Source of the DNA: Gadus chalcogrammus
Lineage: Eukaryota > Chordata > Actinopteri > Gadiformes > Gadidae
NCBI RefSeq assembly: GCF_026213295.1
Contig: NC_079413.1
Location: forward strand, 20,422,378 to 20,486,377
Direction of reading: 5' to 3'
Length of the DNA: 64,000 nucleotides
This document shows positions 1 to 64,000 of the stretch, piece after piece; within the stretch, counting starts at the first letter, position 1, and each line of letters begins with the position of its first letter. The position numbers and the translations under genes are program-made. The notes under the pieces are model-generated. The model did no database searches, was not told the origin of the DNA, and saw only the letters and a list, made by a program, of their open reading frames with translations.

Positions 1-365
1 CACTGTCGTTTTTTATTGGTCGTCAAGAAAAAAAACATAAGGGGTAACACTGTCGTTTTTTATTGGTCGTCATGAAAAAAAACATAAGGGGTAACACTGT
101 CGTTTTTTATTGGTCGTCATGAAAAAAACCATAAGGGGCAACACTGTCGTTTTTTATTGGTCGTCATGAAAAAAAACATATGGGGTAACACTGTCGTTTT
201 TTATTGGTCGTCATGAAAAAAAACATAAGGGGTAACACTGTTGTTTTTTATTGGCCGTCATGAAAAAAAACATAAGGGGTAACAATGACGTTTTTTATTG
301 GTCGTCATGAATAAAAACATAAGGGGTAACACTGTCGTTTTTTATTGGTCGTCATGAATAAAAAC
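1..365. repeat. 47-bp minisatellite, left block
   Basis: Tandem array of an AT-rich unit of about 47 bp. Each unit has CACTGTCG followed by a T run, ATTGGTCGTCATG, an A run, and ACATAAGGGGTAA. Copies differ by single substitutions and by length of the A and T runs. Short frames across it only reflect the repeat. The array runs off the left edge of the window. Confidence 0.95.
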
Positions 366-612
366 ATGGTGTATTGTCATCGCCTCAGTGGTGCAGTGGA
401 GTGCACTCTGCCTATCCCCCTGGAGACCGGGGTTCAAGTCCGGTTGATGTCTTCTGTTGGAAGACTCTTATCTCTATTTCATGCGAATTATAAAGTCAAG
501 TATAACCATTGTGTTGGCTTTATTCTGTGTCTTGATGGTGCATTGATAAGTTCAGAGGTTAAAACTCTAAAGAGCTCAGATTCGGATCCCCGTACAAACG
601 TCGACCGGGGTG
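366..612 (+). other. tRNA-like sequence inserted in the minisatellite
   Basis: A non-repeat segment splits the minisatellite. Positions about 373-447 look tRNA-derived: an A-box-like stretch (CAGTGGTGCAGTGGAG) and a B-box-like GGGGTTCAAGTCC about 45 nt later, with T-arm pairing ACCGG/CCGGT and outer CATC/GATG pairing. A second, more degenerate tRNA-like piece follows at about 535-590: an AGAG/CTCT stem around a GTTAAAA loop, then GATTCGGATCC. A tRNA pseudogene or the head of a tRNA-derived SINE are both possible. The cloverleaf is imperfect, so a functional tRNA is unlikely. Confidence 0.35.
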
Positions 613-1650
613 CCAGTGTCGTTTATTATTGGTCAACATGGAAAAAACATGAGGGGTAACACTGTCGATATTTATCAAATAAAACATAGGGGGTAACACT
701 GTTGTTCTTCTTGGTCGTCATGAAAAAAACCGCAAGGGGTAACACTGTCGTTTTTATTGGTCGTCATGAAAAAAAACCATAAGGGGTAACACTGTAGTTT
801 TTATTGGTCGTCATGGAAAAAAACATAAGGGGAAACACTGTCGTTTTTTATTGGTCGTCATGAAAAAAAACATAAGGGGTAACACTGTCATTTTTATTGG
901 TCGTCATGAAAAAAAACATAAGGGGTAACACTGTAGTTTTTATTAGTCGTCATGAAAAAAAACATAAGGGGTAACATTGTCGTTTTTTATTGGTCGTCAT
1001 GAAAAAAAACATAAGGGGTAACACTGTCGTTTTTTATTGGTTTTCATGAAAAAAAACATAAGGGGTAAAACTGTCGTTTTTTATTGGTCGTCATGAAAAA
1101 AAACATAAGGGGTAACACTGTTGTTCTTTATTGGCCGTCATGAAAAAAAACATAAGGGGTAACGCTGTCGTTTTTTATTGGCCGTCATGAAAAAAAACAT
1201 AAGGGGTAACACTGTCGTTTTTTATTGGTCGTCATTAAAAAAAACATAAGGGGTAACACTGTCGTTTTTTATTGGCCGTCATGAAAAAAAAACCATAAGG
1301 GGTAACACTGTCGTTTTTTATTGGTCGTCATGAAAAAAAACATAAGGGGTAACACTGTCGTTTTTATTAGTCGTCATGAAAAAAAACATAAGGGGTAACA
1401 CTGTCGTTTTTTATTGGCCGTCATGAAAAAAAACATGAGGGGTAACACTGTTGTTTTTTATTGGTCGTCATGAAAAAAAACATGAGGGGTAACATTGTCG
1501 TTTTTTAATGGTCGTCATGAAAAAAAACATAAGGGGTAACACTGTCGTTTTTTATTGGTCGTCATGAAAAAAAACATAAGGGGTAACACTGTCGTTTTTT
1601 ATTGGTCGTCATGAAAAAAAAAATAAGGGGTAACACTGTCGTTTTTTTAG
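613..1650. repeat. 47-bp minisatellite, right block
   Basis: Continuation of the same 47-bp array, about 22 more units. Some units have TTGGCCGTC or TAGTCGTC variants. It ends abruptly at 1650 inside a T run and joins directly to U3-repeat sequence beginning AGATGTAGGCTAG, the sequence normally just 3' of a U3 gene. Confidence 0.95.
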
Positions 1651-2621
1651 ATGTAGGCTAGATATTGTACAAAATAACAATTATTTATTATTCTGAGTCG
1701 TTGGCAATTTGTTACGCCGTTAGTATGTTTATTTTTACTTAGTAAATATTGTGTAGGCAATCAAAAATACTGATGTAGTGTAGGCTCTTGTAAACCGTTT
1801 GAAGTTACCTGCATTGCTGGTGTAATTGGTCAGGTGTATATAATATGTAAAATAATGTTCCACTTTTGATGTGATACGATTGATGGCCATATCAAGTAGT
1901 ATAAATTGTTAATTCACTCTATGTGCATTGGGCAGGTTATCATATTGTAGACAGTATCAAGTCATTTGCACACGCTGAATCTGGAATGTCTGTACAATAA
2001 CGGCACAATATAGCAGTAGCCTATGCACATGAATTTCCTGTGTTCAATACTTGGTAGGATTTTGAGTAACATAAATAAACAGAGAGGTCGGATGTGAGTT
2101 GAACTAAAGCAGTGGGGATTGAGTTGAATTCCGACAGGCGGGGTGGTACTTTCGTCAACGGACCCCCGTGTCTCGCAAAGAGATGTGGGGACTATTTATC
2201 TCTATGTCTCTTTATCATATCACTCCGTTAACGTAGTATTGTGTGGTATCCGTATTGGCCCTTATGATCACTAGTTTTGAACGTCACTCTATACCGATGT
2301 TTGAGTTCAGTTTCAATGAACCAAGATTTGTATCAGTGCCATCCGTTATTTTTACATGAGCTGAAATACTGTGAAAGTTCTACCTCACAACCACCAGTGA
2401 GAAGGACTACCCCATGAATTGGTGCCTGTCCGCGCCCTTTTCAACCCTAAGATCATACTTTCAGGGATCATTTCTATAGTCTTTGACTTGAGAAATATCG
2501 TACGAAAGTGATCGGTTACTCTTACCACGATGAAGAGAACTGATGTTCCCTTCTGAGCGTGATGCATTTCATCCGCTCCTTGCCATTGATGACCGTTCCA
2601 TGCTCTCGAGTGGAGCCTGGA
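1651..2621 (+). repeat. U3 snoRNA satellite unit, first partial copy
   Basis: Homologous to the 1,016-bp U3 repeat unit: 3' flank, spacer, GC-rich box (GGCGGGGTGG), PSE-like element and the 5' part of a U3 gene. The unit is cut at 2621 by a hAT-type element and resumes at 9570 after an 8-bp target duplication. Confidence 0.9.
2449..2621 (+). pseudogene. U3 snoRNA copy 0, 5' part, split by transposon
   Basis: Starts AAGATCATACTTTCAGG like vertebrate U3 and keeps the 5' boxes A'/A, box C' (CGATGAAGAG) and box C (CCATTGATGA). About 19 nt directly after box B are missing (GAGCGTGATGCATTTC instead of GAGCGCGAAGCGGGC and what follows). A 6.9-kb hAT-type element then interrupts the 3' stem-loop. 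The gene's last about 22 nt with box D lie at 9570-9591. It cannot make a normal U3 RNA. Confidence 0.85.
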
Positions 2622-3138
2622 GTAGTGATGGCAGTGTGACACTGAAGCTTCGATACATGCTTCAAACCAACTCCCAAGAAGCACTGCTTCGAAGCTTGCT
2701 TCAGAGCAAAAAAAAATACGTGACATGTGACGTCCGAAGCAGCAACTGGTTCGTTGCCTGAATGAATCACTTGACTGGTACGCGGCTCGGTGGAGAAGCT
2801 TTGAGCAAAAAAAAAAGAAACCGACTCAATCCATAAGGCAGCCTACCTCAATACAAATCTTTGAGTGTCTAACACCATCCCACATAATCACCCCCTAGAG
2901 TTACTCAAGCACACCCAACCAACCTTGTCCGAAGCCAGCTGGTCACCGCCTAATTATTCAACCCAGTCGCCAAGAAAAAACGTCAGTGGTGTACGTTTCC
3001 ATGAACACTGGATACGTAGCATTTCAACGTAAAAAATAGCGTGTTATACCTACAGTATCCACGTGTGCCGCTGTGGAGGCGGGTTTCGGGGTTTGGGTTT
3101 CACGGCTTTCGCGGCAAATTGTGGACACGATTGTTTAG

Positions 3139-3331
3139 GGGGGGGGGGGGGAGACTGTTGTTGACCGGGGAGGGGGGGGGGGGGGAGACACGTTTGTTGA
3201 GGGGGGGGGGGACGACACACGATTGTAGGGGGGGGGGGGGGGGGGGGGGGGACGACACGTTAGTTGAAGGGGGGGGGGGGGGGGACACGTTTGTTGAGGG
3301 TGGGGGAGACACGTTTGTAGGGGGGGGGGCA
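3139..3331. repeat. G-run tract, left arm
   Basis: Runs of 9 to 24 G separated by short spacers such as ACACGTTTGTTGA. The mirror image, C-rich, is at 8699-8918. Such tracts can form G-quadruplexes and are error-prone in sequencing, so exact run lengths are uncertain. Confidence 0.9.
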
Positions 3332-4162
3332 CGCTCGACAACGAGAGTTGGTTTTTATTGAACGCTCGACAACGAGAGTTGGTTTTTATTGAACGAGACT
3401 TCAACACGGGACAGCTGCTCGAAACGATGGTCACGTCACTCTCGGTGACGGTGTCGACAATAATGAACACACGAACAATGTTAATAGAACAACACACAAC
3501 CACATAACATCCCGAACCCATTAACCCCACTTAATCCTAACAACAAAACAAGTTAACAAAAGCCCCATTTGTCAACTGAGAACCCCAATTCCCAGAATCC
3601 CCCGCGGCTCCGGAACACGGCGTAGCTTATATTAATCTTTATTATCTGAATGGGAAATGCAATATTTTAGGACAGATACACCATTAAACGCGTTTCTAAT
3701 GACATTTCTAGCGAGAAATGTACATTTTCCTTACATAATCTTCAGTCAGTGAATGTGTATGATCTTTATTAATCTTTATTATCTGAATGGGAAATGCATA
3801 TTTTAGGACCGATTCACCGTTAAACGTGTTTCTAACAACATTTCTAGCGAGAAATATACTTTTTAATTGCATAATCTTCAGTCAGTGATTGTGTCTGATC
3901 TTTAGTTTTATAGTTATTAGGAGTTGATCGGCTCGCTCGCATGTTTCAACGACGTCAGGTTGCTTTCGCTAAACTAGCAGCTCACGTGCTTCCTGCGTTT
4001 GTGTTATTAAACTGTTACTTTATGTAACTTTTAATGATATCATCTTGTTAGAAACACGTATATCTGAGAGCCAACCCAGTCGCCAAAATCATACCTACGT
4101 TGACAGTGTACGTTTCGTGAACACTGGATTACGTCGCATTTCAACATAAAATAGCGTGTTAT

Positions 4163-4281
4163 ACACACACACACACGCACGCACATGCACAGACACACAC
4201 ACACAAGCACACACACGCACGCACAGACACACAGACACAGACACACACACACACACACACGCACACACGCACACACGCACA
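4163..4281. repeat. (CA)n microsatellite, left arm
   Basis: Interrupted ACACAC tract with GCAC and GACA variants. Its (TG)n mirror in the right arm is at 7782-7902. The two tracts differ slightly in length and interruptions, so the arms are near-identical rather than identical. Confidence 0.9.
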
Positions 4282-4554
4282 CGGTGCATTTCGCTGCTAA
4301 AACAACAACAAAAAAATATTCCCTCAAATATTATTACTTTCAAAACGTTGGCCAAAATGGCCAATAATATCTTTTTTTTTTGGGATGCTTCCAGGACATT
4401 TTGGGTGGATTTTGAACGGTATGTGGGGGGCACGTTTTTTGCAGGACCTGGCAACCCTGCGCTGTTGCCCGAGATCTGGATCCACCCCGGCGTTGTGCTG
4501 TCTCCTTTTGACCTTTTGACCCCAGACTTCTGGGGGAATAGCTGAATCAATTCA

Positions 4555-5165
4555 TTAGTCAATCAGAAGCATGTAAATATCTTTCCGGTGGGGTAAGAGG
4601 ACGAACAAGGTGTCCTTCAACATCTACGCTTCCAGGCGATTGCAACGGTGCCACACATGAGCATATTCGAACATGTTTAATGGTAGTAATTAGCTGTCGA
4701 AATTGGAGGCCTTAATCAATACTGAGCAGCTATTGATTTGCTTCCCGATAAAGATTTGTCACAAATGACATGTTATTTAGCATCTACACGTTGAGCTGAG
4801 TCCAATGACACCAAGAACGACACTCTAGCTAATGGTAACATGTATTTTACATGGTACACCTAGGTCTAGGACATGATCTCGGTGTAGCAAGAGGCCGAGC
4901 TTGATCTCATTGGACTCAGCTTAACGTGTAGATGCTAATTAACATGTAATTTGTCAAAAATCTCCATCGGGAAGCAAATCTATAGCTGGTCATTATTGAT
5001 AAAGGCCTCCAAAATCGACAGCTAATTACTACCCCGAAACATATTCAAATATGATCATGTGTGGCACTGTTGCAATCGTCTCGAAACGTAGATGTCAAAG
5101 GACACCTTCTTTGCTCTGTTGCACCACCGGGAACATATTTTCATACTTCTAATGGATTGATTCAT
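4555..5165. repeat. Palindrome nested within the left arm
   Basis: Positions about 4555-4845 are an imperfect reverse complement of about 4880-5165. Shared blocks include GGAGGCCTT, TTTGCTTCCCGAT, CATCTACACGTT, GCTGAGTCCAATGA and the stretch around GATTGCAAC. Divergence between these inner arms is clearly higher than between the 3-kb outer arms, so this palindrome is older. Confidence 0.8.
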
Positions 5166-6894
5166 ATTTTAAGGTTCTCGGAGTGAGACTTTAAGTGGCT
5201 GCAGCAGAAGTGTTGAGACGAAAGATGATATCAAGAGATTTATAGAATATTCCCATTCACATTATGATTCTTCGTCGTAACATCCGACCAAACATCCTTT
5301 ACATTCACAGAGCGAAGATTATGAAAGTCCAGGCTCAGCAAGTGCTCCATCTCGTTGCACCTGCACCCAGCGGCTCGCTTGCAAGATTTTGGCCTGAAGT
5401 TCTTCCAAGACCAACACCCTAGCCATCCAACATGCATATCTGAGAATCAGGCCTCTCTTTAATAATGACATAAAGTTATGAGAGAAACACACATTAACTT
5501 TTTGTTATCTCATAAGCGGCGTGGTGCCGGCTCCTTTTGACCTTTTGACCCCAGACTTCAAAGACGTGGCCACAGGCCAGCGGTGTCTACACACATTAAG
5601 CCACAAATGTACACCTCCATCCCGCAAAAAATGGGGCCTAGAAACTAACCTCTGTCTTATATACATTGACTGTACTGTTGGAGGTCACGCCCCTTTTCCA
5701 GCCTTTTCGAGATAGCTAGGGATGCTAAAATGTTGACACACATTTCCCGGGGCCCCGAGAACAACATATGCAAGATTTGTAGTTCTAGCCCATAGAGAAA
5801 AAAAGTTTTCCCAAATGGACTGTCATTTGGACAAAGCCCCTTCAGAAGTGTTGCCTGCGAGACCTAATGGTTCAGAATGTGGTGGAAAAAAAGTTTTTGA
5901 GATAGGAAGGTCCTACCGCCCTGAAATTTGAATACCATATTCTAGGGCCTAACTGGGACCCCCGCACCGAAACTTGGCCCGGTCGGACCCCGAGGGCAGG
6001 AAGGGGGTGCCTGCCCTCGGGGTCTGACCGGGCCAAGTCTCGGGCAGGAAGGGCCCCCCCTTCCTCCCCTCGGGGTCCGACCGGGCCAAGTTTCGGTGCG
6101 GAGGTCCCAGTTAGGCCCTAGAATAAGGTATTAAAATTTCAGGGCGGTAGGACCTTCCTATCTCAAAAACTGTTTTTCCACCACATTCTGAACCATTAGG
6201 TCTTGCAGGCTACACTTCTGAGGGGCTTTGTCCAAATAACACTCCATTTGGGAAAACTTTTTTTCTCTAAGGGCTAGAACTCCAAATCTCGGATATGTCG
6301 TACACGGGGCCCCGGGAAATGTGTGTAAACATTTTAGCATCCCTAGCTATCTCGAAAAGGTCGGCAAAGGGGCGTGACCTCCAACAGTACAGTAAATGTA
6401 CATAAGACAGAGGTTAGTTTCTAGTCCCCATTTTTTGTGGGATGGAGGTGTACATTTGTGGCTAAAGGTGTGTAGACACAGCTGGCCTGTGGCCACGTTT
6501 TTGAAGTCGGGGGTCAAAAGGTCAAAAGGAGCCGGCACCACGCCGCTTATGAGATAACAAAAAGTTAATGTGTGTTTCTCTCATAACTTTATGTCATTAT
6601 TAAAGAGAGGCCTGATTCTCAGATATGCATGTTGGATGGCTAGGGTGTTGGTCTTGGAAGAACTTCAGGCCAAAATCTTGCAAGCGAGCCGCTGGGTGCA
6701 GGTGCAACGAGATGGAGCACTTGCTGAGCCTGGACTTTCATAATCTTCGCTCTGTGAATGTGAAGGATGTTTGGTCGGATGTTACGACGAAGAATCATAA
6801 TGTGAATGGGAATATTCTATAAATCTCTTGATATCATCTTTCGTCTCAACACTTCTGCTGCAGCCACTTAAAGTCTCACTCCGAGAACCTTAAA

Positions 6895-7505
6895 ATATGA
6901 ATCAATCCATTAGAAGTATGAAAATATGTTCCCGGTGGTGCAACAGAGCAAACAAGGTGTCCTTTGACATCTACGTTTCGAGACGATTGCAACAGTGCCA
7001 CACATGGTCATATTTGAATATGTTTCGGGGTAGTAATTAGCTGTCGATTTTGGAGGCCTTTATCAATAATGACCAGCTATAGATTTGCTTCCCGATGGAG
7101 ATTTTTGACAAATTACATGTTAATTAGCATCTACACGTTAAGCTGAGTCCAATGAGATCAAGCTCGGCCTCTTGCTACACCGAGATCATGTCCTAGACCT
7201 AGGTGTACCTTGTAAAATACATGTTACCATTAGCTAGAGTGTTGTTCTTGGTGTCATTGGACTCAGCTCAACGTGTAGATGCTAAATAACATGTCATTTG
7301 TGACAAATCTTTATCGGGAAGCAAATCAATAGCTGCTCAGTATTGATTAAGGCCTCCAATTTCGACAGCTAATTACTACCATTAAACATGTTCGAATATG
7401 CTCATGTGTGGCACCGTTGCAATCGCCTGGAAGCGTAGATGTTGAAGGACACCTTGTTCGTCCTCTTACCCCACCGGAAAGATATTTACATGCTTCTGAT
7501 TGACT
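6895..7505. repeat. Palindrome nested within the right arm
   Basis: Mirror copy of the inner palindrome at 4555-5165. The element therefore contains four related copies of the same roughly 300-bp sequence. Confidence 0.8.
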
Positions 7506-7778
7506 AATGAATTGATTCAGCTATTCCCCCAGAAGTCTGGGGTCAAAAGGTCAAAAGGAGATAGCACCACGCCGGGGTGGATCCAGATCTCGGGCAACAG
7601 CGCAGGGTCGCCAGGTCCTGCAAAAAACGTGCCCCCCACATACCGTTCAAAATCCACCCAAAATGTCCTAGAAGCATCCCAAAAAAAAAAGATATTATTG
7701 GCCATTTTGGCCAACGTTTTGAAAGTAATAATATTTGAGGGAATATTTTTTTGTTGTTGTTTTAGCAGCGAAATGCAC

Positions 7779-7781
<3 letters not shown>

Positions 7782-7809
<28 letters not shown>

Positions 7810-7902
7810 CTGTGTCTGTGTGTCTGTGCGTGCGTGTGTGTGCTTGTGTGTGCTTTTGTGTGTGTGTCTGTGCATGTGCGTGCGTGTGTGTGTGTGTATA
7901 AC
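7782..7902. repeat. (TG)n microsatellite, right arm
   Basis: TGTG tract with TGTC and TGCG variants; reverse complement of the tract at 4163-4281. Confidence 0.9.
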
Positions 7903-8698
7903 ACGCTATTTTATGTTGAAATGCGACGTAATCCAGTGTTCACGAAACGTACACTGTCAACGTAGGTATGTTTTTGGCGACTGGGTTGGCTCTCAGATAT
8001 ACGTGTTTCTAACAAGATGATATCATTAAAAGTTACATAAAGTAACAGTTTAATAACACAAACGCAGGAAGCACGTGAGCTGCTAGTTTAGCGAAAGCAA
8101 CCTGACGTCGTTGAAACATGCGAGCGAGCCGATCAACTCCTAATAACTATAAAACTAAAGATCAGACACAATCACTGACTGAAGATTATGCAATTAAAAA
8201 GTATATTTCTCGCTAGAAATGTTATTAGAAACACGTTTAACGGTGAATCGGTCCTAAAATATTGCATTTCCCATTCAGATAATAAAGATTAATAAAGATC
8301 ATACACATTCACTGACTGAAGATTATGTAAGGAAAATGTACATTTCTCGCTAGAAATGTCATTAGAAACGCGTTTAATGGTGTATCTGTCCTAAAATATT
8401 GCATTTCCCATTCAGATAATAAAGATTAATATAAGCTACGCCGTGTTCCGGAGCCGCGGGGGATTCTGGGAATTGGGGTTCTCAGTTGACAAATGGGGCT
8501 TTTGTTAACTTGTTTTGTTGTTAGGATTAAGTGGGGTTAATGGGTTCGGGATGTTATGTGGTTGTGTGTTGTTCTATTAACATTGTCCGTGTGTTCATTA
8601 TTGTCGACACCGTCACCGAGAGTGACGTGACCATCGTTTCGCGCAGCTGTTCCGTGTTGAAGTCTCGTTCAATAAAAACCAACTCTCGTTGTCGAGCG

Positions 8699-8918
8699 TG
8701 CCCCCCCCCTACAAACGTGTCTCCCCCCCCCCTCAACAAACGTGTCCCCCCCCCCCCCCCCCTTCAACTAACGTGTCCTCCCCCCCCCCCCCCCCCCCCC
8801 ACAATCGTGTGTCGTCGTCCCCCCTCAACAAACGTGTCTCCCCCCCCCCCCCCCCTCCCCGGTCAACAACAGTCTCCCCCCCCTCCCCGGTCAACAACAG
8901 TCTCCCCCCCCCCCCCCC
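8699..8918. repeat. C-run tract, right arm
   Basis: Mirror of the G-run tract at 3139-3331. Run lengths differ between arms and it has an extra CGGTCAACAACAGTC unit. Confidence 0.9.
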
Positions 8919-9169
8919 AAAAAAATCGTGTCCACAATTTGCCGCGAAAGCCGTGAAACCCAAACCCCGAAACCCGCCTCCACAGCGGCACACGTGGATA
9001 CTGTAGGTATAACACGCTATTTTTTACGTTGAAATGCTACGTATCCAGTGTTCATGGAAACGTACACCACTGACGTTTTTTCTTGGCGACTGGGTTGAAT
9101 TATTTAATGAAAAAAGAAAACACAATCGATGCTATATATGTAATAGATCAACGTAAGGTATCGATTAGA

Positions 9170-9245
9170 GTAGACTAGGGGATTACACACTGACTGTGGA
9201 GTGGAGGACCCGAGTTCGAATCCCATTCCTGGGTGGAAATTTTTA
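9170..9245 (+). other. tRNA-like sequence in hAT right end
   Basis: Contains a good B-box (GAGTTCGAATCCC at about 9211-9223) preceded by a weak A-box-like TAGAGTAGACTAGGG. The overall cloverleaf is poor, so it is probably a decayed tRNA-derived fragment. Confidence 0.25.
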
Positions 9246-9569
9246 TATGCTGTTTCAATTATATCCTAGCCTACATCAGTTAGCCTATCTGGACAGAAGG
9301 CTAGGCATATCCCTTTAAGAAGAATTTAGACATCTGTATTTAGATCAATCTTTATTCGTGAAAAGATCATGCTATTAAGTATTTGGGTTTGTGTGTTTGT
9401 GCGTCAAATCGTTTTCAAAGCAGGGATACGTTGAATCCACTGCAGCCTCGAACTTCGCCAGCAGAGGTCACTGTCACTGAAGCTTTGAGTAATGAACCCA
9501 TTTTCGAAACATTTGGCTCAACTGGTTCGATGCTTCATAAAAGCTTAATTTGCCCATCACTAGCCTGGA

Positions 9570-9591
9570 GGTATGGATCATGATCAGAGTG
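9570..9591 (+). pseudogene. U3 snoRNA copy 0, 3' end with box D
   Basis: The remaining 3' piece of the transposon-split U3 gene: GTATGGATCATGATCAGAGTGG. It directly continues the sequence interrupted at 2621. Confidence 0.75.
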
Positions 9592-10393
9592 GTTAGATAT
9601 AGGCTAGATATTGTACAAAATAACAATTATTTATTATTCTGAGTCGTTGGCAATTTGTTAGGCTGTTAGTATGTTTATTTTACTGAGTAAATAATGTGTA
9701 GGCAATCAATAATACTGATGTAGTGTAGGCTCTTGTAAACCGTTTGAAGTTACCTGCATTGCTGGTGTAATTGCTCAGGTGTATATAATATGTAAAATAA
9801 TGTTTCACTTTTGATGTGATACGATTGATGGCCATATCAAGTAGTATAAATTGTTAATTCACTCTATGTGCTTTGTGCAGGTTATCATATTGTAGACTGT
9901 ATCAAGTCATTTGCACACGCTGAATCTGGAATGTCTGTACAATAACGGCACAATATAGCAGTAGCCTATGCACATGCATTTCCTGTGTTCAATACTTGGT
10001 AGGATTTTGAATAACATAAATAAACAGAGAGGTCGGATGTGAGTTGAACTAAAGCAGTGGGGATTGAGTTGAATTCCGACAGGCGGGGTGGTACTTTCGT
10101 CAACGGACCCCCGTGTCTCGCAAAGAGATGTAGGGACTATTTATCTCTATATCTCTTTATCATATCACTCCGTTAACGTAGTTGTGCGTGGTACCCGTAT
10201 TGGTCCTTATGATCACTAGTTTTGAACGTCACTCTATACCGATGTTTGAGTTCAGTTTCAATGAACTAAGATTTGTATCAGTGCCATCCGTTATTTTTAC
10301 ATGAGCTGAAATATTGTGAAAGTTCTACCTCACAACCACCAGTGAGAAGGACTACCCCATGAATTGGTGCCCGTCCGCGCCCGTTTCAACACT

Positions 10394-10609
10394 AAGATCA
10401 TACTTTCAGGGATCATTTCTATAGTCTTTGACTTGAGAAATATCGTACGAAAGTGATCGGTTACTCTTACCACGATGAAGAGAACTGATGTTCCCTTCTG
10501 AGCGTGAAGCGGGCAGTGAGTGATGATGCATTTCATCCGCTCCTTGCCATTGATGACCGTTCCATGCTCTCTAGTGGAGCCTGGAGGTAGGGATCATGAT
10601 CAGAGTGGT
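10394..10609 (+). ncRNA. SNORD3: U3 snoRNA gene, copy 1
   Basis: U3 directs early pre-18S rRNA cleavages in the nucleolus as part of the SSU processome. This 216-nt copy (human U3 is 217 nt) starts AAGATCATACTTTCAGGG and carries in order: the 5' boxes A'/A (CAGGGATCATTTCTATAG), box C' (CGATGAAGAG), box B (GAGCGTGAAGCGGGC), box C (CCATTGATGACCG), a short 3' stem-loop, and the box D region (ATCAGAGTGGT). Compared with human U3, box D reads CAGA rather than CTGA in every copy. A PSE-like element lies about 45-65 bp upstream. Confidence 0.88.
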
Positions 10610-11015
10610 TAGATGTAGGCTAGATATTGTACAAAATAACAAGTAGTCATTATTCTGAGTCGTTGGTAATTTGTTACGCCGTTAGTATGTTTATTTTACT
10701 TAGTAAATATTGTGCAGGCAATCAAAAATACTGATGCAGTGTAGGCTCTTGTAAACCGTTTGAAGTTACCTGCGTTGCTGGTGTAACTGCTCAGGGCCCT
10801 GTACCACGAAGCTCGCTTAGAGGGTTAGCGAGGTATGTTGAGCTCCAAGCCTGGGTTAGTTGTACCACGAAAGTCGATCTCTTTTAGCGTCGCTGTATCA
10901 CCATGGTGACTTATGCTCGCAACCAAACCTGGTCGGGAGCAGTTTTTCGGCTTAGTCTAGCCGGAGATCGGCTACTTAAATCGGCGTGCGCAGCTTCCTA
11001 GCCCCTCCTCTGACA

Positions 11016-11174
11016 ATGGCGTCACCATTTGTGGGTGTTCCCGTGGACCCCGGCGCACTTCTCCGGAGACAAGGGTTTTACGGGACAGAACCGATCCCTT
11101 GGCATTGTCTGACGATATTCAGATTTCAGACTTTATTGTCATTGTGCAAACAACGAAATTGGGGTTCTTCATGA
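11016..11174 (+). pseudogene. Harbinger transposase N-terminal remnant
   Basis: The frame from 11016 begins MASPFVGVPVDPGALLRRQ, resembling the start of fish HARBI1-like transposases (pattern M-A-x-P-F-V then V-D). After about 40 codons it loses similarity and stops; the DDE catalytic core is absent. It is a broken remnant. Recognition is from memory of the family pattern. Confidence 0.4.
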
Positions 11175-11276
11175 GAGATAAAGATTCTCATCAGAGGGCG
11201 TCGTTATTTGATCGTCCTTTTGGACCTTATGTAGACAATGATTACTGTTGCGCATTGTGTCTCCGTGACAGAGTGC

Positions 11277-11341
11277 TAGAGTGGAGGTAGCGCGTCAGTC
11301 TTGAATTTCTGCGTGGGGGGTTCGACTCCCAAGTGACGCGA
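11277..11341 (+). other. tRNA-Met-like segment inside Harbinger element
   Basis: GGTAGCGCGTCAGTCT followed by GGGTTCGACTCCC closely recalls the D-arm to T-arm part of elongator tRNA-Met. The acceptor stem and anticodon (loop region TCTTGAATT) do not fit a functional tRNA. Probably a tRNA pseudogene or SINE head. Confidence 0.35.
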
Positions 11342-11504
11342 AATTATGTGAAGCTTAAGAAGTCCCAATTCTCATGCATATGGAATACTTATTCACTAAA
11401 GCTTATGGAATTATATTTTTGTGCTTATTTCGAACTTGAACCCATATTTTCAAGGCCGTGCTGGCACCACATCTATGGGGGTAAAATGCATGATGATAGA
11501 CCGG

Positions 11505-11576
11505 CGAATTTGAACCCCGGTCGCTGGCGTTCGGGTCTTATACTAATCCACTACGCTACAGCCGCTACCTCTCAGC
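11505..11576 (-). other. tRNA-like segment, antisense, inside Harbinger element
   Basis: On the minus strand: GGTAGCGGCTGTAGCGTAGTGG (A-box region) and, about 40 nt on, GGGGTTCAAATTCGCC (B-box). Convergent with the tRNA-Met-like segment about 160 bp away. No convincing full cloverleaf. Confidence 0.35.
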
Positions 11577-12297
11577 GGTTGAAAACATGCTATGCATTTC
11601 TTAAATTGGGTGTATTTAAAGTGAAATCCCTAAATGATAGAATAAGGCAGGATGGACGTTGCTTATGCATTTTTAAATCATCATCATTCTATTTGGATTA
11701 ATGGCGAACAATTCTGCATTTGGCATAGTTATTTTATAGACAATATGCAGAATCTTTTCACTTCTACGCATATAGACTGCTTGATCTATCGTAAAGGGGA
11801 GAAAAATGACGCAAAAAACGCCCCTTTCACGTGAACGCGCACTGAACCTAAAGCGGAAAACCTGGTTCAACTAATTGAATCTAAAGTGAGCTTCGTGGTA
11901 CCATTTAACTCTGATTGCGAGTTGCGGCTCTGTCGAGCCAGGTTTTCCCAAGAAAGCCTGGGTATGTTCAGCGAGGTTCGTGGTATACCCCCCAGGTGTA
12001 TATAATATATATAAATAATGTTTCACTTTTGATGTGATGCGAGTGATGGCCATATCAAGTAGTATAAATTGTTAATTCAATCTATGTGCATTGTGCAAGT
12101 TATAATATTGTAGACAGTATCAAGTCATTTGCACACGCTGAATCTGGAATGTCTGTACAATAACGGCACAATATAGCAGTAGACTATGCACATGAATTTC
12201 CTGTGTTTAATACTTGGTAGGATTTTGAATAACATAAATATACAGAGAGGTCGGATGTGAGTTGAACTAAAGCAGTGGGGATTGATTTGAATTCCGA

Positions 12298-12312
12298 CAG
12301 GCGGGGTGGTAC
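12298..12312 (+). promoter_or_regulatory. GC box upstream of U3 gene (representative)
   Basis: GACAGGCGGGGTGG, an Sp1-type GC box about 300 bp upstream of U3 copy 2. The same motif is preserved in nearly every U3 unit at the same place. A distal-sequence-element role for Pol II snRNA-type transcription is possible; this is inference from position and conservation. Confidence 0.35.
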
Positions 12313-12546
12313 TTTCGTCAACGGACCCCCGTGTCTCGCAAAGAGATGTGGGGACTATTTATCTCTATATCTCTTTATCATATCACTCCGTTAACGTAGT
12401 TGTGCGTGGTACCCGTATTGGCCCTTATGATCACTAGTTTTGAACGTCACTCTATACCGATGTTTGAGTTCAGTTTCAATGAACTAAGATTTGCATCAGT
12501 GCCATCCGTTATTTTTACATGAGCTGAAATATTGTGAAAGTTCTAC

Positions 12547-12568
12547 CTCACAACCACCAGTGAGAAGG
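12547..12568 (+). promoter_or_regulatory. PSE-like element of U3 gene (representative)
   Basis: CTCACAACCACCAGTGAGAA, 65 to 44 bp upstream of the U3 start, the position of the proximal sequence element that recruits SNAPc in vertebrate Pol II snRNA/snoRNA genes. There is no TATA box at -30, as expected for Pol II type. The motif is conserved in all units with a complete U3 5' end. It also forms a small inverted repeat (CTCAC/GTGAG). Confidence 0.5.
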
Positions 12569-12611
12569 ACTACCCCATGAATTGGTGCCCGTCCGCGCCC
12601 GTTTCAACACT

Positions 12612-12827
12612 AAGATCATACTTTCAGGGATAATTTCTATAGTCTTTGACTTGAGAAATATCGTACGAAAGTGATCGGTTACTCTAACCACGATGAAGAG
12701 AACTGTTGTTCCATTCTGAGCGCGAAGCGGGCAGTGAGTGATGATGCATTTCATCCGCTCCTTGCCATTGATGACGGTTCCATGCTCTCTAGTGGAGCCT
12801 GGATGTAGGGATCATGATCAGAGTGGT
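12612..12827 (+). ncRNA. SNORD3: U3 snoRNA gene, copy 2
   Basis: Full-length 216-nt copy with boxes C', B, C and the variant box D. It has a C-to-A change in the normally invariant 5' segment (GGGATAATTTC instead of GGGATCATTTC), within the sequence that pairs with pre-rRNA in vertebrate U3. It may therefore be less functional than its neighbours. Confidence 0.85.
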
Positions 12828-12845
12828 TAGATGTAGGCTAGATAT

Positions 12846-12860
12846 TGTACAAAATAACAA
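12846..12860 (+). terminator. 3'-box-like element of U3 gene (representative)
   Basis: TGTACAAAATAACAA lies 19 bp after the U3 3' end, the usual place for the 3' box that directs snRNA 3' processing (loose consensus GTTT..AAAA..AGA). Conserved in all units. Match to consensus is partial. Confidence 0.3.
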
Positions 12861-13627
12861 TTAGTCATTATTCTGAGTCGTTGGCAATTTGTTACGCCGT
12901 TAGTATGTTTATTTTACTTAGTAAATATTGTGTAGGCAATCAAAAATACTGATGCAGTGTAGGCTCTTGTAAACCGTTTGAAGTTACCTGCATTGCTGGT
13001 GTAACTGCTCAGGTGTATATAATATATAAAATAATGTTTCACTTTTGATGTGATGCGAGTGATGGCCATATCAAGTAGTATAAATTGTTAATTCAATCTC
13101 TGTGCATTGTGCAAGTTATAATATTGTAGACAGTATCAAGTCATTTGCACACGCTGAATCTGGAATGTCTGTACAATAACGGCACAATATAGCAGTAGAC
13201 TATGCACATGAATTTCCTGTGTTTAATACTTGGTAGGATTTTGAATAACATCAATAAACAGAGAGGTCGGATGTGAGTTGAACTAAAGCAGTGGGGATTG
13301 AGTTGAATTCCGACAGGCGGGGTGGTACTTTCGTCAACGGACCCCCGTGTCTCGCAAAGAGATGTGGGGACTATTTATCTCTATATCTCTTTATCATATC
13401 ACTCCGTTAACGTAGTTGTGCGTGGTACCCGTATTGGCCCTTATGATCACTAGTTTTGAACGTCACTCTATACCGATGTTTGAGTTCAGTTTCAATGAAC
13501 TAAGATTTGTATCAGTGCCATCTGTTATTTTTACATGAGCTGAAATATTGTGAAAGTTCTACCTCACAACCACCAGTGAGAAGGACTACCCCATGAATTG
13601 GTGCCCGTCCGCGCCCGTTTCAACACT

Positions 13628-13804
13628 AAGATCATACTTTCAGGGATCGATTCGGTTACTCTAACCACGATGAAGAGAACTGATGTTCCCTTCTGAGCGC
13701 GAAGCGGGCAGTGAGTGATGATGCATTTCATCCGCTCATTGCCATTGATGACTGTTCCATGCTCTCTAGTGGAGCCTGGATGTAGGGATCATGATCAGAG
13801 TGGT
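13628..13804 (+). pseudogene. U3 snoRNA copy 3, internal deletion
   Basis: Starts normally, but about 40 nt between GGGATC and CGGTTACTC are missing, so most of the 5'-domain sequence after the first boxes is lost. Boxes C', B, C and the D region remain. Probably not functional. Confidence 0.85.
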
Positions 13805-14445
13805 TAGATGTAGGCTAGATATTGTACAAAATAACAATTAGTCATTATTCTGAGTCGTTGGCAATTTGTTACGCCGTTAGTATGTTTATTTTACTCAGTA
13901 AATATTGTGTAGGCAATCAAAAATACTGATGCATTGTAGGCTCTTGTAAACCGTTTGAAGTTACCTGCATTGCTGGTGTAACTGCTCAGGTGTATATAAT
14001 ATATAATATAATGTTTCACTTTTGATGTGATGCGAGTGATGGCCATATCAAGTAGTATAAATTGTTAATTCACTCTATGTGCATTGTGCAAGTTATCATA
14101 TTGTAGACAGTATCAAGTCATTTGCACACGCTGAATCTGGAATGACTGTACAATAACGGCACAATATAGCAACAGACTATGCACATGAATTTCCTGTGTT
14201 TAATACTTGGTAGGATTTTGAATAACATCAATAAACAGAGAGGTCGGATGTGAGTTGAACTAAAGCAGTGGGGATTGAGTTGAATTCCGACAGGCGGGGT
14301 GGTACTTTCGTCAACGGACCCCCGTGTCTCGCAAAGAGATGTGGGGACTATTTATCTCTATATCTCTTTATCATATCACGTTCACGTAGTTGTGCGTGGT
14401 ACCCGCATTGGCCCTTATGATCACTATTTTTGAACGTCACTCTAT

Positions 14446-14499
14446 ACCGTTCCATGCTCTCTAGTGGAGCCTGGCGGTAGGGATCATGATCAGAGTGGT
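14446..14499 (+). pseudogene. U3 snoRNA copy 4, 3' fragment
   Basis: Only the last about 54 nt remain (from ACCGTTCCATGC to GAGTGGT). A deletion with ACCG microhomology joins promoter-region sequence to the 3' part of the gene, removing the PSE and the 5' three-quarters of the RNA. It marks the right edge of U3 block 1. Confidence 0.85.
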
Positions 14500-15100
14500 G
14501 AGATGTAGTGGTGCCGTGATGATGCCTCATGAAACGTCAAAGCCTCGCAGCCAGATGAACCATCAAAGCGGTTCGACCTCGAAGCTACAAATCACCACTA
14601 GGGACACCTAGTGGTGAATGAAATTATGATGAAAGAAAGAGTTTCCTGTGATGATGTGATGTTTGCTTCGTACAACATCAAAACGTTTAAGAATTAAAGT
14701 CATTTCAGTGATACGTGTGAGTGTGCCGTTCATAAATATCTCCCGAGCTCATGGTAGAGAAGAAATCATTTGACAAAGATTTTAAGTCATCCCGGGCAAA
14801 ATAGATTGTCTTATAACTACAGTAGCCTACTAATAATTGTAATAATAGAACTGCATGATGACTGAGAATGAGTGTGATTAATTACATAGCCATAAAAGTG
14901 ATCTTGGAACTGGGTAGGGTCTTCTTTTTGTAAAAATTTGCCAATTGTGAACCCATATCGCGGAACAGCCCGAGATGAAGCCTCGAACGTCACACTCTAC
15001 GTCATTTCGCCCATGTGAATCCTACTCGATACGGAGCTTCGCTGGGGGAGGAGCCGAGGTACTCGACACATGCCCCGATGCCTCGACGCAAACCATAACA
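14500..15100. mobile_element. hAT-like remnant in spacer copy 1
   Basis: Begins near TAGTGGTGCC and ends near AACATCACTA, weak inverted ends of hAT type. It has many GCCTCG/CGAGGC, GCTTCG and GATGCCTC subterminal motifs at both ends, similar to the element at 2622-9561. No 8-bp target duplication found, and no transposase. The same segment recurs at 42685-43290. Confidence 0.4.
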
Positions 15101-15139
15101 TCACTACCCGAAACTGGTGGGGGGGTCTGGTGGATTTAG

Positions 15140-15343
15140 CTTGACCACGGGAGCAGTGCTGTTGTCCACAATGAACTCCTCAGAGAATCAGATGAGGTCA
15201 ATGTGACGGTCCCGGCACGAAAGACCGTGAGCGTTGATTTGACAGTGGGACGAGCAGACATCAACCTCCCCTACTCAGCCACAGTTAAAATCACATGCAT
15301 GAATGGCAGCGAGCTGGTCTTCTCAGAAAAAAATTCTGTCTAG
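15140..15343 (+). pseudogene. Aerolysin/natterin-like fragment, spacer copy 1
   Basis: One frame reads about 60 codons of beta-strand-like sequence (alternating Val/Thr, a V-x-V-x-VPAR motif, a VGRAD motif, then LPYSATVKI), ending at a TAG at 15341. This pattern resembles the pore-forming (aerolysin-type) domain of fish natterin-like and related proteins. No start, no upstream lectin-type domain and no splice context are present, so it is a detached remnant. The assignment is from motif style only. The second copy is at 43318-43530. Confidence 0.4.
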
Positions 15344-15600
15344 CTAATGCCATTATTTAACGTTTCAGCTTAGTAAATGATAATTTCAGTTCAAATATTC
15401 CATATGCTGTTAATTTTGTTTTCCAGTCCAACAGCCTGGAAGGATAATACGTTTCTGAACACTTCCAGTCAGATGCTAATCTTACTACTATAATAGCAGG
15501 CCTGTCACACCAGTTACTCAAGTTGGTCATGTGCGCATGTGCCAAGCAGCCTGCAGCTCACACACACACACAGCACACGCAAACCCATACACCGTAAGCA
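15344..15600. other. Spacer, no gene seen
   Basis: AT-rich unique sequence ending in a short (CA)n near 15556. No coding or RNA signal recognised. It is repeated at 43531-43785. Confidence 0.5.
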
Positions 15601-16317
15601 CTAGGGATGGGCACGGTAATTCGAATATTTGATTATTCGAAGATTATTCGGTAGTTGACTTTGAGATTTTTTTACATTTTTGCCTTAAGTTCATTCAATA
15701 TATTCATTAGCTATATTAATAACATATTGTTCATTAAACGTGTATACTAATGCCATTCAATACTTGGAATACTTTGCTATACCGGCAACCTCCGTTCCAG
15801 ACAAGTCTTTTCCACGGTGGGCTTGATTGTAAATCGCTTCCGCATCCGCCTATGCCCCGAGCACGTAGATATGCACAATTTTTTGAACAAGAATGACTGA
15901 GTGATGCAGTAGGTGGGCTTATGTGTTATGTTAACTGGAAATGTTTTAGACATACTGTATTTCCGTCTTACACTAAATATATTTTTGTTGATGAGGCAGG
16001 CCCATGCGCTGCAAGTGGAGTTCTGTTGATATGCAAGCCCACCAGTACTTGTACTTTTTGCTGCTGTGCTTCAGTTACTTGAATCTATTCAGTTTGTGCC
16101 TTAAATTTACTCTAATCTCATTTCAGTTTGTGCCTTAAGTATGCAATACTGTTCATTCATATTCTTGTCCAAAATGATGGTTTCGTTTGATTCAGCATAC
16201 TGATTTCGAGCTGTGTTTTTCCTTCTAAAATGCTCAATTGAACAAATTGGATTTGATTTCCGTTTTCACAGATTTATGGATGGCCCCCTGTGTGTGTGCG
16301 TGTTTGTGTGCCTGTGG
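15601..16317. other. Spacer with hAT-like start, no gene seen
   Basis: AGGGATGGGCACGGTAATTCGAATATTTG at about 15604 looks like the end of a hAT-type element. The rest is AT-rich with no frame of interest, and no matching far end was found. Up to about 16265 it is repeated in spacer copy 2. Positions 16265-16317 lead, through a GT-rich stretch, into the 7SL array. Confidence 0.4.
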
Positions 16318-16506
16318 CTTTAAATTGGACAAGAAATGACCTGAAACACTTTTCTAAAGAGAAAAAGTTAGCCTATACCTCTGCAGTAGGCTAACTAAAA
16401 CCCCTCTAGACGTCCATTTTCTTTAAAATCTTGATTGTTTACTTGCCTCAGATATGTCGGCAGGGCTGTGTCGGCGATGTCACTCAATTCCTTCCAGAAG
16501 AACCCC

Positions 16507-16805
16507 GCCGGGCACGGTGGTGCGTGCCTCTAATCCAAGTCACTGGGAGGCTGAAGTTGGCGGTTCGATTGAGCTGAGGAGCTCTGCACTGTACCGGACT
16601 ATGTTGAACGGGTGTCCATGCTAAGTTCGGTATCGATATGGTGTTTCTGGGGGAGCCTTGGACCACCAGGTCATCTAAGGAGGGGTGTACGGGCCCAGGT
16701 CGGGAACGGAGCAGGTCAAAGCCCCCGTGCTGCTCAGTAGTGGGTTTGCATCTGTGAATAGATGTTACAGTGCAGCCTTGGCAAAACTGCGGTACCTAAT
16801 AATTT
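16507..16805 (+). ncRNA. RN7SL: 7SL RNA, array copy 1
   Basis: 7SL is the RNA scaffold of the signal recognition particle, which targets ribosomes making secreted proteins to the ER. This copy has the Alu-domain start GCCGGGCACGGTGG and CTGGGAGGCTGA, and the S-domain blocks GGGTGTCCATGCTAAGTTCG, ACCACCAGG, CTAAGGAGGGGTG and AACGGAGCAGGTC. Its helix-8 apical loop reads GGAA. It lacks a good 3' T-run (TAATAATTTC), so termination may be weak. Edge copy of the array. Confidence 0.88.
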
Positions 16806-16996
16806 CTGTTCAAATTGAGGTTGACATTTTATTTCTTGTATGTGTTTGCTATGTAGGCTCTAGTTAAATTGGACAAGAAATGACCTGAAACACTTTTCTA
16901 AAGAGAAAAAGTTAGCATAAACCTCTCCGGTAGGCTAACTAAATCCCCTCTAGACGTCCATTTTCTTTAAAATCTTGATTGTTTACTTGCCTCAGA

Positions 16997-17006
16997 TATG
17001 ACGGCA
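16997..17006 (+). promoter_or_regulatory. ATF/CRE-like motif upstream of 7SL (representative)
   Basis: ATATGACGGC about 50 bp upstream of copy 2. A second half-like motif (GATGTCACTCA) is about 30 bp upstream. Human 7SL depends on an ATF/CRE-type site near -50 together with internal promoter sequence. Conserved in the array, although copies 11, 12, 21 and 22 read ATGACATCAG here. Confidence 0.35.
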
Positions 17007-17050
17007 GGGCTGTGTCGGCGATGTCACTCAATTCCTTCCAGAAGAACGCC

Positions 17051-17349
17051 GCCGGGCACGGTGGCGTGTGCCTCTAATCCAAGTCACTGGGAGGCTGAAG
17101 TTGGCGGTTCGATTGAGCTGAGGAGCTCTGCACTGTACCGGACTACGTTGAACGGGTGTCCATGCTAAGTTCGGTATCGACATGGTGGTTCAGGGGGAGC
17201 CTTGGAACACCAGGTCGTCTAAGGAGGGGTGTACGGGCCCAGGTCGGGAACGGAGCAGGTCAAATCCCCCGTGCCGCTCAGTAGTGGGTTTGCATCCGTG
17301 AATAGACGTTACAGTGCAGCCTTGGCAAAACAGCGGTACCTAATCTTTT
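17051..17349 (+). ncRNA. RN7SL: 7SL RNA, array copy 2
   Basis: Full-length, with GCCGGGCACGG start, GGAA helix-8 loop, and CTTTTC at the 3' end as a Pol III stop. It has an ATCGACATGG variant in helix 6 and the ACTACGTTGAAC variant before GGGTGTCC. Confidence 0.9.
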
Positions 17350-17594
17350 CTGTTCAAATTGAGGTTGACATTTTATTTCTTGTATGTGTTTACTATGTAG
17401 GCTATAGTTAAATCGGATAAGAAATGACCTGAAACACTTTTTTAAGGAGAAAAAGGTAGCCCAAACCTCTGCAGTAGGCTAACTAAATCCCCTCTAGATG
17501 TCCATTTTCTTTGAAATCTTGTTTGTTTACTTGCCTCAGATATGACGGCAGGGCTGTGTCGGCGATGTCACTCAATTCCTTCCAGTAGAACTCC

Positions 17595-17893
17595 GCCGGG
17601 CACGGTGGCGCGTGCCTCTAATCCAAGTCACTGGAAGGCTGAGGTTGGCGGTTTGTTTGAGCTGAGGAGCTCTGCACTGTACCGGACTATTTTGAACGGG
17701 TGTCCATGCTAAGTTCGGTATCGATATGGTGGTTCTGGGGGAGCCTTGAAACACCAGGTTGTCTAAGGAGGGGTGTACGGGCCCAGGTCGGGAACGGAGC
17801 AGGTCAAAGCCCCCGTGCCGCTCAGTAGTGGGTTTGTATCCGTGAATAGATGTTACAGTGCAGCCATGGCAAAACAGCGGTACCTAATCATTT
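17595..17893 (+). ncRNA. RN7SL: 7SL RNA, array copy 3
   Basis: Full-length with GGAA helix-8 loop. Has ACTATTTTGAAC before the S domain and only three T at the 3' end (TAATCATTTC), so termination may be inefficient. Confidence 0.88.
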
Positions 17894-18138
17894 CTGTTCA
17901 AATTGAGGTTGACATTTTATTTCTTGTATGTGTTTACTATGTAGGCTATAGTTAAGTCGGATAAGAAATGACCTGAAACACTTTTTTAAAGAGAAAAAGT
18001 TAGCCTATACCTCTGCAGTAGGCTAACTAAATCCCCTCTAGACGTCCATTTTCTTTAAAATCTTGATTGTTTACTTGCCTCAGATATGACGGCAGGGCTG
18101 TGTCGGCGACGTCACTCAATTCCTTCCAGAAGTACTCA

Positions 18139-18436
18139 GCTGGGCACGGTGGCACGTGCCTCTAATCCAAGTCACTGGGAGGCTGAGGTTGGCGGTTTGA
18201 TTGAGCTGAGGAGCTCTGCACTGTACCGGACTATGTTGAACGGGTGTCCATGCTAAGTTAGGTATCGATATGGTGGTTCTGGGGAGCCTTGGAGCACCAG
18301 GTCGTCTAAGGAGGGGTGTACGGGCCCAGGTCGGAAACGGAGCAGGTCAAAGCCCCCGTGCCGCTCAGTAGTGGGTTTGCATCCGTGAATAGACGTTAAG
18401 GTGCAGCCTCGGCAAAACAGCGGTACCTAGTGATTA
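18139..18436 (+). ncRNA. RN7SL: 7SL RNA, array copy 4
   Basis: Starts GCTGGGCACGGTGGCACG (subtype shared with copies 7, 9, 12, 14 and 17). Helix-8 loop is GAAA. One G is missing in the helix-6 loop region (CTGGGGAGCC), and the 3' end (TAGTGATTACTG) has no T-run. Possibly a weak or dead copy. Confidence 0.85.
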
Positions 18437-18675
18437 CTGTTGAAGTTCACATTTTATTTCTCGTATGTGTTTACTATGTAGGCTCTGGTTAAATTCAAAA
18501 AGAAATGACCTGAAACACTTTTCTAAAGAGAAAAAGTTAGCCTTTACCTCTGCAGTAGGCTAACTAAATCCCCTCTAGACGTCCATTTTCTTTAAAATCT
18601 TGGTTGTTTACTTGCCTCAGATATGACGGCAGGGCTGCGTCGGCGATGTCACTCAATTCCTTCCAGTAGATATCC

Positions 18676-18974
18676 GCTGGGCACGGTGGTGCGTGCCTCT
18701 AATCCAAGTCACTGGGAGGCTGAGGTTGGCGGTTCGATTGAGCTGAGGAGCTCTGCACTGTAACGGACTATGTTGAACGGGTGTCCATGCTAAGTTCGGC
18801 ATCTTTATGGTGGTTCTGGGGGAGCCTTGGACCACCAGGTCGTCTAAGGAGGGGTGTACGGGCCCAGGTCGGGAACGGAGCAGGTCAAAGCCCCCGTGCC
18901 GCTCAGTAGTGGGTTTGCATCCGGGAATAGACGTTACAGTGCAGCCTTGGCAAAACAGCGGTACCTAATCTTTT
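18676..18974 (+). ncRNA. RN7SL: 7SL RNA, array copy 5
   Basis: Full-length, GGAA helix-8 loop, T4 terminator. Differs at GGCATCTTTATGG where other copies have GGTATCGATATGG. Confidence 0.88.
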
Positions 18975-19219
18975 CTGTTCAAATTGAGGTTGACATTTTA
19001 TTTCTTGTATGTGTTTGCTATGTAGGCTATAGTTAAATTGGACAAGAAATGACCTGAAACACATTTCTAAAGAGAAAAAGTTAGCCTAAACCTCTGCAGT
19101 AGGCTAACTAAATCCCCTCTAGACGTCCATTTTCTTTGAAATCTTGTTTGTTTACTTGCCTCAGATATGACGGCAGGGCTGTGTCGGCGATGTCACTCAA
19201 TTCCTTCCCGTTAAACTCC

Positions 19220-19518
19220 GCCGGGTACGGTGGCGCGTGCCTCTAATCCAAGTCACTGGGAGGCTGAGGTTGGCGGTTCGATTGAGCTGAGGAGCTCTGC
19301 ACTGTACCGGACTATGTTGAACGGGTGTCCATGCTAAGTTCGGTTTCGATATGGTGTTTCTGGGGGCGCCTTGGACCACCAGGTCGTCTAAGGAGGGGTG
19401 TACGGGCCCAGGTCGGGAACGGAGCAGGTCAAAGCCCCCGTGCCGCTAAGTAGTGGGCTTGCATCTGTGTATAGACGTTACAGTGCAGCCTTGGCAAAAC
19501 TGCGGTACCTATTCTATT
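19220..19518 (+). ncRNA. RN7SL: 7SL RNA, array copy 6
   Basis: Starts GCCGGGTACGG. GGAA helix-8 loop. The loop region in helix 6 reads GGGGGCGCCTTGG instead of GGGGGAGCCTTGG, altering the GNAR-type loop contacted by SRP19. The 3' end (ATTCTATTCTG) lacks T4. Confidence 0.85.
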
Positions 19519-19763
19519 CTGTTCAAATTGAGGTTGACATTTTATTTCTTGTATGTGTTTGCTGTGTAGGCTCTAGTTAAATTGGACAAGAAATGACCTG
19601 AAACACTTTTCTAAAGAGAAAAAGTTAGCCTAAACCTCTCCGGTAGGCTAACTAAATCCCCTCTAGACGTCCATTTTCTTGAAAATCTTGATTGTTTACT
19701 TGCCTCATATATGACGGCAGGGCTGTGTCGGCGATGTCACTCAATTCCTTCCAGAAGTACTCA

Positions 19764-20062
19764 GCTGGGCACGGTGGCACGTTCCTCTAATCCAAGTCAC
19801 TGGGAGGCTGAGGTTGGCGGTTTGAATGAGCTGAGGAGCTCTGCACTGTACCGGACTATGTTGAACGGGTGTCCATGCTAAGTTCGGTATCGATATGGTG
19901 GTTCTGGGGGAGCCTTGGAGCACCAGGTCGTCTAAGGAGGGGTGTACGGGCCCAGGTCGGGAACGGAGCAGGTCAAAGCCCCCGTGCCGCTCAGTAGTTG
20001 GTTTGTATCCGTGAATAAATGTTACAGTGCAGCCTTGGCAAAACAGCGGTACCTAGTCATTT
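19764..20062 (+). ncRNA. RN7SL: 7SL RNA, array copy 7
   Basis: GCTGGGCACGG subtype with GGAA helix-8 loop. 3' end TAGTCATTTCTG has only three T. Confidence 0.87.
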
Positions 20063-20307
20063 CTGTTCAAATTGAGGTTGACATTTTATTTCTTGTATGT
20101 GTTTACTATGTAGGCTATAGTTAAGTCGGATAAGAAATGACCTGAAACACTTTTTTAAAGAGAAAAAGGTAGCCAAAACCTCTGCAGTAGGCTAACTAAA
20201 TCCCCTCTAGATGTCCATTTTCTTTGAAATCTTGTTTGTTTACTTGCCTCAGATATGACTGCAGGGCTGTGTCGGCGATGTCACTCAATTCCCTCCAGTA
20301 GAACTCC

Positions 20308-20606
20308 GCCGGGCACGGTTGCTTATGCCTCTAATCCAAGTCACTGGGAGGCTGAGGTTGGAGGTTCGAATGAGCTGAGGAGCGCTGCACTGTACCGGAC
20401 TATGTTGAACGGGTGTCCATGCTAAGTTCGGTATCGATATGGTGTTTCTGGGGGAGCCTTGGACCACCAGGTCGTCTAAGGAGGGGTGTACGGGCCCAGG
20501 TCGGGAACGGAGCAGGTCAAAGCCCCTGTGCCGCTCAGTAGTGGGTTTGCATCTGTGAATAGACGTTACAGTGCAGCCTTGGCAAAACTGCGGTACCTAA
20601 TCTTTT
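20308..20606 (+). ncRNA. RN7SL: 7SL RNA, array copy 8
   Basis: Full-length, GGAA loop, T4 terminator. Start reads GCCGGGCACGGTTGCTTATG, weakening Alu-domain pairing relative to GGTGGCGCGTG. Confidence 0.87.
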
Positions 20607-20851
20607 CTGTTCAAATTGAGGTTGACATTTTATTTCTTGTATGTGTTTGCTATGTAGGCTCTAGTTAAATTGGACAAGAAATGACCTGAAACACTTTTCT
20701 AAAGAGAAAAAGTTAGCCTAAACCTCTCCAGTAGGCTAACTAAATCCCCTCTAGACGTCCATTTTCTTGAAAATCTTGATTGTTTACTTGCCTCAGATAT
20801 GACGGCAGGGCTGTGTCGGCGATGTCACTCAATTCCTTCCAGAAGTACTCA

Positions 20852-21150
20852 GCTGGGCACGGTGGCACGTGCCTCTAATCCAAGTCACTGGGAGGCTGAG
20901 GTTGGCGGATCGAATGAGCTGAGGAGCTCTGCACTGTACCGGACTATGTTGAACGGGTGTCCATGCAAAGTTCGGTATCGATATGGTGGTTCTGGGGGAG
21001 GCTTGGACGACCAGGCCGTCTAAGGAGGGGTGAACGGGCACAGGTTGGAAACGGAGCAGGTCAAAGCCCCCGTGCCGCTCAGTAGTGGGTTTGCATCCGT
21101 GAATAGATGTTACAGTGCAGCCTTGGCAAAACAGCGGTACCTAATCTATT
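20852..21150 (+). ncRNA. RN7SL: 7SL RNA, array copy 9
   Basis: GCTGGGCACGG subtype. Reads GTGAACGGGCACAGGTTGGAAACGG, so the helix-8 loop is GAAA with a C-to-T change next to the closing pair. Lacks T4 at the 3' end (AATCTATTCTG). Confidence 0.86.
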
Positions 21151-21395
21151 CTGTTCAAATTGAGGTTGACATTTTATTTCTTGTATGTGTTTACTATGTA
21201 GGCTGTAGTTAAGTCGGATAAGAAATTACCTGAAACACTTTTCTAAAGAGCAAAAGATAGCCTAAACCTCTGCAGTAGGCTAACTAAATCCCCTCTAGAC
21301 GTCCATTTTCTTTAAAATCTTGATTGTTTACTTGCCTCAGATATGACGGCAGGGCTGTGTCGGCGATGTCACTCAAATCCTTCCTGTAGAACTCC

Positions 21396-21694
21396 GACGG
21401 GTACGGTGGCGCGTGCCTCTTATCCAAGTCACTGGGAGGCTGAGGTTGGCAGTTCGAATTAGCTGAGGAGCTCTGCCCTGTACCGGACTATGTTGAACGG
21501 GTGTCCATGCTAAGTTTGGTATCGAAATGGTGGTTCTGGGGGAGCCTTGGACCACCAGGTCGTCTAAGGAGGGGTGTACGGGCCCAGGTCGGAAACGGAG
21601 TAGGTCAAAGCCCCCGTGCCGCTCAGTAGTGGGTTTGCATCCGTGAATAGATGTTACAGTGCAGCCTCGGCAAAACAGCGGTACCTAATCTTTT
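21396..21694 (+). ncRNA. RN7SL: 7SL RNA, array copy 10
   Basis: Starts GACGGGTACGG. GAAA helix-8 loop, T4 terminator. The conserved AGCAGG of the SRP54-binding loop reads AGTAGG (also in copies 16 and 20), a change in one of the most conserved parts of SRP RNA. Confidence 0.86.
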
Positions 21695-21931
21695 CTGTTG
21701 AAGTTCACATTTTATTTCTTGTACGTTTACTATGTAGGCTCTAGTTAAATTGGATAAGAAATGACCTGAGACACTTTTTTAAAGAGAAAGAGTTAGCCAA
21801 AACCTCTGCAGTAGGCTAAATAAATCCCCTCTAGACGTCCATTTTCTTTAAAATCTTGATTGTTTACTTGCCTCAGATATGACATCAGGGCTGTGTCGGC
21901 GATGTCACTCAATTCCTTCCAGAAGAACTCC

Positions 21932-22232
21932 GCCGGGCACGGTGGCGTGTGCCTCTAATCCAAGTCACTGGGAGGCTGAGGTTGGCGGTTCGATTGAGCT
22001 GAGGAGCTCTGCACTGTACCGGACTATGTTGAACGGGTGTCCATGCTAAGTTCGGTATCGATATGGTGGTTCTGGGGGAGTCTTGGACCACCAGGTCGCC
22101 TAAGGAGGGGTGTTTGCGGGCCCAGGTCGAGAACGGAGCAGGTCAAAGCCCCCGTGCCGCTCAGTAGTGGGTTTGCATCCGTGAATTGATGTTACAGTGC
22201 AGCCTTGGCAAAACAGCGGTACCTAATCTTTT
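21932..22232 (+). ncRNA. RN7SL: 7SL RNA, array copy 11
   Basis: 301 nt because of a 2-nt gain (GGTGTTTGCGGGCCC in place of GGTGTACGGGCCC). Helix-8 loop reads AGAA, not a GNRA loop. T4 terminator present. The upstream CRE-like motif reads ATGACATCAG. Confidence 0.86.
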
Positions 22233-22471
22233 CTGTTGAGGTTGACATTTTATTTCTTGCATGTGTTTACTATGTAGGCTGTAGTTGAGTCGGATAAGAA
22301 ATTACCTGAAACACTTTTCTAAAGAGAAAAAGTTAGCCTAAACCTCTCCGGTAGGCTAACTAAATCCCCTCTAGACGTCCATTTTCTTGAAAATCTTGAT
22401 TGTTTACTTGCCTCAGATATGACATCAGGGCTGTGTCGGCGATGTCACTCAATTCCTTCCAGAAGTACTCA

Positions 22472-22772
22472 GCTGGGCAAGGTGGCACGTGCCTCTAATC
22501 CAAGTCACTGGGAGGCTGAGGTTGGCGGTTTGAATGAGCTGAGGAGCTCTGCACTGTACCGGACTATGTTGAACGGGTGTCCATGCTAAGTTCGGTATCG
22601 ATATGGTGGTTCTGGGGGAGTCTTGGACCACCAGGTCGCCTAAGGAGGGGTGTTTGCGGGCCCAGGTCGAGAACGGAGCAGGTCAAAGCCCCCGTGCCGC
22701 TCAGTAGTGGGTTTGCATCCGTGAATTGATGTTACAGTGCAGCCTTGGCAAAACAGCGGTACCTAATCTTTT
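22472..22772 (+). ncRNA. RN7SL: 7SL RNA, array copy 12
   Basis: GCTGGGCAAGG start, 2-nt gain in the S domain, AGAA helix-8 loop, T4 terminator. The 3' half is nearly identical to that of copy 11, as if the copies were homogenised in segments. Confidence 0.86.
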
Positions 22773-23017
22773 CTGTTCAAATTGAGGTTAACATTTTATT
22801 TCTTGTATGTGTTTGCTATGTAGGCTCTAGTTAATTTGGACAAGAAATGACCTGAAACACTTTTCTAAAGAGAAAAAGTTAGCCAAAACCTCAGCAGTAG
22901 GCTAACTAAATCCCCTCTAGATGTCCATTTTCGTTGAAATCTTGTTTGTTTACTTGCCTCAGATATGACGGCAGGGCTGTGTCGGCGATGTCACTCAATT
23001 CCTTCCAGAAGTACTCC

Positions 23018-23316
23018 GCCGGGCACGGTGGCGCGTGCCTCTAATCCAAGTCACTGGGAGGGTGAGGTTGGCGGTTCGATTGAGCTCAGGAGCTCTGCAC
23101 TGTACCGGGCTATGTTGAACGGGTGTCCATGCTAAGTTCGGTATCGATATGGTGGTTCTGGGGGAGCCTTGGACCACCAGGTCGTCTAAGGAGGGGTGTA
23201 CGGGCCCAGGTCGGAAACGGAGCAGGTCAAAGCCCCCGTGCCTCTCAGTAGTGGGTTTGCATCCGCGAATAGACGTTACAGTGCAGCCTTGGCAAAACAG
23301 CGGTACCTAATCTTTT
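23018..23316 (+). ncRNA. RN7SL: 7SL RNA, array copy 13
   Basis: GCCGGGCACGG start, GAAA helix-8 loop, T4 terminator. First unit of a three-unit group repeated as copies 16-18. Confidence 0.89.
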
Positions 23317-23555
23317 CTGTTGAGGTTGACATTTTATTTCTTGCATGTGTTTACTATGTAGGCTGTAGTTGAGTCGGATAAGAAATTACCTGAAACACTT
23401 TTCTAAAGAGAAAAAGTTAGCCTAAACCTCTCCGGTAGGCTAACTAAATCCCCTCTAGACGTCCATTTTCTTGAAAATCTTGATTGTTTACTTGCCTCAG
23501 ATATGACGGCAGGGCTGTGTCGGCGATGTCACTCAATTCCTTCCAGAAGTACTCA

Positions 23556-23854
23556 GCTGGGCACGGTGGCACGTGCCTCTAATCCAAGTCACTGGGAGGC
23601 TGAGGTTGGCGGTTTGAATGAGCTGAGGAGCTCTGCACTGTACCGGACTATGTTGAACGGGTGTCCATGCTAAGTTCGGTATCGATATGGTGGTTCTGGG
23701 GGAGCCTTGGAGCACCAGGTCGTCTAAGGAGGGGTGTACGGGCACAGGTCGGAAACGGAGCAGGTCAAAGCCGCCGTGCCGCCCAGTAGTGGGTTTGCAT
23801 CCGTGAATAGACGTTACAGTGCAGCCTTGGCAAAACAGCGGTACCTAATGATTA
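23556..23854 (+). ncRNA. RN7SL: 7SL RNA, array copy 14
   Basis: GCTGGGCACGG subtype, GAAA loop, GGGCACAGG variant of GGGCCCAGG. 3' end AATGATTACTG lacks a T-run. Nearly identical to copy 17. Confidence 0.87.
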
Positions 23855-24093
23855 CTGTTGAAGTTCACATTTTATTTCTTGTATGTGTTTACTATGTAGG
23901 CTGTAGTTAAGTCGGATAAGAAATTACCTGAAACACTTTTCTAAAGAGAAAAAGATAGCCTAAACCTCTGCAGTAGGCTAACTAAATCCCCTCTAGACGT
24001 CCATTTTCTTGAAAATCTTGATTGTTTACTTGCCTCAGATATGACGGCAGGGCTGTCTCGGCGATGTCACTCAAATCCTTCCAGTAGAACTCC

Positions 24094-24394
24094 GCCGGGT
24101 ACGGTGGCGCGTGCCTCTAATCCAATTCACTGGGAGGCTGAGGTTGGCGGTTTGATTGAGCTGATGAGCTCTGCACTGAACCGGACTATGTTGAACGGGT
24201 GTCCATGCTAAGTTCGGTATCGATATGGTGGTTCTGGGGGAGCCTTGGACCACCAGGTCGCCTAAGGAGGGGTGTTTGCGGGCCCAGGTCGGGAACGGAG
24301 CAGGTCAAAGCCCCCGTGCCGCTCAGTAGTGGGTTTGCATCCGTGAATTGATGTTACAGTGCAGCCTTGGCAAAACAGCGGTACCTAATCTTTT
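24094..24394 (+). ncRNA. RN7SL: 7SL RNA, array copy 15
   Basis: GCCGGGTACGG start, 2-nt gain in the S domain, GGAA loop, T4 terminator. Matches copy 18 with few differences (GAGCTGATGAGCTC here). Confidence 0.87.
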
Positions 24395-24639
24395 CTGTTC
24401 AAATTGAGGTTGACATTTTATTTCTTGTATGTGTTTGCTATGTAGGCTCTAGTTAATTTGGACAAGAAATGACCTGAAACACTTTTCTAAAGAGAAAAAG
24501 TTAGCCAAAACCTCAGCAGTAGGCTAACTAAATCCCCTCTAGATGTCCATTTTCGTTGAAATCTTGTTTGTTTACTTGCCTCAGATATGACGGCAGGGCT
24601 GTGTCGGCGATGTCACTCAATTCCTTCCAGAAGTACTCC

Positions 24640-24938
24640 GCCGGGCACGGTGGCGCGTGCCTCTAATCCAAGTCACTGGGAGGCTGAGGTTGGCGGTTCG
24701 ATTGAGCTCAGGAGCTCTGCACTGTACCGGGCTATGTTGAACGGGTGTCCATGCTAAGTTCGGTATCGATATGGTGGTTCTGGGGGAGCCTTGGACCACC
24801 AGGTCGTCTAAGGAGGGGTGTACGGGCACAGGTCGGAAACGGAGTAGGTCAAAGCCGCCGTGCCGCTCAGTAGTGGGTTTGCATCCGCGAATAGACGTTA
24901 CAGTGCAGCCTTGGCAAAACAGCGGTACCTAATCTTTT
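24640..24938 (+). ncRNA. RN7SL: 7SL RNA, array copy 16
   Basis: GCCGGGCACGG start, GAAA loop, T4 terminator. Differs from copy 13 mainly by AGTAGG in the SRP54 loop and GGGCACAGG. Confidence 0.88.
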
Positions 24939-25177
24939 CTGTTGAGGTTGACATTTTATTTCTTGCATGTGTTTACTATGTAGGCTGTAGTTGAGTCGGA
25001 TAAGAAATTACCTGAAACACTTTTCTAAAGAGAAAAAGTTAGCCTAAACCTCTCCGGTAGGCTAACTAAATCCCCTCTAGACGTCCATTTTCTTGAAAAT
25101 CTTGATTGTTTACTTGCCTCAGATATGACGGCAGGGCTGTGTCGGCGATGTCACTCAATTCCTTCCAGAAGTACTCA

Positions 25178-25476
25178 GCTGGGCACGGTGGCACGTGCCT
25201 CTAATCCAAGTCACTGGGAGGCTGAGGTTGGCGGTTTGAATGAGCTGAGGAGCTCTGCACTGTACCGGACTATGTTGAACGGGTGTCCATGCTAAGTTCG
25301 GTATCGATATGGTGGTTCTGGGGGAGCCTTGGAGCACCAGGTCGTCTAAGGAGGGGTGTACGGGCACAGGTCGGAAACGGAGCAGGTCAAAGCCGCCGTG
25401 CCGCTCAGTAGTGGTCTTGCATCTGTGAATAGACGTTACAGTGCAGCCTTGGCAAAACAGCGGTACCTAATGATTA
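25178..25476 (+). ncRNA. RN7SL: 7SL RNA, array copy 17
   Basis: Near-copy of copy 14: GCTGGGCACGG subtype, GAAA loop, no T-run. The 3' domain reads AGTGGTCTTGCATC rather than AGTGGGTTTGCATC. Confidence 0.86.
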
Positions 25477-25715
25477 CTGTTGAAGTTCACATTTTATTTC
25501 TTGTATGTGTTTACTATGTAGGCTGTAGTTAAGTCGGATAAGAAATTACCTGAAACACTTTTCTAAAGAGAAAAAGATAGCCTAAACCTCTGCAGTAGGC
25601 TAACTAAATCCCCTCTAGACGTCCATTTTCTTGAAAATCTTGATTGTTTACTTGCCTCAGATATGACGGCAGGGCTGTCTCGGCGATGTCACTCAAATCC
25701 TTCCAGTAGAACTCC

Positions 25716-26016
25716 GCCGGGTACGGTGGTGCGTGCCTCTAATCCAAGTCACTGGGAGGCTGAGGTAGGCGGTTCGATTGAGCTGAGGAGCTCTGCACTG
25801 AACCGGACTATGTTGAACGAGTGTCCATGCTAAGTTCGGTATCGATATGGTGGTTCTGGGGGAGCCTTGGACCACCAGGTCGCCTAAGGAGGGGTGTTTG
25901 CGGGCCCAGGTCGGGAACGGAGCAGGTCAAAGCCCCCGTGCCGCTCAGTAGTGGGTTTGCATCCGTGAATAGATGTTACAGTGCAGCCTTGGCAAAACAG
26001 CGGTACCTAATATTTT
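25716..26016 (+). ncRNA. RN7SL: 7SL RNA, array copy 18
   Basis: GCCGGGTACGGTGGTGCG start, 2-nt gain, GGAA loop, T4 terminator (AATATTTTC). GAACGAGTGTCC instead of GAACGGGTGTCC. Confidence 0.87.
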
Positions 26017-26261
26017 CTGTTCAAATTGAGGTTGACATTTTATTTCTTGTATGTGTTTGCTATGTAGGCTCTAGTTAATTTGGACAAGAAATGACCTGAA
26101 ACACTTTTCTAAAGAGAAAAAGTTAGCCAAAACCTCAGCAGTAGGCTAACTAAATCCCCTCTAGACGTCCATTTTCTTTAAAATCTTGATTGTTTACTTG
26201 TCTCAGATATGACGGCAGGGCTGTCTCGGCGATGTCACTCAAATCCTTCCAGTAGAACTCC

Positions 26262-26562
26262 GCCGGGTACGGTGGCGCGTGCCTCTAATCCAAGTCGCTG
26301 GGAGGCTGAGGTTGGCGGTTCGATTGAGCTGAGGAGCTCTGCACTGTACCGGTCTATGTTGAACGGGTGTCCATGCTAAGTTCGGTATCGATATGGTGGT
26401 TCTGGGGGAGCCTTGGACCACCAGGTCGCCTAAGGAGGGGTGTTTGCGGGCCCAGGTCGAGAACGGAGCAGGTCAAAGCCCCCGTGCCGCTCAGTAGTGG
26501 GTTTGCATCCGTGAATAGATGTTGCAGTGCAGCCTTGGCAAAACAGCGGTAGGTAATCTTTT
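26262..26562 (+). ncRNA. RN7SL: 7SL RNA, array copy 19
   Basis: GCCGGGTACGG start, 2-nt gain, AGAA (non-GNRA) helix-8 loop. The 3' end reads CGGTAGGTAATCTTTT instead of CGGTACCTAATCTTTT. Confidence 0.85.
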
Positions 26563-26807
26563 CTGTTCAAATTGAGGTTGACATTTTATTTCTTGTATGT
26601 GTTTGCTATGTAGGCTCTAGTTAATTTGGACAAGAAATGACCTGAAACACTTTTCTAAAGAGAAAAAGTTAGCCAAAACCACAGCAGTAGGCTAACTAAA
26701 TCCCCTCTAGATGTCCATTTTCGTTGAAATCTTGTTTGTTTACTTGCCTCAGATATGACGGCAGGGCTGTGTCGGCGATGTCACTCAAATCCTTCCAGAA
26801 GTATTCC

Positions 26808-27106
26808 GCCGGGCACGGTGGTGCGTGCCTCTAATCCAAGTCACTGAGAGGCTGAGGTTGGCGGTTCGATTGAGCTCAGGAGCTCTGCACTGTACCGGAC
26901 TATGTTGAACGGGTGTCCATCCTAAGTTCGGTAGCGATATGGTGGTTCTGGGGGAGCCTTGGACCACCAGGTCGTCTAAGGAGGGGTGTACGGGCCCAGG
27001 TCGGAAACGGAGTAGGTCAAAGCCCCCGTGCCGCTCAGTAGTGGGTTTGCATCTGCGAATAGATGTTACAGTGCAGCCTCGGCAAAACAGCGGTACCTAA
27101 TCTTTT
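26808..27106 (+). ncRNA. RN7SL: 7SL RNA, array copy 20
   Basis: GCCGGGCACGG start, GAAA loop, AGTAGG in the SRP54 loop, GTCCATCCTAAG variant. T4 terminator. The spacer after it is nearly identical to that after copy 10. Confidence 0.86.
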
Positions 27107-27343
27107 CTGTTGAAGTTCACATTTTATTTCTTGTACGTTTACTATGTAGGCTCTAGTTAAATTGGATAAGAAATGACCTGAGACACTTTTTTAAAGAGAA
27201 AGAGTTAGCCAAAACCTCTGCAGTAGGCTAAATAAATCCCCTCTAGACGTCCATTTTCTTTAAAATCTTGATTGTTTACTTGCCTCAGATATGACATCAG
27301 GGCTGTGTCGGCGATGTCACTCAATTCCTTCCAGAAGAACTCC

Positions 27344-27643
27344 GCCGGGTACGGTGGCGTGTGCCTCTAATCCAAGTCACTGGGAGGCTGAGGTTGGCGG
27401 TTCGATTGAGCTGAGGAGCTCTGCACTGTACCGGACTATGTTGAACGGGTGTCCATGCTAAGTTCGGTATCGATATGGTGGTTCTGGGGGAGCCTTGGAC
27501 CACCAGGTCGCCTAAGGAGGGGTGTTTGCGGGCCCAGGTCGGGAACGGAGCAGGTCAAAGCCCACGTGCCGCTCAGTAGTGGTTTGCATCCGTGAATAGA
27601 TGTTACAGTGCAGCCTTGGCAAAACAGCGGTACCTAATCTTTT
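27344..27643 (+). ncRNA. RN7SL: 7SL RNA, array copy 21
   Basis: GCCGGGTACGG start, 2-nt gain and 1-nt loss (AGTGGTTTGC), GGAA loop, T4 terminator. Upstream motif ATGACATCAG, as in copy 11. Confidence 0.87.
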
Positions 27644-27888
27644 CTGTTCAAATTGAGGTTGACAGTTTATTTCTTGTATGTGTTTGCTATGTAGGCTCTA
27701 GTTAATTTGGACAAGAAATGACCTGAAACACTTTTCTAAAGAGAAAAAGTTAGCCAAAACCTAAGCAGTAGGCTAACTAAATCCCCTCTAGATGTCCATT
27801 TTCGTTGAAATCTTGTTTGTTTACTTGCCTCAGATATGACATCAGGGCTGTGTCGGCGATGTCACTCAATTCCTTCCAGAAGAACTCC

Positions 27889-28187
27889 GCCGGGCACGGT
27901 GGCGCGTGCCTCTAATCCAAGTCACTGGGAGGCTGAGGATGGCGGTTCGATTGAGCTGAGAAGCTCTGCACTGTACCGGACTATGTTGAACGGGTGTCCA
28001 TGCTAAGTACGTTATCGATATGGTGGTTCTGGGGGAGCCTTGGAACACCTGTTCGTCTAAGGAGGGGTGTACGGGCCCAGGTCGGGAACGGAGCAGGTCA
28101 AAGCCCCCGTGCCGCTCAGTAGTTGGTTTGTATCCGTGAATAGATGTTACAGTGCAGCCTTGGCAAAACAGCGGTACCTAATCTTTT
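27889..28187 (+). ncRNA. RN7SL: 7SL RNA, array copy 22
   Basis: GCCGGGCACGG start, GGAA loop, T4 terminator. Has TAAGTACGTTATCG in helix 6 and AACACCTGTTCGTC in place of CCACCAGGTCGTC, which would disturb helix 6/8 pairing. Confidence 0.86.
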
Positions 28188-28432
28188 CTGTTCAAATTGA
28201 GGTTGACATTTTATTTCTTGTATGTGTTTACTATGTAGGCTATAGTTAAGTCGGATAAGAAATGACCTGAAACACTTTTTTAAAGAGAAAAAGGTAGCCA
28301 AAACCTCTGCAGTAGGCTAACTAAATCCCCTCTAGATGTCCATTTTCTTTGAAATCTTGTTTGTTTACTTGCCTCAGATATGACGGCAGGGCTGTGTCGG
28401 CGATGTCACTCAATTCCTTCCAGTAGAACTCC

Positions 28433-28731
28433 GCCGGGCACGGTTGCGCGTGCCTCTAATCCAAGTCACTGGGAGGCTGAGGTTGGCGGTTCGATTGAGC
28501 TGAGGAGCTCTGCACTGTACCGGACTATGTTGAACGGGTGTCCATGCTAAGTTCGGTATCGATATGGTGGTTCTGGGGGAGCCTTGGACCACCAGGTCGT
28601 CTAAGGAGGGGTGTACGGGCCCAGGTCGGAAACGGAGCAGGTCAAAGCCCCCGTGCCGCTCAGTAGTGGGTTTGCATCCGTGAATAGATGTTACAGTGCA
28701 GCCTTGGCAAAACAGCGGTACCTAATCTTTT
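28433..28731 (+). ncRNA. RN7SL: 7SL RNA, array copy 23
   Basis: GCCGGGCACGGTTGCGCG start, GAAA loop, AGCAGG intact, T4 terminator. One of the copies closest to the array consensus and a good candidate for an active gene. Confidence 0.9.
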
Positions 28732-28975
28732 CTGTTCAAATTGAGGTTGACATTTTATTTCTTGTATGTGTTTACTATGTAGGCTATAGTTTAGTCGGAT
28801 AAGAAATTACCTGAAACACTTTTTTAAAGAGAAATAGTAGCCAAAACCTCTGCAGTAGGCTAACTAAATCCCCTCTAGATGTCCATTTTCTTTGAAATCT
28901 TGTTTGTTTACTTGCCTCAGATATGACTGCAGGGCTGTGTCGGCGATGTCACTCAATTCCCTCCAGTAGAACTCC

Positions 28976-29276
28976 GCCGGGCACGGTTGCTTGTGCCTCT
29001 AATCCAAGTCACTGGGAGGTTGAGGTTGGCGGTTCGATTGAGCTGAGGAGCTCTGCACTGTACCGGACTATGTTGAACGGGTGGCCATGCTAAGTTCGGT
29101 ATCGATATGGTGGTTCTGGGGGAGCCTTGGACCACCAGGTCGCCTAAGGAGGGGTGTTTGCGGGCCCAGGTCGGGAACGGAGCAGGTCAAAGCCCCCGTG
29201 CCGCTCAGTAGTGGGTTTGCATCCGTGAATAGATGTTACAGTGCAGCCTTGGCAAAACAGCGGTACCTAATCTTTT
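28976..29276 (+). ncRNA. RN7SL: 7SL RNA, array copy 24
   Basis: Last copy before U3 block 2. GCCGGGCACGGTTGCTTG start, 2-nt gain, GGAA loop, GGGTGGCCATGC in place of GGGTGTCCATGC, T4 terminator. Confidence 0.87.
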
Positions 29277-29988
29277 CTGTTCAAATTGAGGTTGACATTT
29301 TATTTCTTGTATGTGATTACTCTGTAGTCTCTGGTTAAATTGGACAAGAAATGACCTGAAACACTTTTCTAAAGAGAAAAAGTTAGCCTAAACCTCTGCA
29401 GTAGGCTAACTAAATCCCCTCTAGACGTCCATTTTCTTTAAAATCTTGATTGTTTACTTGCCTCAGATATGACGGCAGGGCTGTGTCGGCGATGTCACTC
29501 AATTCAAATATTGTAGACCGTATCAAGTCATTTGCACACGCTGAATCTGGAATGTCTGTACAATAACGGCAAAATATAGCAGTAGACTATGAACATGAAT
29601 TTCCTGTGTTTAATACTTGGTAGGAGGTCGGATGTGAGTTGAACTAAAGCAGTGGGGATTGAGTTGAATTCCAACAGGCGGGGTGGTACTTTCGTCAACG
29701 GACCCACGTGTCTCGCAAAGAGATGTGGGGACTATTTATCTCTATATCTCTTTATCATATCACTCCGTTAACGTAGTTGTGCGTGGTACCCGTATTGGCC
29801 CTTATGATCACTAGTTTTGAACGTCACTCTATACCGATGTTTGAGTTCAGTTTCAATAAACTAAGATTTGTATAAGTGCCATCCGTTATTTTTACATGAG
29901 CTGAAATATTGTGAAAGTTCTACCTCACAACCACCAGTGAGAAAGACTACTCCGTGAATTGGTGCCCGTCCGCGCCCGTTTCAACACT

Positions 29989-30204
29989 AAGATCATACTT
30001 TCAGGGATCATTTCTATAGTCTTTGACTTGAGAAATATCGTACGAAAGTGATCGGTTACTCTAACCACGATGAAGAGAACTGATGTTCCCTTCTGAGCGC
30101 GAAGCGGGCAGTGAGTGATGATGCATTTCATCCGCTCCTTGCCATTGATGACCGTTCCATGCTCTCTAGTGGAGCCTGGAGGTAGGGATCATGATCAGAG
30201 TGGT
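29989..30204 (+). ncRNA. SNORD3: U3 snoRNA gene, copy 5
   Basis: Complete 216-nt copy with all boxes, including GAGCGCGAAGCGGGC (box B) and the CAGA-type box D. Its upstream PSE-like region differs slightly (GTGAGAAAGACTACTCCGTG). Confidence 0.88.
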
Positions 30205-30285
30205 TAGATGTAGGCTAGATATTGTACAAAATAACAATTAGTTATTATTCTGAGTCGTTGGCGTTTTGTTACATCGTCAGTATGT

Positions 30286-31272
30286 TTATCTTACATAGTA
30301 AGATAGTAGTAGTAGTGTGGATGGTTGGGGGGTAGTGTGTTTTTCCAGGAGTCTGACTGCTTGGGGGAAAAAACTGCTTGTCATCCTCTGGGTTTTGGCC
30401 CTTAGGCTTTGGTACCGCCTCCCTGACGGCAGTAGCTCAAACAGTTTCTGGTTGGGGTGGCTGGGGTCCCCAATGATTCGGAGGGCCTTCCTGACACACC
30501 GGGCCTTGTAGGTTTCCTGGATGGAGGGAAGCTCACATCCGCTGATCCTCTCAGCTGTCCGCACTACCCTTTGCAGCATTTTGCGGCTTTGGGCAGTGCA
30601 GTTCCCGTACCAGGCAGTGATGCATCCAGTCAATATGCTCTCCGTTGTGCCTCTGAAGAAGGCCCCCAGGATCTTGGGCCCCACGCCAAACTTTTTCAGA
30701 CGCCTAAGGTGAAATAGGCGCCGCTGTGCTTTTTTCACCACCTGGTTGGTGTGCTCCTCCCAGGTGAGGTCTCTGGTGATGTGGACTCCCAGGAACTTAA
30801 TGCTGTGTACCCTCTCCACAGCAGACCCATTGATGGAGATGGGGTGTTGAATCTGTCTCTTCTTCCTGAAGTCCACTACGAGCTCCTTGGTCTTATCGGT
30901 GTTGAGAATGAGGTTGTTGTCCTGGCTGTACTGAGCCAGACAGTCGACCTCGCTCCTATAGGCCGTCTCATCACCATCAGTGATCAGCCCCATGACTGTC
31001 GTGTGATCGGCGAACTTGATCACTGCATTGGATCCGTGTGTAGCCACGCAGTCGTGGGTGTATAGGGAGTAGAGGAGGGGGCTTAGGACACAGCCCTGGG
31101 GGGCTCCTGTGCTGATGGTCAGAGGGGCGGAGATCTTAGGACCCATCTTCACCACCTGTTTTCGATCCGTCAGGAAGTCAAGGATCCAGTTGCATAGGCT
31201 GGGATCAATGCCTAGGTCCCTGAGCTTCCTGTCGAGTCTGGAGGGGACTATTGTGTTGAATGCCGAACTATA
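30286..31272 (-). pseudogene. Non-LTR retrotransposon reverse transcriptase fragment (L2/CR1 type)
   Basis: A frame of 289 codons from 31155 down to 30286 extends upstream without stop to about 31272 ([13 protein letters not shown], then [15 protein letters not shown]). It covers reverse-transcriptase blocks [19 protein letters not shown], the active-site block [33 protein letters not shown], and a C-terminal part with [15 protein letters not shown] and [10 protein letters not shown]. This layout is typical of fish L2/CR1/Rex-type LINEs. The catalytic FADD reads FADH, so the enzyme would be dead. The endonuclease and the start of the reverse transcriptase are missing (5' truncation). Confidence 0.85.
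30300..31272 (-). mobile_element. 5'-truncated LINE insertion in U3 satellite
   Basis: Breaks a U3 unit at TTACATAGTAAGATAG (30300); the satellite resumes near 31272 with a short repeated stretch (GTGGTTAGATGT ... GTGGTTATATGTAGG). The TAGTAG repeat at its 3' end is the likely tail. Truncation at the 5' end is usual for LINEs. Confidence 0.8.
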
Positions 31273-32099
31273 AGTGGTTAGATGTGGTACAGAGTGGTTA
31301 TATGTAGGCTAGATATTGAACAAAATAACAATTAGTCATTATTCTGAGTCGTTGGCAATTTGTTACGCCGTTAGTATGTTTATTTTACTTAGTAAAGATT
31401 GTGTAGGCAATCAAAAATACTGATGCAGTGTAGGCTCTTGTAAACCGTTTGAAGTTACCTGCATTGCTGGTGTAACTGCTCAGGTGTATATAATATATAT
31501 AAATAATGTTTCACTTTTGATGTGATGCGAGTGATGGCCATATCAAGTAGTATAAATTGTTAATTCACTCTATGTGCATTGTGCAGGTTATCATATTGTA
31601 GACAGTATCAAGTCATTTGCACACGCTGAATCTGGAATGTCTGTACAATAACGGCACAATATAGCAGTAGCCTATGCACATGAATTTCCTGTGTTTAATA
31701 CTTGGTAGGATTTTGAATAATATAAATATACAGAGAGGTCGGATGTGAGTTGAACTAAAGCAGTGGGGATTGAGTTGAATTCCGACAGGCGGGGTGGTAC
31801 TTTCGTCAACGGACCCCCGTGTCTCGCAAAGAGATGTGGGGACTATTTATCTCTATATCTCTTTATCATATCACTCCGTTAACGTAGTTGTGCGTGGTAC
31901 CCGTATTGGCCCTTATGATCACTAGTTTTGAACGTCACTCTATACCGATGTTTGAGTTCAGTTTCAATTAACTAAGATTTGTATCAGTGCCATCCGTTAT
32001 TTTTACATGAGCTGAAATATTGTGAAAGTTCTACCTCACAACCACCAGTGAGAAGGACTACCCCATGAATTGGTGCCCGTCCGCGCCCGTTTCAACACT

Positions 32100-32315
32100 A
32101 AGATCATACTTTCAGGGATCATTTCTATAGTCTTTGACTTGAGAATTATCGTACGAAAGTGATCGGTTACTCTAACCACGATGAAGAGAACTGATGTTCC
32201 CTTCTGAGCGCGAAGCGGGCAGTGAGTGATGATGCATTTCATCCGCTCCTTGCCATTGATGACCGTTCCATGCTCTCTAGTGGAGCCTGGAGGTAGGGAT
32301 CATGATCAGAGTGGT
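32100..32315 (+). ncRNA. SNORD3: U3 snoRNA gene, copy 6
   Basis: Complete 216-nt copy. One change (GAGAATTATCG instead of GAGAAATATCG) in the variable 5'-domain stem region; boxes A'/A, C', B, C and D region are as in the consensus. Confidence 0.88.
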
Positions 32316-33115
32316 TAGATGTAGGCTAGATATTGAACAAAATAACAATTAGTCATTATTCTTAGTCGTTGGCAATTTGTTACGCCGTAAGTATGTTTAT
32401 TTTACTTAGTAATGATTATGTAGGCAATCAAAAATACTGATGCAGTGTAGGCTCTTGTAAACCGTTTGAAGTTACCTGCATTGCTGGTGTAACTGCTCAG
32501 GTGCATATAATATATAAAATAATGTTTGACTTTTGATGTGATGCGAGTGATGGCCATATCAAGTAGTATAAATTGTTAATTAACTCTATGTGCATTGTGC
32601 AAGTTATCATATTGTAGACAGTATCAAGTCATTTGCACACGCTGAATCTGGAATGTCTGTACAATAACGGCACAATATAGCAGTAGACTATGCACATGAA
32701 TTTCCTGTGTTTAATACTTGGTAGGATTTTGAATAACATCAATAAACAGAGAGGTCGGATGTGAGTTGAACTAAAGCAGTGGGGATTGAGTTGAATTCCG
32801 ACAGGCGGGGTGGTACTTTCGTCAACGGACCCCCGTGTCTCGCAAAGAGATGTGGGGACTATTTATCTCTATATCTCTTTATCATATCACTCCGTTAACG
32901 TAGTTGTGCGTGGTACCCGTATTGGCCCTTATGATCACTAGTTTTGAACGTCACTCTATACCGATGTTTGAGTTCAGTTTCAATGAACTAAGATTTGTAT
33001 CAGTGCCATCCGTTATTTTTACATGAGCTGAAATATTGTGAAAGTTCTACCTCACAACCACCAGTGAGAAGGACTACCCCATGAATTGGTGCCCGTCCGC
33101 GCCCGTTTCAACACT

Positions 33116-33331
33116 AAGATCATACTTTCAGGGATCATTTCTATAGTCTTTGACTTGAGAAATATCGTACAAAAGTGATCGGTTACTCTAACCACGATGA
33201 AGAGAACTGATGTTCCCTTCTGAGCGCGAAGCGGGCAGTGAGCGATGATGAATTTCATCTGCTCCTTGCCATTGATGACCGTTCCATGCTCTCGAGTGGA
33301 GCCTGGAGGTAGGGATCATGATCAGAGTGGT
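33116..33331 (+). ncRNA. SNORD3: U3 snoRNA gene, copy 7
   Basis: Complete copy. Differences lie outside the boxes: ATCGTACAAAAGTG, GCGATGATGAATTTCATCTGC, and GGTTTGATGTTGG just after the gene. Confidence 0.87.
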
Positions 33332-34131
33332 TTGATGTTGGCTAGATATTGTACAGATTAACAATTAGTTATTATTCTGAGTAGTTGGCAATTTGTTACG
33401 CCGTTAGTATGTTTATTTTACTGAGTAAATATTGTGTAGGCAATCAAAAATACTGATGTAGTGTAGGCTCTTGTAAACCGTTTAAAATTACTTGCATTGC
33501 TGGTGTAATTGCTCAGGTGTATATAATATGTAAAATAATGTTTCACTTTTGATGTGATACGATTGATGGCCATATCAAGTAGTATAAATTGTTAATTCAC
33601 TCCATGTGCATTGTGCAGGTTATCATATTGTAGACAGTATCAAGTCATTTGCACACGCTGAATCTGGAATGTCTGTACAATAACGGCACAATATAGCAGT
33701 AGACTATGCACATGAATTTCCTGTGTTCAATACTTGGTAGGATTTTGAATAACATCAATAAACAGAGAGGTCGGATATGACTTGAACTAAAGCAGTGGGG
33801 ATTGAGTTGAATTCCGACAGGCGGGGTGGTACTTTCGTCAACGGACCCCCGTGTCTCGCAAAGAGATGTGGGGACTATTTATCTCTATATCTCTTTATCA
33901 TATCACTCCGTTAACGTAGTTGTGCGTGGTACCCGTATTGGCCCTTATGATCACTAGTTTTGAACGTCACTCTATACCAATGTTTGAGTTCAGTTTCAAT
34001 GAACTAAGATTTGTATCAGTGCCATCCTTTATTTTTACATGAGCTGAAATATTGTGAAAGTTCTACCTCACAACCACCAGTGAGAAGGACTACCCCATGA
34101 ATTGGTGCCCGTCCGTGCCCGTTTCAACACT

Positions 34132-34346
34132 AAGATCATGCTTTCAGGGATCATTTCTATAGTCTTTGACTTGAGAAATATCGTACAAAAGTGATCGGTT
34201 ACTCTAACCACGATGAAGAGAACTGATGTTCCATTCTGAGCGTGAAGCGGGCAGTGAGTGATGATGCATTTCATCCGCTCCTTGCCATTGATGACCGTTC
34301 CATGCTCTCTAGTGGAGCCTGGAGGTAGGGATCATGTCAGAGTGGT
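34132..34346 (+). ncRNA. SNORD3: U3 snoRNA gene, copy 8
   Basis: Complete but 215 nt: one A is lost next to box D (ATCATGTCAGAGTGG). The 5' end reads ATGCTTTCAGGG instead of ATACTTTCAGGG. Box B reads GAGCGTGAAGCGGGC. Confidence 0.85.
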
Positions 34347-35147
34347 TAGATGTAGGCTAGTTATTGTACAAAATAACAATTAGTCATTATTCTGAGTCGT
34401 TGGCAATTTGTTACGCCGTTAGTATGTTTATTTTACTTAGTAAGTATTGTGTAGGCAATCAAAAATACTGATGCAGTGTAGGCTCTTGTAAACAGTTTGA
34501 AGTTACCTGCATTGCTGGTGTAACTGCTCAGGTGTTTATAATATATATAAATAATGTTTCACTTTTGATGTGATGTGAGGGATGGCCATATCAAGTAGTA
34601 TAAATTGTTAATTCACTCTATGTGCATTGTGCAGGTTATCATATTGTAGACAGTATCAAGTCATTTGCACACGCTGAATCTGGAATGTCTGTACAATAAC
34701 GGCACAATATAGCAGTAGACAATGCACATGAATTTCCTGTGTTTAATACTTGGTAGGATTTTGAATAACATAAATATACAGAGAGGTCGGATGTGAGTTG
34801 AACTAAAGCAGTGGGGATTGAGTTGAATTCCGACAGGCGGGGTGGTACTTTCGTCAACGGACCCCCGTGTCTCGCAAAGAGATGTGGGGACTATTTATCT
34901 CTATATCTCTTTATCATATCACTCCGTTAACGTAGTTGTGCGTGGTACCCGTATTGGCCCTTATGATCACTAGTTTTGAACGTCACTCTATACCGATGTT
35001 TGAGTTCAGTTTCAATGAACTAAGATTTGTATCAGTGCCATCCGTTATTTTTACATGAGCTGAAATATTGTGAAAGTTCTACCTCACAACCACCAGTGAG
35101 AAGGACTACCCCATGAATTGGTGCCCGTCCGCGCCCGTTTCAACACT

Positions 35148-35363
35148 AAGATCATACTTTCAGGGATCATTTCTATAGTCTTTGACTTGAGAAATATCGT
35201 ACGAAAGTGATCGGTTACTCTAACCACGATGAAGAGAACTGATGTTCCCTTCTGAGTGCGAAGCGGGCAGTGAGTGATGATGCATTTCATCCGCTCCTTG
35301 CCATTGATGACCGTTCCATGCGCTCTAGTGGAGCCTGGATGTAGGGATCATGATCAGAGTGGT
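35148..35363 (+). ncRNA. SNORD3: U3 snoRNA gene, copy 9
   Basis: Complete 216-nt copy. Box B reads GAGTGCGAAGCGGGC and the 3' stem-loop has GCGCTCTAGTGGAGC rather than GCTCTCTAGTGGAGC. Confidence 0.87.
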
Positions 35364-35548
35364 TAGATGTAGGCTAGATATTGTACAAAATAATAATTAG
35401 TCATTATTCTGAGTCGTTTGCAATTTGTTACGCCGTTAGTATGTTTATTTTACTTAGTAAATATTGTGTAGGCAATCAAAAATACTGATGCAGTGTAGGC
35501 TCTTGTAAACCGTTTGAAATTGCCTGCATTGCTGGTGTAACTGCTCAG

Positions 35549-37032
35549 GGCCCCGTTTCCCGATAACGATGGATCTTCGCTCGTACGATCATTCTCCCGA
35601 TGGATCTTGCGATCCATCGATAATTTCTTTGGAGCGTTTCCCGAAACTCCTCTTAACGTGAACGCGCATTTGCTGCACTCACGACGTCGTAGGATTGTAA
35701 CTGTCTACTGACACGGTGCTGAAATGGGCTCCGTAGGAGGGGGAGACGCAGGAATGTCGCAGGAAAATTGTGTTAAAAAGGGTTAAAATATATCCCCATC
35801 AAGGACAACAGCAGAGTAGCCTACGAAAAAAATAGACTGCAATTATATGAATGCTAAAGACATTAAAACACAATTGATTAGGCTGAAACCGACATATATC
35901 AGTCCTAATCCTGAATGCACTGTGCGTTTCACGGCATTTTCCCCCCTGAAATAATTCCATATGACAAAAAATTAAAAATAGCTTGTGTGACAACTACATT
36001 TATCTTAATGGGCTGATTTCTGAAACATGCTTTGCGCAGCAAAGAGAGCCGACTTAATCTGATTCCGCATAAGGGTTTCCTTGATTGATAATTTGATTGG
36101 CTATAAAAGCCCCTCCGGAAATAGGGTAAGGTATGTATTGATGAGGAATACAACGAAGCCCAACGTCTGGCCCGGTGCATCGTTGAGCGCACGATCGGGA
36201 GGTGGAAGTTGCGCTTTAGATGCCTTCACAGGTCAGGCGGAGAGCTCCAGTTTTCGCCGGCCAAGTCATGCGCCGTGATATGTGTGACGGCTATGTTGCA
36301 AAACATTGCAGCTAAGGCTGGGGTGGCATTGCTTGAACCGGAGGACGCTGAGGACGATGACGACGAGGAAGATCGGTGTGAGGACGGCCTCCCTCATAAC
36401 TACGCTGGTTTTCATGCGCGTCGAAGAGTGATTGAGACTTTTTTTTAACCCCCTCCACCCTCCCACATGTCACTAAACATTCCCGTCAACGTGACCAATC
36501 CCCACCATATCCCAGCCTTTTGCCTGCTCCTTTGCTTGTTTTTTATAATTTTTTTTTCTTTTTTTTAATTTTATTTAATTTTTTACATTATTTTATGCTA
36601 CGTTTTATGAGTAGCTTATGTCAGTCTGCACAAATCCCCCCACTTTCTCTCACACATTTTGAGTGCCCTGCCTGCGCAAACATTTTCTGGACTGTCCCGT
36701 TTTATTTTGGCCATTTTAACATCTTTGTTAATAAATTAATTCATAATCTTTATTAATTACCAAACTAAGAACATCAAGGCGCAATGCGTTTTAATAAAAA
36801 CGCATCCAATAGACGGAATGTCCGATGGTGTCGCCACTGAGGCTATAGCTGACGATGCTCTTAGCGTCCTACGAGTACCTACGAGCACCCCTGGAGTACT
36901 CGTTAGCTACGAGCGTTTTCAAGACGTTCGTTCCCCACGATGCTTTCGGGAAACGCAGTGAAAACTCTACGATGCCCTTTCGACGCACTTCACGATCCAC
37001 TTAGGCTAACGACACTTTCGGGAAACGGGTCC
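35549..37032. mobile_element. PIF/Harbinger-like element with transposase remnant in U3 spacer
   Basis: Ends GGCCCCGTTTCCCG and CGGGAAACGGGTCC are inverted repeats. The 3-bp CAG is duplicated (35546-35548, 37033-37035). It lies at exactly the same unit position (CTGCTCAG/GTGTATA) as the different element at 10795-11992. Subterminal repeats include CTACGAG and TTTCGGGAAACG. It carries a C-terminal transposase fragment. Confidence 0.85.
36131..36448 (+). pseudogene. HARBI1-like transposase C-terminal fragment
   Basis: The frame ending at 36448 reads DEEYNEAQRLARCIVERTIG, then RWKLRFRCLH, later SPAKSCAVI, LQNIAAKAGV, an acidic stretch and a closing RRRVIETFF. This is the C-terminal part of the DDE_Tnp_4 (Harbinger/HARBI1) nuclease, where the final acidic residue sits in the vErtiGrwK-type motif. 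The N-terminal and central DDE regions are missing, so the element is non-autonomous. Confidence 0.75.
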
Positions 37033-37645
37033 CAGGTGTATATAATATATATAAATAATGTTTCACTTTTGATGTGATGCGAGTGATGGCCATATCAAGT
37101 AATTATTAATTCACTCTATGTGCATTGTGCAAGTTATCATATTGTAGACAGTATCAAGTCATTTGCACACGCTGAATCTGGAATGTCTGTACAATAACGG
37201 CACAATATAGCAGTAGACTATACACATGAATTTCCTGTGTTTAATACTTGGTAGGATTTTGAATAACATAAATATACAGAGAGGTCGGATGTGAGTTGAA
37301 CTAAAGCAGTGGGGATTGAGTTGAATTCCGACAGGCGGGGTGGTACTTTCGTCAACGGACCCCCGTGTATCGCAAAGAGATGTGGGGACTATTTATCTCT
37401 ATATCTCTTTATCATATCACTCCGTTAACGTAGTTGTGCGTGGTACCCGTATTGGCCCTTATGATCACTAGTTTTGAACGTCACTCTATACCGATGTTTG
37501 AGTTCAGTTTCAATGAACTAAGATTTGTATCAGTGCCATCCGTTATTTTTACATGAGCTGAAATATTGTGAAAGTTCTACCTCACAACCACCAGTGAGAA
37601 GGACTACCCCATGAATTGGTGCCCGTCCGCGCCCGTTTCAACACT

Positions 37646-37861
37646 AAGATCATACTTTCAGGGATCATTTCTATAGTCTTTGACTTGAGAAATATCATAC
37701 AAAAGTGATCGGTTACTCTAACCACGATGAAGAGAACTGATGTTCCCTTCTGAGCGCGAAGCGGGCAGTGAGTGATGATGCATTTCATCCGCTCCTTGCC
37801 ATTGATGACCGTTCCATGCTCTCTAGTGGAGCCTCGATGTAGGGATCATGATCAGAGTGGT
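37646..37861 (+). ncRNA. SNORD3: U3 snoRNA gene, copy 10
   Basis: Complete 216-nt copy. Differences: AATATCATACAAAAG in the 5' domain and GAGCCTCGATG in the 3' stem. The 3' flank (GGTTTGATGTTGG) matches copy 7, suggesting exchange between units. Confidence 0.87.
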
Positions 37862-38661
37862 TTGATGTTGGCTAGATATTGTACAAAATAACAATTAGTC
37901 ATTATTCTGAGTCGTTGGCAATTTGTTACGCCGTTAGTATGTTTATTTTACTTAGTAAGTATTGTGTAGGCAATCAAAAATACTGATGCAGTGTAGGCTC
38001 TTGTAAACCGTTTGAAGTTACCTGCATTGCTGGTGTAACTGCTCAGGTGTATATAATGTGTATAAATAATGTTTCACTTTAATGTGATGCGAGTGATGGC
38101 CATATCAAGTAGTATAAATTATTAATTCACTATATGTGCATTGTGCAAGTTATCATGTTGTAGACAGTATCAAGTCATTTGCACACGCTGAATCTGGAAT
38201 GTCTGTACAATAACGGCACAATATAGCAGTAGACTATACACATGAATTTCCTGTGTTTAATACTTGGTAGGATTTTGAATAACATAAATATACAGAGAGG
38301 TCGGATGTGAGTTGAACTAAAGCAGTGGGGATTGAGTTGAATTCCGACAGGCGGGGTGGTACTTTCGTCAACGGACCCCCGTGTATCGCAAAGAGATGTG
38401 GGGACTATTTATCTCTATATCTCTTTATCATATCACTCCGCTAACGTAGTTGTGCATGGTACCCGTATTGGCCCTTATGATCACTAGTTTTGAACGTCAC
38501 TCTATACCGATGTTTGAGTTCAGTTTCAATGAACTAAGATTTGTATCAGTGCCATCCGTTATTTTTACATGAGCTGAAATATTGTGAAAGTTCTACCTCA
38601 CAACCACCAGTGAGAAGGACTACCCCATGAATTGGTGCCCGTCCGCGCCCGTTTCAACACT

Positions 38662-38877
38662 AAGATCATACTTTCAGGGATCATTTCTATAGTCTTTGAC
38701 TTGCGAAACATCGTACGAAAGTGATCGGTTACTCTAACCACGATGAAGAGAACTGATGTTCCCTTCTGAGCGCGAAGCGGGCAGTGAGTGATGATGCATT
38801 TCATCCGCTCCTTGCCATTGATGACCGTTCCATGCTCTCTAGTGGAGCCTGGAGGTAGGGATCATGATCAGAGTGGT
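38662..38877 (+). ncRNA. SNORD3: U3 snoRNA gene, copy 11
   Basis: Complete 216-nt copy; differs at CTTGCGAAACATCG in the variable 5'-domain stem. All boxes retained. Confidence 0.87.
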
Positions 38878-39677
38878 TAGATGTAGGCTAGATATTGTAC
38901 AAAATAACAATTAGTCATTATTCTGAGTCGTTGGCAATTTGTTACGCCGTTAGTATGATTATTTTACTTAGTAAGTATTGTGTAGGCAATCAAAAATACT
39001 GATGCAGTGTAGGCTCTTGTAAACCGTTTGAAGTTACCTGCATTGCTGGTGTAACTGCTCAGGTGTATATAATGTATATAAATAATGTTTCACTTTAATG
39101 TGATGCGAGTGATGGCCATATCAAGTAGTATAAATTATTAATTCACTATATGTGCATTGTGCAAGTTATCATATTGTAGACAGTATCAAGTCATTTGCAC
39201 ACGCTGAATCTGGAATGTCTGTACAATAACGGCACAATATAGCAGTAGACTATACACATGAATTTCCTGTGTTTAATACTTGGTAGGATTTTGAATAACA
39301 TAAATATACAGAGAGGTCGGATGTGAGTTGAACTAAAGCAGTGGGGATTGAGTTGAATTCCGACAGGCGGGGTGGTACTTTCGTCAACGGACCCTCGTGT
39401 CTCGCAAAGAGATGTGGGGACTATTTATCTCTATATCTCTTTATCATATCACTCCGTTAACGTAATTGTGTGTGGTACCCGTATTGGCCCTTATGATCAC
39501 TAGTTTTGAACGTCACTCTATACCGATGTTTGAGTTCAGTTTCAATTAACTAAGATTTGTATCAGTGCCATCCGTTATTTTTACATGAGCTGAAATATTA
39601 TGAAAGTTCTACCTCACAACCACCAGTGAGAAGGACTACCCCATGAATTGGTGCCCGTCCGCGCCCGTTTCAACACT

Positions 39678-39870
39678 AAGATCATACTTTCAGGGATCAT
39701 TTCTATAGTCTTTGACTTGAGAAATATCGTACGAAAGTGATCGGTTACTCTAACCACGATGAAGAGAACCGATGTTCCCTTCTGAGCGCGAAGCGCGCAG
39801 TGAGTGATGATGCATTTCATCCGCTCCTTGCCATTGATGACCGTTCCATGCTCTCTAGTGGAGCCTGGAT
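39678..39870 (+). pseudogene. U3 snoRNA copy 12, box D deleted
   Basis: 5' end to the 3' stem-loop are present, but 27 bp are deleted after GAGCCTGGAT, removing the box D region and the mature 3' end. Box D is needed for protein binding and stability of box C/D RNAs, so this copy should be dead. It also has GAAGCGCGCAG in place of GAAGCGGGCAG. Confidence 0.87.
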
Positions 39871-40666
39871 ATAGGCTAGATATTGTACAAAATAACAATT
39901 AGTCATTATTCTGAGTCGTTGGCAATTTGTTACGCCGTTAGTATGTTTATTTTACTTAGTAAGTATTGTGTAGGCAATCAAAAATACTGATGCAGTGTAG
40001 GCTCTTGTAAACAGTTTGAAGTTACCTGCATTGCTGGTGTGACTGCTCAGGTGTTTATAATATATATAAATAATGTTTCACTTTTGATGTGATGCGAGGG
40101 ATGGCCATATCAAGTAGTATAAATTGTTAATTCACTCTATGTGCATTGTGCAAGTTATCATATTGTAGACAGTATCAAGTCATTTGCACAAGCTGAATCT
40201 GGAATGTCTGTACAATAACGGCACAATATAGCAGTAGACTATGCACATGAATTTCCTGTGTTTAATACTTGGTAGGATTTTGAATAACATCAATAAACAG
40301 AGAGGTCGGATGTGAGTTGAACTAAAGCAGTGGGGATTGAGTTGAATTCCGACAGGCGGGGTGGTACTTTCGTCAACGGACCCCCGTGTCTCGCAAAGAG
40401 ATGTGGGGACTATTTATCACTATATCTCTTTATCATATCACTCCGTTAACGTAGTTGTGCGTGGTACCCGTATTGGCCCTTATGATCACTAGTTTTGAAC
40501 GTCACTCTATACCGATGTTTGAGTTCAGTTTCAATGAACTAAGATTTGTATCAGTGCCATCCGTTATTTTTACATGAGCTGAAATATTGTGAAAGTTCTA
40601 CCTCACAACCACCAGTGAGAAGGACTACCCCATGAATTGGTGCCCGTCCGCGCCCGTTTCAACACT

Positions 40667-40882
40667 AAGATCATACTTTCAGGGATCATTTCTATAGTCT
40701 TTGACTTGAGAAATATCGTACGAAAGTGATCGGTTACTCTAACCACGATGAAGAGAACTGATGTTCCTTTCTGAGCGCGAAGCGGGCAGTGAGTGATGAT
40801 GCATTTCATCCGCTCCTTGCCATTGATGACCGTTCCATGCTCTCTAGTGGAGCCTGGAGGTAGGGATCATGATCAGAGTGGT
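40667..40882 (+). ncRNA. SNORD3: U3 snoRNA gene, copy 13
   Basis: Complete 216-nt copy; GTTCCTTTCTGAG in place of GTTCCCTTCTGAG before box B, otherwise consensus. Confidence 0.88.
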
Positions 40883-41679
40883 TAGATGTAGGCTAGATAT
40901 TGTACAAAATAACAATTAGTCATTATTCTGAGTTGTTGGCAATTTGTTACGCTGTAAGTATGTTTATTTTACTTAGTAAATATTGTGTAGGCAATCAAAA
41001 ATACTAATGCCGTTTAGGCTCTTGTAAACCGTTTGAAGTTACCTGCATTGCTGGTGTAACTGCTCAGGTGTATATAATATATAAAATAATGTTTCACTTT
41101 TGATGTGATGCGAGTGATGGCCATATCAAGTAGTATAAATTGTTAATTCACTATATGTGCATTGTGCAAGTTATAGTGTAGACAGTATCAAGTCAATTGC
41201 ACACGCTGAATCTGGAATGTCTGTACAATAACGGCACAATATAGCAGTAGACTATGCACATGAATTTCCTGTGTTTAATACTTGGTAGGATTTTGAATAA
41301 CATCAATAAACAGAGAGGTCGGATGTGAGTTGAACTAAAGCAGTGGGGATTGAGTTGAATTCCGACAGGCGGGGTGGTACTTTCGTCAACGGACCCCCGT
41401 GTCTCGCAAAGAGATGTGGGGACTATTTATCACTATATCTCTTTATCATATCACTCCGTTAACGTAGTTGTGCGTGGTACCCGTATTGGCCCTTATGATC
41501 ACTAGTTTTGAACGTCACTCTATACCGATGTTTGAGTTCAGTTTCAATGAACTAAGATTTGTATCAGTGCCATCCGTTATTTTTACATGAGCTGAAATAT
41601 TGTGAAAGTTCTACCTCACAACCACCAGTGAGAAGGACTACCCCATGAATTGGTGCCCGTCCGCGCCCGTTTCAACACT

Positions 41680-41895
41680 AAGATCATACTTTCAGGGATC
41701 ATTTCTATAGTCTTTGACTTGAGAAATATCGTACGAAAGTGATCGGTTACTCTAACCACGATGAAGAGAACTGATGTTCCTTTCTGAGCGCGAAGCGGGC
41801 AGTGAGTGATGATGCATTTCATCTGCTCCTTGCCATTGATGACCGTTCCATGCTCTCTAGTGGAGCCTGGAGGTAGGGATCATGATCAGAGTGGT
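41680..41895 (+). ncRNA. SNORD3: U3 snoRNA gene, copy 14
   Basis: Complete 216-nt copy, nearly identical to copy 13 and sharing its CCTTTCTGAG change, which suggests recent duplication of the unit. Confidence 0.88.
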
Positions 41896-42616
41896 TAGAT
41901 GTAGGCTAGATATTGTACAAAATAACAATTATTTATTATTCTGAGTCGTTGGCAAATTGTTACCCTGTAAGTATGTTTATTTTACTTAGTAAATATTGTG
42001 TAGGCAATCAAAAATACTAATGCAGTTTAGGCTCTTGTAAACCGTTTGAAGTTACCTGCATTGCTGGTGTAACTGCTCAGGTGTATATAATATATAAAAT
42101 AAGTTTTCACTTTTGATGTGATGCGAGAGATGGCCATATCAAGTAGTATAAATTGTTAATTCACTATATGTGCATTGTGCAAGTTATCATATTGTAGACA
42201 GTATCAAGTCATTTGTACACGCTGAATCTGGAATGTCTGTACAATAACGGCACAATATAGCAGTAGACTATGCACATGAATTTCCTGTGTTTAATACTTG
42301 GTAGGATTTTGAATAACATCAATAAACAGAGAGGTCGGATGTGAGTTGAACTAAAGCAGTGGGGATTGAGTTGAATTCCGACAGGCGGGGTGGTACTTTC
42401 GTCAACGGACCCCCGTGTCTCGCAAAGAGATGTGGGGACTATTTATCTCTATATCTCTTTATCATATCACTCCGTTAACGTAGTTGTGCGTGGTACCCGT
42501 ATTGGCCCTTATGATCACTAGTTTTGAACGTCACTCTATACCGATGTTTGAGTTCAGTTTCAATGAACTAAGATTTGTATCAGTGCCATCCGTTATTTTT
42601 ACATGAGCTGAAATAT

Positions 42617-42684
42617 CCTTGCCATTGATGACCGTTCCATGCTCTCTAGTGGAGCCTGGAGGTAGGGATCATGATCAGAGTGGT
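42617..42684 (+). pseudogene. U3 snoRNA copy 15, 3' fragment
   Basis: A deletion joins GAGCTGAAATAT (upstream of the PSE) to CCTTGCCATTGATGACC, leaving only box C to the 3' end. The same right-edge junction (GAGTGGTGAGATGTAG) is seen after copy 4, but the deletions inside the two last units differ. Confidence 0.85.
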
Positions 42685-43290
42685 GAGATGTAGTGGTGCC
42701 GAGATGATGCCTCATGAAACGTCAAAGCCTCGCAGCCATATGAACCATCAAAGTGGTTCGACCTCGAAGCTTCAAATGAGTACGCTAGGGACACCTAGTG
42801 GTGAATGAAATTATGATGAAAGAAAGAGTTTCCTGTGATGATGTGATGTTTGCTTCGTACAACATCAAAACGTTTAAGAATTAAAGTCATTTCAGTGATA
42901 CGTGTGAGTGTGCCGTTCATAAATATCTCCCGAGCTCATGGTAGAGAACAAATCATTTGACAAAGATTTTAAGTCATCCCGGGCAAAATAGATTGTCTTA
43001 TAACTACAGTAGCCTACTAATAATTGTAATAATAGAACTGCATGATGACTGAGAATGAGTGTGATTAATTACATAGCCATAAAAGTGATCTTGGAACTGG
43101 GTTGGGTCTTCTTTTTGTAAAAATGTGCCAATTGTGAACCCATATCGCGGAACAGCCCGAGATGAAGCCTCGAACGTCACTCGCTACGTCATTTCGCCTA
43201 TGTGAATCCTACTCGATACGGAGCTTCGCTGGGGGAGGAGCCGAGGTACTCGACACACGCCCCGATGCCTCGACGAAAACCATAACATCA
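42685..43290. mobile_element. hAT-like remnant in spacer copy 2
   Basis: Near-identical to 14500-15100. It differs by scattered substitutions (for example TGGTGCCGAGATGATG) and replaces CACCACTAGGG with GAGTACGCTAGGG. Confidence 0.4.
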
Positions 43291-43317
43291 CTACCCGAAA
43301 CTGGTGGGGGGGTCTGG

Positions 43318-43530
43318 TGGATTTAGCTTGACCATGGGAGCAGTGCTGTTGTCCACAATGAACTCCTCAGAGAATCAGATGAGGTCAATGTGACGGTCCC
43401 GGCACGATAGACCGTGAGCGTTGATTTGACAGTGGGACGAGCAGACATCAACCTCCCCTACTCAGCCACAGTTAAAATCAAATGCATGAATGGCAGCGAG
43501 CTGGTCTTCCCAGAAAAAAATTCTGTATAG
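43318..43530 (+). pseudogene. Aerolysin/natterin-like fragment, spacer copy 2
   Basis: Second copy of the fragment at 15140-15343, with a few substitutions and the same terminal TAG. No intact start or additional domain. Both copies lie in duplicated spacer, so the fragment was broken before the duplication. Confidence 0.4.
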
Positions 43531-43933
43531 CTAATGCCATTATTTAACGTTTCAGCTTAGTAAATGATAATTTCAGTTCAAATATTCCATATGCTGTAAA
43601 TTTGTTTTCCAGTCCAACAGCCTGGAAAGATGATACGTTTCTGAACACTTCCTGTCAGATGCTAATCTTACTACTATAATAGCAGGCCTGTCGCACCAGT
43701 TACTCAAGTTGGTCATGTGCGCATGTGCCAAGCAGCCTGCAGCTCACACACACACACAGCACACGCAAACCCATACACCGTAAGCACTAGGGATGGGCAC
43801 GGTAATTCGAATATTTGATTATTCGAAACGGTGTGGGTAGTTGACTTTGAGATTTTTTTAAATTTTTGCCTTAAGTTCATTCAATATATTCATTAGCTAT
43901 ATTAATAACATATTGTTCATTAAACGTGTATAC
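43531..43933. other. Spacer copy 2, no gene seen
   Basis: Copy of 15344-15740: AT-rich, with a short (CA)n and the AGGGATGGGCACGG hAT-like start. It ends at the octamer GTGTATAC used as target by the hAT element that follows. Confidence 0.5.
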
Positions 43934-44893
43934 CAGTCATACTCAAGTAGCGGCCCGCGGGTCTTTTGTGGCCCGCGGGGTGTCTATTAATGGCCCTCGA
44001 GCTGTTTTGAAAAGTTTTTTTAATTATAAAAAAAAAATAATAATAATAATAATAATCGTGCTGGGCGCTCTTATTTTGAAACCGCGCGCCGCGATCTCAA
44101 TACGAGGCTGGAGGTTGCAACGATAAACAGATAGCACTCCAGCCCACAGACCGCTCCAGCCCTCCCAAACTCGAGGCAGACAGTCCATCTCAGCAGCAGT
44201 CAGTCACACGTATACCGACCGGAGCCGTAATGGCATGCTCCAAATTTGCCCCAAAAAGAAAACTGGACAGCGAAAACCGCCAGTTCCAACCAGAGTGGAC
44301 AGAAAGGTTTGCGTTCTTTCTACCACCGTCCAGCCCTCGCCCTCTGTGCTTAATATGTCAACTGCGGCCAATTTCCCCCTGCTGAATAGGATGGCAGTGC
44401 ACATCCTTACAATGTTTGGATCCACATACAGATGTGAATCTGCATTCTCAAAAATTAACTTCATCAAAAATCAGTACCGGAGTCGCCTAACCAACGAGCA
44501 CGTGCATCAGTGTGTCTCCCTGGCAATCACACCATATCAGCCCAGGTTTGAAGCATTGGCCAAAGAAAGCAGAGGCCAATTCTCCCAAGCACAAAAATGG
44601 GCTGTCTGAAGGCTTTTTGTTTTTTTTGTTTTTTTATCTTGAACAGGGTTATGTTTGGTTTTATTTAGTTATTTTTTTTAATATATGCCTAAATTAAAAT
44701 AATATTTTTATTTTAGGAAATATTTTTGTTTTTTTTTAATAAAAAGGAAATGTTATGTTATAAAATGTTGTAAATGTTATACATACGTTATGTTATGATA
44801 CGTTATCGGACGTACACGGTCCCAATAAATGGCCCCTTGAGTCCCTGAAAAAAAAAATTGTGGCCCCTCATCATTTCTACTTGAGTACCCCTG
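43934..44893 (+). mobile_element. hAT element with internally deleted transposase
   Basis: Ends CAGTCATACTCAAGTAG and CTACTTGAGTACCCCTG. The 8-bp target GTGTATAC is duplicated (43926-43933 and 44894-44901), while spacer copy 1 has it once and no insertion (near 15750). Length 960 bp. Contains N- and C-terminal pieces of a hAT transposase. Confidence 0.93.
44230..44609 (+). pseudogene. hAT transposase, N- and C-terminal pieces, frameshifted
   Basis: From ATG 44230 the frame reads MACSKFAPKRKLDSENRQFQ and then PEWTERFAFFLPP, ending in PLCLICQ, the usual start of fish hAT (ZBED/SCAND3/GTF2IRD2-type) transposases. In another frame, 44390-44570 reads the hAT C-terminal dimerisation domain: LLNRMAVHILTMFGSTYRCE, then SAFSKINFIKNQYRSRL. 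The catalytic centre between them is deleted and the frames do not match, so no enzyme can be made. Confidence 0.85.
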
Positions 44894-44901
44894 GTGTATA
44901 C

Positions 44902-45420
44902 TAATGCCATTCAATACTTGGAATACTTTGCTATACCGGCAACCTCCGTTCCAGACGAGTCTTTTCCACGGTGGGCTTGATTGTGAATCGCTTCCGCACC
45001 CGCCTATCCCCCGAGCACGTAGATATGCACAATTTTTTGTTCAAGAATGACTGAGTGATGCAGTAGGTGGGATTATGTGTTATGTTAACTGGAAATGTTT
45101 TAGACATACTGTATTTCCGTCTTACACTAAATATATTTTTGTTGATGAGGCAGGCCCATGCGCTGCTAGTGGAGTTCTGTTGATATGCAAGCCCACCAGT
45201 ACTTGTACTTTTTGCTGCTGTGCTTCAGTTACTTGAATCTATTCAGTTTGTGCCTTAAATTTACTCTAATCTTATTTCAGTTTGTGCCTTAAGTATGCAA
45301 TACTGTTCATTCATATTCTTGTCCAAAATGATGGTTTCGTTTGATTCAGCATACTGATTTCGAGCTGTGTTTTTCCTTCTAAAATGCTCAATTGAACAAA
45401 TTGGATTTGATTTCCCTATT
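44902..45420. other. Spacer copy 2, right part
   Basis: Copy of 15750-16265, ending where the duplication with copy 1 stops (GATTTGATTTCC). No gene seen. Copy 1 leads into the 7SL array beyond this point; copy 2 leads into unrelated sequence. Confidence 0.7.
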
Positions 45421-45599
45421 TATTTGACTAATAGAGATGGAAAACGAATGCCTTTGATTAGTGAATGCCAGATCATGGAAGAACTTCAGACTTCATTATG
45501 AGTGCGCTACACATTATTTTATTTTTTTTCATAGTTCGGTTAACCGGTTACTCAAAAAAGAAATTGCCGAATATTGATATGCCTTCAAATGCATCTCAA

Positions 45600-45955
45600 G
45601 CACGCACATACACAACACATGTACACTACGCACACACACGCACAAACACGTAAATGCACACACGCACGCGCACACCGCACGTCAAGACAAATACACCTAC
45701 ACACTCGCCGAGGTAAGACGTTATGTTTTTAAACATAACGGCTACGCCATCGACAAACGCGCAGGTAAGAACACAGACGCACACACCGCATCGACACTCG
45801 CCCTTAAACATAACGGCTCCACCATCAACACATGCGCAGGTAGGAACACACACACACGCGCAGACACCGCAGCGACACTCGCCCAGGTAAGACGTTATGT
45901 TTTGAAACAACGGCTCCGCCATCGACACACATGCCCAGGTAAGAAGCTTTGCAAA
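45600..45955. repeat. CA-rich minisatellite
   Basis: About three diverged copies of a 65-90-bp unit with CATAACGGCTCCGCCATC, GACACACGCGCAGGTAAG and CACACACAC segments. A 22-bp palindrome CGTTATGTTT/AAACATAACG sits at about 45719-45740. No coding meaning seen. Confidence 0.65.
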
Positions 45956-45968
45956 TGATATAGTTCAG

Positions 45969-46210
45969 GGCCCTGTTTCCCGAAAGCATCTTTAGCCTAA
46001 GTGGTTTGTGAAGTGCGTCGTACCAACATCGTTCAGTTTTCACTCCGTTTCCCGGAAGCATCGTTGGTAACGAACGTTGTGGAATGACTCGTAGCTTACG
46101 AGGGCTCCAGGGGTACTCGTAGGGTCCTAAGAGCCCTATGTTGTTAGTATTTACTAACTTTATGCAAGGTCTACGTTCGTGCAGTACTCGGCGTTGACTC
46201 GTCCTAAAAA
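45969..46210. mobile_element. Harbinger-like element, one end only
   Basis: GGCCCTGTTTCCCGAAAGC after a CAG, then about 240 bp homologous to the right end of the element at 35549-37032 (reverse complement): TAAGTGG, GTGAAGTGCGTCG, CTCGTAGCTTACGAG. The other end was not found, so this is a truncated copy. Confidence 0.7.
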
Positions 46211-46345
46211 TACAATATTATTGTAAATTATATCGCATCAAAAAAGCGGTAGCTAACGTTAGTTGAATCAAGCAAACAAATAGCTGTTGTTTTTGCCCCA
46301 AAAATCTTGACCTACCTTGAATTTAACAGATAGTTCCTTCAAATT

Positions 46346-46672
46346 TGGGCTGTACGGTATGGACTAAAATGTATATCACGGTATGATTTGAGGCATAGAA
46401 GGTAACGGTATTATATCACAGTATGTTAATTGTATCTTCTAATTTCGATATAAATGCTTCTGAAGGGGTAAAATACTGGTAAGGCAGCAAAACTGCATAA
46501 AAAAAATTAAAATGTTTTCTCAAGTTACTTCCATCTCTGAAAAACACTAATGTTTAATAGTATGGATTTGTTTCTCTTGCGGACCTTGCCGTATAGTTTC
46601 GGCATCTCAATTTGGCGCAAATTCATACTGGTGTACTTTCTATACCATTTATACCGTACACCCCTACTTCAA
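46346..46672. mobile_element. Possible MITE with GTACGGTAT ends
   Basis: GGGCTGTACGGTATGGAC at the left and TTTATACCGTACACCCC at the right are inverted repeats; the interior is AT-rich with CACGGTAT motifs. No clear target duplication, no coding. Confidence 0.45.
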
Positions 46673-47292
46673 ATTGATGTCAAGAGTTTCCATCAGACTC
46701 GCGCGGTAGCCAGGTGTCTCATGCATAAGGACAGCTTCCCCCCCCCCCCCCCCTAAAAAAACTCTTCGGTTCTACGCGATTCACGTGAATGACCCAATTG
46801 ACCAAGAAAACGAGTTTGCAGGAATGCAGAACATGTTACCCTGCGTTCACACCAAAAGATGCAAAAAGTTGACGCGCGTCACGATCCCGTTCGAAGTGAA
46901 TGTAGAGACGTGTTGCTGCTTTGCTGCCGCAGCATTTGCTGCCGAGAAAACGGGCAGCAAAATTTGATTTGCGGCGCGTCAAAATCTGATTTGCAGCGCG
47001 GCATGCCCGTGCCCGCTGCCGGGCACGGGCGGCGGGCGCGTTCACGTATTTTGCGGCGGGTCAAATGCTGCTCGAGTTGAAATATTTCAACTTTTCGGCA
47101 GCAAACGCGTGATGACAGCCAATCAGCGTTCAACAGCGTTGCCACTGAGGCGTTGCCACTGAGTGACATGCCGTAACAGCCAATCAGTGTTACTTAAATG
47201 GAGGAGAAGATAATAATTGCAGTCTCCGCATACCCGGTGATCTTCAAAACCACCGTGGCCAGTTATAAGTGTCCAATACATATATATTTAAG

Positions 47293-47420
47293 CAATAGAT
47301 CACGCCAGGCTGTGGTATGTGCTCATTATACCACTTTACAACGCGCAGCGGAGGGCCGGCGACCCCCTTCACAGTGGTATAATGAGCACATGCCACTGAC
47401 TGAATTGATCTATTGCTTTT
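47293..47420. repeat. Inverted repeat inside the Harbinger element
   Basis: GCAATAGATCA ... TGATCTATTGC flank inner arms TGGTATGTGCTCATTATACC and GGTATAATGAGCACATGCC, around a GC-rich loop with GCGGAGGGCCGGCGACCCCC. It could be a nested miniature element or a stable hairpin. Confidence 0.75.
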
Positions 47421-47828
47421 ATACAACGGTTACTATTATGGCGAAACGAAAGTCATAGACACACTACATTTAAAAAGAAACCAAGAAAGTCAAAATAGCC
47501 GTTTAATTAAAGAATACAAAAAAGTAGTCCCTCCTGGCTGCCGCTATGCATCGATGGTCGCTATGCAACACACTTTAGCGTCCCTCCGAGAGAAGGCTCC
47601 GATAGAGCGGCTCGCCGGCAATTTATCCTATGGAGCAGTTCACTCGCCGTGTGCCTAAGCTTTCGTTAGTCTCTCCATCGCCTTGCTCACTCCCGGAGTA
47701 ACAACATTTACACGCTCTCCATCATCCAACATATGTTTTACTTTGTAACTGTTTCTACTTCCAGGCGCGGATTGATATGCAAACTTTCACAAAATGATCG
47801 GGCGTCATAGCAGTCATGTATACGCTCA

Positions 47829-48101
47829 TTATACAACAGTTGTATAAATATAAGTATAAATGTCCAACCGAGAGATCCTAGCACCGATCCTAGCTAGCAG
47901 GTCATCAAACTGTGCTGGAGTCAGCCTCAAATTGCGCTGGAAACGTTCGCCATCCAGACGGAGCTCCTGCAGAAGACGGTGAAATTCACCGAGCTCTGTA
48001 CGGCTCCGAATGGTCTCATGAACCCATAAACGGCGGGCATTCCGACGTCTCTCCCTCTTCCACAACAGGTAAAGACATGCAATGCTCGTAATGTCGGCCA
48101 T
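47829..48101 (-). pseudogene. ALP1/HARBI1-like transposase, N-terminal fragment
   Basis: From ATG 48101 the minus-strand frame reads MADITSIACLYLLWKRERRR, then RLWVHETIRSRTELGEFHRL and LTPAQFDDLLARIGARI. This is the N-terminal domain of fish Harbinger (ALP1-like) transposases, with the W-V-H, GeFh-Ll and QFD-LL signatures. The DDE nuclease is missing and the frame stops near 47829. Confidence 0.7.
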
Positions 48102-48305
48102 GGTTGTGAATGAATTCAGAAGCACCGCGGGAAAAACTTGCCGCGCATCAAAACTGCGGCGCAGCAAAACTTTTGCGGCGCAGCAAAACCTTTGCCGCGC
48201 TGCAAAACTTTTGACGCGCCGCAAAACTTGATTTGCGGCGCCGCAAAACTTTGGCGGCAACGCGTTCGGGCAGCAAATGCATCTTTTGTTGTGAACGCAG
48301 GGTTA

Positions 48306-48820
48306 GAAGTCAACAACATAATTTATTGTAGCAATTGAAAATTCCAAAAATACATGCACAGCCGAAATTACAGTACCTTAAACAGCTGAATTCTCGCAGC
48401 CATCATCCTCCGACTCTGTAGACTGTGGCACTGGCACACTACTAGCCGCAAGTGCCGCAGGTAGGAAGAACGATTGAATTGTTCGCTTGCTCATTGTTCG
48501 AATGGAAGGTTGAGATCGTTCTCCTTCTCACAGACCCGCGGCGGTTTCCCGCAATCGATAATCTCTATGACCCTCCCCCTCCACACATTAGCCACTTAGT
48601 GGCCATTCCCTATCTTTCTCACACTCTTTTGCCTGCTACAGATTTCGGATTCATTGACGCGCCCCTTCCACGTTTAACGTGTAAAAATAAAGAAGAAAAA
48701 AAGGGGCAAATGCGCGACTGAATTTTTGCTGACGCGCATGCACGACCAGCAAAAATTTTGTCGCGCATTCTCAAATTCTGTTCGCAAAACGTGACCAATT
48801 GGTCGCAGTCTGGAGCCCTG
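48306..48820. other. Intergenic, no gene seen
   Basis: Mixed sequence with GACGCGC/GCGCGAC motifs near 48720-48770, resembling Harbinger subterminal repeats. No convincing exon or RNA. Confidence 0.4.
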
Positions 48821-48960
48821 CCTTACTGCTCCCGACGACCTGGCTATCACCTTGCATGGTTGACTCTGCCGTCGGTGTGTCAATGTGTGTATTAACCGAT
48901 GTAAGTCGCTTTGGATAAAAGCGTCTGCTAAATGCCCTAATTGTAATTGTAAATTGTACC
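48820..48960 (+). mobile_element. SINE fragment, L2/CR1-type tail
   Basis: Contains GTAAGTCGCTTTGGATAAAA followed by GCGTCTGCTAAATGCCCTAA and a TGTAAT-type tail, the hallmark 3' end shared by many fish SINEs and their partner LINEs. The tRNA-derived head is not recognisable, so the copy is truncated. Confidence 0.7.
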
Positions 48961-49043
48961 TGTTAAAGTGCAACACAAGCTACCTGTAAAAGTGCAAAGA
49001 GAGCAGTGAGTCTTCTCGTTCCCGTCCTTACGTCATTTTTTAT

Positions 49044-50250
49044 TCAGGACATGGTTCTCAGCAGCTGGTTGAGGTCCCTGCCGACGCTCGGGGGCTGGGA
49101 GGCGGCGCTCTGCCGCAGGCCGGGCCCCATCTGATGGTGGAGGGCTCGGCACAGGCTGGTTGTCGCCCGGTGCACGCTGCCGCTGGACGGGCCCAGCAGG
49201 CCCCACAGCAGGGGCAGCGCCTTCTGCTCCACCAGCTGGGGCCGGCGGGGGTACAGCTCCATCACCAGCTCTGGGGGGGGAGGAGGAGACGGAGGGAAAG
49301 GGGGAGGGGAGGAGACAGGAAGAGAAGGAGGTGGAAACCAAGGACGAGACAAAATAATGGGAGACAGGAGGAGACAGAGGAGAGGAGGAGACAGAGGAAT
49401 AGGAAGAGACGGAGGAGATGAAGGCGGCAGAGCAGAGCGGATCAGATGCCGCTTGATTGGCCACACAATGGTAGACGTATGTTTGGTGCTGATCATTGCA
49501 AAGAACAAAACAAACAAACATTTTAGCCATTAACAAACCTGCAACCTTCTCGATCAGGTCCACCTTTGCTTGGCCGCTAAGAACCCGTGCCTTGAAGCAG
49601 AACGGCTCAAGGAGGAGGCTGTTGTCTGGAGAGGGGCAAGGGACGAACACATGAGTAACAAGGACAACACCGTGGTCAGACCGGACCGTGTTCTGGACAG
49701 CTCCCCACCGGGCCCTCACCGAGGTTCAGCACCAGCTCGCAGAGGGCCCCTGTGGCGGCCGAGTACACAGCGCGGTTCTTGGAGTTGAGGTGGTTGTCCA
49801 CGATGGCGGGCACCAGGTGGTTGAGCACCCCGGACAGGTTGTCCTTCAGCAGGCGCACCATCCCCTGCAGGGCCTCCAGGGCATAAAGGTTCACCTTACG
49901 GTTGGACTCCAGCAGGCGGTCTCTGAAGAGGTCAAACACCTGGGGGAGCGGGGAGAAACGGGGAACAGGTGAACAAAAAGGGGACAGGAGGGAGTCCCAC
50001 CAGGAAAGGGGATAAGGGCGAGTGTGAGGTAGTGGGCGTTTACGAGCGGTGGGGGGTTTTACGGACCGGGAACAGGCTGCGGATGACCATGCTGGGGTTG
50101 TGCTGGCAGTCGGCCACCAGCTGGTCGAGGCCTTTGATGCGCTCCCTGAAGTCCTTGGACTCCAGCAGAACGGTGAGCTGCCTGATGTACTCAGCCTTGT
50201 CTTCGATGATGGGCCCCTGAGGTTTGGAGCTGTACTTGCAGTTGGGCTCC
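49044..50250 (-). other. togaram2: C-terminal TOG module of the TOGARAM2-like gene (4 exons)
   Basis: Encodes residues of about 990-1166. Key segments: GPIIEDKAEYIRQLTVLLES, LVADCQHNPSMVIRSLFP, VNLYALEALQGMVRLL, NHLVPAIVDNHLNSKN, LLLEPFCFKARVLSGQAKVD, and ELYPRRPQLVEQKALPLLW. The regular helix pairs are HEAT repeats. Stop codon at 49044-49046. Confidence 0.85.
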
Positions 50251-52792
50251 CTGGAGGGTACCACAAAATATAATGTCATGAAACTGCATACATACTTACT
50301 ACATATATATGTATGATCTTGGAAATAAGATAAAAGATATTCTTAAAGTTTGCTTCAAGTTGAGAAAACGAACAAATGCATAAATAAATATAGGAGAGAC
50401 ATTGCAAACAAAAGCCATCATGTGTGCTCTGGAACACGACCCCGAGAGAGGAGCTGACCTCATAGCATAAGTAAGGCTTTTACTTTCACCAACATATTTC
50501 CAAGGTGGCTGTCATGCGTCTGGGAGGAGTCTCACCTGGGGGTGGGGGTGGTGGTGGTGGTGGCGGTGTTGGTCGGGGTGGCAGTTGTGGTGGTGGGGCT
50601 GGGGGCTATGGTCGGTTTGGGGAGCTTCCTTTGGAGCGTCGAGGCCCTGGCGGTGCCACTGCCGGGAAGCGAGGCTGGGGTCTGGGGCGTCTCACCCAGA
50701 CCCTGACCCTGACACAACAAACACAACAACAACAACGTTCACCAGACCCGTCACCAAGCGATAGGGTGGGGCGAGAGGGCGGGGCCTTCCGTACCTTTGC
50801 CTTGAGTCCACTGACCGCCTTGCGGGCGGCGGAAAGGTCCTTGGTGGGGATGTTCTTCTCCAGCAGGCTATCAAAGTCCCGGTGGGAGGACAGGAACACC
50901 AACATCCGGCGGCCAAAGGACCTGAAGGGGGAGGAGTGAGACCGGCACGTCACCGAGCCGTTGGACACACGCCAAAGCCTTCAGCCAACACAGGAAGCCA
51001 CCGGGGGCTCTACGTGCCTGGGTTCCGGGGAGGAGTCCAGGGCCAGCTTGACCACGGCCGGGAGGATTCTGTCCGTCACGTCCTTCCCTCCGGACAGCAG
51101 GCGGGCCACGCCCACCCTCTCCAGCAGGTCGGCCAGGTGCTGGGCGGCGCACTTCCTCACCGCCGCGCTCAGGTGGCTGCAGACGCACACAGGCTCAACA
51201 TGAAGGACGCACACAAAGAGACACAAACCACAGAAGTACACAACGGACGGAGATAAGGAAACATCGGCTAGACCTCTGGAGTATCCTACCTACCAGTCCA
51301 AAGCAGATTAAGGATGTTAGAAACGTTTCCTTTGACACTCAAGTCCTGTTTAAATGTCTATTTTTTCTGTTGTGCGTTTGCATCTGCCGCTGATTCTTTG
51401 TACTTTATATAAATCACAGATTTGATCTTGCAATACCGTTACTGTGGTAGATATACTAGAAAACATAACAAGGCGCAATACAGTGTGTTTGTGTCTGCGT
51501 TGTGCGTGTGTGTGCAGCCCCCTGACCTCAAACCCCCGTCCAGGAAGGCGTTGATGCAGCGTGCCGGCGTGCAGTGCCGCACCATGTGGCCCAGCGCTGC
51601 GTCCACTTCCTCCCGTATGAAGGCGTTGCTCTCGGCCGCCTTGTGCAGCAGCGCCCTGGCCGTGGTGTCTACCTCCTTGTCCATGGCCCGCTGCAGGTGG
51701 CAGTACAGGACGCCCAGCGTGCACACGGCTACGCGGGACACGCCCGAACGCAGGTTCTTCACCTGAAAACCAAACACACACGTGGTAGACACCACTCTCA
51801 CTCTGTAAAGGTTCTTTGAGTGTCTTGGAAAGCGCTATATGAAGGAAATGCAGGTGTTACATTATAATATGTTTCACACTCTTCGCTTCATTCAAGGCTG
51901 TGTTTTGCTGACATTGTTCATGACGAATCAACCACTCGTTCTATGGTGTAGAATTGTTGGGGATGGTTTTACACACAGCGAGGTAATATAGACTAAGCCA
52001 GGGGTGCCCAACCTTTTTTCGACCCAAGATCTACTTTTCAAGTAGCCAACCTCCCGAGATCTACCAGTCAAACCTACCTTCTAGCAGGGGGTGGTGGTGG
52101 TTTGTATCGTGGACCTACGGACTTCAGTGGGGGTTTCATTCCGTCTGCACACGGCGTCTTCTCAACAATGATCAATATTATCTTCCTCCCACTCAGGGTG
52201 AAAAGGTCTTAACTTGTTTCCCCTCAGCCATGCCAACGTTTAGGAATGCGTAACTACTGTTGACGGCTTTCAACTACTGTTGACAGCGCATGCGCCACCG
52301 AGCGTATATGTCCCGCGCAATTTATTTATTTAAAAAAAAAAAATTGGACTTGGGATCTATCGGCGGTCTACTGGTAGACCGCAATCGACTGGTTGGGCAC
52401 CCCTGGACTAAGCTGTAGACAGGAGGATTGAGTTTGTTTTACACTTGCAGACAGTGACGGACTGTCCACACCCAGCCGCCCGCCCACTCACACGCCCATC
52501 CACAGTGACAGACGCTGGTCTCCATGTTACGTGGTAGAGAGAGAGAGAGCACCAGGGAGCAGGCCCAGAGAGGGGGAGCTACCTCTTGCACGAGGGCGAG
52601 GCAGACGTCGCGGAGCCTGGGGAGCAGCGTGTCCACGTGGTTCTGGGCCAGACTGCGCAGCACCGTGAGCCCTTCCATCTTCTCCTGCCTGCGTTCAGAA
52701 CCACAGCAGGTCAGTCAGATGAAACACAAGATTGGATTGCTTCGACTAATTGTGTGTGTGTGTGTGTGTGGGGGAAAATTCTGAGTGTCTGC

Positions 52793-52848
<56 letters not shown>

Positions 52849-55800
52849 TCACCAGTTCTGTGAGCTGATGAGAGTGAGGCTCTGTGTCATGGCCAGCTCA
52901 GGTTTGGGGAAGGGGTGGGGCCCGGGGGGCTCTGGTGGGTCTCGCTGGGGGCCGCTGAGGGAGCCCTGGGACAGCTCATCTGCACACACACACGTTTGAA
53001 AAATAAACGCCGGTCTCAATTAGACGCCGGCGCCTTGCCATGGTCGCGTGACAACATCACAGACGTAGTTCCGAGCATTACCAACTTTCGCCAATAGATG
53101 GCATCAGTTCACCAAAAGGAAAATCCAAAGGAATTAAAGGCCTGTTCCATATGGACGCCTCTCCCAAACACAAGCCGCTTGAGTTCAGGGATTGAAACAA
53201 ATGAAAGCCCGGGCTAATAATTAAAGTTTTGTGGCATGCAGGCTCAATCCTATAAAAAAAGAAGAGTTACTTTGGATTGATTTATTTGTGTAAGAGATGC
53301 CATTCTTACCTCTGCTATCCAACAGCTTCTCCTCCAGCTCGGGCTCAGCGGTCAGCCTCTGGTCGGGGAAACAGCGGCCCCCGTTCTTCTGCCGCTTCCC
53401 AGAGGGCCCGGCCTCTTCCCCTGCCTGGTGGGGGGGCGGGCCCCGGAGCTTCTCCCGGGGGATCCTGCCGTTCCTCAGACGCTCCTGCACAGGGGGAAAC
53501 GGGCTGAACGCGCACTTACCTCTGCCCGCCACGCCTTCAGGAACGTCAGAGGCCGGCGGGCTGCCTGGGGCCTGGGACCTCTGGCCGTTGGCGGACTGGG
53601 AGCACTCCCTCCCAGGGAGGTCCGCCTCGGCGCCTCCGAGCGCCCGGCGGCGGGCGGAGGCAGCGGCGTTCCGGGAAGAGGGGGCGGAGCTCAGCTGGGC
53701 GTCCCGCAGATCCACTGTGAAGGACACTGTTTAAAAGTACACGTTAAGCATACTTTAAAGCAACAAATATACCGTATTTTCCGGACTATAAGTCGCGTTT
53801 TTTTTGTAGTTTGGCTTGCCCTGCGACTTATATTTCGAAGCGACTTATATGCCAAAATTGTGCGTACATAATCTTCGGCCGCAAGATGGCACCGTCATTC
53901 ATTAGGCCTACAACTGAACGCTGCAAGCCTACTGCACCACCGAATAAATTATATTCTCGTCGTCATCGTCCTCAATGTCCTCCGGTTCAACCAAAGCTAC
54001 CCCAGCCTTAGCTGCAATCTTGTGCAACATAGCTGTCACACATATCACAGCGCATGACTTGGCCGGCGAAAACTGGAGCCCTCCGCTGGACTTGTGAAGG
54101 CAACTTCCACCTCCCGATCGTGCGCTCAGGTTTAGGACCGCGGCGCATACGCGTCCGGTGGAATCCCGGGGTCACTGAATTCGGTATACTCTCAGAACTA
54201 CGAGTGGGACCGACACACCTATATTGCTATTGCAATTTTATTCAGTCTCTCCAGACTAAACGTTCTTGTTTAAACGTTTAAAAATAAATGCGACTTATAC
54301 ACCGATGCGACGTATATATGTTTTTTTCCTCGTCATGGAGCATTTTTTGACTGATGCGACTAATACTCGGGAGCGACGTATAGTCCGGAAAATACGGTAC
54401 TTGGAATAACTTTTGTATGCTTCAATTATATTTGTACTACAATAAAGTGTACTACTTGTTCACCTGGGGGTCTATGTGGGGGCTTGGCCTCAGTAGGGCG
54501 GAGGACGATCCTCTCGTTGGCGCCAGCGGCTGGGGCAGCCAACCGGGGCAGCCTAGCCCCACGAGGTTGGTCAGGGTCAGCCACTTCTAATGAGGGGAAA
54601 TTAAGTACACTTTAATAAAACATTTTAATAATGTTTTACACAGGACTTGGAAATAAGTGTACTTTACACAAGTACACAATGACCACGCATTTGCAATTTT
54701 TCTAAGGCAATCTAATACAATTTGAGATTAACTTTCTGCAAGTATACTAAAATACACTTCTACTTTGCTATTCAGATACCTTTTCCAAGTACACATACGT
54801 ACAATTTACAATACACTTACAATAAAGTACACTTGCAATACACTAAAGTATACGACTTCTTCACCTGGGGGGGTTTGGCCCGGGGAAGTCTCCTGGCTCG
54901 AGGCGGCACCCAGAGCCCGTGCACGGGGGGACACGGTGTCGGAGTGCGCCGCCGTGATCCAGGCTTCCTGGCCGTCAGCCTCCTCAGCCACAGCCAACCG
55001 GGGCAGCCTAGACCCACGAGGGTAGCGGGGGTTAAGGCCCGGGGGCTTGGCCTCAGTAGGGGGGCGGAGGACGATCCTGCCTGGGGCCTGGGACCTCTGG
55101 CCGTTGGCGAACTGGGAGCGCTCCGTCCCAGAGAGGTCCGCCTCGGCGCCTCCGAGCGCCCTGCGGCGGGCAGAGGCAGCGGCGTTCCGGGACGAGGGGG
55201 CGGAGCTCAGCTGGGCGTCCCGCAGATCCACTGTGAAGGACACTGTTTAAAAGTACACGTTAAGCATACTTTAAAGCAACAAATATACTTAGAATAACTT
55301 TTGTATACTTCAATTATATTTGTACTACAATAAAGTGTACTACTTGTTCACCTGGGGGTCTATGTGGGGGCTTGGCCTCAGTAGGGCGGAGGACGATCCT
55401 CTCGTTGGCGCCAGCGGCTGGGGCAGCTAACCGGGGCAGCCTAGCCCCACGAGGGTGGTCAGGGTCAGCCACTTCTAATGAGGGGAAATTAAGTGCACTT
55501 TAATAAAACATTTTAATAGTGTAGTACACAGGACTTGAAAATAAGTGTACTTTACACAAGTACACAATGACCACGTATTTGCAATTTTTCTAAGGCACTC
55601 TGATACAATTTGAGATTCACTTTCTGCAAGTATACTAAAATACACTTCTACTTTGCTATTTAGTATACTTTTTTTAAGTACACATACGTACAATTTACAA
55701 TACACTTACAATAAAGTACACTTTTTATAAGTACAATGCAATAGCACTTCAAGTATTTCAGAATTAATGTACTTTTTTTTCAGTACATTAAAGTGGAACT

Positions 55801-58300
55801 TAATGGCATTTATTGTGAAGTACACTTTTGAAAAGTAGGCCTACATACGTTAAACATAGTTCAATTTAAGCACAAAAAGTAAAAGTTCACTTGTAATAAC
55901 TTTTCTATACTTTAATTATATTTGCAATACACAGGGGTTTTCTAAGTGTGAGAGAGTGAGCCCCCCCTCAGAGAAAAAAATTCAGCTGAGCGCCCCGCCC
56001 CCCCCCAAAAAAAGTTCTAAATACCTATGTTTTGAAAGCTATCTTAATTATTTTACACATTTTAAACATCTCTGATCATAATTTTCTAACATTTGTAACA
56101 TATTTTTGAAACATTTGAAACATATTTCTTGTTTTTTTAGACGATTTATGATGACTATATGCTCTGTAAGGTAACCTTGGGTGTCTTGAAAGGCGCCTCT
56201 AAATTAAATGTATTATGATTATTATTATTCTATTTTTCTAAACATATTTTTTTAAACATTTAAACATATTTCTGAAACATTACAACACATTTCTTTACAC
56301 AATTTAACAACTTTATCTAAGCATGGTTTAGCTTAACCTTTTTTAAATACACTTGAACATCTTAATCTGTGTAAACTGCCAGTTTACAGATTCTTTCAGG
56401 GTCCCCGACTCTGAATTTTCTGAGTCAAATCCGATCTGCCTTTTCAGTCCAGAGATTCGACTATTCGGCGGGGTTTGTTTACCGGCGTTGCTATGGTGAC
56501 CTAAATTATTATAAGCAACCGAAAACGATGCCGGTTTGAAACTAAAACTGTGATTCTGAAAAAGCATTAATGCTATCAAAATTCCGTTTCGATAGTATTG
56601 AAGATACAAGTGTGTCGATTTGTTTAATGGTTTGAACGATGGTAAACGGTTGAAAAATGAATGAGTTACGATGTCTAGAAGTAGGTGTATCAGAATGGGC
56701 TGACGTCTTCAATGAAAACAGCTGAAAACGAAGCGGTATGAAACTAAAACTGTGATTCTGAAGAAGAATTCAGAAGAATTTTAGATGATATCGAAATTCT
56801 GTTTGGATATTTTTGAAGATACAAGTGTGTAGATGGGTTAAATGGTTTGCACGAAGATAAACGGTTGAAAATTGATTCAGTTATGTTACTTCTACAGTTG
56901 AAGTACGATTGATGATTTGGATCATAGACTTCCAAGGGTTTTTTCGGGTTTATTATTCACGTCGCGCTCCCCCTGAAGAACTCTGGCGCCCCCCAGGGGG
57001 GGCGCGCCCCACAGTTTGAAAACCACTGCACTAAAGTATACAACTTCTTCACCTGGGGGGGTTTGGCCCGGGGAATTCTCCTGGCTCGAGGCGGCACCCA
57101 GAGCCCGTGCACGGGGGGACACGGTGTCGGAGTGCGCCGCCTGGATCCAGGCTTCCTGGCCGTCAGCCTCCTCAGCCACAGCCAACCGGGGCAGCCTAGC
57201 CCCACGAGGGTAGCAGGGGTTAAGGCCCGGGGGCTTGGCCTCAGTAGGGGGGTGGAGGACGACCCTCTCGTTGCTGCCACCAGCTGGGGCAGCCAACCGG
57301 GGCAGCCTAGCCCCACGAGGGTAGCAGGGTTTAAGGCCCGGGGGCTTGGCCTCAGTAGGGGGGCGGAGGACAATCCTGTCTCTGGCGCCAGCGGCTGGGG
57401 CAGCCAACCGGGGCAGCCTAGACCCACGATGGTGGTCAGGGTCAGCCATTGCTAATGAAGTGAATTTTAGTACACTTTAATAAAACATTTTAGTAGTGTA
57501 GTACACAGGACTTGAAAATAAGTGTACTTTACATAAGTACACTAAAATACCACTTATTTATAACTTTGTATAATCTTTATAAGTACACTCTAAGTACAGC
57601 TTGAGATGTAGTTTACTTAAATACACTTCTACTTTACAGTACATTTACAATAAAGTACACTTTTTACAAGTACAATGCAATACCACTTAAGTATTTTAGA
57701 ATTGGTATACTTATTTTTCAGTACATTAAAGTTTAACTTGATAACATTTATTGTGAAGTACACTTTTGAAAAGTACATACGTTAAACATACTTTAATTTA
57801 AGCACAAAAAGTAAATGTTCACTTGTAATAACTTTTCTATACTTTAATTATATTTGCAATACACTAAAGTATACAACTTCTTCACCTGGGGGGGTTTGGC
57901 CCGGGGAAGTCTCCTGGCTCGAGGCGGCACCCAGAGCCCGTGCACGGGGGGACACGGTGTCGGAGTGGGCCGCCTGGATCCAGGCTTCTTGGCCGTCAGC
58001 CTCCTCAGCCACAGCCAACCGGGGCAGCCTAGCCCCACGAGGGTAGCGGGGGTTAAGGCCCGGGGGCTTGGCCTCAGTAGGGGGGCGGAGGACGACCCTC
58101 TCGTTGCTGCCACCAGCTGGGGCAGCCAACCAGGGCAGCCTAGCCCCACGAGGGTAGTGGGGGTTAAGGCCCGGGGGCTTGGCCTCAGTAGGGGGGGCGG
58201 GGACGAGCCTGGTCACCTCGGTGTAGGACTCCCTGTCCGCCATCATGATGGAAGCAGGGGTCAGTTGAGCCCACAAAGAAAATAATGTCTTCCTGTCCAT
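49044..58300 (-). CDS. togaram2: TOGARAM2-like TOG-array protein, 16 coding exons
   Basis: TOG-domain regulator of axonemal microtubules (Crescerin family), expected to act on tubulin in cilia. Exons, 5' to 3' on the minus strand: 58300-57886, 57451-57053, 55474-55352, 55242-54865, 54586-54464, 53726-53310, 52979-52853, 52688-52583, 51762-51527, 51176-51018, 50921-50795, 50708-50536, 50250-50067, 49939-49720, 49625-49539, 49270-49044. They sum to 3,501 nt (1,166 codons plus TGA) with every phase consistent. The first about 618 residues are low-complexity repeated exons. Then come two HEAT/TOG modules: one with KNLRSGVSR, VRKCAAQHLADLLERVG and FGRRMLVFLSSHRDFD, the other with YIRQLTVLLESKDFRERI, AIVDNHLNSKNRAVYSAATG and KVDLIEK. 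TOGARAM1 is less likely because no N-terminal TOG pair precedes the linker. One donor appears to be GC (51018). Exact start (58300 or 58243) is uncertain. Confidence 0.8.
50280..50535 (-). other. Intron, no feature seen
   Basis: AT-rich intronic sequence between exons 50708-50536 and 50250-50067. Exon 50708-50536 is a Pro/Thr-rich linker (TTTTATPTNTATTTTT) between the two TOG modules. Confidence 0.6.
51999..52405. mobile_element. hAT MITE in a TOGARAM2 intron
   Basis: Ends CAGGGGTGCCCAACC and GGTTGGGCACCCCTG are perfect 15-bp inverted repeats. The 8-bp target GACTAAGC is duplicated at 51991-51998 and 52406-52413. 407 bp, non-coding. Confidence 0.93.
52795..52848. repeat. (TG)n microsatellite next to a splice donor
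   Basis: About 25 TG repeats ending three bases before the donor of exon 52979-52853 (which reads GTGAGACACAC on the minus strand). The tract therefore lies within the first bases of the intron. Length variation here could influence splicing. Confidence 0.9.
53772..54397. mobile_element. MITE with CCGTATTTTCCGG ends, TA target
   Basis: Ends CCGTATTTTCCGGACTATA and TATAGTCCGGAAAATACGG; TA target on both sides, as for Tc1/mariner-type elements. Rich in TGCGACTTATA motifs. The duplicated intron at 55243-55351 has the same flanks (CAAATATACTT) with no insertion, so the element inserted after the exon duplication. Confidence 0.92.
54587..54864 (-). other. Intron rich in AAGTACACTT-type motifs
   Basis: Dense in AAGTACAC/GTGTACTT palindromic words, as are the introns at 55475-55931 and 57452-57885. 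The words probably come from an old miniature element copied with the exons. No gene seen in these stretches. Confidence 0.5.
55932..57028. mobile_element. hAT-like element in a duplicated intron
   Basis: Left end CAGGGGTTTTCTAAGTGTG, right end (reverse complement) CAGTGGTTTTCAAACTGTGG followed by GCGCGCCCCCC, both of hAT type. Interior AT-rich, no transposase. No clear 8-bp target duplication; the sister intron at 57860 (GCAATACACTAAAG) shows the uninterrupted sequence. Confidence 0.7.
57452..57885 (-). other. Intron, AAGTACACTT-rich
   Basis: Same AAGTACAC word-rich intron type as at 54587-54864. No other feature seen. Confidence 0.5.
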
Positions 58301-58329
58301 CGTCGCTGTTCGATAATCTCTCTGAGTCT
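58301..58329 (-). other. togaram2: 5' UTR part of the first coding exon
   Basis: On the minus strand, GTTTCATTACAG gives an acceptor directly before AGACTCAGAGAG, 29 nt upstream of the ATG at 58300. This implies at least one upstream non-coding exon. Confidence 0.6.
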
Positions 58330-58339
58330 CTGTAATGAA

Positions 58340-59220
58340 ACATATTCAATTTATTATTTAATTAATGGAGTCTTTACCACATACATAGATTGGACCACTG
58401 CTTGGGTCTGAAGCATACTCATGCAATTTTGATTTCTGGTACAAGAAATTAAGTGTGTGAGTGATGTGGAAAATGTGTGAAAAGAGAATAAAACGGCATG
58501 AGTTGTACGCTCCTATCACGGTGTCTCGTTAGGTTTACAACAACATTACTTGCATTGGAAGTCGATAAAGACACTAATTCGGTAAAAGTCACGGTTCATC
58601 ACTGAAACGTTGAACCAACCACGAGTGTGAGTGCAGCGCATACCGAACCATGTAATAACATAAACGTCACTAGCCACTAGCTAGTAAGAGAGTGAGCTAA
58701 TGCAGTCGTTAAAACACCTCCAGCAGCAGCATTGCTTCAGATATGACCCTCATTAAGTGCGATGGCGTGAATACATGCAGCAAGAACGTTCCACAAATGT
58801 ACCGATCTGTATATTCATGCGGTATTACGGTTATGGTTTTCGACTTTACGGTTATGGTGACAAAAGGTTACGACGATAAATCGATCGGTGTTTTCCCCGT
58901 GAAAAACCATTTACAATAACATACATAATTGTTAGCGTTATCGATCAGTTAGATGACTTTCTAAAATGACATTGAACTTTTCGAAGAGGGGGCAAGGGCC
59001 CTTTGGTGTTTGTTGGAGAGTGAGGTGAGAGAGGCCGAGGTCCACGACGCCCCGAGCACGGCTTAACCTTATTTCAATCGAGCAATATGTGGTAGGCTAG
59101 ATTTATCTTTTACACTTCGATAAATATATAATTGATATGTAATAATGTGCCAGGGACGGATTTATAATAGCATTGACATAAAATGGGACTACTTATTACT
59201 TAGAGCTATAGTTCATGACT
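58340..59220. other. Probable first intron, no gene seen
   Basis: Unique mixed sequence without recognised repeats or exons. Confidence 0.4.
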
Positions 59221-59223
59221 TAC

Positions 59224-59330
59224 CTCTACTTGGCGTCGAAGGGCGAAGGAAAACTTTAGAACTTGAGCAGGTACTTGATTGACACGAGACATTATGACGA
59301 GTCCAGCTTCCCGAACCTATCATTGAGCGC
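59224..59330 (-). other. togaram2: Candidate 5' non-coding exon of TOGARAM2-like gene
   Basis: Minus strand CCTTCGACGCCAAGTAGAG followed by GTAAGTCATG is a strong donor, and the preceding about 100 nt are unique sequence of moderate GC. It could supply the exon required upstream of the acceptor at 58330. The 5' boundary is a guess. Confidence 0.35.
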
Positions 59331-60072
59331 ATTGTGACCTCACAGTAATTTGTGTGTGTTTTAATAGAAAACCAGCCTACAGGATACCCCAGATCTTTGA
59401 AACAAAAATATCACAAAACACTAATGCTTTGCATTATTGCGTATGCATGCTACTGATACAGAAAATTGCACCAGGTGTGATGTGACCGTGTGAGGATTAA
59501 ACCAACCTGAGTTGGACATCAGTGAATCACACATATGAATGCATGCGTTCATATGCATGTGCATATGAACATTGCAAAGTATAATATTCAACATTTCCAC
59601 ATTCAATCATCATAAAATATCTGATTGCCTAAACGACTACGCTACTACGCATTTCAAGGTTATGGTTTGGCAGCAGGTGGCAGCATAGGACCTGAAACCA
59701 AACATTTCAAACCCGCAAGAAAGACACCCTCATATCAATTTGGGGGCCCGATTTGCCAATCACAGGCCAAAGCTGGGTTTACTTTAGTGCTCAAAAGTTT
59801 GAAACATGGCCGGTTAGCTTTTTCCTTTCGGCTCTGTATTCATTTTTCATGCTGAGAACGACACAATATTCAGTTATGCAATTTATTATTTTTTTGGGCG
59901 ATTTAAGTCACTAGTCAAAGACAGATGCTTATGTCCAATGGCCTATTGTTGGCTAGGTCTGTTGGTTTACGGCCTGATAACAGATGCTCATTGAATCAGG
60001 GTCAAGGACAAAATAACATATTCACACACCACATCCTTCAAATGAATCATCTAGGCCTACTTTTGGCATTCT
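59331..60072. other. Intergenic/promoter region, no gene seen
   Basis: AT-rich, with a (CATATG)-like stretch near 59530-59570. No coding or RNA signal. Confidence 0.35.
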
Positions 60073-60155
60073 TTCTATAATTGTAGGTTGTACTTGGTGA
60101 TCATGTATTGTAGGGCTAATACATGATCACCAGCCTACAACCTACAATTATAGAA
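60073..60155. repeat. 83-nt near-perfect hairpin
   Basis: TTCTATAATTGTAGGTTG pairs with CAACCTACAATTATAGAA, and GGTGATCATGTATT with AATACATGATCACC, around the loop GTAGGGCT; the two stems are separated by a small internal loop. Pre-microRNA-like size, but a small MITE is equally possible. Confidence 0.75.
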
Positions 60156-60355
60156 ATTATAATTGTTGCGTTTTCTCCCGGAGGCCAAGGGAAGCCAGGC
60201 TTCCCTGTTTTTTAGACATCCAATAAAAACATTTATATTAACATTTCCGGTTATTCTTTGGTGCCGTGTTGCTATCATTTCTTACACATGTTCTCGTCTC
60301 ATTGAGCATTTCGAAAAGCGCCCCTCTAAATGTTAAATACTGAATACGAGGTAGT

Positions 60356-60680
60356 GTTGGCTCGTTCGTTCGCGAACAGGTTCAATTGAACGAGTCTTTA
60401 GAACGAACAAACCAAACCGGTTCGTCTCTCTCGTTCGTTCGGTCGTCTCGTTCACCATTCGATTCACCGGAAACTCGACTGAACGAACGAATGAATTTCC
60501 GGTAGCACTAACTCCACTGAGTCTGACTGACTCAGATGAGAAACGTGCAATGGCGTGCATTCCATGATGCAGACTCAGTGGAGTTTGTGCTACCGGAAAC
60601 TCGACTGAACGAACGAACGAACGAACGATTCGCGAACGACTCCTCGTGGCGAACTGAATCACGAGAACTGGGTCACGGAA
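60356..60680. mobile_element. hAT-like element with GAACGAAC repeats
   Basis: TAGTGTTGGCTCGTTCGTTCG at the left, repeated CGAACGAACGA clusters on both sides and CACCGGAAACTCGACTGAACG / CTACCGGAAACTCGACTG in the middle. Internal inverted repeat CTCCACTGAGTCTG / CAGACTCAGTGGAG. The right terminus is not resolved. No transposase. Confidence 0.5.
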
Positions 60681-60734
60681 ACAAATCATTAAATCCACCA
60701 TTAGGTAAAACACGACATTGCACATTGTATGTCC

Positions 60735-61760
60735 GTCGTTGGCAATTTGTTACGCCGTTAGTATGTTTATTTTAATTAGTAAATATTGTGTAGGCAATCA
60801 AAAAATACTGATGCAGTGTAGGCTCTTGTAAACCGTTTGAAGTTACCTGCATTGCTGGTGTAACTGCTCAGGTGTATATAATATATAAAATAATGTTTCA
60901 ATTTTGATGTGATGCGAGTGATGGCCGTATCAAGTAGTATAAATTTTGTATGTGCATTGTGCAGGTTATCATATTGTAGACAGTATCAAGTCATTTGCAC
61001 ACGCTGAATCTGGAATATCTGTACAATAACGGCACAATAGCAGTAGACTATGCACATGAATTTCCTGTGTTTAATATTTGGTAGGATTTTGAATAACATA
61101 AATAAACAGAGAGGTCGGATGTGAGTTGAACTTAAGCAGTGGGGATTGAGTTGAATTCCGACAGGCGGGGTGGTACTTTCGTCAACGGACCCCCGTGTCT
61201 CGCTAAGAGATGTGGGGACTATTTATCTCTATATCTCTTTATCATATCACTCCGTTAACATAGTTGTGCGTGGTACCCGTATTGGCCCTTATGATCAGTA
61301 GTTTTGAACGGCACTTTATACCGATGTTTGAGTTCAGTTTCAATTAACTAAGATTTGTATCAGTGCCATCCGTTATTTTTACATGAGCTGAAATATTGTG
61401 AAAGTTCTACCTCACAACCACCAGTGAGAAGGACTACCCCATGAATTGGTGCCCGTCCGCGCCCGTTTCAACACTAAGATCATACTTTCAGGGATCATTT
61501 CTATAGTCTTTGACTTGAGTAATATCGTACGAAAGTGATCGGTTACTCTAACCACGATGAAGAGAACTGATGCTCCCTTCTGAGCGCGAAGCGGGCAGTG
61601 AGTGATGATGCATTTCATCCGCTCCTTGCCATTGATGACCGTTCCATGCTCTCTAGTGGAGCCTGGAGGTAGGGATCATGATCAGAGTGGTTAGATGTAG
61701 GCTAGATATTGTACAAAATAACAATTATTTATTATTCGATGGCATTTTGTTACGTTGTTA
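60735..61760 (+). repeat. Isolated U3 satellite unit
   Basis: A single U3 unit beyond the TOGARAM2-like gene, about 18 kb from block 2. It begins mid-unit (GTCGTTGGCAATTTG) and after the U3 gene continues to GTTAGTA, where another hAT-like element interrupts it. Confidence 0.9.
61476..61691 (+). ncRNA. SNORD3: U3 snoRNA gene, copy 16
   Basis: Complete 216-nt copy with PSE-like element upstream. Differences: GAGTAATATCG in the 5' domain and GATGCTCCCTTC before box B. Box D is of the same CAGA type as in the arrays. Confidence 0.88.
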
Positions 61761-61761
61761 G

Positions 61762-62480
61762 TAGTGGTGGGAAAATAGACGATTCTTCGATGCATCGCGA
61801 TTCTCGCTAGAACGATTCTGTCTCGATGCATACGTTTTTTTTTGTTTTTTTTGCCTGCTGCAACATTCTGTTCGCCAGAGAGGGATAATTTTTGTAACTT
61901 TAAAATCATTTAATTTATCTTCAGTGTGTATTGGCCAATCTGATTAGTCTTGACACGATTGCGATTCAGCCTACGCATAGCATGCGTGCAAACTCACAGC
62001 CAGACACAAGAACTCCTTCTAATTCAAGAGCAGCTTTTCCTTTAATGACATAGAAAAGAAAGATTAGAAATAAAATAAAACTGAAACCTATTTTTTGCAT
62101 GCTTCCATATTGTGTTATAATGCAAGGTGCATTGATTATTGCATTGTTCATAGAAAGTCATATTTGTGACAAAAGCTTTCTCTCTTATGAAATATTAGAT
62201 AAGTTAATTCATCTGTTGATGTCTTTAATGATCATCACAATAGTAGGAAGTGATTAGCAAACTCTGTGTAGCAAACCCAGATATATATATATATTTTTGA
62301 AAATCACGCATGTAAATGTACATAAAAAAAATTGTTGCATCGAGATGAAGCGATTACCTTCATCTCGAGATGCATTGAGATGCATCGAGATGCATCGATA
62401 ATCGCTTCAGAATCGAATCGTTGACCTCATAATCGGAATCGAATCGAATCGTGAGCTGCCATGAGATTCCCACCCCTACC
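61762..62480. mobile_element. hAT-like element with GATGCATCG motifs
   Basis: Left end TAGTGGTGGGAAAATAGACG, right end GAGATTCCCACCCCTAC; both sides have ATCGATGCATC/GATTCG repeats. About 720 bp, AT-rich, no transposase. No target duplication recognised. Confidence 0.65.
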
Positions 62481-62624
62481 GGACACCAATAGAAAAACGC
62501 CACGGTGTGTGGCACATTTCATATACAACATCACTCATTACAACGACGGTACAAAAAATGTAATAGTGTTTGAATTCCCGCTGAAACAGTGGGTTCCCGG
62601 GCTCTTTAAACTGTAATGGCATTA
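62481..62624. other. Short unique stretch, nothing seen
   Basis: No feature recognised between the two transposon-like segments. Confidence 0.4.
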
Positions 62625-62628
62625 TTAA

Positions 62629-63510
<882 letters not shown>

Positions 63511-63607
63511 TTAACACTTTAAACTTTCACAGCATCTGACCATTAACACCTCATCGAGGCCCGCCCCACCCAGGCACACAACCAGATAGTAACACGAAAG
63601 CCAGATA

Positions 63608-63800
63608 CTTTTTATTGCTCTGTATTCCTATCTCTCATCCTGGTTCCCATAGTATGATCCTCGCCAACCTTTTAGCCACAGATCAACCCACCAATCCCCG
63701 TCTTGAGATCAAACATCTCCCTGAAGGTCATAATGTTCCGCATCCGCATGTTCCGTCTGCAGGTGCGCATCACGCACCTGCAGACGTCCTGGTAGCACCG
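63608..63800 (-). CDS. Possible last exon of an unidentified gene
   Basis: A minus-strand frame of about 42 codons (from about 63797) contains NMRMRNIMTFREMFDLKTGI and ends at a TAA near 63674. About 60 bp further on, AATAAA (minus strand; TTTATT at 63611) could be a polyadenylation signal. The composition is coding-like but I do not recognise the protein. Its 3' flank is duplicated at about 63805-63895. Could be chance. Confidence 0.25.
63754..63786. repeat. 14-bp-arm perfect palindrome
   Basis: CGTCTGCAGGTGCG and CGCACCTGCAGACG around a CATCA loop. Lies within the possible exon. Confidence 0.9.
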
Positions 63801-63900
63801 TAAAAGCCAGATACTTTTTACTGCTCTCTATTCCAATCTCTCATCCTGGTTCCCACAGTCGGGCCCCCACCAGACTTTAGGCACAGATTAACCCAGCCTG
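63801..63900. repeat. Direct repeat of 63602-63690
   Basis: AGCCAGATACTTTTTA, CTGCTCT, TTCC/TATC, TCTCATCCTGGTTCCCA recur about 200 bp apart with modest divergence: a local tandem duplication. Confidence 0.8.
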
Positions 63901-63906
63901 TTAACC

Positions 63907-63936
63907 CACACACGCGCACGCACACGCACACACACA

Positions 63937-63980
<44 letters not shown>
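63907..63980. repeat. (CA)n microsatellite
   Basis: ACACGCGCACGCACAC then a pure CA run to 63979, at the right edge of the window. Confidence 0.95.
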
Positions 63981-63981
<1 letters not shown>

Positions 63982-64000
63982 CTGACACAGTGGGCCATAA

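What the first reader, a model, noticed from the sequence alone, without database searches (positions are those of the whole stretch)
16318..29505. Tandem array of 24 full-length 7SL (SRP RNA) genes
Each 544-bp unit holds an entire 7SL RNA: Alu-domain start, S-domain blocks GGGTGTCCATGCTAAGTTCG and AACGGAGCAGGTC, and often a T4 Pol III stop. Vertebrates are usually described with a few functional dispersed 7SL genes plus pseudogenes. A head-to-tail cluster with its own spacer, on the pattern of 5S rDNA, is unusual and to my knowledge little described in fish.
Basis: partly seen in the sequence, partly recalled or inferred. Interest (0 to 1): 0.88.

Follow-up and report, generated by a model that had tools for sequence, protein, structure and literature searches.

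The report
Tandem 7SL RNA genes beside U3
In what is probably a bony-fish genome, 24 full-length genes for the RNA core of the protein-export machine lie head to tail between two clusters of U3 RNA genes, an arrangement well known for 5S ribosomal RNA genes but for which the papers searched here showed no vertebrate example.

Summary
Rfam's Metazoa_SRP model finds exactly 24 full-length hits (model 1-299, 201-246 bits, cut-off 70), all on the + strand, 536-546 bp apart, at 16507-29276; spacer homology extends the array to about 16318-29505. All 24 keep a CRE-like upstream motif, 22 keep the box B core, 16 have T4 at the 3' end and the other 8 have the next T4 about 20 bp downstream. Copies are diverged (mean identity 94.6% in genes, 91.8% in spacers), so this is no simple assembly duplication. 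The array consensus evolved under SRP structure selection (18 doubly changed, still-paired pairs against 5.4 expected), but differences between copies show no covariation and private mutations break pairs about as often as chance. I read it as a real, probably active multigene array holding good and weakened copies; 28433-28731 is the cleanest. U3 snoRNA genes (15 in the window) flank it on both sides, which the finding did not mention. The RNA is ordinary; the organisation is notable. No other fish genome could be compared, and expression is untested.

The parts
16318..29505 (+). whole 7SL tandem array: 24 units of 536-546 bp, each spacer plus gene
16507..16805 (+). 7SL copy u01; no T4 at 3' end (TTT only), next T4 at unit position 321
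17051..17349 (+). 7SL copy u02; T4 at 3' end
17595..17893 (+). 7SL copy u03; no T4 at 3' end, but an internal T4 at gene position 96 that could stop Pol III early
18139..18431 (+). 7SL copy u04; no T4 at 3' end; upstream motif is GACGTCAC
18676..18974 (+). 7SL copy u05; T4 at 3' end
19220..19518 (+). 7SL copy u06; no T4 at 3' end
19764..20062 (+). 7SL copy u07; no T4 at 3' end
20308..20606 (+). 7SL copy u08; T4 at 3' end; box A and box B each carry a change
20852..21150 (+). 7SL copy u09; no T4 at 3' end
21396..21694 (+). 7SL copy u10; T4 at 3' end; box B change
21932..22232 (+). 7SL copy u11; T4; helix 8 TT-insertion subtype
22472..22772 (+). 7SL copy u12; T4; TT-insertion subtype
23018..23316 (+). 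7SL copy u13; T4
23556..23852 (+). 7SL copy u14; no T4 at 3' end
24094..24394 (+). 7SL copy u15; T4; TT-insertion subtype
24640..24938 (+). 7SL copy u16; T4
25178..25474 (+). 7SL copy u17; no T4 at 3' end
25716..26016 (+). 7SL copy u18; T4; TT-insertion subtype
26262..26562 (+). 7SL copy u19; T4; TT-insertion subtype
26808..27106 (+). 7SL copy u20; T4
27344..27643 (+). 7SL copy u21; T4; TT-insertion subtype; no second T4 close downstream
27889..28187 (+). 7SL copy u22; T4
28433..28731 (+). 7SL copy u23: best score (245.6 bits), 101 of 101 consensus pairs, no private variant, T4
28976..29276 (+). 7SL copy u24; T4; TT-insertion subtype
22472..25715 (+). two successive three-unit blocks (u12-u14 and u15-u17) whose three spacers differ at 1, 0 and 0 alignment positions: a recent block duplication
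16477..16484 (+). CRE-like GATGTCAC at -30 to -23 of u01; the same motif (T or C at the third position) stands upstream of all 24 copies and once more in the last spacer
   Evidence: (25 matches)
9562..14449 (+). left U3 snoRNA array (hits at 10394, 12612, 13628), ending before the 7SL array
29508..42616 (+). right U3 snoRNA array (hits at 29989, 32100, 33116, 34132, 35148, 37646, 38662, 39678, 40667, 41680), unit about 1016 bp; starts within 3 bp of the 7SL spacer's end
14446..16261 (+). single-copy flank between the left U3 array and the 7SL array; its duplicate follows the right U3 array at 42631-45415 (2.6% and 1.7% diverged in its two parts)

Best explanation
This is a genuine multigene array of SRP RNA (7SL) genes. 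Inferred working: each unit is its own RNA polymerase III gene, with the internal box A/box B promoter helped by a conserved CRE-like upstream motif, ending at a T-run, so many copies raise the dose of SRP RNA. Inferred history: the array grows and is partly homogenised by unequal crossing-over and gene conversion of one to several units; because copies are redundant, single copies are free to pick up structure-breaking changes, so a core of good copies stands among weakened ones. Shown: 24 full-length copies, conserved promoter-like elements, block duplication, ancestral structure conservation, and the U3 neighbours. Not shown: transcription, and entry of the RNA into SRP.
For: 24 full-length Metazoa_SRP hits, 201-246 bits against a cut-off of 70. 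Upstream motif in 24 of 24; box B core AGCTCTGCAC in 22 of 24; box A GGCACGGTGG or GGTACGGTGG in 20 of 24. T4 at the 3' end in 16 of 24, and in the 8 others the next T4 begins at unit position 314-321. Array consensus against Rfam consensus: 18 of 120 pairs changed on both sides and still paired, 5.4 expected, 0 of 5000 randomisations reached 18. Pairing 94-101 of 101 per copy. Spacers s12/s15, s13/s16 and s14/s17 differ at 1, 0 and 0 positions, which marks a recent three-unit duplication.
Against: Between copies there is no covariation: all five measures are at or below the shuffled mean. Private variants break pairs about as often as chance (41 break, 20 unpaired, 10 keep of 71; expected 38.7, 22.8, 9.5). 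Private variants are not rarer in genes than in spacers (71 of 299 against 33 of 241 sites), so no selection on single copies is visible. CpG sites decay in genes (42 of 864 site-cells changed by transition against 78 of 6310 at other sites), as in methylated DNA. The minimum-energy fold of the best copy is not exceptional (z -1.59; 16 of 200 shuffles fold as well). 8 pairs of the u23 alignment changed on both sides and do not pair. No expression data.
Confidence: 0.72

Rival explanations
1. A decaying satellite: a former 7SL gene was amplified with its spacer, and most or all copies are now silent or unused while the working 7SL genes lie elsewhere.
For: Private mutations hit paired sites as chance would, no covariation between copies, CpG decay, 8 of 24 copies lack T4 at the 3' end and u03 has an internal T4, spacing and sequence dynamics are like those of a satellite.
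Against: Every copy is still full length with 94-101 of 101 pairs and the upstream motif is kept in all 24. Among variants shared by 4 or more copies, 7 keep pairing and 4 break it, against 10 and 41 among private ones, which suggests that harmful variants spread less; that contrast is small and partly carried by C-to-T changes, which leave G-U pairs.
Confidence: 0.2
2. Assembly artefact: one or a few 7SL genes expanded in silico.
For: Tandem repeats are error-prone to assemble, and transversions are not fewer than transitions among differences (23 to 48 for gene singletons; 14 to 29 in the two flank pieces; 29 to 31 in the palindrome arms), which could mean residual sequence errors.
Against: No two units are identical: the closest gene pair differs at 4 positions and mean gene identity is 94.6%. 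Diagnostic variants recur in blocks. Low transition share is seen across the window and is not special to the array.
Confidence: 0.06
3. A repeat derived from retrocopies or a 7SL-derived SINE.
For: 7SL-derived SINEs exist in primates, rodents and hagfish (PMC7245038 and PMC10886601, passages seen).
Against: Copies carry the same 5' flank with its upstream motif and the same 3' flank, all in one orientation at a regular period; no poly-A tail was seen at the 3' ends printed. Full S domain present.
Confidence: 0.02

Closest known systems
Vertebrate 7SL (SRP RNA) genes, e.g. human RN7SL1, RN7SL2 and RN7SL3
   Same: Same RNA: full Alu and S domains, boxes A and B, T-run end.
   Different: Humans have three loci for 7SL (PMC7073466, passage); here 24 copies stand in one head-to-tail array with a common spacer.
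5S rDNA and snRNA gene arrays of fishes, including the maternal 5S, U1 and U6 genes of zebrafish chromosome 4
   Same: Short tandem or clustered units of small structural RNA genes; in zebrafish maternal-specific sets exist (PMC11075544, passages).
   Different: That paper's main text holds no '7sl', 'srp' or 'signal recognition'; 7SL as the repeated gene is the new element here. A link to maternal expression is only a guess.
Linked multi-copy small RNA genes, e.g. U3 with U5 in Euglena
   Same: Multi-copy U3 genes standing near another small RNA gene (PMC2784804, passages).
   Different: In Euglena no tandem U3 linkage was found (same passages); here U3 and 7SL form separate tandem arrays side by side rather than one mixed unit.

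Membership tests
Metazoan SRP RNA (RF00017) | Score above the family cut-off over the whole model | tested here: met
   24 of 24 hits full length, 201-246 bits against 70
Metazoan SRP RNA (RF00017) | Conserved secondary structure with compensatory changes | tested here: met
   For the array consensus/u23 against the Rfam consensus: 18 doubly changed paired positions, 5.4 expected (the alignment was fitted to the model, which favours pairing). Between copies: no covariation
Metazoan SRP RNA (RF00017) | GNRA loop of helix 8 and GGAG loop of helix 6 (loop identities recalled) | tested here: met
   Helix 8 loop, read with the structure line: GAAA in 9, GGAA in 12, AGAA in 3 of 24, so GNRA in 21; helix 6 loop GGAG in 23 of 24, GGCG in u06 (read by eye)
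Pol III 7SL gene | Box A and box B | tested here: met
   Box A GGCACGGTGG 14, GGTACGGTGG 6, GGCACGGTTG 3, GGCAAGGTGG 1; box B core AGCTCTGCAC 22 of 24. Box positions after PMC7245038 (passage)
Pol III 7SL gene | T-run terminator | tested here: inconclusive
   T4 at the 3' end in 16 of 24; the 8 others have one about 20 bp on, which would give a longer RNA
Pol III 7SL gene | Transcription by Pol III and assembly into SRP | not testable with these tools
   no expression or binding data
Tandemly repeated small-RNA multigene family (5S type) | Head-to-tail units with a shared spacer | tested here: met
   23 intervals of 536-546 bp, spacer mean identity 91.8%
Tandemly repeated small-RNA multigene family (5S type) | Concerted evolution: neighbours more alike than distant units, or block duplication | tested here: met
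   Near-identical three-unit blocks and spacer pair s10/s20 with 0 differences; mean identity by distance is otherwise flat apart from a rise at a distance of 3 units

The most novel reading that the evidence does not exclude
A dedicated small-RNA supply locus: 7SL and U3 arrays side by side form a high-dose, perhaps oocyte-specific block, and its two linked 7SL subtypes (7 of 24 copies with a TT insertion in helix 8 plus a linked C at alignment column 168, against 17 without) give SRP particles with different helix 8 loops in egg and body.
Probability: 0.1. Interest if true: 0.75.

Novelty: new variant of a known kind. Interest (0 to 1): 0.45.

Why it matters
If active, it shows that a vertebrate can organise its SRP RNA genes as 5S rRNA genes are organised, next to U3 genes, so that dosage, homogenisation and decay of a central secretion RNA can be studied copy by copy. 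The mixed quality of the copies makes it testable which variants the cell admits into SRP. The annotation lesson is practical: such arrays would be counted as '7SL repeats' or pseudogenes by repeat maskers.

Tried and rejected
Transcription-associated mutagenesis: genes carry more private variants than spacers (71 of 299 against 33 of 241 sites, p 0.004; base-stratified odds ratio 1.8, p 0.018), but with another partition of the same units p is 0.04, leave-one-out p runs from 0.003 to 0.15, and the apparent U3 parallel (32 of 216 against 30 of 600 sites, p 1.6e-5) came from one rearranged copy at 39678; without it 15 of 216 against 28 of 600, p 0.21. Not claimed.

Relatives elsewhere: two exact patterns gave 0 viral contigs each; a 16-base pattern gave 25 bacterial or archaeal stretches, which are chance: none of the 20 alignments printed exceeds 29 bp. 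The host's own genome could not be searched. Fold of the best copy: not better than shuffles at a convincing level. The bacterial promoter/terminator scan of 16318-17350 found nothing and does not apply to Pol III genes. No tRNA gene in the window. Pfam found nothing in 4 of the 6 reading frames tried.
Full report
Observation. A covariance search of the whole window against Rfam gives 24 Metazoa_SRP hits, all spanning the model from 1 to 299, all on the + strand, at 16507-29276, with 201.4 to 245.6 bits where the family cut-off is 70 (the permissive search adds none). Units repeat every 536-546 bp. The first spacer is homologous to the others from about 16318, and the last runs to about 29505, where a U3 unit takes over at 29508.

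Anatomy of a unit. The gene starts GCCGGGC, with box A (GGCACGGTGG in 14 copies, GGTACGGTGG in 6, GGCACGGTTG in 3, GGCAAGGTGG in 1) and a box B whose core AGCTCTGCAC is kept in 22 of 24; the hagfish gene has AGCTCTGCGCT and the human AGTTCTGGGCT (PMC7245038, passages seen). A CRE-like GATGTCAC (GACGTCAC in u04) stands at -30 to -23 in all 24, and once more in the last spacer without a gene behind it. I recall a CRE-type element upstream of human 7SL; that comes from no call. 16 of 24 copies end in T4; the other 8 (u01, u03, u04, u06, u07, u09, u14, u17) have the next T4 starting at unit position 314-321, so they might make a slightly longer RNA. u03 has an internal T4 at position 96.

Structure. 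Of 120 model pairs, 101 pair in the array consensus; single copies keep 94 to 101, and only u23 (28433-28731) keeps all. Compared with the Rfam consensus, u23 has 18 pairs changed on both sides and still paired, against 5.4 expected and at most 13 in 5000 randomisations; 8 pairs changed on both sides do not pair. The alignment was fitted to the model, which leans towards pairing. So the lineage leading to this array was under structure selection. Between the copies the picture is different: 96.2% of cells pair, but every measure of covariation is at or below its shuffled mean, and 71 private variants split 41 break, 10 keep, 20 unpaired, near the 38.7, 9.5 and 22.8 expected. Variants shared by 4 or more copies split 4 break, 7 keep, 4 unpaired; those shared by 2-3 split 13, 4, 6. 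The minimum-energy fold of u23 is long and rod-like but only weakly better than shuffles (z -1.59).

How the array evolves. Mean identity is 94.6% between genes and 91.8% between spacers. Two adjacent three-unit blocks, u12-u14 and u15-u17, have spacers differing at 1, 0 and 0 positions, while their genes differ at 10, 5 and 4; spacers s10 and s20 are identical while u10 and u20 differ at 16. That fits block duplication by unequal crossing-over with further exchange. Seven copies share both a TT insertion in helix 8 and a C at alignment column 168, a second subtype. CpG sites decay faster than others in genes and spacers, as under methylation.

Neighbours. The window also holds 15 U3 snoRNA hits on the same strand, 14 of them in or near two tandem arrays of about 1016-bp units or beside the left array, and one at 61476. 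The arrays at 9562-14449 and 29508-42616 stand left and right of the 7SL array. A 22-base motif starting 67 bp upstream is exact in 15 of 15; it resembles the proximal element of snRNA promoters, by recall. Three U3 copies (2449, 13628, 39678) are deleted or altered. The flank after the left U3 array (14446-16261) recurs after the right one (42631-45415) at 2.6% and 1.7% divergence, so a segment was duplicated and the 7SL array lies at the junction.

Host. The reverse transcriptase frame at 30286-31308 has 52-68% identity to the 120 relatives listed; named ones are teleosts apart from one Xenopus. The species is unknown.

Reading. The RNAs are ordinary 7SL. The array is most likely a Pol III multigene family whose copies are redundant, so that good and weakened copies stand together; activity is inferred, not shown. 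Ten paper searches were made; the seven with 7SL or SRP RNA as a term listed no vertebrate 7SL array by title or abstract start, and passages of nine papers were read, none whole. Zebrafish keeps maternal 5S, U1 and U6 genes in a block of chromosome 4 (PMC11075544, passages), which prompts, but does not support, a maternal role here.

Noticed in passing
2952-9104: A 6.2-kb palindrome with no spacer (centre near 6028); arms differ at 2.0% of aligned positions, plus 102 gap columns. Could be a real inverted duplication or a fold-back assembly error.
   Followed up: partly
9562-14449, 29508-42616, also 2449 and 61476: 15 U3 snoRNA hits, mostly in two tandem arrays of about 1016-bp units with an upstream motif exact in 15 of 15.
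   Followed up: partly
10795-11991 and 35549-37031: Two different inserts stand at the same position of a U3 unit, both beginning GGGCCC after CTCAG and ending before CAG, with inverted ends: two unlike MITE-like elements in the same target.
   Followed up: partly
43934-44893: hAT-type insertion with a transposase dimerisation domain (Pfam PF05699), flanked by GTGTATAC on both sides; the duplicate flank near 15740 is the empty site, so it entered after the segment duplication.
   Followed up: yes
1-1647: Satellite of a 47-bp unit, 35 copies, directly followed by U3-unit sequence at 1647.
   Followed up: no
30286-31308: LINE reverse transcriptase on the - strand, inside a unit of the right U3 array.
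   Followed up: partly
14446-14508: The single-copy flank begins with what looks like the 3' end of a U3 gene, as if the left array ended inside a U3 copy (by eye).
   Followed up: no
57179-57441: Tandem repeat of 111 bp, 2.4 copies, GC-rich; related stretch at 57862-58211.
   Followed up: no
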